A stretch of 64,000 nt of DNA, taken from contig NC_088712.1 in the NCBI RefSeq assembly GCF_963576615.1, forward strand, positions 15,026,027-15,090,026, given 5' to 3'. Both the position numbers and the translations under genes were made by a program. Source of the stretch: Watersipora subatra. Taxonomy: Eukaryota > Bryozoa > Gymnolaemata > Cheilostomatida > Watersiporidae. Below are positions 1 through 64,000 of the stretch, in pieces. The notes beneath the pieces were generated by a model. The model saw nothing but the letters and a program-made list of their open reading frames with translations. It was not told the origin of the DNA and did not search any database. Every line of letters starts with the position of its first letter. Position 1 is the first letter of the stretch.

Positions 1-779
1 TCTGTCAAGCAGAAACAGCGTCGGTCTACGCGTTTGCTATTTGATAAGAGCATACAACTACAACTTTTTGCCAGCTGATAATTTGAATGGGGCATTCCGT
101 GCGTTGTAAAAAAAGTCAATGACTTTTTTATTTAGCCGTTGCGGTTTTCCGAACGTAAGATTCTGTTGGGTTGTAGGGTGTGCGGTACACGGTGCCGTTT
201 CCCATTATATCCAGGTAAAAATATTTGCTACGCAGGAAACATCCAAATTCAGAAAACGACAAAATATAATGGGATCGCTAGTATGTTTAACAATATTCTA
301 ACAATTTCAAGGGCTTCCGTGTAGGTGCTCGAGTTTTACGTAGCTTCTTTAGGAGACTGTACAGCCGAGCTAAAACGGTCTTACAATTTATTTTGATCGT
401 ATTTGACGTTTCTTTGCTACGGTGCTTACGCATTAGATGCATATATAATGCTGGTTGTTGTTAACACAGGTTGGTTGTTGAAATATGCATTCATGTGTTA
501 TCACATATTTTGCTACGTTTTTTGTGCCACATATTTGTTTTGTTAACATTTTGCTTTTATTTTTGTTCTCTCTCCCTATTTTGCTTTTCTTCTATTCTGG
601 CCAAACTTCTTTTCGTTAGCACATTATTAAATATTATTGTTCTTTTGGAGGGAATGAGAGCGTTCGGTCAAATTAAATATTTATAGCTTTGAGCTTTGTC
701 TGTGATAGCTGTGTATGTCGTAAATAATCAAAGTTATTAACTACTCGGTGAATAGTTAATAATATTGCTCATAATTCAA
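1..779. other. Left flank, no gene recognised
   Basis: No reading frame with a recognisable domain is visible. The short plus-strand frames here (60-71 codons) are low-complexity, and none is supported by splice sites in phase. The right-hand part (about 700-779) runs into the decayed host exon ending at 867 and is intron-like. Confidence 0.5.
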
Positions 780-780
780 G

Positions 781-867
781 TAGCTATGTTCCTGCAATGG
801 TTTCCAGTATACATAAATTTATGAAATATATGGAGAATTATGACATAAAGCAGCAGATAATGAAAGT
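781..867 (+). pseudogene. Host exon, copy A, left of the retroelement
   Basis: An open stretch of about 28 codons ends in phase 2 at a good donor (GTAAGT at 868) after a possible acceptor AG at 779-780. Its end (YDIKQQIMK) resembles the end of the exon at 20743-20860 (HDMRQQILT), and the intron sequence after both donors is alike (gtRagttaattat, then a shared cattacttt block). The next exon of this copy would be at 15433, also phase 2, so the retroelement sits in the intron between them. The product is not recognised. Because the 15433 exon is broken, I treat this copy as a pseudogene or gene fragment. Confidence 0.5.
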
Positions 868-935
868 GTAAGTTAATTATGGATCATTTCATTACTTTCC
901 TACGTTCTAGCACGATCATAGCAATTCCCTTGTTT

Positions 936-939
936 CCTT
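936..939. repeat. Target-site duplication, left copy (CCTT)
   Basis: CCTT directly precedes the LTR start TGTTGTGATG and matches CCTT at 15317-15320 directly after the other LTR. The related unoccupied host sequence near 20940 also reads cttgtttccttt, with one copy of this site. A 4-bp duplication is usual for several Ty3/Gypsy and errantivirus integrases. Confidence 0.8.
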
Positions 940-1916
940 TGTTGTGATGATTATTGATAGTATTGGATTATCCTACCAAGCAATCTTACAACAGTTAGGG
1001 AGTAAGCTCAGGTTTATTGTCACGAGCAGATGCACTGCTAAATTATTATAATAAACTCAGATAGGCCTAATCCTGATTAATGACTGTTTGAGTAGTCTGA
1101 CTTGTTCACTAATGTATCAAGATTTTACAACTGACCTTCCTAGATGTGAGAATCTAGGACTATACTCTGAGATAAGGAATAGCTAAGGTATGTGGAAGGG
1201 GTTTTCCCAAGACCTTATGTTTATTAAATGAACAAGAAAATATATAACAAGTTGTACTTCAGACTAAGAATTGTAAGAATATAAAAGTAATGTCTGAGAC
1301 TTAGAATATATTCACCCCCTTGTTCTGCGAAGGTTGACTCTTTTCACTTGTTCCGCTGACACGTCTGTCTGCTATGAAGAAGCTGTATTGAAGAGAGTGA
1401 AGTATGAAGGTGAATATACGTCCTTATATATCGTTTAGGGGTTAGCCTGGGTGTCCAAGAGTAAGCTATATCTTTCAGATCTCCAATTTTGGGTATTGTA
1501 GTTTTTGGGGTTCCTGGCTACGCCTTGTTGTATTTACGTCAGCGGGGTTTCATAATATTTAATCTTCTAGTTTTAATCCCTGTCTGGTGTAGATTGGCAC
1601 CAGATGCGGATCTTCGTACCGCATGACGAAAGTTGTTATCGTCTGGGTGTTGTCGTTGACTTGGGGTGTGATGCCGTTTTTAGGATTTTAATCTGGGCTT
1701 TAATTACTGGCTTTTTTGCCATAATCTTGAATTTTCAAATGTAACGTTCTCAATGTTCAGACAGTGGAATGGGTGGGTCGTCATGTGATGGTACTAATCT
1801 CAAGGATGAGATTTGTGGGTGTCGTAACTCTAGGAGTTTGTCTAGTGAGCCATATGATGATATAACTTGTAATTTTCTTTACGTCTATTTGTACATGGCT
1901 GATATCAGATATAACA
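940..1916 (-). repeat. 3' LTR of the retroelement
   Basis: 977 bp, aligned end to end without gaps to 14340-15316. On the element's strand it begins TGTTATATC and ends CACAACA, giving the short terminal inverted repeat TGTT...AACA. Differences from the 5' LTR fall at 993, 1318, 1353, 1365, 1420, 1598, 1627, 1655, 1698, 1745 and 1898, all transitions. Minus-strand AATAAA sites (TTTATT on plus at 1013-1018 and 1220-1225) are candidate polyadenylation signals. A short plus-strand frame at 1769-1978 overlaps the LTR edge and is probably chance. Confidence 0.95.
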
Positions 1917-2939
1917 TCCTTCACGGCTTTAAGAACATTGTCCTCAATGTAGTGAGTTCTGGTGTTGTTGGTATGTAGCTGTCATGGTGTGAGAACAAGG
2001 GGGTTTCGCAAAAAGTATAAGAGTGAAAAATTTTGATTTAATAAGAGAAAGTTTCTGGATTAATATAAAAACAAGATCCCTGGATAATGTATAGAATATA
2101 AATATGTATGGTAATATAAAAGTGTCATGAGGCATTAGTGCTATATCTAAATACTGTTATGTTGGTGTTTCTAGAATAGTGTTAATCTCCTCCTGTGGTT
2201 AAGAAGTGTGTCCTCACGCAGTAGATAGTTGGTAGGGAAAGGTGATCTTATTTGCCTCACGACAGTAAAAAAAATTAGCCATACGAGTGTTAAGCAGCGC
2301 AAACATAAACTGTCACCAATTTATAAAAAGATAGAAGAAGATAAAAAAAACTGTGTACCACATAAAATTGAAAAGTCTGATTAATAATTAATCTCGTCAA
2401 TATGTATATATTCCCTTATTTTTTTTGATCAAAAAGTTTTATTTTTTTTTTGTTTTCTTTTCGTTTTTGTTTCATCCACTGCCCAAGGTGTGGTTCTATC
2501 TTAATAATTATTCATGTATAATATTTCTAACCTATCCTACTTTAAAAAATGTCATAATATGTATACTTAGTTCTTAAACACGATAGTGGTACTATGTGCC
2601 GTCTATATGACAGGAATGTAGTTACTCTACTAAAATAGAAATATTTCTTCTTTTTTTTTTTAAAGCACATTTTTTCTTTAAAACTACCGTGGTACACGTA
2701 TAATAATGTGTCCCGTATATAAGAATTAATAATCATCATGATAAGCAATGGAACAAAAAAAATTCTAGGCACGTTTACCTGTCAAGAAAATATTCGACAT
2801 GCAGTGATTAATCATTATGATATAAATAGCATGAGATTATTCAAGTCCAATATACACAATAATTTATTATATGATTAGATATACTTACTTTAATCTCTGG
2901 TTCTTGTGGTAAGTTCGAGGTGTCAGCTTCCAGCGTCTG
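1917..2939. other. Element interior between 3' LTR and antisense gene 1
   Basis: AT-rich sequence without a convincing reading frame on either strand. The polypurine tract expected next to the 3' LTR is weak: only a short purine run (GAAGGA on the element's strand, 1917-1922) abuts the LTR. This stretch could be the sense 3' UTR and, on the plus strand, promoter or leader for the antisense genes. Confidence 0.45.
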
Positions 2940-2947
2940 TATATAAG
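2940..2947 (+). promoter_or_regulatory. TATA-like box for antisense gene 1
   Basis: TATATAAG lies 34 bp upstream of the ATG at 2981, which would place transcription start a few bases before the ATG. That ATG has a strong start context (A at -3, G at +4). The motif is common by chance in AT-rich DNA, so its position is the main argument. Confidence 0.4.
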
Positions 2948-2980
2948 TGACTTCAGCTATGAAGTAAACTCATAGCAAAC

Positions 2981-4609
2981 ATGGCCGAAGCTGATTCTAC
3001 TACTAGCAGTGATAAGTTTCTAAAAGATTTGGTGGCCGCAATGCTGGCACATGTCCGAGAGGAGCAGGATAAGCTTCGAGTGGAGTGAATATACATGTTT
3101 TGGCATTCATATTATAGTTTATATAAAAAGAATTTTCTCTTTTTTTTTTAATCAAAGGAAATTTATCATTTTCTTTGTATTTGTAGGATAGCTGTTTTAA
3201 AAGAGAAGAGAGAGGCGGGAGAGACATGGGGTTAAGGAGCGATGGAGGAAAGGTGTGTATAAGATAGAGATGCCCCGATTCTAATTTCACCAGCCGATTC
3301 AGATACCGATTCGATATACCGATTCTTAATGAAAAATAATCCGATTCAGATACCGATTCAGATTCTTTTGTGTTGCATAGATAGTTGTTCATTTGTTATG
3401 CGAGTATAAATATAATGCCAAGAAAATATAAATATTAATGCATTTATTTGTTTGTATTTATGAAAAAAGATATACATGTATATATATTCACATACTGACA
3501 TACCGTGCATCTAATAACAAAACAGTCCATGTTTCTTGAAATATGTTATTATTAATGGTAATTACAGTTAGTGGTACAGTTTTCTCTGTGGTAATGAAGT
3601 CTCTTTTCTACTGCTGAACGAACGGCTGCGCCTGTACAAGTCTAAAGCAAATAAATGCGTCTTTTAATTACCGTTAGTGATTCAATTATCTCAGTGAGAC
3701 GTCTTTATCTTCTATCACTATCGATGTAGCCCGTCGTACTGAAGGACTCGCACGCTACAGATGATGGAGGGCAGGCTAAACACCGATAAGCCACTGAGGT
3801 TATTTTATGCAATACAAACGATACATCATATCGTCAGGATCAAGAGAGAGATAGATAACTTTATGCATCAACTGCTCAAATTACTTTCGCAATGCTAGTA
3901 AATAGAAACATTACACCGCATTCTTGTTGCTCGTTATGGTTCTCTTGTTTGTGATTGGCTGCAACAAATCATATCGCTGTAATTGGGAAATACCGCACTT
4001 GGTGATTACGTCCTGACTAAAGCCAAAATATTATGCAGCTGTGTGGATGTTTATTAGGCTATAGACATGAAATATATTGTTATAAAGGCTCGGAAATCAT
4101 TAGATAAAAGCAAGGAACTTGCAGCTGATGATTTGTTATTAAAGTAGCAGGCTGAAATACAGGTTTCTGCTAAATAGTTGATATGTAAAAAGTATCTGAA
4201 GTGTCCGATTTTTTAAGAAAAGATCGGCCGATACCGATTCAGATACTTAATACCCATATCGGCACCGATACCGATTCCGATATTGAAATCGGGGCAACTC
4301 TAGTATAAGATTCTTTCATTGTAGAAGATCAAGTCATGCATGTATGTGTATATGAATGAAAATGAGGTGAATTAGCCGAAATTACCATATGTTTATGTTT
4401 TCAGTGAAAGCTCTGAGGAAACTGAGTCTGAAGAGGAGGAGGAAGGAAAAAATGTAAATTATGAAGAGGAGGAGAAACAAGAGTGTGATGAGGAGTGCCA
4501 TATGGAAGCTCTTGAAATAGGATGTTGCCCCCATGGGGCACACGTCTGTGGACACTGTGGCCACCTTACACTTATTCATCTGATATGCGAATGTGGGGGG
4601 CGCCACTAG
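2981..4609 (+). CDS. Antisense accessory gene 1: acidic, Cys/His-rich protein (2 exons)
   Basis: Exon 1 is 2981-3084 and exon 2 is 4405-4609. The intron starts GTGAAT and ends TTTTCAG, and the junction is in phase, giving about 102 residues with a stop at 4607-4609. The N-terminal third has an amphipathic helix-like segment (FLKDLVAAMLAHVREEQ). The middle is strongly acidic (runs of Glu with Ser/Thr). The C-terminus is Cys/His-rich: a C-C-x-H pair, then C-x2-C-x-H, then C-x-C, which could bind zinc. The strand is opposite to gag and pol. A hAT element (3265-4302) fills most of the intron; without it and one target copy the intron would be about 270 bp. AATAAA follows at 4741-4746. I recognise no family. 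The layout (acidic, nuclear-type, antisense, near the 3' LTR) recalls antisense regulatory genes of deltaretroviruses by position only. Confidence 0.6.
3257..3264. repeat. 8-bp target duplication of hAT element, left
   Basis: GTATAAGA here is repeated exactly at 4303-4310, immediately outside the two ends of the element at 3265-4302. Eight-base duplications are the hallmark of hAT transposases. Confidence 0.85.
3265..4302. mobile_element. Non-autonomous hAT-type element nested in the retroelement
   Basis: 1038 bp with inverted ends TAGAGATGCCCCGATT and TAGAGTTGCCCCGATT (one mismatch in 16) and the exact 8-bp duplication GTATAAGA. The subterminal regions carry many copies of CCGATTC/ACCGATTC, the kind of clustered motif bound by hAT transposases. 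No transposase reading frame is present, so it must have been moved in trans. It inserted after the retroelement was built, inside the intron of the antisense gene. Confidence 0.88.
4303..4310. repeat. 8-bp target duplication of hAT element, right
   Basis: Exact second copy of GTATAAGA, directly after the right inverted end of the hAT element. Confidence 0.85.
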
Positions 4610-4740
4610 GCATGCGCCCTCCCTTCATAAATCACAAAAAATATATATATATATCTGCCAATCATGTCTTATCTGGTATTTATCGTTTAGCATACGAATA
4701 CGCTAATCGCAAGGGATAGTACATTAGTATCATAAATGTC

Positions 4741-4746
4741 AATAAA
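4741..4746 (+). terminator. AATAAA polyadenylation signal, antisense gene 1
   Basis: AATAAA occurs 131 bp after the stop codon of antisense gene 1, on the same strand. It fits a 3' end for that transcript. The hexamer is frequent in AT-rich DNA, so support is by position. Confidence 0.4.
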
Positions 4747-5172
4747 GAGATCACATATCGGATTGCAAGTACAGATCCAAAGTAAAATCCAAGATTGCTG
4801 TTAGTTTGTAATAAATGGTTGGCTCACCAAGTTATATGGATGATATATTGCCTTCCTTGACGGTTGTCATAGTAGCGTTAATATCAGTCGATAAATCATT
4901 GTGTTCTGGCAAGTGCGTAAGTGATCTTCGTTTCCTGAGGGTCTTGGATATTATAATATCCGGTTTTCCTTTGAAACGGTAAATGTCAGTGACGAGTTAG
5001 ACGAGCTAATTTTTAAATTAGCAAATTATAGTCCAATGAAAACTCGTGTCTCTTGGGTTTAGCGCGTCATTCTTCCACGTTGTCCTCTCGCTATCATTCA
5101 TCACTGATCCGTTGAGTGTTAAAGTGTCAATTTGATCTGTTCTGTAGTAGTTTTCTGCTTTCTCTCTTCGTC

Positions 5173-5647
5173 ATGTACTTTTACCTTTTATTGATCATTG
5201 GAGCTTGTGCCGTTCCTCTGACCAGAGTGGTATGTAGAAATATTCACGTAATTATGAATAATTCTAGTCGCTGTTGAGTAGTTCTTGGCAAAAAAATTTT
5301 TTTTATCTATAGCCCTGTGATGTGGAGAGATGTACCTGTGTAGGGTACGTTGTACAGTGTACTCCTCTTCCGGTGATACTTAAGAACGTTGATCCTGTAG
5401 TTGGTGCAGAAAGAACAGAAGACAATCGAGTCACTTTTGAGACTACGTCAGATTTGCCTACCGTTATTGGTTAGTGGTATTTCCCAATTTCTTCAGTTTT
5501 GCTAGCTTCATCGGTATGCATTTTATATGTTGTGCTATGATGTCCTTTGGTATTTTAGGGCCTGATCGCTTGGGTGAGGTACTCGGCGTTGTGTCGACGT
5601 TGGTTGTTGTTGTTTTTATTTTGTTGTATTGTTGTTGTAAGAAATAA
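5173..5647 (+). CDS. Antisense accessory gene 2: small type I membrane protein (3 exons)
   Basis: Exons 5173-5229, 5313-5469 and 5559-5647, joined in phase, give about 100 residues. Introns are short (83 and 89 bp) with good borders (GTATGT...CTATAG and GTTAGT...TTTTAG). Exon 1 encodes a signal peptide (MYFYLLLIIGACA). Exon 2 encodes an ectodomain whose start has the spacing C-x4-C-x-C-x6-C, like the CxC core of VWC-type cysteine modules. Exon 3 encodes a membrane helix rich in Val/Leu/Ile, followed by a short tail with three Cys and two Lys. The intact frame across three exons, with a signal peptide at one end and an anchor at the other, is hard to obtain by chance. The gene is convergent with pol, whose stop lies 112 bp away. 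The function is unknown; a surface or secretory-pathway role is inferred from topology. Confidence 0.7.
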
Positions 5648-5648
5648 A
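5643..5648 (+). terminator. AATAAA overlapping the stop of antisense gene 2
   Basis: The TAA stop (5645-5647) is embedded in AATAAA (5643-5648), a compact 3' end typical of viral or element genes packed tightly. The integrase stop on the other strand lies at 5760. Confidence 0.5.
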
Positions 5649-5759
5649 CGTTGTTCTGTTGATTTTAACTAGGTATTTTTTATTGGGTTAGTCCAGTCCG
5701 GTGTTCGATTAAGTGTGTAGTCGTCGTCCTTTAAACTTAGGTGAGTGGGATAAGGAGAA

Positions 5760-7380
5760 TTATCCGTAATATTGGAAATCATCATTTTGTTTGGACTTCG
5801 GGTTTCTCCGGAGTTCATACCTATTACTCCTCTCTTGTTCATCTTGTTGCTTTATCTTGTTAGCTTGTTCAGGTGTAGGGTTGTCATTTTCAGTGATTTC
5901 ATTTGTGTCTGATTGCGAGTTGTCAGCTTTATTATCAGACTGTATGGGTACCTCGTTTTCTTTTTCAGAAGTGGCTCTCTGGACCTTGCATTCCCTATGA
6001 TCTGGTGTGGTAGGAGTGTTATCGTCTCCTTCCTTCGCCTTATCAATGTCGTCGTTATCAGGTGAGTCTGTAGTAATACCTTTGTCATCTGGCTCAGAAG
6101 CTTGCTTCTCGGTTAGTTGATGTTTTGCAGGTGTATATTGTGGTACTTTTCCTCGTCCACTCTCCTCGTCTGAGGAACTCAGTTCTATCGAGATGTCAGA
6201 GTGGTCTCCCCTGACCAATGGTCCGATATGTTTCTTCAGCATATTGAAATTCACTCTCGTAGGTTTTTCATCTGGTCTGTCAAAGGGTTGTATAGTTGCC
6301 GTAGTTTCGTCACGACTCTTAAGTACGTAAGCATTCTTCCACCTCTTGATTAACTTAGAGTACTTGTTGCGATATCCTCGTTTGTCATGGTAAAGCGCGT
6401 AATCGCCTACTTGCAACGTGCTGGGCGTGGCTTTCTTGTCATAATAGTGTTTTTGCTTCGCTTTTCCCTTCTTTGTTAATTCTCTTGCCTTTTCCCAAGT
6501 TTCCGTCATTCGCTCGTGTAGTTTCGCGGCGTATGAATCACTATTCACAGTAGGTGGTTCTGGCGAGGGTTTTGTTAAGTCGTAAGGTAGGCGTATTTCT
6601 CTGCACATGAGTAGAGAGCTGGGTGAGGCTTGTAATGTCGTGTGTTTTGATGAGTTATGCGCGAGTTGACAGAACGGGAGGTATCTTGGCCAATCTTTGT
6701 GAGTATCTTGATTGACGAAGTGTGAGAGCATATTCGCAATCGACTTGTTATAGATTTCGACTTGTCCGTTGCATTTTGGGTTATAACTAGTCGTGAATCT
6801 GTGTTCGACATCTAGTAGTCTGTTAACTTCTGCGATCGTCTCACTCATGAAATTCTCAGCGCGGTCGCTGAGCAGGATCTTTGAAGCTCCGTATCTGCAG
6901 AAGACTTGTTCTACATATACTCTAGCTACTGTGGTTGCGAGTTGATCTTTAGTAGCTGCCATTTCAGTCCATTTAGTGAAATGATCCGTGAACACTAATA
7001 TATGTTTCATTCCACATGTGCTTTCAGTTAGAGGTCCCTGGAAGTTCACCGAGAGGACCTCAAAGGGGCTTCTGGCCATCTGTGTGCCTAATGGTACACG
7101 TATTGGTACTTTAGGGCTTTTTCTCTGTTGACAGGAAATGCATTGGCTGATGTAGTTCTCCACTTCTCGCGCCATGGCTGGGAACCAGTTCTTTTCTCTA
7201 AGCCGCATCAGGGTCTTGGTTACTCCTGGGTGCATGGCAGTTATGCTGTTGTGAATAGAATAGAGCAAGAGTGGCCTCTGTACTGCTGGTATCGCAAGTA
7301 AGAGTTTTCCTCCTTGTTTTCGGTACAAAACTTCTGAGTGTAATTCGAAGTGGCTGCTCTCCTTGGCTATGTCTTTTTTG
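5760..7380 (-). CDS. Integrase region of pol (first catalytic Asp replaced)
   Basis: The frame is open from about 7380 to the stop at 5760; the first Met at 7328 is not the natural start, because this is part of a polyprotein. It holds the zinc-binding HHCC region (HNSITAMH, then CISC), a DDE core with D155 (SDRAENF) and E191 (QVEIYNKS) counted from that Met, 35 residues apart, and a GPY-like module (VGDYAL ... KLIKRWKNAYVL). A hydrophilic, acidic C-terminal tail of about 140 residues follows. The first catalytic Asp expected before the F-x-G-P motif is Asn (codon 7044-7046, AAC), so strand transfer should be lost in this copy. The upstream junction to RNase H is frameshifted at a 6-T run (7374-7379). 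Confidence 0.85.
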
Positions 7381-7860
7381 CGTTTTGTTTAGCGTCTTTA
7401 GGGAATTTTTCTTTCGCAATGTATCTCCAGATAGGTCCGAGATAAAAGTCTCTTTTCTGGTCATCCCTCATACTTTCGTCGATAACTGTAGTTTCTCCTG
7501 TATTCACTGTCATGATAGCTCTGGATAATGCATCCGCTACCTTGTTTTGACTTCCAGTCTTGTGTTCAACGGTGAAGTTGTAGTCCGATAGCTGAGCGGC
7601 CCATCTTGCTAAACGTGATGATAATTCGGATTTCTTCAATACGTAGGTACACGCTGCGTTGTCTGTGAACACCTTGAAAGTGACATTCATCAGATAGGGT
7701 CGGAAGGGTTTTACTGCCATCAGAATTGCGTAGAGTTCTTGTTGACATGTATCCCATTTTCTTTTAGATTGATTCAGTGTCTTGGAGAAGAAAGCTATCG
7801 GGTGTTCCTTTCCATCTGTCTGTTTCTAAGAAAGTACCCCCCCCCCCCCCCCCCCCCCCG
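7367..7860 (-). pseudogene. RNase H and connection region of pol, frame broken
   Basis: This frame gives the Gypsy-type RNase H sequence from PIAFFSKTLN through FKVFTDNAACTYV to the NKVADALSR end, so the domain lies on the minus strand between RT and integrase. It is separated from RT by a run of 23 C (7837-7859) that changes the frame, and it has an in-frame TAG at 7826-7828, one codon after the point where V-L-S is read. A shift at the T6 run (7374-7379) ends it before integrase. The homopolymer shifts may be sequencing or assembly errors. The TAG looks like a true point change. Confidence 0.75.
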
Positions 7861-8717
7861 ATGCTGACTGAAGATGCATCTGTAGTGAGGATGAAAGTCT
7901 CTTGGAAGTTCGGGAAGCAGAGAATTGGAGCTGTGGTGACGTGGGATTTCAGAGTTTGCATAGCTGTTTCACATTCAGAGTCCCAATTGAATCCGCCCTC
8001 TTTGTTGGTGAGTTTTATGATCGGTGAAGCGATTTTTGCGAAGTCCTTGATGAACATTCTGTAATAGCCGAACAATCCCATTAATCTCCTTGCTCCGGTT
8101 ATGTTCTTGGGCGCTGGGAATTTCTTTATTTTTTCTGTGTTATGTGGTGCTACTGAAATTCCTTGTTCTGAAATTATGTGGCCGAGGTAGAGTATCTCTT
8201 TCTGGCACAGTTGGCTTTTTGAAGGTCGGTATTTCAGTCCAGTGTATCTGAGTCTTGTAAACACAGTTCTTAGGAGTTGTATGCGCTCCTCAAAGGTTTT
8301 AGACGTCATGAGCCAATCGTCCAGATAAACACAGCTGCTGCCTGAGCTAATCAGTTTCGCCATTATGGCTAACGCTAGCCTCGTAAACGTAGCAGGGCTC
8401 CCTGACATTCCTTGTGGCATGGTATTGAATTGGTAGCATCCGAAAGGTGTGATAAAACCTGACTTTTCTCTTGAATCTTTATGTAGTGCTACTTGAAAAA
8501 ATCCTGAACAAAGGTCAATCGAGCTGAAATATTTCTTCTCATGCATGGTTTCTATTGCGCTGTCAATTGATGATATGGCCATTGATTGTTTTACAGTTGC
8601 GGCGTTCAGCTTGCGATAATCTACACAAAATCTCCAGTTACCATCCTTCTTCTTGACGAGTCCTACTGGAGAGGTCCACTTGCCAGAGCTAGGTGAGGTC
8701 AAACCATTGTCTTGCAT
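7764..8717 (-). CDS. Reverse transcriptase region of pol
   Basis: 317 codons in one frame. Gypsy-type RT motifs occur in order: WTSPVGLVKKKDG, WRFCVDYRKLN, SSIDLCSGFFQV, the FGCYQFNTMPQGM block, the catalytic YLDD at residues 131-134 (8316-8327), and the LGHIIS and LMGLFGYYRMFI thumb region. The frame then enters RNase H (FILTTDASS, with the first catalytic Asp) and is thrown out of frame by the 23-C run. The first Met at 8717 is internal: the domain begins upstream in another frame, so there is a 1-nt type shift between about 8717 and 8765. Confidence 0.88.
   Translation of the reverse strand: MQDNGLTSPSSGKWTSPVGLVKKKDGNWRFCVDYRKLNAATVKQSMAISSIDSAIETMHEKKYFSSIDLCSGFFQVALHKDSREKSGFITPFGCYQFNTMPQGMSGSPATFTRLALAIMAKLISSGSSCVYLDDWLMTSKTFEERIQLLRTVFTRLRYTGLKYRPSKSQLCQKEILYLGHIISEQGISVAPHNTEKIKKFPAPKNITGARRLMGLFGYYRMFIKDFAKIASPIIKLTNKEGGFNWDSECETAMQTLKSHVTTAPILCFPNFQETFILTTDASSVSIGGGGGGGGTFLETDRWKGTPDSFLLQDTESI
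7837..7859. repeat. Homopolymer run of 23 C within pol
   Basis: Twenty-three consecutive C on the plus strand (a Gly-coding G run on the pol strand), not a multiple of three, inside RNase H just after its first catalytic Asp. The domain continues in a different frame on the far side. The length is prone to replication slippage and to sequencing error. Confidence 0.9.
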
Positions 8718-9172
8718 TTGGTCAATCTGTTGTTTTCTGCTCTGATCCCGACTGGTATACCATATGGTCTGCTACGGATGGGGTCTGTCCCTGGGAGTGT
8801 CTCAACAACATGTTCTACTATGGATGTACGTCCTAGTTCCGTTATGCCTTCTCCTGCTATATCGTCAAATTCGTCCACCAGGTTTTGTAATTCAATTAGT
8901 TGAGGGGCAATCAGATTAGTATTCTTTATATCTAGCTTCGGTTTGCTCTTCTTCTTGTCAGACTCTTCCGCCTTAGTAGGTACGCTTAGTAGTCGTAGAT
9001 CATCTTCTAAGCTTTCAACGTTTCCCACCAGCGCGTTTTTAGGTATTGTATGTGCTGTAAATGTAGGATTAATCACTGGAATGATAATCTTTCCCTTCTC
9101 TACGCGTGTGGCTGATTTTCCAATTAATAGGTTTTGTCTGATATTGCGATTGCCTTCAAATAAGCATTCCTC
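8699..9172 (-). CDS. Protease-RT linker and RT N-terminus, in frame after a TGA
   Basis: This stretch continues the same frame as Gag-Env-PR directly after the TGA at 9173-9175, with the motif CLFEGNRNIRQ that normally links protease and RT in Gypsy elements. It ends in the run ETLPGTDPIRSRPYGIP, which is the usual entry to the RT fingers. After about 8765 the conserved RT sequence continues in the next frame (ORF from 8717), showing a small indel. Whether the TGA is read through or is a mutation cannot be told from one copy. Confidence 0.75.
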   Translation of the reverse strand, partial: EECLFEGNRNIRQNLLIGKSATRVEKGKIIIPVINPTFTAHTIPKNALVGNVESLEDDLRLLSVPTKAEESDKKKSKPKLDIKNTNLIAPQLIELQNLVDEFDDIAGEGITELGRTSIVEHVVETLPGTDPIRSRPYGIPVGIRAENNRLTKCKTMV

Positions 9173-12100
9173 TCAGTCTGGCATATCATAAACTTTCACT
9201 ACTATTGCCATCTCTGTAAGTGGTGCAATTTCGACATTGTTGCAGGTGCGGGCTAGTTTTATGTGACTGTTTCCACCCATTGGGAGAGGATGCCCTTCAT
9301 TGATGTTGAATGTACATCTTCTAAAATCGTAAGTTATCTTTCCTAACTTGCTCATGATATCTGTTCCAAGTATGACTGCATAAGAGATATCTTCTGCTAT
9401 GTGAAATCTATGTTTGCCGCTCCATTCTCTTCCTATTTTTACCCACATGTTTGACTGTCCAATTATGTTTAGAGCGACTTTTGTTACTCCGGTTGCGGTG
9501 AGGCTACTTGGTTGAATTTCGGTGGTCAGCGATTTAGCGAAGTCCGAGTTAATTAAACTTATTGTGGCTCCAGCATCAGCTAGTCCAGTGCACTTATGTC
9601 CATTGATCTCTAAGTTTATGGTAGCTCTTCTACAGTTTTTACTGGTTGGGCTGTTGAGAACATTGACTTGTTCTCTAAATTCTTCATTATCTTGAGGTAT
9701 TATCCCGAAGAATTCATGCCATGCTAGGGCGCATTCTTCATCTATGGTTAACTGGTTATCATCAGAAAGGACTGGTTGATAGGGAGGTGGAGCAGTTGGG
9801 TTGGTGAGAGTTGTTTCCATCGTGTTGTCTTTGTCTTCTTTATCTGTTTCAGCATATATGGCTCCCACTATCTCCGCCGCTCTTCCCCTCCTATATTTTA
9901 TGCCTCCTCCGACTGCTGCTGTGATTATGGCACCGAGAAAGAGGATAGTCGTAAAGAAGTTACAAGCAAAAGTCCACAACTCGTAGACGGAAGCGACATG
10001 TCCTCCGAACAGGAAAGAGAAGAATGATTCGCCAAACAACTTTTCTCTGCTTTCTATGGTGTTGTATTTTAATGTATTGTGGCGACTTGTGACCATGCCC
10101 ATTGAGTCTAGAACCTTCTTTTGTCTGTATAGTGTAGACAGTAATTGATTTAGATCATTGTACTGATCAGGGTCTGACCATCCTAATAAATGTATTCTGC
10201 TAAAAATGGTCTCTTTTATCTGTAATGGTTGAGTCCCAAGATTGATATCAGGGATAGTTAGGTTTGACACGGCATGTGCTGGTTCTATTCTACCATCTGG
10301 GTGGTATATTGAAATATTCCCATTAAGCATTCTCAGTGTATTTGCCATAGATTTACAACTTACTGTATAGGTGTCTGGTTTAATTACGTTTTCTTTTGGG
10401 TTGAGATATCCTATCTTTTCTGTACCAGCAATCTTCACCTTGATTGGTATGTAATTAGTGCAATTGTCTTCTTGCATAGGAAGTATCTCATACTGAATAT
10501 CACGCAAGATAGTGCATGGATAGACTTGTAGATATCCTGGTCCTGAGGTAGCGATAACATTAGGTCTATCTAGAAGATAGCGTGCGCTCAGAGTAGGGTG
10601 TTCCCCCATCAGCATGCTTACTAGTCTCAGGGTTGCTGCTAGATTCTGGCATGCATATTGATATGATGCCCAGAACAGCTTCTGTGCTAGCTTCGTTTGT
10701 TGATAGGCTAGTGCTTGGGCTATTGCATTCATTGCTGGTGCATTTTTCCCGACTGCAACCAGTGGTACTTCCAACGTGTCATTCAGAGTAGCGTTTGTTG
10801 GAGAGGTTAGAAATCTAACTACCATGCCTTGATCTGATTGGGTTAGCTCTGAACTTTCACAATCTCTGTTCACGCTTAAGCCATTCCCATAGAATGTGAG
10901 TGCCAGATCGTTATCATTGCTCACAAAGTGCGAGTCGAGATAACTCCCACTTACATTGAACCATGGGGTGTATTCGCATGTTTCTGTTAGTTCAAAATCC
11001 CATATAAGTACTGAATCATCTATCAGTTTGCAGTAGCCTTTCCTATAATTACAGTGACTTACATCTCCTACAGTGCTTTCAAATAAATAAGTGCCGTGTC
11101 GCTTGTACAAATATGTCTCGATGTAGCTGCATTGGTTAGCGTTGAAGGTGTGTTTCTTCCCGTACCACACATATTCAGCATTGGTGGGTTCGTTTGTTAT
11201 GTATATACCGTCTCCTCCGTGCAATACGCCTGCGTCGCATCTTTTGTGCTGTACCATATTGATGCATTCCGTTCTTGAGACAGATCTAGTTCGTCGTGAA
11301 ACTTCCTTGGTTTTAATGTCTCTGAGGAAAGACAACTGCGTTGTCACAGATGTGACAAACTTTGTGCATTGGTAGGCAATAGTGTGCTGTCTAACCATAT
11401 TCTTGTGGTAGATAGTGATGTTCACGTCTTGGGGTTCCATGTTCGCTAATTGGTCTTCTCGAACTGTACATTTGTAGTCTTGTTGCATTTTAAACAATTG
11501 TGGAGAGTCGTCTTCTCCTGATCCGCAAATCATCGGGTTGTTTGGTTGCCAATTGTAGCCTGACGTCCCAGTAATACAGAGGCAAAAGAGACAGAACTGC
11601 ATGTAGCTTACTATATTGAATAGACCAAACTGTCCTCCATTAAAGGTTCTTCTTGCTTTAGGTGGGGCTGGTGCAAAAGTTACGCAGTTTATTGACTCTT
11701 CGGCGTATTCTCGGTCTTTCTTAGCGTTTCTTGGCCTGATATAATTATCCTTCGGGCCTGTTTGCGCTAGATAGAATCTAGCGAACTCGCTTGGTCCCAT
11801 TTGGTCAATTTCTGCTTGGGTTATTCCGTCGCATATCTCCGCCACACTATCAGCTTGTGTGCACGATTCACAAGCGTGTACATCTTCGTTTTTGTGTCGA
11901 CTTGCGTAGCTTCCTTGTTCTCTAAAGTTCTCCGTTGTCCTGTTTCTTTGGGTTTGTGGCCAATCAGGCTGTGGAGAGTCTTCGTAATTTTTCCGGTAAT
12001 TTCCTCCAAAAGGTGATCGGGTGTAACCATTACCTGTTTGGTTGCATCGTTGTCCGCTGTTTGTCCCTTGCCAAGGTCTGTTATTCCATTTACCGCGCCT

Positions 12101-13270
12101 GTCATAGCCTCGGTTAAAATTGTCGCTGTATCTTTGTCTGTAGTTATGGCCTTGACTACCACAGTAATCGTTTCTTCCTCTTGTTTGGAAATCTCTACTA
12201 TCTGTGAGTTGATAGTTTTTTTGCTTTTGTGTTTTGGTTGATTGATTTTCGTTTATCTTCATTCTTCTAGTCTGTTCATCAACCAAATTAGTAAGCCCTT
12301 GTATTTGTTTGGTTAGCGGTGTTAATAAGTCAGCATCGACCTGATCTACATGGTCCACCTGTGTGTCCACTCGGTTTTTCACCACTGCCCTGTCAATAGC
12401 TTCTAGATTTCTGGCTTCTTTTAATGCTTGTTGTAGAGTTATGTCTCCTTGATTTAGGATGGAGCACTGGTAACTCTCTTTAAGCCCGCTGATGAAAGCT
12501 GCTTTTATAACTTGATCTCGATTGACTTCTGGCATCCCTTTGAAAACAGAACGCCCGGCCGCTATTATGTCGGCATAGAAATCATTGACTGATTTTCGTC
12601 CTTGGGAAATGCTCCGGAGGTTCTTCTCTTGTAATGGATTATCATTGAGAAAGGCTTCCAATAATTCCTGTTTCATCTTTGAATAGTCCTTCGTCCATCT
12701 TGGGTTCAACTTGATGATATTTTTGTACGTTTCCCAAGCTGCTCCAACTAGCTTTGCAGGTAAGGCTAAAGCTAATTGTTCATTGCTATGGTTATACTGT
12801 GCCATCAAGATTTCCCATCTCTCGAGGTAGTCCTCGAAATCTCCTCCTTCTTTGAAAGGTTCGATGGTGTCTAGGTTTGGCACGATACTTATGATGGGTG
12901 TGCTCCTTGTATTGGAGTTATCTGTCTGGTGTCTCCCAGATAGAGTTGCTAGCTGCGGTGGTGCACTGGGGGATGTGTGGGTCGCGGTTGCGCCCCTCCT
13001 GTTTGGTGGGAAGATAGGGCTACCACTGTCATATCTAGGTAAATGTTTTGTGAGAACTGTCGTAAGATCCGGTACGGTTCGGGGCGTCCCATTTTTAGGA
13101 GTTGCTCCTCTTTCGTCAGGGCTCTGTTCTACCGCAGTCGAGTCGAGCTCATAGTTTGTTGTACCTCCTGTTGCGCCTTCTGCTGCTTGTGAGGTTGCGT
13201 CAGATGTCTTATTTTTAGTCTTGCTCCTTGTGCTGACACCTTCTGACGTGTCTTCTTGGGAGGCTGACAT
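9173..13270 (-). CDS. Gag-Env-protease polyprotein (1365 codons, one frame)
   Basis: One uninterrupted frame holds three modules. Gag (about 1-540) has the Retrotrans_gag pattern (FEDYLERWE ... LVGAAWETYKNI ... FYADIIAAGR) and a degenerate zinc knuckle (CGSQGH at 370-375). Env-like module (about 548-1160): hydrophobic signal-like segment around 548-568 with Met557, a Cys-rich ectodomain with about seven N-glycosylation sequons, a basic RRTR site early in it, a membrane segment near 1099-1125, and a PPPY late-domain motif at 1161-1164. Protease (about 1210-1330) has D1232 in DAGA and an ILGTDIM motif. The start at 13270 is the first Met and precedes all Gag homology. In known Ty3/Gypsy and retroviral genomes env follows pol; here it splits gag from protease. 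The glycoprotein family is uncertain; chuvirus- or gB-like class III is a guess. Env might be expressed from a spliced RNA starting near Met557. Confidence 0.85.
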   Translation of the reverse strand: MSASQEDTSEGVSTRSKTKNKTSDATSQAAEGATGGTTNYELDSTAVEQSPDERGATPKNGTPRTVPDLTTVLTKHLPRYDSGSPIFPPNRRGATATHTSPSAPPQLATLSGRHQTDNSNTRSTPIISIVPNLDTIEPFKEGGDFEDYLERWEILMAQYNHSNEQLALALPAKLVGAAWETYKNIIKLNPRWTKDYSKMKQELLEAFLNDNPLQEKNLRSISQGRKSVNDFYADIIAAGRSVFKGMPEVNRDQVIKAAFISGLKESYQCSILNQGDITLQQALKEARNLEAIDRAVVKNRVDTQVDHVDQVDADLLTPLTKQIQGLTNLVDEQTRRMKINENQSTKTQKQKNYQLTDSRDFQTRGRNDYCGSQGHNYRQRYSDNFNRGYDRRGKWNNRPWQGTNSGQRCNQTGNGYTRSPFGGNYRKNYEDSPQPDWPQTQRNRTTENFREQGSYASRHKNEDVHACESCTQADSVAEICDGITQAEIDQMGPSEFARFYLAQTGPKDNYIRPRNAKKDREYAEESINCVTFAPAPPKARRTFNGGQFGLFNIVSYMQFCLFCLCITGTSGYNWQPNNPMICGSGEDDSPQLFKMQQDYKCTVREDQLANMEPQDVNITIYHKNMVRQHTIAYQCTKFVTSVTTQLSFLRDIKTKEVSRRTRSVSRTECINMVQHKRCDAGVLHGGDGIYITNEPTNAEYVWYGKKHTFNANQCSYIETYLYKRHGTYLFESTVGDVSHCNYRKGYCKLIDDSVLIWDFELTETCEYTPWFNVSGSYLDSHFVSNDNDLALTFYGNGLSVNRDCESSELTQSDQGMVVRFLTSPTNATLNDTLEVPLVAVGKNAPAMNAIAQALAYQQTKLAQKLFWASYQYACQNLAATLRLVSMLMGEHPTLSARYLLDRPNVIATSGPGYLQVYPCTILRDIQYEILPMQEDNCTNYIPIKVKIAGTEKIGYLNPKENVIKPDTYTVSCKSMANTLRMLNGNISIYHPDGRIEPAHAVSNLTIPDINLGTQPLQIKETIFSRIHLLGWSDPDQYNDLNQLLSTLYRQKKVLDSMGMVTSRHNTLKYNTIESREKLFGESFFSFLFGGHVASVYELWTFACNFFTTILFLGAIITAAVGGGIKYRRGRAAEIVGAIYAETDKEDKDNTMETTLTNPTAPPPYQPVLSDDNQLTIDEECALAWHEFFGIIPQDNEEFREQVNVLNSPTSKNCRRATINLEINGHKCTGLADAGATISLINSDFAKSLTTEIQPSSLTATGVTKVALNIIGQSNMWVKIGREWSGKHRFHIAEDISYAVILGTDIMSKLGKITYDFRRCTFNINEGHPLPMGGNSHIKLARTCNNVEIAPLTEMAIVVKVYDMPD

Positions 13271-14317
13271 GTTTGTTTTATTTTACTGTTAATCTTAGTG
13301 TGTATCAGAGTTAAAGATAACCAAATAGCAAACAAATGGTTCTTCTTGACAGATCAAAATAATACTGTGGTTAGCGTTCTTACTATACCTCTAACAATAA
13401 TATATTGTTAGGCGCTAGGTAGTAATGCTAATATATTACTTTCTATATTTAGTGTCAAGGGTGGATATTTATATGTACAAATTATGTGAATGGTGTATTC
13501 TTAATGTAATTACTCGAGCATGGGGAATTTTTGCTTTTACCCAATCAACTCTTAGTGAGGATTTAATCTGTATGTGCTTATGCTATAATAGTATTGTATT
13601 AGAGAATATAATTTAGTGAGCTCTTAGTATTATACGTGGTGTTCTACCAGCTAGATGAGAGTAAAAGATTTTTTTTTTTTCCGGACTTGCGCGCAATAAT
13701 ATCTTAATGTAGGCCTAAAATATTTAGAATATTAGTTATAGGTTTGATAGTTACCTATCTATACTAAAATTCTCGTGGCTTCCGCTTTGTCAGTTTGTTG
13801 TTAATGAGCTCAGTATTTAATCCTGTCAGGATGAAAAGTAATCATGCGCGAATAAAATTGTTCAATATGGATCTATTGTCCTTAAATGTATATGGGAGTC
13901 AAAGTCAATCGGGTACTCAAATGAGAAGTGATCTAGTCTACCACCAGGGCAGTGTAGGTCGTACGGGTGGTGTAAGATTGTAACTGTACCTTTTTACAAG
14001 AGCCTAATACTAATAAAAGCTACCGTGGCACTTCTGTATGTGCGGTGTACGACCTAGAGAGGTCGATCACTCTTGACTACTCCAGCTAGCTATCTTCTGC
14101 CAAATAATAAATTCAAAATTTTCTGTTTCAATAATTTTCTGTTTCAATTAATATGGGGAAATGGGCAGGAATAAATTTCAATAATCAATCAGTTTCAATA
14201 GTAATAATAATGACACGTGTCCTTCCCCGTCTTACAAAGAATCTTTTCCACAGATTCAAACTATTTATCAAGGATCCGTAAACGCTTTGCTAAAAAAAAT
14301 TGTGTGAGATTTGTTCA
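13271..14317 (-). other. 5' leader between PBS and Gag
   Basis: About 1 kb without convincing genes. On the element's strand the Gag start has an AAC context and lies shortly after AG sites (for example TTAACAG about 18 nt upstream), so the leader may be spliced. A 62-codon plus-strand frame at 13795-13983 has no recognisable domain. The region presumably holds packaging and splice-donor signals, which I cannot identify by eye. Confidence 0.5.
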
Positions 14318-14335
14318 AAACCCGCGTCTCCACCA
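14318..14335 (-). promoter_or_regulatory. Primer-binding-site candidate
   Basis: Four bases inside the 5' LTR the element's strand reads TGGTGGAGACGCGGGTTT. TGG is the complement of a tRNA CCA end, and on the plus strand the adjoining sequence ttcaaaacccgcg resembles a tRNA T-loop and T-stem. The tRNA identity is not assigned. Counting from the T-stem, the acceptor strand appears one base short. Confidence 0.55.
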
Positions 14336-14339
14336 GAAA

Positions 14340-15316
14340 TGTTGTGATGATTATTGATAGTATTGGATTATCCTACCAAGCAATCTTACAACGGTTAGGG
14401 AGTAAGCTCAGGTTTATTGTCACGAGCAGATGCACTGCTAAATTATTATAATAAACTCAGATAGGCCTAATCCTGATTAATGACTGTTTGAGTAGTCTGA
14501 CTTGTTCACTAATGTATCAAGATTTTACAACTGACCTTCCTAGATGTGAGAATCTAGGACTATACTCTGAGATAAGGAATAGCTAAGGTATGTGGAAGGG
14601 GTTTTCCCAAGACCTTATGTTTATTAAATGAACAAGAAAATATATAACAAGTTGTACTTCAGACTAAGAATTGTAAGAATATAAAAGTAATGTCTGAGAC
14701 TTAGAATATATTCACCCTCTTGTTCTGCGAAGGTTGACTCTTTTCACTTGTTTCGCTGACACGTTTGTCTGCTATGAAGAAGCTGTATTGAAGAGAGTGA
14801 AGTATGAAGGTGAATATACATCCTTATATATCGTTTAGGGGTTAGCCTGGGTGTCCAAGAGTAAGCTATATCTTTCAGATCTCCAATTTTGGGTATTGTA
14901 GTTTTTGGGGTTCCTGGCTACGCCTTGTTGTATTTACGTCAGCGGGGTTTCATAATATTTAATCTTCTAGTTTTAATCCCTGTCTGGTGTAGATTGGTAC
15001 CAGATGCGGATCTTCGTACCGCATGATGAAAGTTGTTATCGTCTGGGTGTTGTCATTGACTTGGGGTGTGATGCCGTTTTTAGGATTTTAATCTGGGTTT
15101 TAATTACTGGCTTTTTTGCCATAATCTTGAATTTTCAAATGTAATGTTCTCAATGTTCAGACAGTGGAATGGGTGGGTCGTCATGTGATGGTACTAATCT
15201 CAAGGATGAGATTTGTGGGTGTCGTAACTCTAGGAGTTTGTCTAGTGAGCCATATGATGATATAACTTGTAATTTTCTTTACGTCTATTTGTACATGACT
15301 GATATCAGATATAACA
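14340..15316 (-). repeat. 5' LTR of the retroelement
   Basis: Aligns without gaps to the 3' LTR at 940-1916 (offset 13400) with 11 transitions and no transversions. Ten of the eleven have C or G in the left LTR and T or A here. Minus-strand AATAAA candidates correspond to TTTATT on plus at 14413-14418 and 14620-14625. Confidence 0.95.
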
Positions 15317-15320
15317 CCTT
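15317..15320. repeat. Target-site duplication, right copy (CCTT)
   Basis: CCTT follows the last LTR base. After it the host sequence (tagattgctgtttcattgttcaag...) continues the intron, similar to 20937-20990. Confidence 0.8.
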
Positions 15321-15432
15321 TAGATTGCTGTTTCATTGTTCAAGTTTTTGGCTACTATGCTAATGATTTACTTTTTGTGTGGAAGTCAGTATATTTTAAT
15401 CAATAATTTCTGCATTTGGTATTCCGTTTCAG

Positions 15433-15583
15433 CAGCCATGTTCTTGAGGGAATGAGAGAAAGAACTACAGATTCATTACTTGAAGCTGCAGGTTTTGATA
15501 ACGACAGCTTGCCAGATATCTCAAAATAATAAAGGTTCTGCAAGACAACAATGAGCATGGCAAGTTGCTAGATTTTTGCTCAG
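15433..15583 (+). pseudogene. Host exon copy A, right of the retroelement, frame broken
   Basis: An acceptor (CGTTTCAG, with a NAGNAG choice) is followed in phase 2 by about 31 codons (HVLEGMRERTTDSLLEAAGF ... LPDIS) that end at TAA 15527-15529. Coding-like sequence then continues in another frame (VLQDNNEHGKLLDFCS) to a good donor, GTAAAT at 15584. The stop and the frame change mean this copy does not encode a full protein. The gene family is not recognised. In phase it would follow the exon ending at 867, with the retroelement in the intervening intron. Confidence 0.5.
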
Positions 15584-16665
15584 GTAAATATTGCTACTCG
15601 TTGATGATGAAAATCAATCATGTTCATGAAATGAATCAGACTCAACATACTTGTGGATTACCGGAAGAAAGAATTATCTGAAATGTTTCATAAACATTTT
15701 AAATTTATGCTAGTAGTTTTCATATATATTTTACAAATAGTGTCAGGGGAGAAATTTGTGAAGAAATAAGATTAAGAAAAATTAAGGAAGATTAAGATTT
15801 ATTAATATTAAATATTTAATATTTAATAATGTATTTAATTGTTGGCAGTGATAATAAGAATAGTTGATAATATTTAAATTTTTTAAATTTATAATTTCAG
15901 AAATAATAATGAAAACTGCATTGTTTTTTTTTTGTGTTTTCTCTGATAGTAATAATATTATGGTTCTATGGTTCTATGTGTAATGGTTAGCCTCTGGACT
16001 TTGAGTTAAATTTCTCCCAAGACAAATTTTGACTGCAGACAAAGTGGCACTTCTGCCCCACAAAAATCAGACTGCTGCTATAAGGCCAAATAGAAATAAC
16101 AACTCAATCAATGAAGATGGGCACTCCTTTTAGTCCTAGTTGCAATTTGTTTTAACAGTAGCTCGTTATTGCAATGATGAGCCCCAAGTATCAAAGTTCA
16201 ACACGAGTAGTATTGAGATGCACAGCCTACTACTGATTGTAGGCAATTATCTAATAACGACAAAAATGTGCCAGTGGTTTGTTCTCTAGTGTCTGCAAAC
16301 TCTATTTTCTTTAGCAGATCAAAAATAACAATGCTGTCAATTCTAACTAGCCAAAGCAAGCAAAAATAACAGTACGCTTGTGTAAATGTAATTAGCCCTA
16401 TTGGTTATGGCCTTTCTAAGTTTAATAGTTACGTGTCTGCGATGTGTGTAGTGAAGCAGCGTGTAGCAATGGCTCTTTCTGCTGGCAGGGGGGCTGAATG
16501 TATTCTATCTTCTCAGGGCTTAGTAGTTTTCCTGGCTTCCCAACTCCTGGGAAAAATTGCTCTGTTGTATGTTTATTCTCCTCAATAGGGTTATCCTCTG
16601 CAGGCTATCTGCTGCAGGCTAATAGGCCTTATATTAACCTCCTTCTATGCGCTCCTTTTTCTATC

Positions 16666-16740
16666 TGGCTCGCTGCCAGTTGCGCTCTGTCTTTCTCTGG
16701 CTCGCTGCCAGTTCTCCCCATCCTTGGCTTGCTGCCAGCT
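16666..16740. repeat. Three copies of a TGGCTCGCTGCCAGTT motif
   Basis: Copies at about 16666-16681, 16697-16712 and 16724-16740, the last with T for C. Each can form a small TGGC...GCCA hairpin. They lie in a GC-richer patch, with related ctgcaggctatctgctgcaggct repeats just upstream. Confidence 0.6.
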
Positions 16741-17984
16741 CCTCCTTATATACTCATTCTCTGATTGTTGACAAGTTTCATTGGCTGCCTCAGTTCATTC
16801 TTGCGTATCTTTTAACATTCCTGTAATGTCTATTTTTAGTAACTTCGATGTCAACCAGCATTCCTTTCTGACAGCTAATATCTGACGTCATCTTTTTGGG
16901 ATTCCATGACGATGTTGGGAATCCCAATAAGCTAACAAGTCAATAAGCTAAGAGGCTAAGTCGATATTTTCTACAAAAATGGCCATAACCTGAAAACCAT
17001 CACTAGCTGATTAAAAAGAATGGCTTTTGCTATAATACTCATCCTGAGACAGCTACGCGTATAGTTATCTATCTAACATAAGGCAAAAGAGATATTCATA
17101 TTTCATGTGATGCATTCTACAGTTATTACACAACTTTTTTTGTTTTTCATAACATTAAAATTCATGCGCAATTATATTATGATTTCACAAAGTCATTTTA
17201 TCTATAATAAATGATGAGATAAGCTATACATATAAAAGTGTTGTAAATACTCGATCAGTTGATGGTTTGATGTAGAGCGTATGTGTCCCTGCTTGTGCTT
17301 GTTGTCACTCTGCCAAATAATAATGGATAGTTCTTGGGATGTATTGTTCTTCTTCGTAGGTAGTGGTGGCAATTATAATTGGTTTGTAGATGGTAACACA
17401 TCTCCGTCATACGTAATGATGATAATCATAACTGGGGGGGGTACATCTATCATGTTTGTTAATGTCTCTCATCAGTTGTAATGGTTAAAGACGTTAAAGG
17501 GCTAATATGCTTAATATTTTCATCAGTACATCATTTAGTATGCTGTTTGTGGCAGCTGGGTGGCAATGCTTCAAAGCTACTATTATGCTGTCCTCGTAAC
17601 GCTCCAATGCATTTAACGCTGATGCATTCCTATCCCCGTTGTTTCTCACGCTGACCTGTCAGCGCTTCAATCAATCATGCATTCCTAGCTGTCATATCTG
17701 ATGCTTCGGCCTCCTATCTTTGTAGCTTCTCACGCTGACCTACATTCCGATCTCCGCTGACTCTCACATTGACTCCCAAGCTGGCTTGTCAGTGCTTCCA
17801 ACACTAACGCTAGTGTGGTTGCTGCCTTTCGTTACACTGTTTGCAACAGACTCTAACTTTCACCGTTTCCAACTCTGACAATAGGAATATATTTTCTATT
17901 TTATAAATAGTTTTTTATGCTAAATGCTGACATCATTGTGAAATCCAGTATTCATTGTTTGAGAGTGAAACTGAAATACAACTT

Positions 17985-18130
17985 GCTTTTGCCTATAATG
18001 TTATCCCGCTTTTTTGAGCTCATTTATCTTTGTTTTCTCCCGATTAAACATCCTGTAACAAGCTACGAGCAGTGTTAAATACCTTATCTACCTTTCATAA
18101 AATACTGAGATTATTTTGAGGCCAAATTGA
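17985..18130 (+). repeat. Interspersed repeat, copy 1
   Basis: Contains aacatcctgtaacaagctac followed by ttatctacctttc and an aaatgggttt block. Related copies are at 24540-24705 (same strand) and 20030-20192 (opposite strand). No coding content. Confidence 0.6.
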
Positions 18131-18729
18131 CATAAAAATGGGTTTAACTATGAACACTACTGCATGATTTTACATAGTGTCTAATGGCGGTCTGAGAGAC
18201 TTGATAGCAACAAGTCTCTTAGACTTTCTCAGTACCCAAAACATTTGGGACGCTACGTACGAGAAACTGAATTTAACTTAAATTATTAGCTTTCTAAATA
18301 CACTTACAAAGCCGAGTTTTAACTATTTACTAAACTTACTGTCGTTTTAACTTTTCGTTAGCTCATTTCTGTTTGGCGCTTTTTGCTTCACGTTTGCTAT
18401 GACCTTTAGCAAAAATTTGAACAACTCTTTCAAAATGAATAGAGAAGATAGACCGAACGATGCTGTTCTCGAATTTGGTCTCTCACATAATTGGCCATAT
18501 AGTGGTCATCGAGAAATGGGTTGTATGCTTGCATGTGAAAGATAACTCGTACCTCCAAAAAGAAACTTGTTTAAAATGCTGGTCACATCTCTATTTCCTC
18601 ATATGTTGGGGCACTTCTTTTTAGAGATGTTACTGTATGCAACGACCATGCCCTTATTTATCAACAAAACTCATAGGATTTATTTGCCACTTTCTATGAG
18701 TTCCTCTACTATGATCCCTCTATGTTTAG

Positions 18730-18838
18730 GCTGCAGTTGTAAGGGGATTCAAAGAGTTGAAGGCAGAGTTGGACAAAAGGGCTAAAGAAGATTTACCAAA
18801 ACTCAAACTAACAGACCACCTAGAGTTAAAGCGGATTG
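18730..18838 (+). CDS. Host exon of unrecognised gene
   Basis: An acceptor TTTAG at 18729 is followed by 36 open codons (RGFKELKAELDKRAKEDLP ... LELKRI) and a donor GTATGA at 18839, ending in phase 1. The composition (charged, helix-like, balanced Lys/Glu) is unlike the AT-rich surroundings. It joins in phase with 20743-20860 (g + gt = Gly). I do not recognise the family. Confidence 0.55.
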
Positions 18839-20029
18839 GTATGAATAACTACAAATGAATACATTTTCTACCCTCATAGAGGGCTGGCCACACCGCATGT
18901 TTCCTAATGATGCTGACACCAATTTAGTTAGCAGATGACATGTGGACTCAGCGTGTTAGGATTTGCTGGAAGCTAAATGATTGTAAGGCTAGATAATTGA
19001 AAGATGGTAACTCTATTTCAGACGGTTGTGATTTCCTACTGCTATCACCGTCTTGCTACCACTATATAATTAAGTTAACGGACTTCTGGTCAATAGTAGC
19101 CATATAGCTTGCCATTTCATTCAACCGAATCTCCATGAAATAGTAGCAATTGTCTGCATTTCTTCTCCTTAAAGATGAACTTGCACCAAATCTTGATAGA
19201 TCTGATCAGAAAGTATCAGTATTTATGATTGATTTTGGTGTTTGAAGTAATCTGACTTACAGGGATATTTTAAAATTAAAATCTGTGAAACATTCAGATT
19301 AAGAGATAGTGCCTTTTTGGTGTCTATAGTTTCAAAGAGACGGGCAGAATAGAGCCGTGTAACCCTTACTTTTTAACACAATAGCAGATTTCAACTATAG
19401 TGACAATAGCAACTAGTGACGTCATCTCATGCGCCTTTTTCTTACGAGTATTTTAACTGATCTAAAGTTTTTCTTGATTTCAGCCTTGGAAAGTCTTGGC
19501 AGTTAGATTACCTCAAACATCAAAGACAATGACAAAGGGTAGAAAATTACTAATAGTTTGTTATAAAAACTTTATCTTCAAATGTGCTTTTATTATAGGA
19601 TTAGGCTATAGACAAACGTTATATAACTATAATACATATAAAGACCGCGCGCTCCTGGGTTACGATGTCCCCTCGTATTCGATATTTTCCTGTTATAATG
19701 TCACACACGAGGTTTTTTGTCCCAACCATTGGACAGTTTTTTCGCCGCGTTATATCAACAAAAACTAATCTCGAGATTAAAATTTGGCATTTTGTGTGCT
19801 AGGCTGTAGCGAGTTGAACGGAACTAGCTTTTACGCTAAACTTTGGTACTGCTTAGTGCAGTTGTATAACTGTAGGTTGCATAAGCGGCAAATCACATAC
19901 GACACAGGTAATGTATTCGATAGAAACTTTACCGAGATATAGTTGTGTTCCAGGACTATTTGAAAGACGGTTGACCCATTACACGGCAGATAAGAGATTG
20001 CGATGAAATGACTCTATCGAAATAGGAGT
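18839..20029. other. Intron-like DNA, no gene recognised
   Basis: No exon with paired splice sites and an open frame was found. A 90-codon frame at 19496-19768 lies in this stretch but lacks domain features and is likely chance or a transposon remnant. Confidence 0.4.
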
Positions 20030-20192
20030 CTTGAAACCCATTATTTTCTAATTCCAGCCTGTATCTCAATTGTTCCTAAAAGGTAGATAATATATTTAGC
20101 ATTGCTTGTAGCTTGTTACATGATGTTTTATGGGCTGGATGCTGAAAAAAGATAGGTAAAAACAGTGATTGCATCATAAGCTAGCGTGGTTA
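20030..20192 (-). repeat. Interspersed repeat, inverted copy
   Basis: The reverse complement of this stretch matches 24540-24705: an aacccattatt block, then ctaaaaggtagata, then gtagcttgttac, then gcatcataagctagcg. The two form an inverted pair about 4.35 kb apart. Confidence 0.6.
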
Positions 20193-20742
20193 ATTAGTCA
20201 ATTGTAAGCTAGGTTACACCACTAAATTAACAATATCCACTAAATAGCAACGCGTTCTAAATGACATAGTTTTGGGGACAAAATGCAAATTAGTCTCAAA
20301 TATGTTTGGAATGTTTTTTATTGAGGTCATAAATATGAAAAATAGTGTAAGCAGAGTGATCAGCATAATTGATTTGCTATTTGAAAAACCTCTACTCAGG
20401 ATAGTGGCAGTTATGGTTTAACTACTCAGTAAGTGTTAGCTCATAATTAAAGTGGCAATATTCGTGTACATTTTTCCGCTTGAGGAAGCATAAATTATGC
20501 ACATATTAGTTAATTTTGATTGGTTTCAACAAGCGCTTGAAATAAGCAGTGTACTTAAAGGCTGGCCCATAATTTTTATTTTTTATAACAAAGAGTTACT
20601 AGATCATGTACCATTGTGCATGTACCATGAATACACCAAATTGCTGCAATGTCATATGTTATGTTTTTCATATTTTGGCTTTATTGTTCTAACATATTTA
20701 TGCTTTAAGCTCAATGTAAATATTACAGTCCTTCCATTTTAG

Positions 20743-20860
20743 GTGATGAACTGATATTATCTTCTGCATCTCTTTGTATGGCTAATTTTACTGTGGTTGA
20801 TCAGTTTTACCCAGTCAAGGATATTGTCAATCATGACATGAGGCAGCAAATATTGACAGC
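20743..20860 (+). CDS. Host exon of unrecognised gene, copy B
   Basis: Acceptor CCATTTTAG, then 39 open codons (GDELILSSASLCMANFTVV ... FYPVKDIVNHDMRQQILT), then donor GTGAGT at 20861, ending in phase 2. The upstream junction with 18730-18838 is in phase. Its last part and the following intron resemble 781-940 (copy A), which is the copy interrupted by the retroelement. No in-phase next exon was found in the window, so this copy may be partial. Confidence 0.55.
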
Positions 20861-21010
20861 GTGAGTTAATTATATGTCATATCATTACTTTCATTCGTTT
20901 TAGCACCATCTTAGTAATTCTCTTGTTTCCTTTAATTTCATGTTTCTTTGTTTAAGTTTTTGGTAACTATGCTGATAATTTACTTTTTTTGTTGAGGAGA
21001 GTTTTGCTGT
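20861..21010 (+). repeat. Paralogous unoccupied insertion site
   Basis: The sequence cattactttcattcgttttagcaccat ... cttgtttccttt ... gtttaagtttttggtaactatgctgataatttac parallels 890-939 plus 15317-15375 with the retroelement removed. It has one CCTT where the occupied copy has two. This confirms the LTR boundaries independently. Confidence 0.7.
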
Positions 21011-21806
21011 TGCCTGAATTTCAATACCTAAACATTCAACTTCAGCTAGCAGTTCTTACTAGTTAATTCTGAAGTGCAAAATCATCTATTAAATGCTATT
21101 ATGTTATTGCAAGATACAGAATGCTATTCGCCAAATGCTTCAGCTCTCTCCCTCATTTCTGCATCATTCGTTATAAGTTAGAGTGGAAATGAAACTGGGG
21201 ACAGTTGGGAGATAAAATTTTAGCTAATGAAAATGTTAAAGTTTACTAAAATACATATTAAAACTTAGCTTCGCGTATGTGTTTAGTGAGCTAAACTGAG
21301 TTTTAACTTAAATTCAACATCTATGTTATACGTCTGTCTTGAGTATAATAACTCCCTATGGTACGTACTGCTGCTGCTACTCTACATGGTACATTATAAT
21401 GTTACATTTTATTGCAGATAATAATCCCTAAATACACTAAAGTTACTGTAGGTAACTATAGTTACTAAGATTAACTTACTATTTTGTTACTAATTTTAAT
21501 ATGTACAGTATGTATATAAAATTTTGATGATTTTCACTGGAGGGTTTTGCATTAGATAACTACAAACGAATATCTTTGTCAAAATAGGTAGAAAAAGAAC
21601 TGGCATGACTGTGATCGGATGAAATAGTAAATTTTACCATTTCCATTAAACTTGGTTAATTTTCAATGCGTGCTGGTTGCATTCATGATTGACTTTTGAT
21701 TTATGAAGACAATAGGGTTTCCTTGACACAAACAGCTTTTCATATGTGAACAAAAATATTTTCCTGAGTAAATTTATACAGAAGTCATTAATGTCAATTA
21801 GAATCA
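21011..21806. other. AT-rich DNA, nothing recognised
   Basis: No open frame with paired splice sites, no repeat ends and no RNA gene were visible. Confidence 0.4.
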
Positions 21807-22543
21807 TTTAAAGCACATCAATTACATAATTTTTTATCATATATTTCAATACATCAGTCTTGGCTTTCGAATGAGTCATTGTTTGACATGGTGAGACAGA
21901 CGTTGGTTGGTGTTTATAAGATTTCGCCAGAGCCCTACCGCAGAAATGTTCAATGGTATAGACTCGAAAATGTTTTTGTCACATTTTTCATATATGGTGT
22001 TGTGTGCTCTTACCACTTATTTTATTGCTTACCGGTTATATTTGTCAACTACGATAATGAGGCTAGTGTCAGGCGAGTGTAGGACAACTCCAGAGAACCA
22101 ATGAAGATGACAAAGGAATCAGTGTCATTAGTTCTCCATGTACAGATTATTTCTATGATACATAACTCGGATTCCAAGCACCATACTATGTTTCCCCGAT
22201 TGACATGTAGTCCTAGGGACACGCAACCGCAGTTCACAATTTAATCATGTGATTTCGTTACCTTTATCAACGACAGTATATTTATTGAAGCATAATTAAT
22301 TAAACCAGAACATGTGTTTGTATTGGTCGTGCTAAAGATTCCCTGGCATTGTTGATTATCTAGAATTCTAGTTTATTATTAGCGCTCTCTTGGTTTAACA
22401 GCACCGATTGCAGGGCATACTTTTGACACCCTGTTTTTCATAGTTCTATTATTCTTTGTGTATTGAATATAGGCTCATTCGAAAGCCAAGACTCTGGTGT
22501 ATTGAACTATATAATAAAAAACATGTAATTTATGTGCTTTAAA
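21807..22543. mobile_element. TIR element (MITE-like), 737 bp
   Basis: Inverted arms of about 70 bp: 21807-21875 (TTTAAAGCACATCAATTACA to cttggctttcgaatgag) and 22474-22543 in reverse. Arms differ at a few positions and one small indel. The interior has no transposase frame. The target duplication is not clear because the ends are themselves TTTAAA palindromes, so the superfamily is not assigned. Confidence 0.75.
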
Positions 22544-23913
22544 AGTTATCAGAATATTTCATTTGGTAGATAGATCCATGTGTAAATCCTTGAGGTAAAT
22601 CTTATTTTGGTACCGTAAATCTTCATGAAAATTCTGCCGCCATGTATAAGCCTCACACCTAACTTTCGAGGTTATCTTCGAGTTACAGGGGTAAAGCATA
22701 TATAAACTGCATTTATCATTTTTACAGCTATTTAGTTTAAACCATAACGACCACACTTCCGAGTAAATGTTTTTCAAATATCAAATCAACTATACTGATC
22801 ACTAGGGTTACACTATTTTTCATATTTATTGCCTCGATAAAAGAATTACAAACAGTTTTGAGATTAATTAGCATTTTGTCTTCAAAACGATGTCATTTAG
22901 AAGGTGGTGGCTATTAATGGCTGGTTCACACTATATCGTCATACTTCGGTGTTGATGCCACAGTACTCCAGCGATCTTCGATGATAACCATGTTCACCCT
23001 ATCACAAACCTATCCACGTTTGCATCAGGAAATACTCCGTGACATTTATCTTTTTAAATTTTCGCGAGGAAACTTCTTTGTTTTCGCATGCGGGAATCAA
23101 AAACTAGTCCTGCAGCGACTATCATAAACAGATATGAATAGATCACGCTATCCACTACTGTGAATTACCATCGCCGAAATTGTTCACATTTGAAAGGCGA
23201 TCGTCAGTGCTTGGCGATGTATCAGGAAAGTTTGACAGCTGCAAACATTCCCGACGTGTCTTCGGTGCTTCGTCAATTACAGTCAAACATGGATAACTCG
23301 ACCTTCAAGGGACCGAGCAAAAGTGTTCGAATTATCAGAGCATTCAAGTTATCAGAGCACTGTCACAAGTCCATATATTTACTTATTTATTAGTAGATAC
23401 ATGAACATATACAAACTATAATATAAATCAAAAGCACAAATGGCTTGTTTCAAATTAAATGCTTCTAATGTAAAGTTTAAAACGTTTTCATGAAAAAGTA
23501 TAGAGATTTTTCTATCACTTGAGATTGGTTTGTTGTTTGAGGTGATGTTATTGCCAGGACGTTTTTCAGATTGACATTGGCAAAACTTGATCGTTGTTGA
23601 AATGCTCAAAAGAAAAGACATTTTTTTCTTTTGGGGTTTTACCCACGATCAATTTTGCCGTTTTTTTCTTGAAGTTTATGCAGATTACCTTACTTTACCT
23701 GGGATTCGTTAAGAGCAACACACTGAGGCAGTTCAATTAGAAGTTTTACGAGGTTTTACGGTACATTCTATATCACTCACGCTTTTTTAATAGATACTTA
23801 TTGAATGTACACACGTATTCTGTGTTTAGGTCAAACGATGAATAGTTTTTTGTAGCTCAGACAACGTATACGTTTAATTACAACATTTTTTAAGACGTTT
23901 TAAACATTCAACA

Positions 23914-23949
23914 TTCCGACGTTGATTCAACACGGAATCAACGTCGGAA
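23914..23949. repeat. Perfect 15-bp inverted repeat
   Basis: TTCCGACGTTGATTC and its exact reverse complement are separated by six bases (AACACG), just before the foldback element at 23960. Confidence 0.9.
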
Positions 23950-23959
23950 AACTATTCAT

Positions 23960-24079
23960 CACGGGCTAACCGAGTCACGCACTCAAGGATTTTCGCCACG
24001 CACATACAAAACAACATGCGATTTTTGTTTTGTACGTGCGTGGCGAAAATTCTTGCGCGCGTGACCCGGTTAGCCCGTG
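23960..24079. mobile_element. 120-bp foldback MITE inside the pogo-like element
   Basis: Nearly the whole element is two inverted arms: CACGGGCTAACCGAGTCACGC on the left and its counterpart GCGTGACCCGGTTAGCCCGTG on the right, continuing through the cgccacgcacatacaaaac arms. It is flanked by the 8-bp duplication CTATTCAT (23952-23959 and 24080-24087), which suggests a hAT-mobilised element. Confidence 0.85.
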
Positions 24080-24539
24080 CTATTCATCGTATCGCAGTAT
24101 AAATCAAATTTCACCCAACTTTTAGAAAAGTCGTTGACAAAAATATTTTGCCGATGGTGGTAATAACGACGCTTATGAATTACGAAAAGATGAAGTTTAC
24201 CTCTATGGCTTTGAATAAAGTGATTTTCTAAAGCGAAAACAACCGTTTCGGTAGCTGTTGGGCAAAAAAACAGTTCGAATTAACAGTGTTGAGTTCGAGT
24301 TATCTATAGCAATTTATCATTACGTGGGAACGGACCAAAGGAAATGTTCGAATTAACCGTGTGTTCGAGCTATCCGTGGACGAGTTATCCATGTTTGACT
24401 GTACATCAATTCATGGTTCAATAATTGATGACCAACACCAAGATGACAATGCCGAGATGTGGCGATATAGTATGAATAAGCCTTTAGTGCATATTATTAA
24501 TTTTGTGGCATAACCTCGCTTACAATTGACCCAATAACA

Positions 24540-24705
24540 ACGCTAGCTTATGATGAAATTAGGCTTTTTTATCTCATTTTGCTCGGCCTTCAGCTTATTA
24601 AACATCCTGTAACAAGCTACAAGCAATCTTAAATATCTTATCTACCTTTCAGAAAAGACATAAGAAAAGACGGAGTTTAGAGAATAATGGGTTTTAAAAC
24701 ACCCT
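24540..24705 (+). repeat. Interspersed repeat, copy 3
   Basis: Same orientation as the 17985-18130 copy and inverted relative to 20030-20192; contains aacatcctgtaacaagctac and ttatctacctttc. It directly follows the nested transposon block. Confidence 0.6.
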
Positions 24706-25088
24706 TCTCCATAATTCTACATCGGACTAACCATTCCCAACTTCCATCCCTAAAAAGCTAAGTTTCGTCACATATTTATGGGCGGAGCTTGTTGTGTCAA
24801 TTGTGTTGTCTGCGAGACCGATATTGAAACGCTGTAAAAAGTCTTCATGTCTTTGAAAGTTAATGGACCAAACTTTATTTTGTTTTAAGTACACAATCGG
24901 AATCAGCATGTCTGATTTACCTAGAAAAGGTGATAAAAGCAATTCGGTGCACTTATGGTTTAAGCTGTCATTTGGTGTAAGATACAGTAATTGCTGCTTT
25001 AGTAGTTGCGTCTGGTTATTTACAATTTTTACTTCTTTTTAGGCTGTCCTCTGGCAGGGCAAGTTGAAACTCTAAACTCTGACATGTT

Positions 25089-25283
25089 ATGTTGAACTGC
25101 ATCACAACCTCCGTCACTGCTGATCAACAGATACAGTCAACTGATGATGATGTCACAGTATTTGGCAAAGAGGCTCTTGTTAATGATTATGTAAACAAAT
25201 ATTGGTATGGAAGATTCTATGAGTTTATGAGTGGGCAAGAACATGTAAAGTGTTTTGTCAGAGCTTGTTTATTGACCCGTTAA
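25089..25283 (+). CDS. Small open frame or exon of unknown identity
   Basis: 64 codons from Met to TAA in moderately high-complexity sequence (FGKEALVNDYVNKYWYGRF ... SGQEHVKCF). The composition looks more protein-like than the surrounding DNA. An acceptor-like TTTTTAG lies at 25034-25041, but the frame after it meets a stop before this Met, so splicing into it is not supported. I recognise no family. It may be the relic of an exon. Confidence 0.3.
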   Translation: MLNCITTSVTADQQIQSTDDDVTVFGKEALVNDYVNKYWYGRFYEFMSGQEHVKCFVRACLLTR

Positions 25284-25842
25284 TAAAACTATCTTTGACC
25301 TTGAGAAGTGTGTCAAAGGTGAGACAGTCACAATGCTTCGGGTTAATCAGTAGCTCGTTAACACATTGTTGCCACTTGCTTTTTGTTATATTGTTTATAC
25401 ATCTACTTATAAAATGAAAGTCACAACATATGCTAAAGTTGATTCAGTTGTGAAGTGCGTAATGATTCATGTAGTTGGAATGCCTTTCAGACTTCTTGGC
25501 ATAGTCATTCCGTTTAATTGATTATTTGTTGTGTGAGTCGTAATTCAGGTTAATCATTTATTTGCACTTTTCTGTTCTATTTTTAATGGTTGTGGTTTGA
25601 GATTTATTTTAGCTTTTTTTCCCGACTCACCTTATTAGACAATCAAAGAAATGCTCAACTGATTGTATTTCTGTTTATTAAAATCTTGTTACTTGTACTC
25701 GCTTCCACGATTGCACTTTCTCTACAATTATTTTTCATTAATTTATAATAATATATTTATTGCTTCTATTGTGGCCGAAGTAAGATCTTTAATTTTTCAT
25801 CTGTGTGATACCATATTCAGAAACAAATATCACTGTTTACAG

Positions 25843-25905
25843 TATTTGAACTCACAGCTTTTGGCTTGGTAGACCAACACCCCACCACCTATGACAATCG
25901 ACTGC
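25843..25905 (-). repeat. tRNA-like SINE head, fragment 1
   Basis: On the minus strand the sequence includes a B-box-like GTGAGTTCAAATAC preceded by ggtctaccaagcc, similar to the fragment at 26036-26125. It is only a head fragment. Confidence 0.4.
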
Positions 25906-26035
25906 CATGTTACATAATAGTTTTTCTTTGAGCTATTCTACCTGAGGATATCTCACGGGACACCAGACTGCCAAGGTGTTAACCTTCACCACAGTAACAG
26001 CAGTGTCCATCATTTTAAAGCCGTAGTTGAAAGTT

Positions 26036-26125
26036 TGGAAAAAATTCCAGGGCTTGAGATTTGAACTCATCACCTTCAGCTTGGTAAACCAGATTGCTAA
26101 CACATGTGCCTGTCCACCATCACCC
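26036..26125 (-). repeat. tRNA-derived SINE head
   Basis: On the minus strand: an A-box-like region (gggtgatggtggacaggcac), ggtttaccaagctgaag, then B-box GAGTTCAAATC. The arrangement is that of a degenerate tRNA, as in tRNA-derived SINEs. Confidence 0.5.
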
Positions 26126-26224
26126 AGCATCTTTTAAAAACTCTACATGAACATTTTACACTCATCGCTTCACAGAGCACTAGACTGCCAGAGTATAGTT
26201 ATTGGAGTAAACTTTGTACCGGCT

Positions 26225-26500
26225 GCTCTCACTAATGAGATACACAGAAAGCTTTGCAGGTTTCACTAGTAAGAGGCTGATGAGCTTGGCAGGTGTCACT
26301 AATCAGATACACAGACAGCCTTTACAGGTGCCACTTTGCAAATATTATGACACGCTACATGTATGTGGGTGCCACCAGCAAATATAGATAAGTTTTGTAG
26401 ACGCCATTTTTACCATGTGAAAGAGTTATAAAGGCGTCACTAACCAATTACGTAGACAAGCTGTGCAGGTACTACTATAAATATGCACACAGAAGCTTTC
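26225..26500. repeat. Imperfect tandem repeat, unit about 40-50 bp
   Basis: Recurrent blocks of the type cactaaYNagatacacagaNagc followed by ttNcaggtgNcac (for example near 26229, 26296 and 26440) in degenerate head-to-tail order. No stop-free frame spans it. Confidence 0.45.
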
Positions 26501-26818
26501 AGTGCTGCAACAGACCAACATGTTGCACCAAAGTTTTTATGTCTCCCTAGTAAAGTCAGGTTCAGTAATAATAGCAAATTATATGATAAAGTTTATTTTT
26601 TATATTACATATTGGTTATTCAACGTTTGCAGTTGTCTTTTCAATCGACTTTTCTGAGGTAGTTCATGAGTTAATGAGTTCATTATCATGTCCAAAGCTA
26701 GAAGCCAGGAACAGGTTACTAACAGTGTTAGGATCACTAGATTCTACATTTGCTATTCAGTAAATCCAACTAGCAACTGATCAGATCAAACTTAAAGTTT
26801 AAGCTAACTAATGAACCC

Positions 26819-27742
26819 TTTTAAGGTTGACTTGCAAAAGAATTCACACAACAGTTATGTAGTATCGAAAGATTCAACATGTCTTACTCTTCTGTGTTGT
26901 AGGTGCAAAGTATGTAGAAGTCTAATTACAATTAAGCTCCTAAAAGCTCAAAAACAAACAGTTAATCACAGCCATCATGAAAGCGTTGTAGGTTGGAATC
27001 CCTCTCGAAAATGGCTCAAATGGGATGTAGTTGAGCACCGTGTGCATTGTTTAAACTTTCATGCAAACTTTTTACGTCGAAATATTTTTTCACAAATATG
27101 CTTCACGCATCAAATAAAACAATTTTTATTGTCCCTCTGTGTTTATTTCATCATCATTTTAATGCTGTCAATTTGAACACTGATATCTCAAAACTTAGCC
27201 CAAAAAAGGTTTCATTTTTTAATCTTAGCTTGTAGGAGTGCATAGCATCATCTGATAAATATGATGAGCATTTTGGTCACCTGTGATAGTGATAAAAACA
27301 CTAGAGGAATTGTTTGTGTCATTTGGCAAAAAGTATGGTTCACATGATCAGATTAGGACTAGACGATTAGACCAAGCTGAAAAGAAAAAATAAATTAGCA
27401 AGGGTCTATATTTGATAAGGGCTTTACATTAGAACCCCAAGTGTTTGTCATAAATTAGGGCTACCACACTTGTCGTATTGAGCCTTTTATTGGCCTTATA
27501 ATTCATGTGCTTAATTTGTGTCAAAAAAATAACTACGTCGAGTTGAGTACGTCGTCAAAATAAAGAGATTCTAACCTACGGCGTTTTTGTGATGACTGAT
27601 TATCTGTTCATTTTTGAGCTTTTAAAAGCTTGTAATCACATTTTTAAATATCTTGCACTTAAAACACAGCAGATTAAGGTATGGTGAACCTTTTAATACC
27701 AAATTACTGTGATGCCAATTTTGTTGCAAGTCAACTTTTAAT
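26819..27742. mobile_element. TIR element, family T, copy 1
   Basis: Long inverted arms, about 160 bp each: starting tttaaggttgacttgcaaaa at 26819 and inverted at 27590-27742 (gcaagtcaacttttaa). A related element with the same ends lies at 41225-42115. The 121-codon frame over the left arm is part of the terminal repeat, not a gene. Confidence 0.75.
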
Positions 27743-28785
27743 CCTGTCAAAAAATCCTTCAAATAAAGTTCGAAGAAAGAAACATTCATAACATTCCGAT
27801 TACAAGCATTTTGCTGCAATATGTTTTGGTAGCTATATGTTTTTAATTTTTTAGCAGTTTACTGCCACAATTATTGTTGCAAATTGTCTTTAATTGGAAT
27901 ATTATGACTAAACCATAATAATAATAAAAACTGGAAATACAATCAGAGTTAGATATTACCTAAACATATTTAATTTAGTGTATTCATACCAAAATAAGTA
28001 TCTTACCAACTCTGAAAGTTTTTCTTTTAAATACACAATATTAGCATTTTGCGAAAATTTCCAAAACAGGTGTCAAGGGATACATGGACAATCTCGCTTG
28101 TCCATTATAAAAGCTTGAAAATCTTGGTCAGTGTTTCAAAAAATAATTATTTTGTACGATGCAGATTATGTTGCTGCGATTCCATTGACATTTAAGGTCA
28201 AGGGGTGGGTGAGTGTCTATTAGAGTTATGATAAATTGATTGAGCCAAAGTATTAACTAGTATTAGTGAGAGTAGTAAAATCAAAGATCTGCTTACGTAA
28301 TGCTACAACTAAGTGAGTTTCCTTCATGCAACGATTGCAAGGTGGACCTGTAATACGGCCTGTTTCATAATCACATTTAAACACACACATGATTGGTCAT
28401 TTCACAAGTCTTCCTTATTATTTTTTCTAAACAAGAACAGGTCATATTGATTATTGTAAAGGTATAAAACCAGCATTTGCGCAACGTGATGCACTCGCAC
28501 ATTTTCTTTCAGCAAGAGGAAGGGTCTGCACTCCAAGATGTTCCGACAACAAGTAAAACGTTTTAAAGGTATATATTTACAAAAGTTAATATGCTTATAG
28601 ACAAGTTTGTAGTGTACTTTACATAGATATTTAGTTTTGTTAGAAGTTGCTTCAAAAGCTATGTATGATTTCATCAAACAACAAAACTACTAATTGATGA
28701 TTATTAATGGTATGTAAATGAACTATTGCGCCTATCAAATGAGTTTGTTCTATAATTTCTAATTTAACTGTCATTTTTTTACTAA
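27743..28785. other. AT-rich DNA, nothing recognised
   Basis: No supported exons or RNA genes. A 91-codon minus-strand frame (28402-28677) has no domain features. Confidence 0.4.
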
Positions 28786-28972
28786 AGGCTAGTTAACACT
28801 ATATCGCAGTATGTCTTTGTTTTCCTTTGGGCAATCATATTAGAATATGTGAACTAGGGGTAGATAGCATCAATGAAGCATTGCAGATAGCAAAATAATT
28901 TTGCATCTGTCAAACGCAGACAATATTTTGCCAATCATCGACGACAGATTGGATAGTGTGAACCATTTCAGC
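28786..28972. mobile_element. Short TIR element related to the 22914-24487 ends
   Basis: Left end ctaaaggctagttaacactatatcg and, inverted, the right end ggatagtgtgaaccatttcag resemble the ends of the outer element at 22914-24487. About 187 bp, no coding content. Confidence 0.5.
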
Positions 28973-29539
28973 GCTAGTATTTCACTGTCATGGATAGCGT
29001 GACTTACTCATTTCTGTTTATGGTAGTTGCAGGGGGCTTAGTATTTGAATTGAACATGCAAGAACAAAACAGTTTTTTTCACAAAATATTGAAGAGAAAA
29101 AGTGTGCAAACTATGTACATGCAAAGTTTAAGGTGCCAAGAAATGGTGAGATAATTTGGAGCTTGAACAAAATCTATAATATTACATAACAAGGCATCAT
29201 AAATGTATGATGAAAAGTGTTAAGATATTGCAATGTGTAGGAAATGGTGTACATAGAGAATAGCTCACCAGCTCTCTACATTTTTGTAAGCTTCAAGTTC
29301 ATGACTAGTGGAGTTGCTGTGGATGTTAAGTGAAGTAATAACAAAATATGGACTTGTGGCTACTACTTTTATGGTTATGTGTCAGTATAGCTAATTATGA
29401 TTAGTTTTCTTTCATTACATAATTTATTTAGAGTAGGCAGTAAGACTTCTTAAGAAACATTTGAAGGATTTTAGCTAAAAAGGGCTAGCTTGTATTTTGT
29501 TAAGTAAATGATTTTTTGACACGAGAGATGTTCACTAGG

Positions 29540-32110
29540 AAACAAATTTATTAAACAGTCATTGCATGAAAAACCAGTTAGATATCTGTTTGCTTCTGCC
29601 CAACTCATAACAGTGTAAAGTATTGATTATTTTTAAGAGAGTTTTGTAATTATCTAAAAGTTGTGCTAGACAAAGCTTTAGAAGATAAATCACTCTGTCT
29701 GATAAGCATTTGGTTTGTGGCAATCGATGAGATGAGGTTGGGCTGAATCTAAAGATCTGAGGATTCCGCTCAGAAACTTTAACAGCTTCAGTGTTCATGA
29801 TACTATCAGCAATACTATTGATATAATATACACCACAAGATGATATATAACTATATCGTATGACAAATTATATGATAAAATAATATATAACAGATTTTTT
29901 GGCACCTCATACTTCATTCAATTATTTTGCAGTTTTCAATTACTCTTCATCTTTAAGAATATGAGTTAAAAATCACTCTTGCAGTAATTGCACTGTTTTG
30001 AAAAAAGAGATTCAACTCAAAAAAAAAATTTAAGATAAAATAAAACACATACATAATAGAAAAAAGGAATTACTATTACTAAAAAATTATTACTACTGAC
30101 CAACGTTTAGCGATCATAATTATTTTCTAGCTACAAAAAACCATGAAACATGATCAAAACTATAAGGTACAAGACAACAACTTTTTTTCAAAAAATTAAA
30201 AAAAGGAGCTCTATTAAAAAGAAACTTTTCAAGTGAAAAAACTTTGTACAAATTTTTGAGCTGTAGAGCTGAGACATGCAGTTTTCCATGTAGTACAAAT
30301 CAATGTTTCACTGCGAAGGGATACTTTGCTCACAGTAATTACTCAGCTTTTTAGCGCATCAGTTGGAGTAAGACAACTATCTTAAAATCGATTAGTAAGA
30401 GTTCTCTGTAGCTAAGATTAAAGATAGTTATTATACAACATTAGAGAGTATGCTCATGAAAGGCTTTTTAAGTTTTGCTAAGTAATCACTATTCCGCAAT
30501 TGCGGAAAGATTAAACATAAGTATCTTTTCATCTCGGTTAGCAAAATATAGATTTTATATGAAGTGTTTTTGTAATTATCTAAAGGGCTATTAAATAAGC
30601 TTTCAGAATGTTTAAGCTGCACATGAGGCTCATTTTATCTCATATGTGTTACCTCAAAGCCAGGAGTGTTATAAAAATGTATGATTTTTACTGTTCACAT
30701 TAATATATATATAGTGGAACTATCTTTAGACTTTCCTGACTTGTTCATATATTACTGTTACCCATTACCCCCTTACTATTATATATATAGTGGAACTATC
30801 TTTAGACTTTCCTGACTTGTTCATATATTACTGTTTGGTTTAGGTATTTGGGAGTATGGAACAGCTTTGCCAGAAGTTTTGATCAAATTCAGTTGCACTG
30901 GCTGATCTTTTAAACTTTATCCTACTGATAGATACACTGTTGTTGTTATCAAGGGTGAATATCTTATTGATGTCCTAAATGCAGTACAATAAAAAACCTA
31001 GGAAGATATCTTATGCATTTGTGTGAATGAAACTATAAAATCTATTATAAGCAAATTTCCTGGTTTTTTTCAAGTAAGTTTAGTTTTGATGCTACAAGGT
31101 TTAGAGAATTATTGCTACTGCCATAATATTAGACAATTATGCTGCAAAATAAAGAGCAATTTTTAGCCAGCAGAACGTTTAAAATTTCTTCTTTTTTGAT
31201 TATCTTTCATGTTAGTAATGTTTTACCTCTAAAACTTTCCGTTTTGCCTAAACCAATAATACAACTTTAATATTTTACCCTTTTTAGTTTTGTCATAAAA
31301 ATAAAATTATCTACACAAGCATGTTCGAATTCAAAATCAAACCTTATACTTTATAAATTCAAAGCAATCAACCAGCTTGAGCCCTATGGAGCTCAGGAAA
31401 GACTAGCCGTAACACTTTAGTATATAAGAAACAATATTTTTGGGAGCAATTCGAGTGTGTGCATTTTTGGCATCACCAACAAATCCTATAAAAAATACAC
31501 TTGGCCATATCAATGATGCTCCGGCAATATTTTCCCTAGCCAAAATTCATGATCACACCAGTGTTTGATCAAACATGAGAACTCGGTCAGAAATTCTGGC
31601 AAATGGTCACGTCAATAGGAGACTCTATGCTTCAGCATAACTACTAACTGCTGTAATGTGCAGCTGGTATACTTAACGTTTAAAAAAATTTTCATTCAAA
31701 ATTTCAAAAATTTGGAACTATATGTACAACAACTAAAAAGTATTTTACTCATACAATAGTAATTCTCCGATAAAGCTCTCATATTTCTCTGGTATGGGAA
31801 TACTGCAACAGATGCTCTATTTTTGAGAGAGTAAAACAGCAACAATCCAGCAACTCAATTCTTCAATCAGGAAGAAATTCTAAATTATTGCTCCACCACT
31901 TAAAAATTAAAAAACCATACAGGCATAAAATAAATTTTTACACAAAATCAGCCGTCTGTAAACTCCAGTTTTTTCTTTTTAAATTTTTTAGTTGTCTCAT
32001 ACGTAATTCCAGCACCGTTGTTGATATATCATCTGTAGCAGTTTGCAAAGTTGGAAAAAATACCCACGTTTGGTCATCAGAGATTAATACTAGGTTTCCA
32101 ATTCAATAAC
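29540..32110 (+). repeat. Lectin-5'-end tandem unit 1
   Basis: First of a tandem series. Shared blocks, in order: tttgcttctgcccaactcat (29589), cacagtaattactcagc (30331), the Y-rich segment near 30395-30500, tggaactatctttagac (30712), and a decayed first lectin exon at 31447-31600. It has an internal duplication of about 55 bp (30708-30760 and 30781-30836). Confidence 0.8.
31447..31600 (+). pseudogene. Decayed lectin first exon, unit 1
   Basis: The stretch gcaatt ... aaatcctataaaaaatacac ... gatgctccggcaatattttccctagcc aligns with the signal-peptide and start of the PAN-domain exon at 40115 (aaatcctcaagtaaatacat ... gaagctccaacaacgttttctcttgcc). The start codon is lost (ATG to ATT) and the frame is disrupted. 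Confidence 0.65.
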
Positions 32111-34260
32111 CACTCATTACAGTACAAACCAGCTAAATATATGTTTGCTTCTGCCCAACTCATAACAGTGTAAAGTATTGATTATTCTTATGAGAGCTTT
32201 GTAATTATCTAAAAGTTGTACTAGACAAAGCTTTAGAAAATAAACCACTCTGTCTGATAAGCATTTGGTTTGTGAGACTCGATGAGATGAGGTTGAGCTG
32301 AACCTAAAGATTTGAGGAACCCACTCAGAATTTTAAACAGCTCTTAAGTTCATAAAACTATCACTAATATTAATATATGATATACACCACAAGATGATAT
32401 AAAATTATATCGTATAACAAATTATATGATAAGATATTCTATAACAGGTTTTTTGACACCTCATACTTCATTGCAATTATTTTTCAGTTTTCAATGGGTC
32501 TTCATCTTTAAGAAAATGAGCTAAAATCACTATTGCAGTAAATGCACTGCTTTTAAAAAACAGATTCAACTCAAATAAAAAAATTAAAGTTAAATAAAAA
32601 CCCATACAGAATTGAACAAAAATTATTACTACAGACCAACGTTTAGCAATCATTATCATTTGTCTGCTACAAAAAACTATGCAAAATGGGCAAGACGATA
32701 AGGAACAAGACAACAACTTTTTTTTTAATTTAAAAAAAAGCGCTATTGAAAAAAAATTTCTCAAGTGAAAAGATTGGTACAAATTTTTGAGCTGGAAGGC
32801 TTTGACATGCAGTTATCCATGTGGTACAAATCAATGTTTTACTACGAAGGGATACTTTGCTCACAGTAATTACTCAGCATTTTAGCGCATCAGTTGTGGT
32901 AAGATCAATCTCTTAGGATCTATTTGTAGAAGTTCTTTGTAGCTAAGATTAAAGACAGTTATTATACAACACTAGAGAGTCTGCTGATAAAAGGCTTTTA
33001 AAGTTTTGCTACATGTAAGTAATCACCACTCCGCAATTGCGGAAAGATTAAACATAAGTATGTTTTTTTCATCATGGTTAGCAAAATATAGATTTTTTTA
33101 TGTCTGTGTAATTATCTAAAGTGCTATTAAATAAGCTTTCAGAAAGTTTGACCTACACATGAGGCTCATTTTATTTGATATGTGTTATCCAGGAGTGTTA
33201 TCTAAATGTATGATTTTTACTGTTCATATTAATATATATGGTGGAACTATCTTTGGAATTTCCTGACTTGTTAATCTATAATTGTTTGGTTCAGGTATTT
33301 GGAAGTATTGAACCGCTTTGTCAGAAGTTTTGATCAAATGCAGTTGCACTGGCTGAACTTTTAAACTTTATCCCACTGATAGATACACTGTTGTTGTTAT
33401 CAAGGGTGAATATCTTATTGATGTCCTAAATGCAGTACAATAAAAAAACCTAGGAAGATATCTTATGCATTTGTGTGAATGAAACTATAAAATCTATTAT
33501 AAGCAAATTTCCTGGTTTTTTTCAAGTAAGTTTAGTTTTGATGCTACAAGGTTTAGAGAATTATTGCTACTTTTAAAAGAATTTGAGTATGTGCATTTTT
33601 GCTATCACCAATAAATCTTGTAGAAAATGCATTTGGCCATTTCAATGATGCTCCAGCAATATTTTCGCTAGCCAAAATTCATGATCACACCAGTGTTTGA
33701 TCAAACATGAGAACTCAGACAGAAATTTTGTCAAATGTTCACTTCAATAGGAGACTCTATGCTTCAGCAAAACTACTAACTGCAGTGATGCGCAGTTAGT
33801 ATACATAACGTTTAAAAGATTTTTCATTGAAAAATTTGGAACAATACGTAAAACAACTAAAAAGTCTTTTACTCATACAATAGTATTTTTCCGATAAAGC
33901 TTTCATATTTCTCTGGTATGGAAAGACAGCAACAGATGCTCTATTTTTGAGAGAGTAAAACAGCAACACTCCAGCAACTCAATTCTTCAATCAGGAAAAA
34001 ATTCTGAATTATTGCTCCACCACTTAAAAATTAAAAAAAAATTTAGAGGCATAAATTAAATTTTTACAAGAGATCAGCCGTCTGTAAACTCCAGCTTTTT
34101 CTTTTTAAATTTTTTACTGTAGTTGTCTCACAACTAACTGCAGCACCGTGTTTGATATATCATCTGTAGCAATTTGCAAAGTTGGAAAAAATACCCACGT
34201 TCGATCATCAGAGATGAATACTAGGTTTCCTATTCAATAACCACTCATTACAGTACAAAC
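32111..34260 (+). repeat. Lectin-5'-end tandem unit 2
   Basis: Same block order as unit 1 (anchor at 32143, cacagtaattactcagc near 32861, decayed exon near 33580). It lacks about 310 bp present in unit 1 between the attattgctact block and the exon. A stretch of about 220 bp (33368-33571) is almost identical to unit 1 although the rest differs much more. Confidence 0.8.
33580..33745 (+). pseudogene. Decayed lectin first exon, unit 2
   Basis: Aligns to the unit 1 pseudo-exon (caccaataaatcttgtagaaaatgcat ... gatgctccagcaatattttcgctagcc) and through it to the exon at 40115. No start codon at the homologous position; frame not maintained. Confidence 0.6.
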
Positions 34261-36800
34261 CAGCTAAAAATATGTTTGCTTCTGCCCAACTCATAACAGT
34301 GTAAAGTATTGATTATTTTTAAGAGAGTTTTTTAATTCTCTAACAGTTGTGCTAGACAAAGCTTTAAAAGATAAAGCACTCTGTCTGATGAGCATTTGGT
34401 TTGTGACAATTGATGAGATGAGGTTGGGCTGAATCTAAAGATTTGAGAAACCCACTCAGAGTTTTAAACAGCTCCGAAGTTCAAACAACTATCACTAATA
34501 TTAATGATATAATATACAACACAAAATGATATAAAACCATATAGTATTACAAATTATATGATAACATAACATAACAGGTTTTTTGGACGCAATCTGAAGA
34601 ACCCACTCAAAATTTAAAACAGCTTTCATTTTCATGAAACTATCAGCAATATTATTGATATAATATACATCGTAAAATGATACAATGTGTCATTATATTA
34701 TATAAGATGAAATATTATTGCATAACATATTACATGTTTGTTTCTTACAACGCACACTTTACTACAACTATTTAGCCGGTTTCACTAGCTCTTCACATTT
34801 AACACATTGTGTTAAAATCACCATTTTTGTAATTGAACTTTGAATAGTAACTCATTGTTTTTGAACTTAACAAAGTGTTTCGGCTATATTGAAAAGGTAT
34901 AGATTAAATAAACACGTATAAAGCATTGAAAGAAGGGCTAAAGCATAACATTTAGAAATCATGTTCTTGTTTTTGCAACAGAAAATCAGAAATGTGCAAG
35001 ACCTTAAAGTTTTTTTTTCAATTTGTTTAAAAATACATCAATACACTCTTTTTTAATTTCAAGAAGCAACAGCATCATGAAAGAAACAGCTTCTCTTGCA
35101 ATGAAACTTGATACAAACTTTCGAGCTGTTACTCACATTGATTAAAGTTTCTGTACTTGATATCTTACTAAGAAATGATACATTCACTTACAGTAATTAC
35201 TTTGGTTTTCTCAACACACCTGTAATTGTAAAAGAACCCTTTTAATATCTATTTGTAAGAGTTATCTGTTGCTGAGATTAAAAATAGTTGAGACACAACA
35301 CTAAAAGGCTTGCTGATAAAAGCTTTTTGAAATTTTGCTAAGTAGTCAGTCACTACTCACAACTGAGAGAAGATTTAAAATAAGGCTTTTCTTCATCTCC
35401 GTTAGCAAGTATAGATTTGTTTTGCCAACTTTTTATAATTATGTAAAGTGCTCTTAAGGAAAATCTCAGAAAGTTTGAGCTACTCTTGAGGCTCATTTTA
35501 TTTGATATGTGTTATCTCAAATTGAGGAATGCTCTCTAAATGTAACAATTTTATTGTTTGCATGAATATATGTAGTGAGATTACCTTCAGGCTTTTTTGA
35601 TTTGCTTTCTTTTTGTTGTTTTGTTTAAATGTAGATAGTTAACCATATGAAACAGCTTTGCCAGAAGTTTTAAATAAATTCGGTTGGTAATGGCTCAACT
35701 GACCAACTCTACTAGTTTGTGCCCTTTAGTTAGTTGATTGATGCACTATCGTTGTTATCAAGACTGAAAATTATTTTTGAAATACTTGAATGTACAACAA
35801 CAATAACCTAAAAATATATATTTTGCATTTGTGTGAAATTAACTATAAAATCCATTATAAGTAATCTTCTTTGTTTTGTTGAAGTAAGCTTTTAGTTTTT
35901 GTCAATTTTCACAAATTACCATTTTCAAAATTGTCAATAATCTTGTAATAGGTTCCTCTTTTCTCATTTTATGAGAAAATGAAAATTATCTATACATACA
36001 TGTTTAACTACAATTTCACGCTTGATTCATGAAATTCAAAGCAATCGACTAAATTTAGTGAGGAAAGGTTCGAAAAACACTAGTCATTATAAAACATTAG
36101 TATTAAAAATGATATCCTCTTTGCAGAAATGGGAATGTTTGTGTTTCTTTCATGTCTTGTAAATCTTTTAGTAAAGACATTTGACCACTTTGTTGTTGCT
36201 CTAGCAATGCTTTGCTTCACACAAATTTATGAAAACACAAATGATCGATGAAATGTGAGAACTCTGTCAGTATACTTCGCCAACTTGTCCTTTGACTAGC
36301 AGGCCATATGCTTCAACTATTGCAATGATGCACAGCTTGTGTAACATTTAAAATGTGTTTTTATTGAGATATTGCTAGCTCTAGACAAGATTTAACACAA
36401 CCAATAACTCTTTTTGTCACACAAAAGTTTTGCTCAGATAGAGCCTCTCTATTTCTGTAATATGCAAAGACGGTATCAGATGCCTTATTTTTTAGATTAT
36501 AAAACACCAGCAACTTAGTCAATCATGTCTGCATTCAGAAAAAAATTCCAACGTAAGGCTAGAACACATTATAATTAAAAAGCTTAACAGGCATGAATCA
36601 AACTTCTATAAGCTTTTAGTAGTTTGTATACTCCAGTTATTTTTGGATAAATTTTCAGTAGTTCTACAGCTGCAGCCCAGTTGTTGATACATTGTTTGAA
36701 GCACCCTGGAAGTTTAAAAAAAACTAATTTTGTCACAAATTCATTAGGAAGCCACATTCGGACAAGTTGTATCATTTCCTTATTAGTTGACTTTCCTCGC
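34261..36800 (+). repeat. Lectin-5'-end tandem unit 3 (with a partial extra start)
   Basis: Begins with the same anchor (34272) but after about 330 bp restarts inside the same block (34590: aacccactcaaaatttaaaacagc), so a partial unit is fused to an older, more diverged one. The later blocks (cagtaattactttggttttc near 35191, exon relic near 36133) resemble unit 4 more than units 1-2. Confidence 0.7.
36133..36290 (+). pseudogene. Decayed lectin first exon, unit 3
   Basis: The acceptor-like cctctttgcag and the ATG are kept (aaATGGGAATG, as caATGGGAATA in the intact gene), followed by a hydrophobic start and then loss of the PAN frame (no conserved cysteines beyond the first codons). It is the best preserved of the three relics at its 5' end. 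Confidence 0.6.
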
Positions 36801-38860
36801 TCGTTGTTGGCATAAGTAAGGTAATTCTTTCAAATTTAAAGGAGTGTACACTGCAAGGGTTTGAGTCTTATTATTTTAGTCTCTTCCATATTCCTTGAGT
36901 ATTGGTGATGTGCCTGCCAATGTCAGCATCAATAACATTAGTAGATTTAAACCCGAAGAATAATGTGTCCAAATAAAATATCTGTAAAGTTTATTTTGTA
37001 TTCCCTAAAAATTATTTTGATGGAAGGTGAGCTAATTAACAAAATTCTTTACCACAATCTTCTCTTTTGGTTAAAAAAAGTCAGAAGCTTGCTAGCTTCC
37101 AGACTTGGTAGAACCTGTCAACAACTCATTAGATAATTACTGAGTAAATGGAAATAAAAACTTGCTTTCCGACACCTCTAAGCTTTCATCAGTTTTACGA
37201 AGTGAAAAAGCATTTTAAACAGTTGATTTGTTTAACAGTCTGTATAGCCTAAACATAAGCTTTAATTTAGTATTTCGCTCACTTTTAACCTTTTTTTTAA
37301 CTCCACACACATTTCTCTAGCTCTTGAATGTTCCCCATTTTTCGACTCACCGCTTACTCTTACTCTCTCCTACGTCATCTAGCTGGCTGTCTGACTGTTG
37401 CAGCACTAATTATCAATTAAAGTTTACAACAAAGTAGGAAAATGATATGAATGTTCAGCATAATATACTCTGCTGAGCTGAATGTATCTTTTTTAAGTAC
37501 AAACTTAGTGTTCTAGTTGAACATTCTCAGGTATGCTGATTGATCAGAAGTTTTGGAAAACAGATGTTGCATAACTCTAATAAAAGTCTTCTCTTTAGCA
37601 TTGGCATAAGCTTTTCTTTCCCCACTGTTAACATATTTACCAAAATTGAAAAGATACTGTCTTACAACACTTCAAAAACTAATCCTGAAGAATTCACTGT
37701 ACCAATTTGCTTATTAGAATTAATAGGGTAGCCACTCTCTATTATAACAAACTTTTCAGAAAATGGTTGCCATTAAAGGTTCTATTTCTACTCCCACAAC
37801 TCTTCCTAAAATATATTTTGTGTGCGTGAAATAGGTGGACTAAGCCCCTTTAGGTATTATCACTGTTGCCAGGGACAGTAAAATTTAATGCATTCTTTGT
37901 TTTAGCCAAAACAACCTCTGATTCTTGTTTATGCAGTTAACAATGTCTGCCAGTGTTGGAAATGTGACAACGCTACTTAGAACAGTTTTTACCGTTGCTC
38001 TACCAAAATCATCATCTCTAGTGTGAGTTGATATTTTATTGGTTGCCTAAAAAGCGTTACCCAACAATTGAGCCGTTGGTCTTTCTCAGTACGAGTATTA
38101 TCTTTCAACAGAGGCAAAAAATTAATTTATTTGTGTTACTCTGTGTCCTTTAAAACTATTTACTGACTTTTTCCTTGCTTGTGGAGGTAGGCAGTAAAAT
38201 TTATTTTTATATAAGTGTTGAAATATATCCTTGTCAACAAGAAGTCTGGCCATTTGCTTATCATCTTTACCATGTAGGAAGTAACTGTTGTAATATGATG
38301 CCCAACTGCATAACTAGGTATCTACACAAATGGTAGATCATCAACAGTAAAACACAGGCTAATGATTAAATATTGACATATTTGTATATAAAACAAGGAA
38401 TCTTAAGCAAATATAAAAATATGGAGTTTTGATGCGCGACTAATTACAAATTGGCACAGAGTTTCACAACGATGAAGTATTTTGCTCTAAGCATAACGCT
38501 TGATTATTAACTGCTTTTCATGTATATTCATTTGGCTGGTAAGATATTGGTAAAACCTAAGGTACCTACAGATTGCTCTCAAAAAATTATCAAGCTCGCA
38601 GGCTCATAAAATGGCAAAAATTACATGCAATAAACTTTGTTCAATAGCAATTAAAGATTCTTTGTCTGCCTTATAAAGCGTATTCTGCTTTGCTTCAAAG
38701 TAGAAAATTTGCTCAAGCGAGTTACTTTTTAAGGCGATTAGCTTTACTCATACTTTGATTGCACCGAGCTCTGACAAAAACCTCGCTTAGGTGAAAAGTA
38801 TTTAATCCAAAATAAAAATACAAAAGCTATAAAAACAATACCGCTATTGCATAAATTTTA
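36801..38860. other. AT-rich spacer between units 3 and 4
   Basis: No exon with supported splice sites, no RNA gene and no transposon ends were seen. It separates the older unit from the functional gene's own upstream block. Confidence 0.4.
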
Positions 38861-40114
38861 ACAAACAAGCTGAAGTTTTAACTACAAAAATGATTAGATA
38901 TGCAAAACATTGAAGCACAGAGTAAAAATTTTTTTAAAAATATTATTAAGCAAGAGCTGTGGAAAAAGTTTTTTGGTACCAAAAATTTGAAAATAAAGTT
39001 ATGAGCCATTATGGCTTTGCCATGCAGTTTTCCAAGTAATATAAATGAATGTGTTACGAAGATATGATACATTCACTCACAGTAATTACTTTGGTTTTCT
39101 CAATACATTTGTTACAGTGGTAAGAGCACTCTCGTAAGATCCATTTGTAAGAGTTTTACGCAGATGAGATTAAAAATAGTTATTATACAACATTAGAGCG
39201 TCTGCTGATGAAACCTTTTTTAAATATTGCTAAGTAGTCACCACTCCACAACTGCTAGAATATTACATATTAGTATTTTCATCTTCTCAGTTAGCAAAAT
39301 ATGGGTTCTTATAAAATATTTTCATAATTATGTAAAGTGCTTTTAAATACATACTTGAAGGGTAAAAGTATAATTTGATGGTTGTGTTAATCAGTCTGCA
39401 TTATTTCAAAATCAGGAATATCATGCAAACATATGATTTTCAGCTTTCAATATACATTTCATAATATTCTTTCTTTTGACTGTATTGTTTAACAATTTGG
39501 CAACTTGGAACAGACTGGCCAGAAGTTTCTGATAAAGTAGAGGTAAAACTGGTTGAAAACCATCTAACTTTACTAGTCATCACTATCTAGTTAGTTGATA
39601 GATAGATGCATTATAGAAATTAGCAAAAGTAAAGAACTTTTTAAATTACCAAATATTACTATGGTTAAAAGCTTATCTATAACATGAATGAAGCTATGAA
39701 ATCCATTTTTCGCAATTTTTTGGCTTGATTAGAGTTAGTTTTGGTTACGGTTACTAAAATTAGAGCATAACAACCTTCAGCACAAGTTAAGAAAACTATT
39801 TCTAATATAGACAGCCATTTTAAGGATTATTTGATTTCAAACCTTTTCATTTTGCTTAATTTTACCTTTTAAATACTTTAGTAATAATTCACATCTTAAG
39901 TTGTTGGTTTTAACAAACTGTCAATATCAACTTAATCATTTTTTCATTTTCTTTCACCATAAAAAAAAGTTATTTTTGCCTGTATTGTTAAATTCAAGTT
40001 TAGGTTTGATGCAAAAGATTAAAACTAATAAGACAAAAGTTGCACCGGGCAGCTTAATAAGTGTTAGTTAATGCAACATTTGATTATCAAAGAAATAATC
40101 TTCTCTTTGCAGCA
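38861..40114 (+). promoter_or_regulatory. Upstream block of intact lectin gene (tandem unit 4)
   Basis: Shares the unit's block order (cacagtaattactttggttttc at 39077, aagagcactctcgtaagatcc, gaacagactggccagaagttt) directly before the intact first exon. The sequence aatcttctctttgcag before the ATG at 40115 looks like a splice acceptor, and unit copies keep GTAAGT/GTTAGT sites in the matching upstream position. The gene may therefore have a 5' non-coding exon in this block. Confidence 0.45.
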
Positions 40115-43100
40115 ATGGGAATACTCATATTACTGATATCGTCTGTAAATCCTCAAGTAAATACATATGTACATCTCAGTGAAGCTCCAACAACGTTTTC
40201 TCTTGCCGCGTTTCATGAACAGACTTCTAACAAGATTCAGTGTGCTGCCAAATGTAGCATTTCAAAAGGTTGCATTGGCTTTACATATGAAATTGAGGAG
40301 AAGATGTGTACATTGTTTAGCGGCATGGAGGTCAACCCAGATCAGAGAGTTGCAGTTAATACAGAAAAGCTTTTTCTGCTGGAACTAGATACACTTTTAG
40401 CGAGAGGTAAATGCATACTGTTGATCATTTTAACATTACGCACCAGAGGAATATGGTTTTTAGTTTTATCAGGTATTTGCAGTTAAGTGATGTTTTGGTT
40501 GTTTTCTTACAATTTCACATATCTTTTCATCGAGATTTAAAAGTATGAGCATCTTGTGATCAGAAATATTACAAAACTTTCTTTCAATATTAAGAAATAA
40601 TGTGTAGTGTAAGACTCATGCTTGAGAAAAAAATAGTCTACATTATCACACTGGATTCGTATTTAGAAAAAAGTCAGCAGTATAAAAAAAATCTGTTTCA
40701 GCCTACCAAGTTAAAGAAATGCTTAGCTTAAAAATTTCCACTTTTTCATAAACATGTGACAGAAAAAAGGTTTCTTAATCATTTTTCTTGTATCATACCC
40801 TTTTCGGTAGCTGAAATAATTGAAAAGAGGTATATGAATGCCAAGTTTACCAATATATAGACTGTAAATTTTTGCACTGTGAAACGAAAGTTATCTGATA
40901 AAAACTTGGATGGTTTAACTATGATACATAATACATTGTAAAAATTTTTTAACATGATTGCTGTCACAATGGTTCCTTGGAAAGCTTTTTAAGTTGACTG
41001 CAGTATCATATTCAGCAATTTTCTATTTTTGTGAACACAGATCTTAACATACCATAAAACAAAGTCCTTACTGACTGGCATCATACTAGTAATCAAAGAT
41101 TGATACAATTTAATCAGTTTAATCTTGTTATGTTAGTTTAAAATGTGTAAACACTGAAACTGTCATGAGCTATAAAAATTAACTTTGTTAGTCAACCTGT
41201 CACTGCTTCCAATAACCAATGTAGCTTTAAAGGTTGAATTGCAACAAAATTCACATTACAGTTATTTGGTATCAAAAGATTCACCATGTCTTACTCTGTT
41301 GTGTTGTAAGTGCCAAATATGTTGAAATGTGATTACACGCTTCTAAAAGCTCAAAAACAAAAAGCCGGCGTAAATTGGAATCTCTTTATTTCGATGACAT
41401 AACCACCAAATTTGCATGGTTGTCGTCTTGTCACGTATAATCTCATGTGAAGTGAAAGGCCAATACAAAGCTCAATTTAAAACTTATCGTAGTACTAGTT
41501 TATGACAAGCACTTCGGGTTTTACCGAAGACTCCGTATCAAATATAGATGCTCGCTACTTTACAGTTTTGTTTCGGCCCGGTCTAATCGGCAAGTCGTAA
41601 TCTGATTATGTGACCCAACACTTCGCAAATAATTTCTGCAGCACTTTTCGATTATCACAAGTGACCAACAATTGATTATCGTCATGATTATCAGACAATG
41701 ATATGTACTCCTTCAAGCTAAGGCTAAAAAATTAAACAAATTTCTATGGTAAGTTATAAGATATCACTGGTAAAAGTGACAGCATTACGATGACGATAAA
41801 ATAGACGCGTACGAACAATAGACAAAGTTTTATTGAATGCGTGAAGTATATTTGTAAAAAAATTTCGATGAATAAGGTTGCAAGAATGTGTAAACAGAAA
41901 CCATCTCTCACAAATACATCATATTTAAGCCGTTTTAGAAAGGGAATCCAAACTACGGCGGTCTCATGTGGTTGCGATTTTCTGTTCGTTTTTGTGCTTT
42001 TAAGAGCTTGTAATCACCTTTCCTCATATTTTGAACCTACAACAGATTAAGACATGATGAATCTTTTCATATCAACTAGCGGTAATGTGAATTTGTGTTG
42101 CAAGTCAACCTTTAAGTAAGCCTCCAAATGTATAAGACATTTTAAAACCCATTAAGTATTTTTTGAACTCGGTTTTAGAACCATAAAACTAATGACAATA
42201 CAAGTCTAGCATGTTATTCCTCTAGTCTCAAACTTATAGCTAATCATCTTGTCTCTTGCTTTGCTCAATTTATAGGCAGACCCGTGGTTATGTCTTCAGT
42301 ATTGGGCCCCAAATATAAGGGAAGGCTTGCTGTAGATGGAGTTTATGAACCGCCTTCAAACGGCCCTGAGCAGCAGTCTATTGCTCATACACAGAGTGAA
42401 ATGAATCCATGGCTAAGAGTTGATTTGGAGAAGAGATGCATTGTTATATCAACTAGAATTCTGAACAGAGGAGGTTGGACATTTTTACTCTATCATTCTA
42501 CTAGGTACACTTCACTTGTTTTGATATGTTTACTAATGTTAGTTCAGCATCTCTCTCAAATTTCTGAGGCCTCATTTTGGTAAAAATCTGATGTTTAAAA
42601 TAAATTTTTCTGATACACTGATTTTATCAAGATAATATTTCAATAAACTTGATATAGACAAAATAAAATAACATGAAAGAAAATCTCTTGTTAACTAACT
42701 TTTGAAGTTATGTAGATAGAGAAACATTTTTGATTTTGATATTAAACATTATAACAATTTTAAAATGTGCTGTTCATAATCTTAAAATAAACTTGCTACA
42801 GAGCTTACCTTAGCAGCTAAGGTAGATGGTTTTTAATATCCAACACATACACAATAAATAAATTACATATATCTCATAACTCTGAATAATTATCTGCAGA
42901 GAAGTTGTTGTACAAAAACTATTGCAAAAACTAAGCTGTTATGTTTACTGAAGCGACTGACATGACAATTAAACAATCTTTTATTAAAATCTATTCTTTG
43001 CAGTTTTTCTTTTTTCTGTGACCAAACTAGTGCTATCAACGCCAAAATCTGTAAAATACTATTATTAAATGATTTATTGGTATCTAACTATTGCAAGATT

Positions 43101-43468
43101 TTTACAGCAAAATCTATTTTATAAGTTGTTTACATTCTGCATCAATTTATCAAAGAAGTTAGATAAAGGAATTATGAGAATGTTAGTTGACAACGATAAA
43201 TTCCATTACAGGTTCACGAGATGACATCTGGCAGAGAGCAGTTGATGTAATGATCACGGCTTCGACATCTCAAAGCAATTTGTTTTTTTCCAATAGCCCT
43301 GATTCATTGTGTGGAAAGCACAGCGGCTACCTCAACCAGCATTACACCACAATTACTTGTCATTACCCAATGGTAGTTCAGTTTGTTCAGATGCAACTCG
43401 GAGTTAACGGATTTTTGAATATCTATGAATTTGAAGTACATGGATACCCAGACGTTGCTATGTATTAG
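40115..43468 (+). CDS. F-type lectin (PAN + FTP domain), intact, 3 exons
   Basis: Exons 40115-40406, 42276-42473 and 43212-43468, all joined in phase 1, give about 248 residues. Exon 1 encodes a signal peptide (MGILILLISSVNPQ) and a PAN/apple-like domain with the pattern C-x3-C-x5-C-x2-F-x-Y...C (QCAAKCSISKGCIGFTY). Exons 2-3 encode a fucolectin (FTP) domain: LAVDG, MNPWLRVDL, then LCGKHSGYLN and the closing FEVHGY-type end (IYEFEVHGY). The product is predicted to be secreted and to bind sugars; known F-type lectins bind fucose in innate immunity. The canonical R-x-D sugar motif is altered near the exon 2-3 junction, so fucose binding is uncertain. An in-frame upstream Met at 40061 exists, but Met at 40115 starts directly at the signal peptide and follows an acceptor-like site. 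Intron 1 holds a TIR element. Confidence 0.8.
41225..42115. mobile_element. TIR element, family T, copy 2, in lectin intron 1
   Basis: Starts ctttaaaggttgaattgcaac and ends, inverted, gttgcaagtcaacctttaag. Long arms match those at 26819-27742, while interior landmarks appear in the opposite orientation. No transposase frame; a 69-codon frame inside is not supported. Confidence 0.75.
42474..42475 (+). other. Shifted splice donor, lectin exon 2
   Basis: In the paralogue the exon ends attctcaatgatg|gtaaat. Here the matching position reads attctgaacagag|gaggtt, so GT is lost at the ancestral place. The next GT, three bases on, keeps the phase and is assumed as donor, but its context (gttgga) is weak. 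Confidence 0.5.
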
Positions 43469-44224
43469 TCAGCCTGTTGTAGTAATTACTTCAAGGTTTG
43501 ATTAATCTAAATGTATGCTTGTTAAAAAAATCTAAAGTTTCATAAAAATGAGCCACTCAATAGGTCAAATGTTTGCTTGTTCTAAAAAGGATTTAAGAGA
43601 TTTTCTAGTATAAAACGAAACAGTGCATAATTTGTTGATACCATTAGAAACACTAACAATCACACCTTTTTTGCATAATCTGAACAATCAGACCAATTTC
43701 CTTTTGGTTTATCTCCCGAAACATCTAGAGCGAGAGTGGTGTATTTGTTGACATCAATCCATTACTTCTGTTGATATGCGTTTAAATTTAACTAAATATT
43801 CGAGAACTGAAATTGGTAAAACCATCCCACTTTTCATTGTTCTTCTATGAGGAATGACTAATTTAAAATTGTGATGTCATATCTAACGTATATTGAAATT
43901 TTTGTAAGCTTGGCAAGTTTCTCAAGTGACCCTGATTTTCCCAAATGTTTACTAAATAATCACATGTTTTAGAAGCATTGAACTAGTTAAGAATTGTTTT
44001 ACAAGCTCAGTTAGTATTTCGCACTTTGAAAAAATGTCGAAATTGGCTTTTAAAACAACCAAGTACACATTTGTTGTAAAAGTGGAAAATATTGTAACTA
44101 AAACGTTTTAGATATTGTTGATATCAAGTTACTTCAGACTCTTAGATCAGATAAAACATCAAGTTTTTGGTGTTTAATCAGCTACAAAAGCCATTTTTAC
44201 TGCCTGTCATATAGAGCTTTACAG
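43469..44224. other. 3' flank of lectin gene
   Basis: No gene recognised; AT-rich sequence after the stop codon. No close AATAAA follows the stop within the first 200 bp that I can support as the 3' end. Confidence 0.35.
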
Positions 44225-44519
44225 TTTTGGTGTGCAGAATCCTGTAGAAAATCTAAGCTCTGAAGTGAAAAGCTGTGATGATTCAGCAGCAGAACTACTT
44301 GTGCTAGGTTAGTACTTTGAAAATGCTTTTTAGGTTTGTGAATATAATGTCTGGCTGTAAAGGCTGAATGTTAAACAGCAAAGTTTTGAGGATCTGTAGG
44401 GGCTTTTAAAATTCCATGAAGTTTACTTTAAGATTATACTAAACTAATGTTTACATGTTTAAGGTTGCGAGCGTACAGTTTGCAGTGTTTTAGACGAGTC
44501 CAAAAGTGATTATCTGTAA
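44225..44519 (+). CDS. Two small terminal exons of an unknown gene
   Basis: Exon 44225-44307 (acceptor TTTACAG, donor GTTAGT) has 27 open codons (GVQNPVENLSSEVKSCDDSA). It joins in phase with 44464-44519 (acceptor TTTAAG), which gives GCERTVCSVLDESK and a stop at 44517-44519. Overlapping AATAAA hexamers lie near 44546-44554. The phase does not fit the lectin exons upstream, so these may be the end of another transcript or of an alternative form. Short length leaves real doubt. Confidence 0.35.
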
Positions 44520-45892
44520 AGCTATCAACCTAACATACATGTAACTAAATAAATAAATAGAAACTATTTTCTTGGTTGCTGTGTTGGTTGTGTTTGTTTT
44601 CTGGGTCAGATATTTTTGTACAGCTGTTGTAATGAGTTGATAATAAAGATAATAAAATGACTTTCAAAATATGGCCCCAGTTCTGTCAGCTGTTGCTAAA
44701 GGGATTACAGGTTTAGGCAAGTTACTCTAGATTCCGCTGTTTGCTCGATAAGCTTGAGAGAAACCTGTAAAAGTTGGTTTTGACAGTTAACGGTAAGCTT
44801 GCACAAATAATTTAGATATGTTTTTAGAAAGTATCAGTATTTTTATCATTTGCAACAGTTTTAAGGTTTGTGGAAATCTGGCTGCTAGGTTGTTTCAAGA
44901 TTGAAATTGACAATACTTAATCAGGGCGAAACCATTCGAAGAAAATGTACATACAAAATGGTGCCACTAGTTATTATTAATGCAATAATTGACACCGGCG
45001 TTTGTGTAAATGTTAATAAATTAAAATTGCAAAGGCTGGAAACTCTCTGTGTACCTTTTTTTCAGTAATTGCCAAAAATATTATTGCTAATTCATTACTG
45101 AATGGGTTCAACAAAGCTATATCACAAAAAGGTAATGCCTAAGACATGGTGGGAATTTTGCAAAAAACATTGTACAAAGAATGCTGTAGTTCAGCTGTCA
45201 CATACTAGACAAACATCTAGAACAAAAATTGTCTCATTAGGTTTAAGATTAGACTTCACCATGTTCTTTGTTATGGTATCAAGAAAAAGTCTGTCAATAG
45301 TTTTGCAGAAGTTGCTCAGCACTAACAAACTCACAAACCTGCTGAGACATTTTTTTCGCAAAACGGTTCAAAACGTCCTAAAAGATGATTGTTATAAAAA
45401 AGTTTTCTATGAAAAATGGTGCCAAGCAAAGCTAGATTTTGGCACCAATCATTTTTTTACTATATTTAGGCAAATGTTGCATTAGATGAAAGTAGAGCAG
45501 AAATCTACATCTAAACAAAACACAATGCCAATATCATTCAGTCTCCAAAATCAAATATTATTTGCCTAAAGAATTTAATGTGTATCAGCCTGTAACACTT
45601 TTTGCATTCACCACAAGATTCTACAATTTATTCTAATAAACAACAAGCGGCCAATACATATCTTAATTTTAGATAGGGGTATACCTGGAAAAAACCGTAG
45701 TCAGCAATGACAAAATACTTAAAGAACTTTATAGCATTATTGAAAATTTTAGTGTGTTCTTTAAATATTAAAATAACCAAATATTTTTATCAAGCAAATA
45801 AAAATCATGCTAGCTAACTGTAACATATGCAGAGCTGTAGATCTAACAACCATATAATACAGAGCAAAGACTGGATAGTGTCCTGACCACCT
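44520..45892. other. AT-rich DNA with one unassigned frame
   Basis: A 127-codon plus-strand frame (45102-45485) is the longest here; it is Lys-rich and without a recognisable domain, signal or splice support, so I do not call it a gene. Nothing else was recognised. Confidence 0.35.
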
Positions 45893-46092
45893 ATTCACCC
45901 ATTCTGACCCTTCGCCTTTTCGCCTTTCCACCCTTTCGCCCTTTTGTCAATTAGCCCATTTGCTCTTTCTCGCTTTTGCTCTTTCCCTTTTTTGCCTTTT
46001 CGTCGATTCGCTCTTTTGCCCTTCTTCTTTTCCGCCTATTGTCTTTTACCTTTCCTTTTGCCCTTTCACCCTTTTGCCCTTTTTTATCTATT
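45893..46092. repeat. Polypyrimidine tract with ttYgccctttt repeats
   Basis: About 200 bases almost wholly pyrimidine on the plus strand, built from degenerate copies of a short ttcgcccttt unit of about 9-11 bp. Overlapping frames of Phe/Leu/Pro/Ser-rich type are by-products of the composition. Confidence 0.85.
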
Positions 46093-47812
46093 TTTATTGG
46101 GTATTCTAATCAATTTCCGGATGCATCAAAACACTTTCTTGGTACATTAAAAAAACATATTTTAACTTGTTCCCAAATATTTTTGCTAAAGAATTTGTAA
46201 ATACTATGATACAGTTATTGAAGCAGCATAATACTTGAGTCATTGGTATGAAAACTGTGGATTTATAGTTCCTGGACTGTGGCTAACAAAACTGACACGT
46301 GTCTCTGGCTGACGGTATTATACATATATGTAGGCAAAAGATTCAATCCCATGTAGTTCTATTTCACAACGCTAAACGTATATGCCTAATCTTTTTTGGT
46401 ATACGAACAAGCTATGTTTGTATATGCATAGCATCACCCATACACATAATGATATGGATATAAATTCTAACCATATACTAGAATTTATATGCATAGCATA
46501 TGAATATTCCGTATGCGCATACGCATAGTTATAGAACTTCATCAACAACTGATAATTACTGATAAAAGGTACGTCTAGTCACATATGACAGTTTTATATC
46601 TACTTTTCAAAAGATGTTTTCAAAAGGAATTATCAGTTTCACCAGTTTCTTTAGAACTCTAGGTGTGTATTTGATATTGGCAAAACACTTTGTAAAATTT
46701 TTTATACTCCTAAGAATTTTTAGTATAACAGTTTTAAAAACTTTTAGAAATTCTGAGATATTCATTTTTTGGAAAACTAGTCAGCTTTAGAATTCTAAAT
46801 GTCAGTTTCTCAGATTTGTTTATATAAATATACAAATCCATCATTCAGTGTGTTCAAATAAAGCAATTAGAATTTAGGAAAAATATTTTCACTTTGTGCT
46901 GGATTTGAACTCGGGACCCCTCGATCACTAGGCAATGATGTTGTTAACTGAGCTGTTCACCATGTCCAACAATTTCATTAGGCTATATGAGTTGCTATTT
47001 GTGTTACACACCGTCACTAATGCTTGCTTTTGAGGCTCTCATTAGTCAGTTAGTTTTGCAATACAGATAGTCACAAAATCACAAGATTTGTATGCTGATA
47101 ACCTTGAACTGAAGTAAAGAATGCCAAATTAAAAATCACTTTCCATTGATTGCTTTCAGTAATAAGATTTATTAGAATTTATTAGCAAAACTAAACAAAT
47201 TATTATTAAAATTCATATTATCCGAAGCTCTTTTTAGAAGAAATATTCATTTATTAGATAAGTATATGCACTTTACCAAATGTGCGACTAACATTCAATT
47301 GTTTATAAATTGGTTACTGTCTCCTCTTAAGCTATGCATAGTATAAGTGCATGGGACTTGCTCATCAAGTTAGCTCAAAATGAGATGTCAAGAAAGTGTT
47401 TCCATCACATTCATACCATATTCATAAATCTAAGGATTATTTTCAGTTAAGAGAAGTCAGCTTATTGTCTTATTGTCTTATTGTGTAGTCTATTGTTCGT
47501 CATGTGCAGGTAATAAATAAACAATTTATTTTGAGCAAACAAATAAGTATTAAATAACTTTAGTAGCATCCACTCTACTCATTGAGATACTTGGTAAAAA
47601 AACAAAAAAAACTCCTAACATCTTAACAATATAAAATATTGTTATTGTCAGGGAATTTAGATGATAAAAGAGCATGGCTAACCAGGAGGAAAAGTGAAAG
47701 ACATTTAAAACGTACAAGTATTTTTGACAGCTGACACTTATCAATGTGTGATATAAATCTTCTTTTTTTAAATGGGTTGGTGTAGTTTCAAGAAAAGTTA
47801 ATTTTACAAATA
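46093..47812. other. AT-rich DNA with small palindromes and a SINE head
   Basis: Contains an inverted pair tataaattcta...tagaatttata (about 46459-46493), the palindrome GTATGCGCATAC near 46512, and the SINE head listed separately. No exons were supported. Confidence 0.4.
46896..46972 (-). repeat. tRNA-derived SINE head
   Basis: On the minus strand: acatggtgaacagctcagttaac (A-box-like) ... ggtcccGAGTTCAAATCCagc (B-box). The spacing and sequence are those of a degenerate tRNA. No anticodon stem of a functional tRNA can be drawn. Confidence 0.6.
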
Positions 47813-48813
47813 CAGTGAAACTCGGATAACTCAAACTTCAAGGGACCGAGCAAAAGTGTTCGAATTATCAGAGCGTTCAAGTTATCAGAACACTGTCACA
47901 AGTCCATGTATTTAATTATTTATTAGTAGATACATGTACATATACAATCTATAATATAAATCAAAAGCAGAAATGGTTTGTTTCAAATTAAATGCTTCTA
48001 ATGTAAAGTTTAAAACGTTTTTATCAAAAAGTATAGAGATTTTTCTATCACTTGAGATTGGTTCGTTGTTTCAGGTGATGTTATTGCCCGGACGTTTTTT
48101 AGATTGACATTGGCAAAACTTGATCGTTGTTGAAATGCTAAAAAAAAACATCAGTACATATACAAACTATAATATAAAGCAAAAGCACAAATGGCTTGTT
48201 TCAAATTAAATGCTTCTAATGTAAAGTTTAAAACGTTTTTATCAAAAAGTATAAAGATTTTTCTATCACTTGAGATTGGTTCGTTGTTTGAGGTGATGTT
48301 ATTGCCAGGACGTTTTTTAGATTGACATTGGCAAAACTTGATCGTTGTTGAAATGCTCTAAAGAAAAGACATCTTTTTCTTTTGAGCGTTTTACCAACGA
48401 TCAATTTTGCCGATTTTTCTTGAAGTTTATGCAAAGATTACCTAACTTTACCTTGCTTCCGAAGGGCGATCGCTGCGCGGATGTTTGGTATAAATCAAAT
48501 TTCACCAAACCTTTAGAAAAGTCGTTGACAAAAATATTTTGGCGGTAATACAATACAATAATACAATGGTGGTAATAACGACGCTTATGAATTACAAAAA
48601 GTTGAGGTTTACCTCTATGGCTTGGAATAAAGTGATTTTCTAAAGCGATAGCAACTGTTTCAGTAGCCGTTGGGCAGAAAACAGTTCGAATTAACAGTGT
48701 TGAGTTCGAGTTATCTAGAGCCATTTATCATTGCGTGGGAACAGACCAAGCAAATCCATTCGAGTTAACCATGTGTTCGCTATATCCGAGGGCGAGTTAT
48801 CCATGTTTCACTG
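47813..48813. mobile_element. Non-autonomous pogo/Tigger-like element, copy 2
   Basis: Ends CAGTGAAACTCGGATAACTC and, inverted, CAGTGAAACATGGATAACTCG, flanked by TA (47811-47812 and 48814-48815). It matches the copy at 23280-24401 along most of its length. It has an internal tandem duplication of about 216 bp (about 47938-48150 and 48154-48365). No transposase frame. Confidence 0.85.
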
Positions 48814-51443
48814 TATGTTGATCCTCACAAGCCACCATTCATAGTCCTACCATATCTTACTTAAGACTACCTACCCTAACCTACTGACAGAAACGCACCA
48901 AATAGTTCAAAATAATATAAGGCAAACATCCTTAATCTTGTCAACCTGCTTTTCCAATTGTTACTTGTTTCCATAAGTAAGATTTCTTTTTTGCTTCAAG
49001 TAAGAGAAGTTATAAGACTGCTTCAGCCAATTAATACATTTCTTCATATTTCAGGAAAGCAAAGAAATATATAGAAATTGTAACTAGAATGTTTTGCATA
49101 ATGATCAACCCATTCTGGTAATAAGCCCCGGCGCTTAAAGGTTTAGTATTTTAACCATTGCGTTTTATGTCATTGCAATAATTCATAGATCCTAGCATAG
49201 TGGTTCAGGTTGCTGGTCGTCAGATCTGGGTGTAGTAAGATCAAACCATCAGCAAAGTAGATTTTCCAATGCTAAATTTTATTCGCTATTAATAGACACA
49301 GGAATCACTAGCAAAAGACCAAAATTTAAAACCCATGGTTTATTCACTACAAATGGGTATGAACGTTAACTCTGAACGTTAACTCTAAATGAGCTCAAAG
49401 TTATATTCAGTGTTCAAACCTTTTTGAGCCTGGTCATAACATAAGTCTTTACATCACACTGCCATCTACTTTTGCACATGGTGTTGGAATCTAAGGCATA
49501 ATGACGTTTCATTGTAAGACTACTAGCAAAATGTCTCCTAAAATGAGTGCAATTGTATTCTTCTTCAATTTTCTGATTCTGGTTTGTCTAGACAACAAAT
49601 TCTATCATGTGTTTTTCTATTCCCAGGCCAAGTAGAGCTGCAGAGTTTACCAAGCACTCTTTAACAAGCTTTACTTTTAGAATAGCTTACATTTTTTAGC
49701 AAACCTGTCGAATATTATGATAAGAAAGCTATGGAGTAAAGAAATATTAGATCCAAAAAGTTATTGAAATGTTTTAAGTTCATTATTTAGGTTATATCTC
49801 AAAAAGTGGTTTGTTTGATTTTGGTTATCATGTGAAAATCTTATCAGTAAACTAATTCTATTCATTAGCTAATAAATAACAAACAAAAAACTCACAAGAA
49901 TTCCTTTTTGGTAACAAGACCGTGAAACTTATTTTAACCTTGCATTTTTATTTGATTTCAACATTTTTCTTACAAAAGGATTGATGCGTTATTAAAGTGT
50001 TTTTCCTAGAAAATGCATATAAAAACTGAGTGTGCAATGTAAATATATGTACATTAACAACTTTACTACACATTGCACAAGTAGCCTATACTATTTTTAT
50101 GTTAAACGAAAAGAATCAAACTGAAATATAAGTTTACCATCATCAATTAGGCAACAGGCTGTTCACTTAAATTACTTCATAGTTATATATTAACACCCTC
50201 TATAAAGCTTCCTTAAGCTGTTGTTCTTTAATTAGTTTCAAATACGCTATTGTTGCAAGTACATGTAGTAAGTGGCAAGGTCTTAAAAAGTTGTGCTATG
50301 AACTTCCGTCATAGCATGATGCAAATGGCAGAAAAGCTGAAAGGAAAGTTAATAGAGCTGACTGAAAGAGTAAGCCAGGCGGAAAACCAGTCAGCTACTA
50401 CTAAGGTGTAAAATTGAGAAACCATCAAATTTATAGTAAAAGAAAACTTACAAATATTTCAAAGAAACTTCATGGTGCAATAGAGAAGCAGTGAACTGGC
50501 AATGACTAAGTCTGGGAAAAAACTATTAGTAAAAAGGCCACAGCAACCTAGTTTTGCAGCTTGGAACTTATCTCTTGATTAGAATTATTCGAGACAAATT
50601 TGTACAAATCTTTTGAAGTTATCTACTCGTGCTGTGGTGGTACAATAATTATTTTACTTGGCCAGTGCACAAGACAGCAGTAGGTCCATATTACCTCTCA
50701 ACAGAGTTTGAGAAAAGGTTTTGTACTCTCTCTCTGAAAAGGTGTAGATAATTCCAGAGTTTAGGGAATAAAGGATACACGCAGATCACATACAATGCTA
50801 CATATGTGTATGTAGATAATCCATAAGAGGTGTATAATATATATGCATGTGGTATGTATACTTATATATATAATACATATAATTTTTATGAAACAAACAC
50901 AATGAAACACAAGACGCCCGTGAAAGTTTATAATCAGCTTATACAAATCTGTTCAGTATTTATAATAATAACTATTACTTGCTCACCTTACGAAAAACTA
51001 TCAGCAAGATATATTTTTTGTTATTGATTTTGCTTGATTCAGTTCTAAGAGCAAATTGTTTTCCTGTTATTATAACGAAATATAACACTGAAAAAACCTT
51101 GAAATTATTGTACATATACGTATCATTTTTTGATGCGGATTTAACCGTAACAATTTATATGGTACACTGTAGAATTTTACTTAAATGTTGTAATCAACTA
51201 GGAAAATATAACAATATAATCTCAGAAAATACCACTGAAACCATAATGGTTTTATTATTTTTTAAATTTGTAAAGCAAATTGTTTATATAAATTAATTTA
51301 CATGGATTTTTGTGAACCACATATTGTATTGATCTTTTACTTACCGGAGCTAAATAAGAAGTAGATTGTATTGTGAATTGAGGAGGAGCTGATAAATGTT
51401 CTAAAAATAAATTTTCTAAAAATGTAGACCAACATCATCACAG
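48814..51443. other. AT-rich DNA, no gene recognised
   Basis: Small features only: a tandem gaacgttaactct pair at 49364-49391, an AT dinucleotide-rich tract at about 50820-50885, and a weak tRNA-like stretch near 49197-49250. The 105-codon frame at 50979-51296 is AT-rich and unsupported. Confidence 0.4.
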
Positions 51444-51655
51444 TTCAATCAGATCTTCAGACAGTTATTATGACATAATCTTTTATGAGATTAGGCTCCT
51501 AAATTCCAACAACTCATTTATGACAGATTTTTTTCTAAATGTGATCATTGAGGAGCAAGCATTTTCAGAAACCAAGGATCATCCATTAACTTTTTCAACC
51601 ATCAAGCCACCAAACAAATTTGCCTCTCTAACCGTCAAAGTAATTAATGATATAG
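51444..51655 (+). CDS. Probable exon of second lectin locus, 70 codons
   Basis: Acceptor CATCACAG and donor GTTTGT frame a 212-bp stretch open for 70 codons in AT-rich DNA (SYYDIIFYEIRLLNSNNSF ... TVKVIND). It ends in phase 1, which is the phase required by the FTP exon at 54158 (g + gt = Gly). The sequence has alternating hydrophobic residues like a beta-sandwich module, but I do not recognise a family. If joined, this locus has a different N-terminal module from the PAN-type gene at 40115. No signal-peptide exon was found upstream. Confidence 0.4.
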
Positions 51656-54029
51656 GTTTGTAAAATTTTCAAACATCAAAAGGCTTAGGAAAAAAAACTA
51701 AAAACAGAGATGATCAGTTGTAAAAGCTTTCTTTTTAAAATGCAAAGGCCATAAAGTGCTATTTTAAAATTTAAGACTACTTAAAACTTCAGAAAAACTT
51801 TTTTCTCTAAAAAGTGCAACAGTCAGACTGAAACTATGTATACTTACTGGTGTGTGAAAAGGCCTTGAGCTGCCCGCCAATGAGGAAGAACTTGTTATTT
51901 TCAAATCATAAACATTAAGAGTGGTCACTATAACTTCACATTTTTCATATCAGATTTTTTCGCAACTACCATGACACAAAAATTGGATTATTCGCTAAAA
52001 TTTTAAAAAGTTTTTTCACAGGTTCTCAATGTGTTAGAGCTGCAAAGTATTCACTATACGACTCTGCTCTCAACAAAGCCCTATTACTACATTACATCAC
52101 AAACTGTCAGCTAATTGTCTTCTCCAATTAAATTGATAGTAATTACACTGAATGATAGAAGCTGATTGGTACTGCAAAAGATTAGTTAACAAGATAAAAG
52201 ATGATTGAAGCAAACTCTCTTAAACTAAATATAAAAACAAAATCAATACTGGTTTGTGTTTACTTTGAAACGCTTTATCAATGAATACAGCATTTGGGAC
52301 AACATGTGATAAATACTACATAACAAGTTTAAACACAAGATACTTGAACTATATTCAACACTGCACTGGTTTAAACATGCATGGAATAGTTACCAATACT
52401 TTGAATGGCTCAAATAACAGGCTGAAACGACAACTGTTTTGACCTTGTTATTCATTCTTTCAGTAAGTACTTTCTGTACTTACAATAAGGTAAGTTATGT
52501 TCAGATATTCTGACTTTTTTGACATTTGGTGTCATGAATTTAGACAACGCCGGTGAAGAATATACATGTATAGATTACAGACAATGTTAGTACTTCATGT
52601 TAACTTTTATAATGTCAAATCTGGTTTTAAGCTGTTAAAATTTACATATGACTTCAGTTTAAAAAACATTTGATGGCTAAAAATTAAAAAAAGTGGCCAG
52701 ATATGAGAGTGGAACTACTTAATTACTTTATTTTAGACTGTAATAGCAGTATTATAGGGAGTTACCTACTGACTAGTTGTGGGAACAAAGGATTTATGGT
52801 TGTACTTGATATAAAATGGGCATATGGAATTTAATTCGTAATACGTACACTTGTTGGCTTTGACCTTTAAACTATGAATAGATAACAAATCAGAACCAAG
52901 AAAACAGGACTAGAATTGCCAGGTAGTATGAATTATTTATACCATAACTAGTCCCTAATGGATACTGTCGGTGTTATGCTATATTCTTGTTAGTGTGCTA
53001 ATGCAAAAATCAATAACTGCTGACTGACCAGCAAACTGCTAAAAAGTCAGCCTTTGTATAAAAAGGTTATTAGATAAAAATATAATTTTTTGTCAATTTC
53101 CTAACTATAATAAACCTTGAATGTTGTTAGAAGCTACATAAAATATTAAAGGAAACTGAACGAAAATGAGCTTTTGAATATATATTATATATATATATAT
53201 ATTTAGTTTGAAATATTTAAAGCATGACTTCAGCTAATTGGATAGTTGGTAGTATACACCACCTCTGTGTTATGTTCTACGAGTTTGAAAAATCAATTAG
53301 CACTGACAGACAAACAAAATGTGATACAGATAAACTTGTGTACAAAAAGAAATGTTTGGCCTGAAATAATGTAATCTACTCACTGCTGCATTGTAAAACA
53401 ATAATTGATTAATGGTGTCTATAATATTGCACATTTATTTTGAACCTAATGATATATAAAATTGTACTTATCAAATGACATACTCACTATTATGTATAGG
53501 CCTATCACTTGGTAGATACTTTTCTGGTAAATAAGATATTAACCAGGTCATCAATATATTCTTGGTTTTTCAAATATCAAGCAAATTCAACTTTAATAGC
53601 TGTATGACGTAATTCCTCACTAATTAGCGAAAATTGATATGCTAAAACTGCTATCAGAATATATTACTTCTAGCCCCTGTAGGTAATTACGTTGTTTTAC
53701 CAATCAGTAGCAGAAACTCTTTTTTCAAGCAACTACTGAAAAATATGATTTGTTCAATTATACATGCATGTATATTACAAATAAGAAGACAAAGCAATTT
53801 AGATGACCATACCAAATGACTAAGTCTCAGCCAATCGAAGCAGGTTAAATTAAGAAACCTGCTGCATTAACCAAGTAATCAAAATTATATGAATAAATTA
53901 ACTGAAAGTGAAATAGATAAATCAAACCAGTGGTCAGTATAAGCACATTCATGGTATATCAGCTTCTTCATAAATCTTGCCTTTCACTTTTTAGGTCGAG
54001 TATCAGCTTTACTCATCATCGGTAGTAAA
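51656..54029. other. Intron-like DNA, nothing recognised
   Basis: AT-rich, with a short (at)n tract near 53180-53205. No open exon with splice sites and no transposon ends were found. Confidence 0.4.
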
Positions 54030-54130
54030 AGAAACATTTGAAGAAGCAGAAACAGAAAGAAACAGAAACGAAAGAAACAAAAAGAAACCAAAGAAACAGT
54101 TTCAAAAGAAACATTTCAAAAGAAACAGTT
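54030..54130 (+). repeat. AGAAAC-type simple repeat
   Basis: Degenerate copies of agaaac/aaagaaac for about 100 bp, ending at the boundary of the duplicated lectin segment (agtttgaagcattgctcaat). The second copy of the segment at 57234 lacks this repeat. Confidence 0.85.
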
Positions 54131-54157
54131 TGAAGCATTGCTCAATCATGCTTACAG

Positions 54158-54343
54158 GTAAACCTGCTGAGGCAATATGCGCTTGTTCACCAGATACCAC
54201 TGCTGGTAAAGCAGTAGATGGACAGTATTCAGGTGGTAATCCAGCTACTTCAATGTTTGTTACTAATTCTCATGTGAATCCCTGGTGGAGAGTTAACCTG
54301 GAAAAGCATTACTGTATACAAGCTGTAAACATTCTCAATGATG
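54158..54343 (+). CDS. FTP-domain exon, second lectin locus, copy 1 (intact)
   Basis: Acceptor CTTACAG at 54157 and donor GTAAAT at 54344; phase 1 at both ends. It encodes the first half of an F-type lectin domain: KPAEAICACSPDTTAGKAVDG in two steps (GKAVDGQYSGG), then NPWWRVNLEKHYCIQAVNIL. It corresponds to exon 2 of the gene at 40115. Its natural partner exon (54935-55179) has stop codons, but a later one (57962-58194) is open and in phase. Confidence 0.75.
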
Positions 54344-54934
54344 GTAAATAATTCCTATTAAACAAACCGACTTGATGAAGTACGTACACAGCAACACCTG
54401 TATTTTCTTGATTGCGCACAGTCCAAGTTTCTAATGCTCAATTGTTACATAGCGCTGTGATATTTCAAAAATTCTGATTGGATGACTAGTGGAATATTTA
54501 TAATAATTTTACTGTATCCACAAAGTAAAATTGTCTATTAAAGCGCAAAGTGATTTTTTATAAGTTTAACTAAAAACTCTATTCACATAGTTATTATATT
54601 TTAACATCAGTCACATTTTTAAACAAACATATGTCAGACTTTCTAAAGCACAACAGTTTTAAAGTTGGTTATCAAATTTTAAAAACATTTCTTATCTTAT
54701 TCCTTATATTTTGATGGCCAACCGGTTTAATGTTTCATGATATCTTGTACATGTATATTTGTCATACCTAAGGTGTTGTAGATAAATCTGCTTAGCTGTA
54801 TAACATGCTCAGAACAAGCTCCTTCCAACTTATATGGTCAAATTACCAAATTTTTGCGTGTGTTTATTAGCTTTATAAATGGTGGATTCTCAGTTGGCTC
54901 ATTCTCATCTGAAACAGAAAACAATTTTTTTTAG

Positions 54935-55179
54935 CTTACAACTACCACTGAACGAAAAATTTAGTTATTACAGCTGCCGATGGAATTTTCCAGTTATTCT
55001 ACACAAATAATAATGATGAAAACTTCTGTGGACGACATGACGGTACCTTAAACCAGTACTACACTCTGATTAAATGCGCTTCAGTAGTTGCTGGGAGATT
55101 TGTGCAGTTTGAATGAAAAACAACGGGTTACTTTAACCTCTATGAGGTTGAAGTTCATGGGTTTTACAATGCATCATAG
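54935..55179 (+). pseudogene. FTP-domain exon, copy 1 second half (two stops)
   Basis: Aligned to 57962-58194, this exon has a stop soon after its acceptor (tac cac TGA where the other copy has caa) and a second TGA before the final strand (ttt gaa TGA). Conserved blocks remain (NFCGRHDGTLN, LIKCASVVAGRFVQ, YFNLYEVEVHG). It cannot encode a full domain. Confidence 0.8.
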
Positions 55180-55351
55180 AGACTGTCATTGAGCTTATCA
55201 CATTATAGTTAGTTCATCATTGTTGGTGAATGTGGCTTTTGTTGGTTCGTTTTATGTTGCAATTTTCAAGATTGTTTAGTCCAATGTATGCTTCTATGTA
55301 GCTTTTATTTCCTCCTAACGATGACTGTAACACAAAATTACTCGTACATCA

Positions 55352-55424
55352 GCCCGGGTGGCTCAGTCGGTAGAGCATGGGACTCTTAATCCCAGGGTCG
55401 TGGGTTCGAGCCCCACCTCGGGCG
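55352..55424 (+). tRNA. tRNA-Lys (anticodon CTT)
   Basis: 73 nt. The acceptor stem GCCCGGG pairs with CTCGGGC (one G-T pair) and the discriminator is G. A-box TGGCTCAGTCGG, anticodon loop CTCTTAA with CTT at 55385-55387, T-arm GTGGGTTCGAGCCCCAC (B-box). No intron. A run of six T at 55436-55441 is a pol III terminator. CCA is not encoded, as expected in eukaryotes. Confidence 0.95.
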
Positions 55425-57233
55425 TTGTGGTCACGTTTTTTGTTTAGTTTTTAAAAGCAGTAGTTTCCAAATGTCAATGATAATGCTGATTTGAACCCTT
55501 CATCTTCCGGTTATACTTTAGATCAATTTCGGTGTGTTTACAAACAAGGAATCAGGTTTTGATGCCAATAAAATGATGTATGACTAGATTTTCTATCTTA
55601 CTGGTTCACACAATGCTTCTTTTTGTATTTTTCTCTCAGAGATTTCAGAGAAAGTCTCTGATATCTCTGAAATCGATTGACTATGACAGTGGAACACAAC
55701 TCATTTTGTGGAGGCATCCATTTTGACTCGCTGTGAAACCCCACTCACATAATTTATGTGTCTTGTAGGACACTTTGATTTAAATAATATGTATTTCCTT
55801 TGTTTAAATTTATTTTAAATTTGCCAATCTCGATAGAAGCAACATGTCATAAAACAAAAATTAATATTTAGACACTGTATCTTTAAATTACTTGATTTAA
55901 GGCAATATACTTGTACTTTTGTACAGTAACTGAGAATCAATAAAATTAACCTCTTTCAACACTTTTTTGAATAAAAATAAATGGCCTGGTTCCAAGGTTT
56001 TGATAAGCATTTTATATGGAGGAAAATGCACTAATCAAAAACATAATATTATCATATTCCAGTGCTTTCTTATCAGAGTTGCAACAAATTTTACACTAAA
56101 ATAACCCACAATCAGAACACAAACGATTTCAACCACTTTCCCCACTATAAATAAACCACAATAGTGTTTCTTTAAAAAAGGCTTAGCTGTTTCAGTCAAG
56201 CACAGCTCTTTTGGTTTTAAAGTTAGTTACATAGCTATACAATGTTGACACCACATAAAAATGAAAATCAGAGGTAAACCAGGTGAAGCTATAAGCTTTC
56301 TTCCATGAAAATTAACCTAACTTTGTAGCGAACTATTTAAATTTGTAAAATGACAGTATTTTTCTTGCAATTCATAGAACTTTAATTAACTCATTCGCAA
56401 CTGATTAATTTGTATGCAATCTACCAAAATACTCGTTTTTTCTCAAAAATTCTTATGACTCAACTTACTACTATAAATTGAATTGAGAAAAGTGTCCAAT
56501 TCAATTTTTTAAAATAACCAGTCAATACCGCACTTTTAAATGGTATAACTTTCTGATAGAGACCTCATATCACTTACATGTAGACATGGGTCTGAAAGGA
56601 GGTAGCGTTAGTAAAAATATAAATTTTAAAAACATTTGTACAAACACTCCGGACTGTCAAGTCTTTGTTTAATCTAAACATAGTCACAACTGTGAATTCT
56701 TGAACATCTCTGAAATTGACTCATTCCATGGCATCCGCAGAACTTATATTGTGGATACATATGTCCTGACTCGCACTGACACACTACCTGTTCGAGGTAA
56801 TTCCCTTGTGACACCTTTTGATAAAAAATATATTTGCCATTGTGTGAGTTTACTTTTTTTTTTGAACTAGGATAAATATTCGAACTCAGATGCAGTAAAC
56901 TACTTGAGTTGAAGTTCTGAACTTTGTGTCAGAAACTAATAGGAACCAAATTGTTTACATTTAGTTTAGAAAAGAAATATATTATATACTGATTCAACAT
57001 AAAAAACAAATTATTTTTAAAAAAGTAAAAACTAAAAAGAATATCATATTTTAATTAATTCTTTCATAATAATATCAACAAATTTCATCTTAATATGCCA
57101 CAATCGGAAGAGAAAATACGAGCAATTTTCTCACCATGACTGGTATGCACCAAACCTAGTATTATTTTTTTATTTTTTCTAAACTACTGTAATTATTGAG
57201 AGTTATGTTCTCTATCGTTGTTACAAATATATT
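55425..57233. other. Duplicated segment downstream of lectin copy 1
   Basis: Contains blocks repeated after copy 2: cagagatttcagagaaagtctctg (55639) with its match near 59119, and the acatgtagacatgggtct block (56576) with matches at 58931 and 59059. No gene was recognised. Confidence 0.5.
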
Positions 57234-57264
57234 AGTTTGAAGCATTGCTCAATCATACTTACAG

Positions 57265-57448
57265 GTAAACCTGCTGAGGCAATAAGCGCTTATTTACCAG
57301 ATACCACTGCTGATAAAGCAGAATGGACAGTATTCAGGTGGTGATCCAGCTACTTCAGTGTTTGCCACCAATTCTCACTTGAATCCCTAGTGGAGAGTTA
57401 ACCGGAAAAAGCATTACTGTATACAAGCTGTAAACATTCTCAATGATG
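57265..57448 (+). pseudogene. FTP-domain exon, copy 2 first half (broken)
   Basis: Aligned to 54158-54343, it has single-base deletions (gcagaatgg for gcagtagatgg, and aaccgg for aacctgg) and a TAG in place of Trp in the NPWW motif. Splice borders (CTTACAG and GTAAAT) are preserved. Confidence 0.85.
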
Positions 57449-57961
57449 GTAAATAATTCACATTAAACTAACTGACTTGCTGAAGTACGTACACAGCAAC
57501 ACCAGTATTTTTTTGAATGCACCAAGTCTAAACTTCTAATTCTCAATTGTTACATAGCTCTTTGATATTTTAAAAATTCTGATGGTGTGACTAGTGGAAG
57601 ATTTATAATAATTTTACTGTATCCAAAAAGTAAAATAGTCTATTAAAGCGCAAAGTGAATTTTTAAAAGTTTAACTAAAGCCCTACTTACATAGTTACCA
57701 TATTTACTTGTATTGTATTTTTGGACTAAACCTTCTTATTCTTTGCTGGTTAACCAATTTAATATTTCATAAAATATGGTATATTTATTATACTCAAAAA
57801 GTTTTAGAAGTATGGTCTTAGCTGTATATCACACTCGGAACTAGCTCCTCCCTACTAATATGTTCTGATTTATAATAAAATTGCTAGTGTTTATTAGCTT
57901 AATAAATGGTTGATATGCAGTTTTTTTTATTTTCATTTGAGACAGAGTACTCTTGTTTTAG

Positions 57962-58194
57962 CTTACTATCACCAACGAACAAAAAATCTAGTTATAACAG
58001 CTGCGGATGAACTCTCTCAGCTATCCTACACAACTGATGACGATAACAACTTTTGTGGACGACATGATGGTACCTTAAACCCAAACTACACACTGATTAA
58101 ATGCGCTTCAGTGGTTGCTGGGAGATTTGTACAGCTTGAATTACAAACAACGGGTTACTTTAACCTCTATGAGGTTGAAGTTCATGGGTATTAG
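57962..58194 (+). CDS. FTP-domain exon, copy 2 second half (intact)
   Basis: Acceptor TGTTTTAG, phase 1, then 76 codons and a stop at 58192-58194. It encodes the second half of the F-type lectin domain (KNLVITAADELS, NNFCGRHDGTLNPNYTLIKC, VVAGRFVQLEL, YFNLYEVEVHGY). Arg-x-Asp of the sugar site is not seen at the start of the exon (YYHQRTKN). Its own upstream exon is broken, but the intact exon at 54158-54343 has the matching phase. Confidence 0.75.
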
Positions 58195-58833
58195 TTTGCA
58201 CCATAGAGACTAACATAGAACTCATCACAACCTAGTTAGCTTATATAGTAATAATAATAAAATATAATAAAATCTGGTTTTTTTTTTAAATAAATATTGT
58301 TCTCAGTAGCTCTTTTGTTTAGCATCATGGCTGAAAACTTTCAAGGATCTTTGAAGCAAATTTATGATGTGTTCGGTTCACAGCTCACATTGTAAGGGCA
58401 AGTGTTTTGTCTCGCACTGACAAACTTCTTATGTTAAATAAATGTTGTAAACGGCTACTTGATATAAGTAATGGTTTTATTATTCTTAACTTAAACTTTG
58501 CTCTCAGTAGCTTTAGTAATTAGCAGAACACAAGACCAGTTTGTACTGGTGCATAAAAATAAGATTTATCAGGATAGTCTGTTGACTGGAACCAGTACGA
58601 TTTGATATTCTTGTATTTATTCAAAAATACATGATTTGGCATATCTATTCTTTAGCACTGTGTATAAACAATTCCTACTTACCTACTGGGGTGTGCCTAG
58701 CAAAAATATTTGGCAGGAAATATTAAAGATATGTTTATGTTTTTATTTTTAGCAGCGCTGTACTGAATGTGGTGTCATGGGTTTTTGGTATATAAAATTT
58801 GTTATTGCAATTGCATAAGTTGCAATAAACTGA
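58195..58833. other. 3' flank of lectin copy 2
   Basis: Several AATAAA/aataataaaata clusters at 58245-58270 are candidate 3' ends. Otherwise AT-rich sequence with no gene recognised. Confidence 0.4.
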
Positions 58834-59083
58834 ATTGCAATAAGTTTCCCATTCAATTTTTAAAATCACCAGCCAAGTCTCCATTTCTGATTGATATAAA
58901 ACTCAGATACAAATTTTATATTAGGTACTTACATGTAGACATGTGTCTACATGTAAGACTGAATTGAGATGAGTTACCCATTCAATTTTCAAAATCACCA
59001 ACCGAGTTTCCTTTTTCGATTGGTTTAAAACTGAGATACAAATTTTATATTAGGTACTTACATGTAGACATGTGTCTACACGT
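58834..59083 (+). repeat. Two tandem copies of an about 125-bp repeat with palindrome
   Basis: Units at about 58834-58958 and 58959-59083 share ttcccattcaattttYaaaatcacc, gatacaaattttatattaggtac and the palindrome-like acatgtagacatgtgtctacatgt. A related single copy lies at 56470-56600. Confidence 0.75.
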
Positions 59084-61369
59084 CTATAATACTTGCTTAA
59101 TGGCTGATTAATCCTACTTAGAGATTTCTTAAAATCTCTAAAATTAATTGATAGCGACACTTCAACAGACTGCATATTGTTGAGGCATATGCATTTATTT
59201 GGATCATTTTGATACACAGCTCGCATAAACTATGCGTCTTGTGGAACGCCTCATGTGAATAACTTATATTTTCTTTGTTGGAGTTTATTGCAGGTCCTTT
59301 TACTATAAATAGAAACATTATTAAATAGGAGAAAATACAGTATCTGAACACTGTCTGTAAACTAATTCATTTAAGACAATATATTTTTGTACTGCAACTG
59401 AAAATCAATCAAATTAAAAGGGCATCCCATTTTTAAAGAAAAAAAAACAAATTTGCTTGTTAGCAAAATTTATAAAATTATTTTAGGATTAAGAGAAGCA
59501 CACTAACCAAAGGTATAATATTATCATATTCTCCTGCTTTCTTATCATACTGAAAAAATTCTATTTTACCGAAACCAGCTATGAGAATAAAATACATTTC
59601 ACCGATCTTCACTAATACAAATTAAAGACATTAGTGTTTCTTGAATAAAATCTAAACTATTTTTGTGAAGAAGAGCTTTTCCGGTACTCATTTTGGAGAT
59701 AAAATTTAATAAAGTTGATAGGATGTTAAAATGATGGTGGAAAGTCAACCTTGTGATTCAATAAACATTCTTCAAGCAAAATTTACTTGATTTTGTAGCA
59801 AACTAGCACAATTTGTAAAATGACAATATTTCTCTGGTAATTCAGAGAGTTCTGTTTACCAACAAAATACAAGCTGAATTTTTGGTGAATAGATGATATA
59901 GAAAACTTCTTCCATATCTTTTTGTCAAAATTCTTAACTAATGTACATGTTTATGAGTTTAGCTAAACCATTTGATCAACTAACTACCGGTTTTAGCATA
60001 ACTTGTGTTTTGTTCATCCGATTTTTAGTACATAATTGTTTTCGAGTTGCAGAGATAGTATAATTTTTATATTTTTCACTGTAAAAGACCAAACAGCATT
60101 CATTATTTGTGTGTATCACATTTTTTACTACTACTAGCCCTTAAATGCAGTTTTTTAGCCTATTGATTTACAAATTTATGGCTTCAAATACTTGTAAATG
60201 AGTTATACCTAATAAAATGCATCTACGATGCATACAGAACTAGTTACCTGAATCTATAAAAGTTTGATTAACTTGAAGGGAGTTGGTATTGTTAGTTTTA
60301 GGTATTGTTAGTTTCTTCTTCCTAGGTTTGGACAGAGTATAATGATTTTACCTTTTTAACATGTAGATCCATTCTATCAGGGAACTAAGACCCCGTCATC
60401 TTGTCAGTGTATGGCGCTGCCATTTACGCAACTAATTACGCATGAAGGCCTAATAAATGTAGGGCTCGTACCAATAGACCATACTGGTGAAAACTTTCTT
60501 AAAGTTTACTTTCCACCGCAAGTTTCTGAATATATCTCAAACTTGTTTATGGCAGTAAATTAACCCAACTCATATTTAGGGAGTATACCTGATGATCTGC
60601 ACTGACTAACCTTTTACACAAGAATTGCCTCTCATAGGATAAATAAATATAAATAATATATTTGTAGGACTTTACGTTAGTTTTAAAGCTATATATATAT
60701 ATAGAAAGTATATTAAACAAGAAGGAAATCGATATTAGAGCACTTATGCCCTAAATTGTGGGAGTTAAAGCTTTCAGTTTCTTTAGTCTTTGTGAGAATC
60801 GATAAACTCTGATCAATTATTCAAACTTTCTTTTGATTTTGCAAACACCTTTGAAAGATAAAAACATCTCAATTTCATTTACCTCTAAAAACAAAATACA
60901 ATAAAATCACATTTTCAATGCTTTATTATAGAAATAGTAACCATTTTTGAACCCGCATTAAACAAACAGTGATGAGATTAAAAGTAATTTAATATACTAT
61001 CACTCGTGTACACTGAAGGTAATAGCATTATAATGTATAACTTATATCTAAGCTTTTAATTTATTGTACACATTTAAAATGAGAAACATCTTTTCACTTT
61101 TATTGAACTGTAAAAGACTAATCACAATAAAATCACACTTTCAATGTTGTATTACGGGAATAGTAACAGCTTTTAATTTAGCTTGCGACAAACTCAAATG
61201 AGAATAAAAGCTATTTTATTCGTCATCACTGGTATACCCTAGAGGCAACACTATTATTTAACGTATATCTACAGTGTGTTTAATAAGGTACAATATTTTT
61301 CAGTCTTGTAATTGACAACTTGATATGATTAAGTCAGTGTTACAGTTATACTTACATATAACAAACATT
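59084..61369. other. AT-rich DNA, nothing coding recognised
   Basis: Partly duplicated from 55.6-56.6 kb (gagatttcttaaaatctc block, 59119). A pair of related blocks (aaaatcacattttcaatgc at 60904 and aaaatcacactttcaatgt at 61129) suggests further small duplication. No exons were supported. Confidence 0.4.
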
Positions 61370-61490
61370 CTTAAAAAACTCTACTGAGGACAAAATAATG
61401 GATCAACAGTATTTTGATGTTAATCCACAGACTGTTTATCCGGTCATTAATTACGAGCTGAATCCATTGTAAAGAGTTTATTTCAAAAGC
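61370..61490 (+). pseudogene. Third relic of an FTP-domain exon
   Basis: The run actgaggacaaaataatgga ... caacagtattttgatgttaatccacagac ... gagctgaatccattgtaaagagttta follows the exon at 54158 block by block (actgctggtaaagcagtaga ... ggacagtattcaggtggtaatccagctac ... catgtgaatccctggtggagagttaa). It has many substitutions and stops (TAA at the WW position). No matching second-half exon was recognised downstream. Confidence 0.6.
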
Positions 61491-64000
61491 TTTCACAGTA
61501 TCAAAACTGGAAACAACCCAAGCAAAGTAAATGATCCTAAGCAAACCTCAACTACTTGCTCAGACCTCTTTTAGCTATAAAACTAGTAATATTTTACTCA
61601 TCAGACAAATTTCAGACTTTTTCAATGCGGTGTAATACAAAAAGGTCAAAAATTTTGAAGTTTTTTGTACTATTATAAAAAGAAATGTTGTTGATTGCTT
61701 TACAAAAACCTTGAAAAAATGTTGTTTTTAGTGTTATTAGTATTCAGATGAGGAATAATATAGTTGTTACACCTTTCGTATTTCTCAACCGGTGACAAAA
61801 GAATCGATTTTTTACGCAAACCTATAAACCTTTTTAGGTAACCTAACCATACTTTTTGTGTGAAGTCCATATTCAGAGAACAATCTCACAAAATAAACCA
61901 CTAAATCTATCTCTATCATAATTTTTAAAACAAAACCTTTACCACTATCTTTTATTTTAAAATGCAGACAACATAATTTTTGACTTCCGTGAAGCAAATT
62001 TTCAATAAAGCTGGTTTTTTTTAAATATGATGTATATGTCTAATATTTAGAATAGATAAATACTCATTGTTTTTGCAACTATGGTTGACTCATAATAAAT
62101 TTACACTGTAATGATAATGTTTATTCATTTGACTCGTAGAATAAATGCTTGTTTTTTCAATTTTATTATTGCATTAACCCAATCAATTGTGCACTCACCC
62201 TTCCGCCAACACAAAAATATAGAATCATTTTTGTTGCCTATCGAGTCAAAACCGCTTGACTACAGAGTTCACCTAATTGTCTAAAACAAAAATGTTGGGA
62301 ATGCTGACTGAGGCAGACTAAGATATTGTTGTCAAGGAATCAGGTCACATTTGGAGCAATATTCAAACATCATATTGGAGAGACAAAATAAACATTGGTT
62401 ACCATGTCTGGAAGAACAAATTAATGACTTTGAGGGTTGAAATTGTTTTGCTAAAGATATCATTAGCGTATTCCTTCACATTATTTAAAAACACAAAGTG
62501 TCCTCCTACATTACATGATAAAATTAGTTTTTTAGATAGAACCATAATGTTTTAACCCATTAAAAGAACAACATATGAGTTGGCACATAGCATATGTATT
62601 CTTAATGATGCAATTGTTTAAAATCATGCTCTACTTGCTAAGTCAGCAGAAAGAATGTCCAACAGATTTTTCCAGTCTACAACTCAAGCTCTTCACATGC
62701 GTAAACTAATAAATATTAATGACACACCAGCTCCTAAAACAAAACAATAGTTACGTCAAAAAGGAAATAACCTACTGATTTCAGTCTTTTTTAGTTCTCC
62801 TGCCATAACAATGATATATAAGTTTTCACCCACATTTTAGCTAGTTGTTTCAAATAAAATTAACTCCAAACTGTTTTTGTTGGTTAAATCTTTACACTCA
62901 CATCTCACTCAACCTCAGATGGTTTAACAAGATAATTCATGTCATTTTTACTCCTATGCAGCCACATTTCAGCCCAGCCTGCTGGTGTGTTTGGATATCC
63001 TTATTCGCTACTAAACCATATCACCTAAACCATTTTGTAAATATAATGAGTTTTTTCCGGTGATTCTTTTCTTTAATTAAAAATTCGTCAAATTCTTTTC
63101 AAGTTTCCAAATTAAAGTGGCTCAAATTAAATTCTAATTCTCATTTAACGAATGCTCATAAACATTTAATTTGCTTTTTACTTCTGTATGCACGTTCATT
63201 TCTCAAAAGACCTAAATAGGTTTTATAAACACAAATAACTCATTTTCATTAGGATACCAACAATCAATAAAAACCGCTATTGCATTTTTATGCGTACTGT
63301 AGTTTTTGTAACCAAAGTTCGAAAGTTTAAGGTCACAATTTATTTAATTTCTTAATTTTTCAAAATTTAAGAACACCTGTAAAACGCTGGATGACTGCCA
63401 CTGAACAGGCATAGTACTGGAACACAAATTTTACATAGGTATGAGCATCATGTCACCATTTATTGAATGTCAATAGACAAAGTCTAGTTCCCCTGTTCCT
63501 TAATAGATTTTTAATATCGTTGGATACCTTTGATGTGCTAATCTGGTCAATGCGTCAAAAGATAGAGTAAGTTGTGATAGATTTATACATGCTCTATGTT
63601 GTATACTTACTTCACACTAGACCAGTATTGAAAGTATTGAAATTGTTAACACTTCATCTGTGTGTTTACACTCTGTTCCTGTCCTAAAGTATGTTGCGTC
63701 ATAAAAAATATTCCTGGTATAAGACTAAGTTCCTGTCTAAACACTTTATTTAGTTTTATCACTCAATTGATATACGAATAACATGTTTTAGTTTCGGCAC
63801 TGAATGAACTTTGAATGACTCAATTGTTCTTTTTATCTTATCAAATATTGGACTAAACAGACAGATTCTGCCGCAAGCAAATGTTTCTACACAATTTAAA
63901 TGCATAATCTTTCATAGTTGCTAAAATTTATGTCTATCAAATGTATGTAAAACCGTATTTTAAATTATTCTGATGTAAATTAACTACTCATAAGGTTGAG
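61491..64000. other. AT-rich DNA to the window end, nothing recognised
   Basis: No exon, RNA gene or transposon end was supported on either strand. The short frames (61812-61997, 62845-63063) have no domain features. Confidence 0.4.

What the first reader, a model, noticed from the sequence alone, without database searches (positions are those of the whole stretch)
9173..13270. Env-like glycoprotein lies between Gag and protease in one frame
The sequence shows Gag, then a signal-like hydrophobic segment, a Cys-rich ectodomain with about seven glycosylation sequons, a membrane segment, PPPY and then an aspartic protease, with no stop in 1365 codons. In known Metaviridae and Retroviridae env follows pol. 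Here a polyprotein would thread Gag (cytosol), ectodomain (lumen) and PR-Pol (cytosol) through a membrane twice, with the PPPY motif on the cytosolic side. That topology is consistent and suggests either a membrane-tethered polyprotein or removal of Env by splicing for Gag-Pol. I know of no described element with this order.
Basis: partly seen in the sequence, partly recalled or inferred. Interest (0 to 1): 0.88.

Follow-up and report, generated by a model that had tools for sequence, protein, structure and literature searches.

The report
Retroelement fusing capsid to envelope
A virus-like jumping element carries its surface fusion protein joined to its capsid protein and ahead of its enzymes, an unusual order shared by relatives, which suggests that it makes coat and spike from one chain threaded through a membrane.

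Summary
Confirmed, and kept in relatives. The window holds a 14.4-kb LTR element on the minus strand (977-bp LTRs, TSD CCTT). One open frame reads Gag, signal-like segment, glycoprotein, membrane segment, PTAP/PPPY, protease. Relatives show a family: in 5 of 5 relatives that span the junction, Gag sequence and Env share one ORF; two more start inside Env. One relative has an uninterrupted PR-RT-RNaseH-IN ORF, on a contig of the same length as that of its Env protein. PR in the same frame is particular to this copy: the 5 relatives whose Env tail is seen end after it. The ectodomain looks like a class III fusogen (Pfam Monjiviricetes_fusion on one relative; fold matches to gB and rhabdo/nyami/chu-like glycoproteins for a low-confidence model of a relative). 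Pol is Ty3-like. Most likely mechanism, inferred: a rubella-like capsid-spike precursor in which signal peptidase frees Gag from Env, with Pol behind the Env tail. This copy is decayed in pol. Nine literature searches on such elements listed no env between gag and pol.

The parts
14340..15316 (-). 5' LTR, 977 bp, TG...CA
   Evidence: 11 differences from the 3' LTR, all transitions
940..1916 (-). 3' LTR, 977 bp
15317..15320 (.). target-site duplication CCTT, 5' side of the element
936..939 (.). target-site duplication CCTT, 3' side of the element
13271..14339 (-). leader between 5' LTR and the Gag-Env ORF
9173..13270 (-). Gag-Env-PR open frame, 1365 codons
11636..13270 (-). Gag part, residues 1-545; Retrotrans_gag at 173-265
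   Evidence: homologous to P0001-P0003
11546..11635 (-). internal signal-like segment, residues 546-575
   Evidence: similar segment in 6 of 6 members that span the junction
9983..11545 (-). Env ectodomain, residues 576-1096, 14 Cys
   Evidence: class III by relatives
9893..9982 (-). membrane segment, residues 1097-1126
9746..9892 (-). Env tail, residues 1127-1175, with PTAP/PPPY at 9779-9799
9341..9628 (-). aspartic protease, residues 1215-1310
   Evidence: 44% identical to P0008
8699..9172 (-). PR-RT linker ORF, after an in-frame stop
7764..8771 (-). reverse transcriptase ORF
7367..7825 (-). RNase H ORF, in another frame
5760..7388 (-). integrase ORF
1917..5759 (-). stretch between integrase and 3' LTR, without a second Env
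   Evidence: tblastn of P0001-P0008 finds nothing here at E 1e-3

Best explanation
One decayed copy of an env-bearing Ty3/gypsy-type lineage whose class III fusion glycoprotein is an in-frame extension of Gag, placed before protease and Pol. Shown: the gene order in this element, the shared Gag-Env frame in relatives, the class III type of the Env family, the Ty3-like Pol. Inferred: unspliced RNA is translated into a Gag-Env precursor; the internal signal segment starts translocation of Env into the ER; signal peptidase cuts Gag from Env and leaves Gag on the cytosolic face with the signal as a C-terminal anchor, as in rubella capsid-E2, until PR trims it; the Env tail, which carries the PTAP/PSAP, PPPY and YPxL motifs, recruits budding or sorting factors; Pol is made behind the Env tail (in frame in this copy before its breaks, by an unknown step in relatives) and so is brought to the particle by Env rather than Gag.
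For: Open Gag-Env-PR frame within LTRs and TSD. Three of three hits of the first search are Gag+Env in one ORF of 1229-1332 aa; P0004 joins the end of Gag (by alignment only) to Env, and P0007, 96% identical, repeats the junction. PR-Pol ORF P0008 on a contig of the same length and source as P0004. Only one Env match in the window. Charged stretch (+3 to +7) before a hydrophobic core in 6 of 6 members that span the junction, and no shared upstream Met. 14 conserved Cys. Monjiviricetes_fusion E 2e-9; gB and rhabdovirus G folds. Ty3 as best solved match of Pol. Tail motifs: P[TS]AP in window, P0002, P0003; PPPY in window, P0001; YPxL in P0001-P0005. Rubella precedent for a capsid that keeps the E2 signal (PMC11481484, passages).
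Against: No RNA or protein data. In the window and P0007 the signal core (1.98, 2.00) is only a little above the most hydrophobic Gag stretch (1.73). The Pfam profile matches 1 of 4 Env members scanned, not the window; whole P0002 did not show it. The fold model is of a relative, with mean pLDDT 48.8, pTM 0.29 and whole-chain rmsd near 35 A. P0004 and P0008 on one contig is inferred from equal length; their order was not seen. YPxL is absent from the window tail. A long single chain through the membrane may be made poorly.
Confidence: 0.65

Rival explanations
1. Splicing: Env is made from a spliced RNA with Gag reduced to a leader, and Gag-Pol from RNA with Env removed; the common frame serves a splice fusion or is incidental.
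For: Retroviral env is made from spliced RNA (general knowledge). The window frame runs into PR without a stop, so removal of Env in frame is possible.
Against: The junction is open and in frame in 5 of 5 relatives that span it; one 80-codon linker open and in frame has a chance near 0.0009. No shared Met for a separate Env start. P0001-P0003 end after the Env tail, so Env removal would not by itself reach PR in the same frame there.
Confidence: 0.2
2. Uncleaved anchor: the signal segment is not cut, and Gag stays joined to Env as one double-sided membrane protein that ties capsid to spike in the particle.
For: Signal-like segments are long and hydrophobic; the window and P0007 lack an Ala at the expected cut (TSG; reading).
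Against: P0001-P0004 have small-residue ends typical of cut signals (ANA, SEA, SCA, TPA; my reading).
Confidence: 0.1
3. The fusion is a rearrangement or assembly error of this one locus.
For: This copy is decayed in pol.
Against: Same arrangement at 44-48% identity in other records and in a 96% identical second record over the junction; LTRs and TSD intact.
Confidence: 0.02

Closest known systems
Ty3/gypsy LTR retroelements (Metaviridae), including env-bearing ones
   Same: Pol order PR-RT-RNaseH-IN and best solved match Ty3; TG...CA LTRs, 4-bp TSD
   Different: Env lies between Gag and PR in the Gag frame; in the elements described in the passages I saw, env-like ORFs follow pol (PMC5408684; Roo, Tas and Cer-7 in PMC7642597)
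Anakin (Pao element with a chuvirus glycoprotein, mosquitoes; PMC7642597, passages)
   Same: LTR element with a captured monjiviricete-type glycoprotein
   Different: Belongs to BEL/Pao; the position of its glycoprotein relative to pol was not stated in the passages I saw
Glycoproteins of Monjiviricetes (rhabdo-, nyami-, chu-like viruses) and herpesvirus gB
   Same: Pfam profile on P0002 and fold matches of the P0004 model
   Different: Here joined to a Gag inside an LTR element; identity in the fold matches listed is 9-17%
Rubella virus structural polyprotein (capsid-E2-E1; PMC11481484, passages)
   Same: Works alike if the inference holds: capsid, internal signal, glycoprotein in one chain on the ER
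   Different: Unrelated RNA virus; here with protease and reverse transcriptase behind the glycoprotein; likeness of mechanism only

Membership tests
Ty3/gypsy (Metaviridae) | RT most like Ty3-type RT | tested here: met
   Ty3 RT is the best of 12 solved matches of the window RT, E 1.2e-50; Ty3-G is best for P0008, E 5.2e-101. Solved structures only
Ty3/gypsy (Metaviridae) | Order PR-RT-RNaseH-IN | tested here: met
   P0008; window pieces in the same order
Ty3/gypsy (Metaviridae) | LTRs TG...CA with TSD of 4-6 bp | tested here: met
   the 4-6 bp range is from PMC12440569
Ty3/gypsy (Metaviridae) | Place in an RT tree with reference elements | not tested
   no reference set was at hand and no tree was built
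Class III viral fusion proteins (Monjiviricetes type) | Match to a curated class profile | tested here: inconclusive
   PF24664 on P0002 Env, 36.4 bits against cut-off 27; 1 of 4 members, window not
Class III viral fusion proteins (Monjiviricetes type) | Class III fold | tested here: met
Class III viral fusion proteins (Monjiviricetes type) | Membrane fusion activity | not testable with these tools
   needs an assay
Retroviral-type elements with env after pol | env downstream of integrase | tested here: not met
   no Env match at 1917-5759 or elsewhere outside the ORF; P0008 ends after integrase, DNA beyond it not seen
Troyka superfamily (PMC12440569, outline and parts 1-2 of 5) | CG...CG termini, 3-bp TSD, no env | tested here: not met
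   TG...CA, 4-bp TSD, Env present
Kuafuorterviruses (PMC11673190, passages) | IADD, VADD or LADD in place of YXDD in RT | tested here: not met
   YLDD in the window RT and in P0008

The most novel reading that the evidence does not exclude
A lineage of reverse-transcribing elements makes capsid and spike as one co-translational membrane polyprotein, as rubella virus does: signal peptidase, not splicing, separates Gag from a captured class III fusogen; budding motifs sit in the Env tail; and Pol is carried into particles behind the Env tail instead of on Gag.
Probability: 0.5. Interest if true: 0.9.

Novelty: new variant of a known kind. Interest (0 to 1): 0.78.

Why it matters
The order gag-pol-env and a spliced env RNA are the rule in retroviruses, and env-like genes of the LTR elements in the passages I saw follow pol. 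A conserved Gag-Env fusion ahead of Pol shows another way for a retroelement to become enveloped, by adding a fusogen to the end of Gag, and makes a clear question testable: how Pol is packaged when it follows Env rather than Gag. It also adds a Ty3-type lineage to the elements with a monjiviricete-like class III fusogen, and annotation that looks for env only after pol would miss it.

Tried and rejected
More copies in the same genome: the genome search was busy all 12 times, so copy number and host are unknown. Five scans of viral contigs and one of genome contigs found no relative. Sequence search of solved structures with the Env found nothing credible. The first structure job (window Env and 3 relatives) was too poor to use (pLDDT 35.1), so the fold evidence comes from a relative, not from the window protein. 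The number of sequons is no evidence by itself. A pattern that I wrote for the stretch before the signal matched 2 of 5 relatives, so I claim nothing on it. A locus artefact is contradicted by relatives. Troyka and Kuafuorterviruses were considered and rejected. Nine other ORFs of the window against Pfam gave hits in three, too little to name the host. A bacterial-type promoter scan of one LTR says nothing here.

None listed an element with env between gag and pol. The library is open access only; Repbase and subscription journals were not searched. Papers opened: PMC12440569 (outline, parts 1-2 of 5), and passages only of PMC7642597, PMC10084718, PMC5408684, PMC11673190 and PMC11481484; all others were seen as listings.

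Full report
What is there. The finding lies in an LTR element on the minus strand. Two 977-bp direct repeats, 14340-15316 (5') and 940-1916 (3'), differ at 11 positions, all transitions, 5 of them at a CpG of one copy; they run TG...CA and are flanked by CCTT at 936-939 and 15317-15320. The element spans 14.4 kb. After a leader of 1069 bp comes the open frame 13270-9173, 1365 codons. Pfam finds Retrotrans_gag at residues 173-265 (just under its cut-off on the whole frame, above it on the Gag half) and a gag-type aspartic protease at 1218-1307. Between them lie a hydrophobic segment (546-571), an ectodomain with 14 Cys, a membrane segment within about 1097-1126, and overlapping PTAP and PPPY at 1158-1164. 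Pol follows in pieces: linker 8699-9172, RT 7764-8771, RNase H 7367-7825, integrase 5760-7388. It is interrupted by an in-frame stop and by changes of frame, and some residues conserved in relatives are changed in Env and integrase, so this copy is not expected to work by itself; the Pol of a relative, P0008, is uninterrupted.

Is it more than chance? The open frame is far beyond chance. The seven sequons are not: shuffled ectodomains average 5.15, and 25.5% of 5000 reach 7. The case rests on relatives. A search with the Env part of the frame gave 3 proteins among 6533 candidates: P0001 (1332 aa, 48% identity), P0002 (1305, 45%) and P0003 (1229, 44%). In all three one ORF holds Gag and Env: the alignment runs through Gag (32-43% identity over residues 130-300) into the ectodomain (45-50% over 518-520 residues). 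A profile search gave 4 more among 7226 candidates: P0004 (693 aa, begins in the end of Gag, recognised by alignment only), P0005 and P0006 (begin inside Env, so do not test the junction), and P0007 (594 aa, 96% identical to the window through Gag and junction, ending early in Env). So 5 of 5 relatives that span the junction join Gag sequence to Env in frame; 6 of 6 with the window. All 14 ectodomain Cys of the window are kept in every member of A5 that covers them; the window lacks one neighbouring Cys pair that 6 of 6 relatives in A5 have.

Where Pol lies in relatives. A third search, with the PR part, gave 1 protein among 600 candidates: P0008, 1281 aa, PR-RT-RNaseH-integrase, 72% identical to the window RT over 292 residues. 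Its contig is 7353 bases long and of the same source as the longest contig of P0004, so the two very probably share a contig; their order was not seen. P0008 ends after integrase; the DNA beyond it was not seen. For P0001-P0003 and P0005 no Pol was found, which may be a limit of the search. tblastn of all eight proteins finds Env in the window at one place only. The frame that runs on into PR is particular to this copy among those seen: P0001-P0004 end 78-133 residues after their best membrane stretch and P0005 ends likewise; P0006 and P0007 break off earlier and cannot tell. How Pol is reached in the relatives is unknown.

Signals and topology. In 6 of 6 members that span the junction a stretch with net charge +3 to +7 precedes a 13-residue core of mean hydropathy 1.98-2.42. 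In the window and P0007 this is only a little above the most hydrophobic Gag stretch (1.73); in P0001-P0003 it stands clear (Gag maximum 1.02-1.49). Small residues follow: ANA, SEA, SCA, TPA in P0001-P0004, TSG in the window and P0007 (my reading). Met residues upstream are not at shared positions. The tails carry P[TS]AP in the window, P0002 and P0003, PPPY in the window and P0001, and YPxL in 5 of 5 relatives whose tail is seen but not in the window. That these are late-domain motifs is recalled from general knowledge; YPxL could also be a tyrosine sorting signal, and PSAP also occurs once in the window's Gag.

Mechanism. The simplest reading is a capsid-glycoprotein precursor made on the ER, as in rubella virus, where signal peptidase frees the capsid and the E2 signal stays on the capsid C-terminus and gives it membrane binding (PMC11481484, passages). 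It needs no spliced env RNA, fixes Gag to Env at one to one, and puts PR and Pol on the cytosolic side behind the Env tail. These steps are inference. The rivals are splicing and an uncleaved anchored fusion; the first is disfavoured by the conserved common frame and the lack of a shared start, and neither is excluded.

What is known. Pol places the element near Ty3/gypsy: Ty3 is the best solved match for P0008 and for the window RT and integrase; no tree was made. Env-like ORFs downstream of pol are the usual case in the passages I saw (PMC5408684; PMC7642597). Anakin is a Pao element with a chuvirus glycoprotein (PMC7642597, passages); a later survey reports no clear capture of a jingchuvirus glycoprotein by Gypsy or Copia elements (PMC10084718, passages). 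Nine searches on such elements listed no env between gag and pol; the library is open access only. I rate it a new variant of a known kind.

Noticed in passing
40061-40486 +, 42179-42583 +, 53995-54351 +: Host-type exons: a PAN domain above its cut-off and two F5/8-type (galactose-binding) matches below theirs; these suggest a lectin-like gene family in an animal host.
   Followed up: partly
55352-55424 +: tRNA-Lys (CTT), found by ARAGORN and Rfam.
   Followed up: no
1917-5759 -: A long stretch of 3.8 kb between integrase and 3' LTR without a recognised gene, with runs of a short GGTATCGG-like repeat near 3290-4300 (reading); perhaps a nested insertion.
   Followed up: no
relatives P0002-P0005, end of Env tail: A conserved WPSxY near the C-terminus in 4 of 5 relatives whose tail is seen, of unknown role.
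   Followed up: no
fold search of the P0004 model: Entomopoxvirus proteins, three of them uncharacterized, are among the 50 best viral fold matches of this ectodomain (4 of 50 rows).
   Followed up: no
29545-34586 +: Large diverged direct repeats, about 84-95% alike, in the window outside the element.
   Followed up: no
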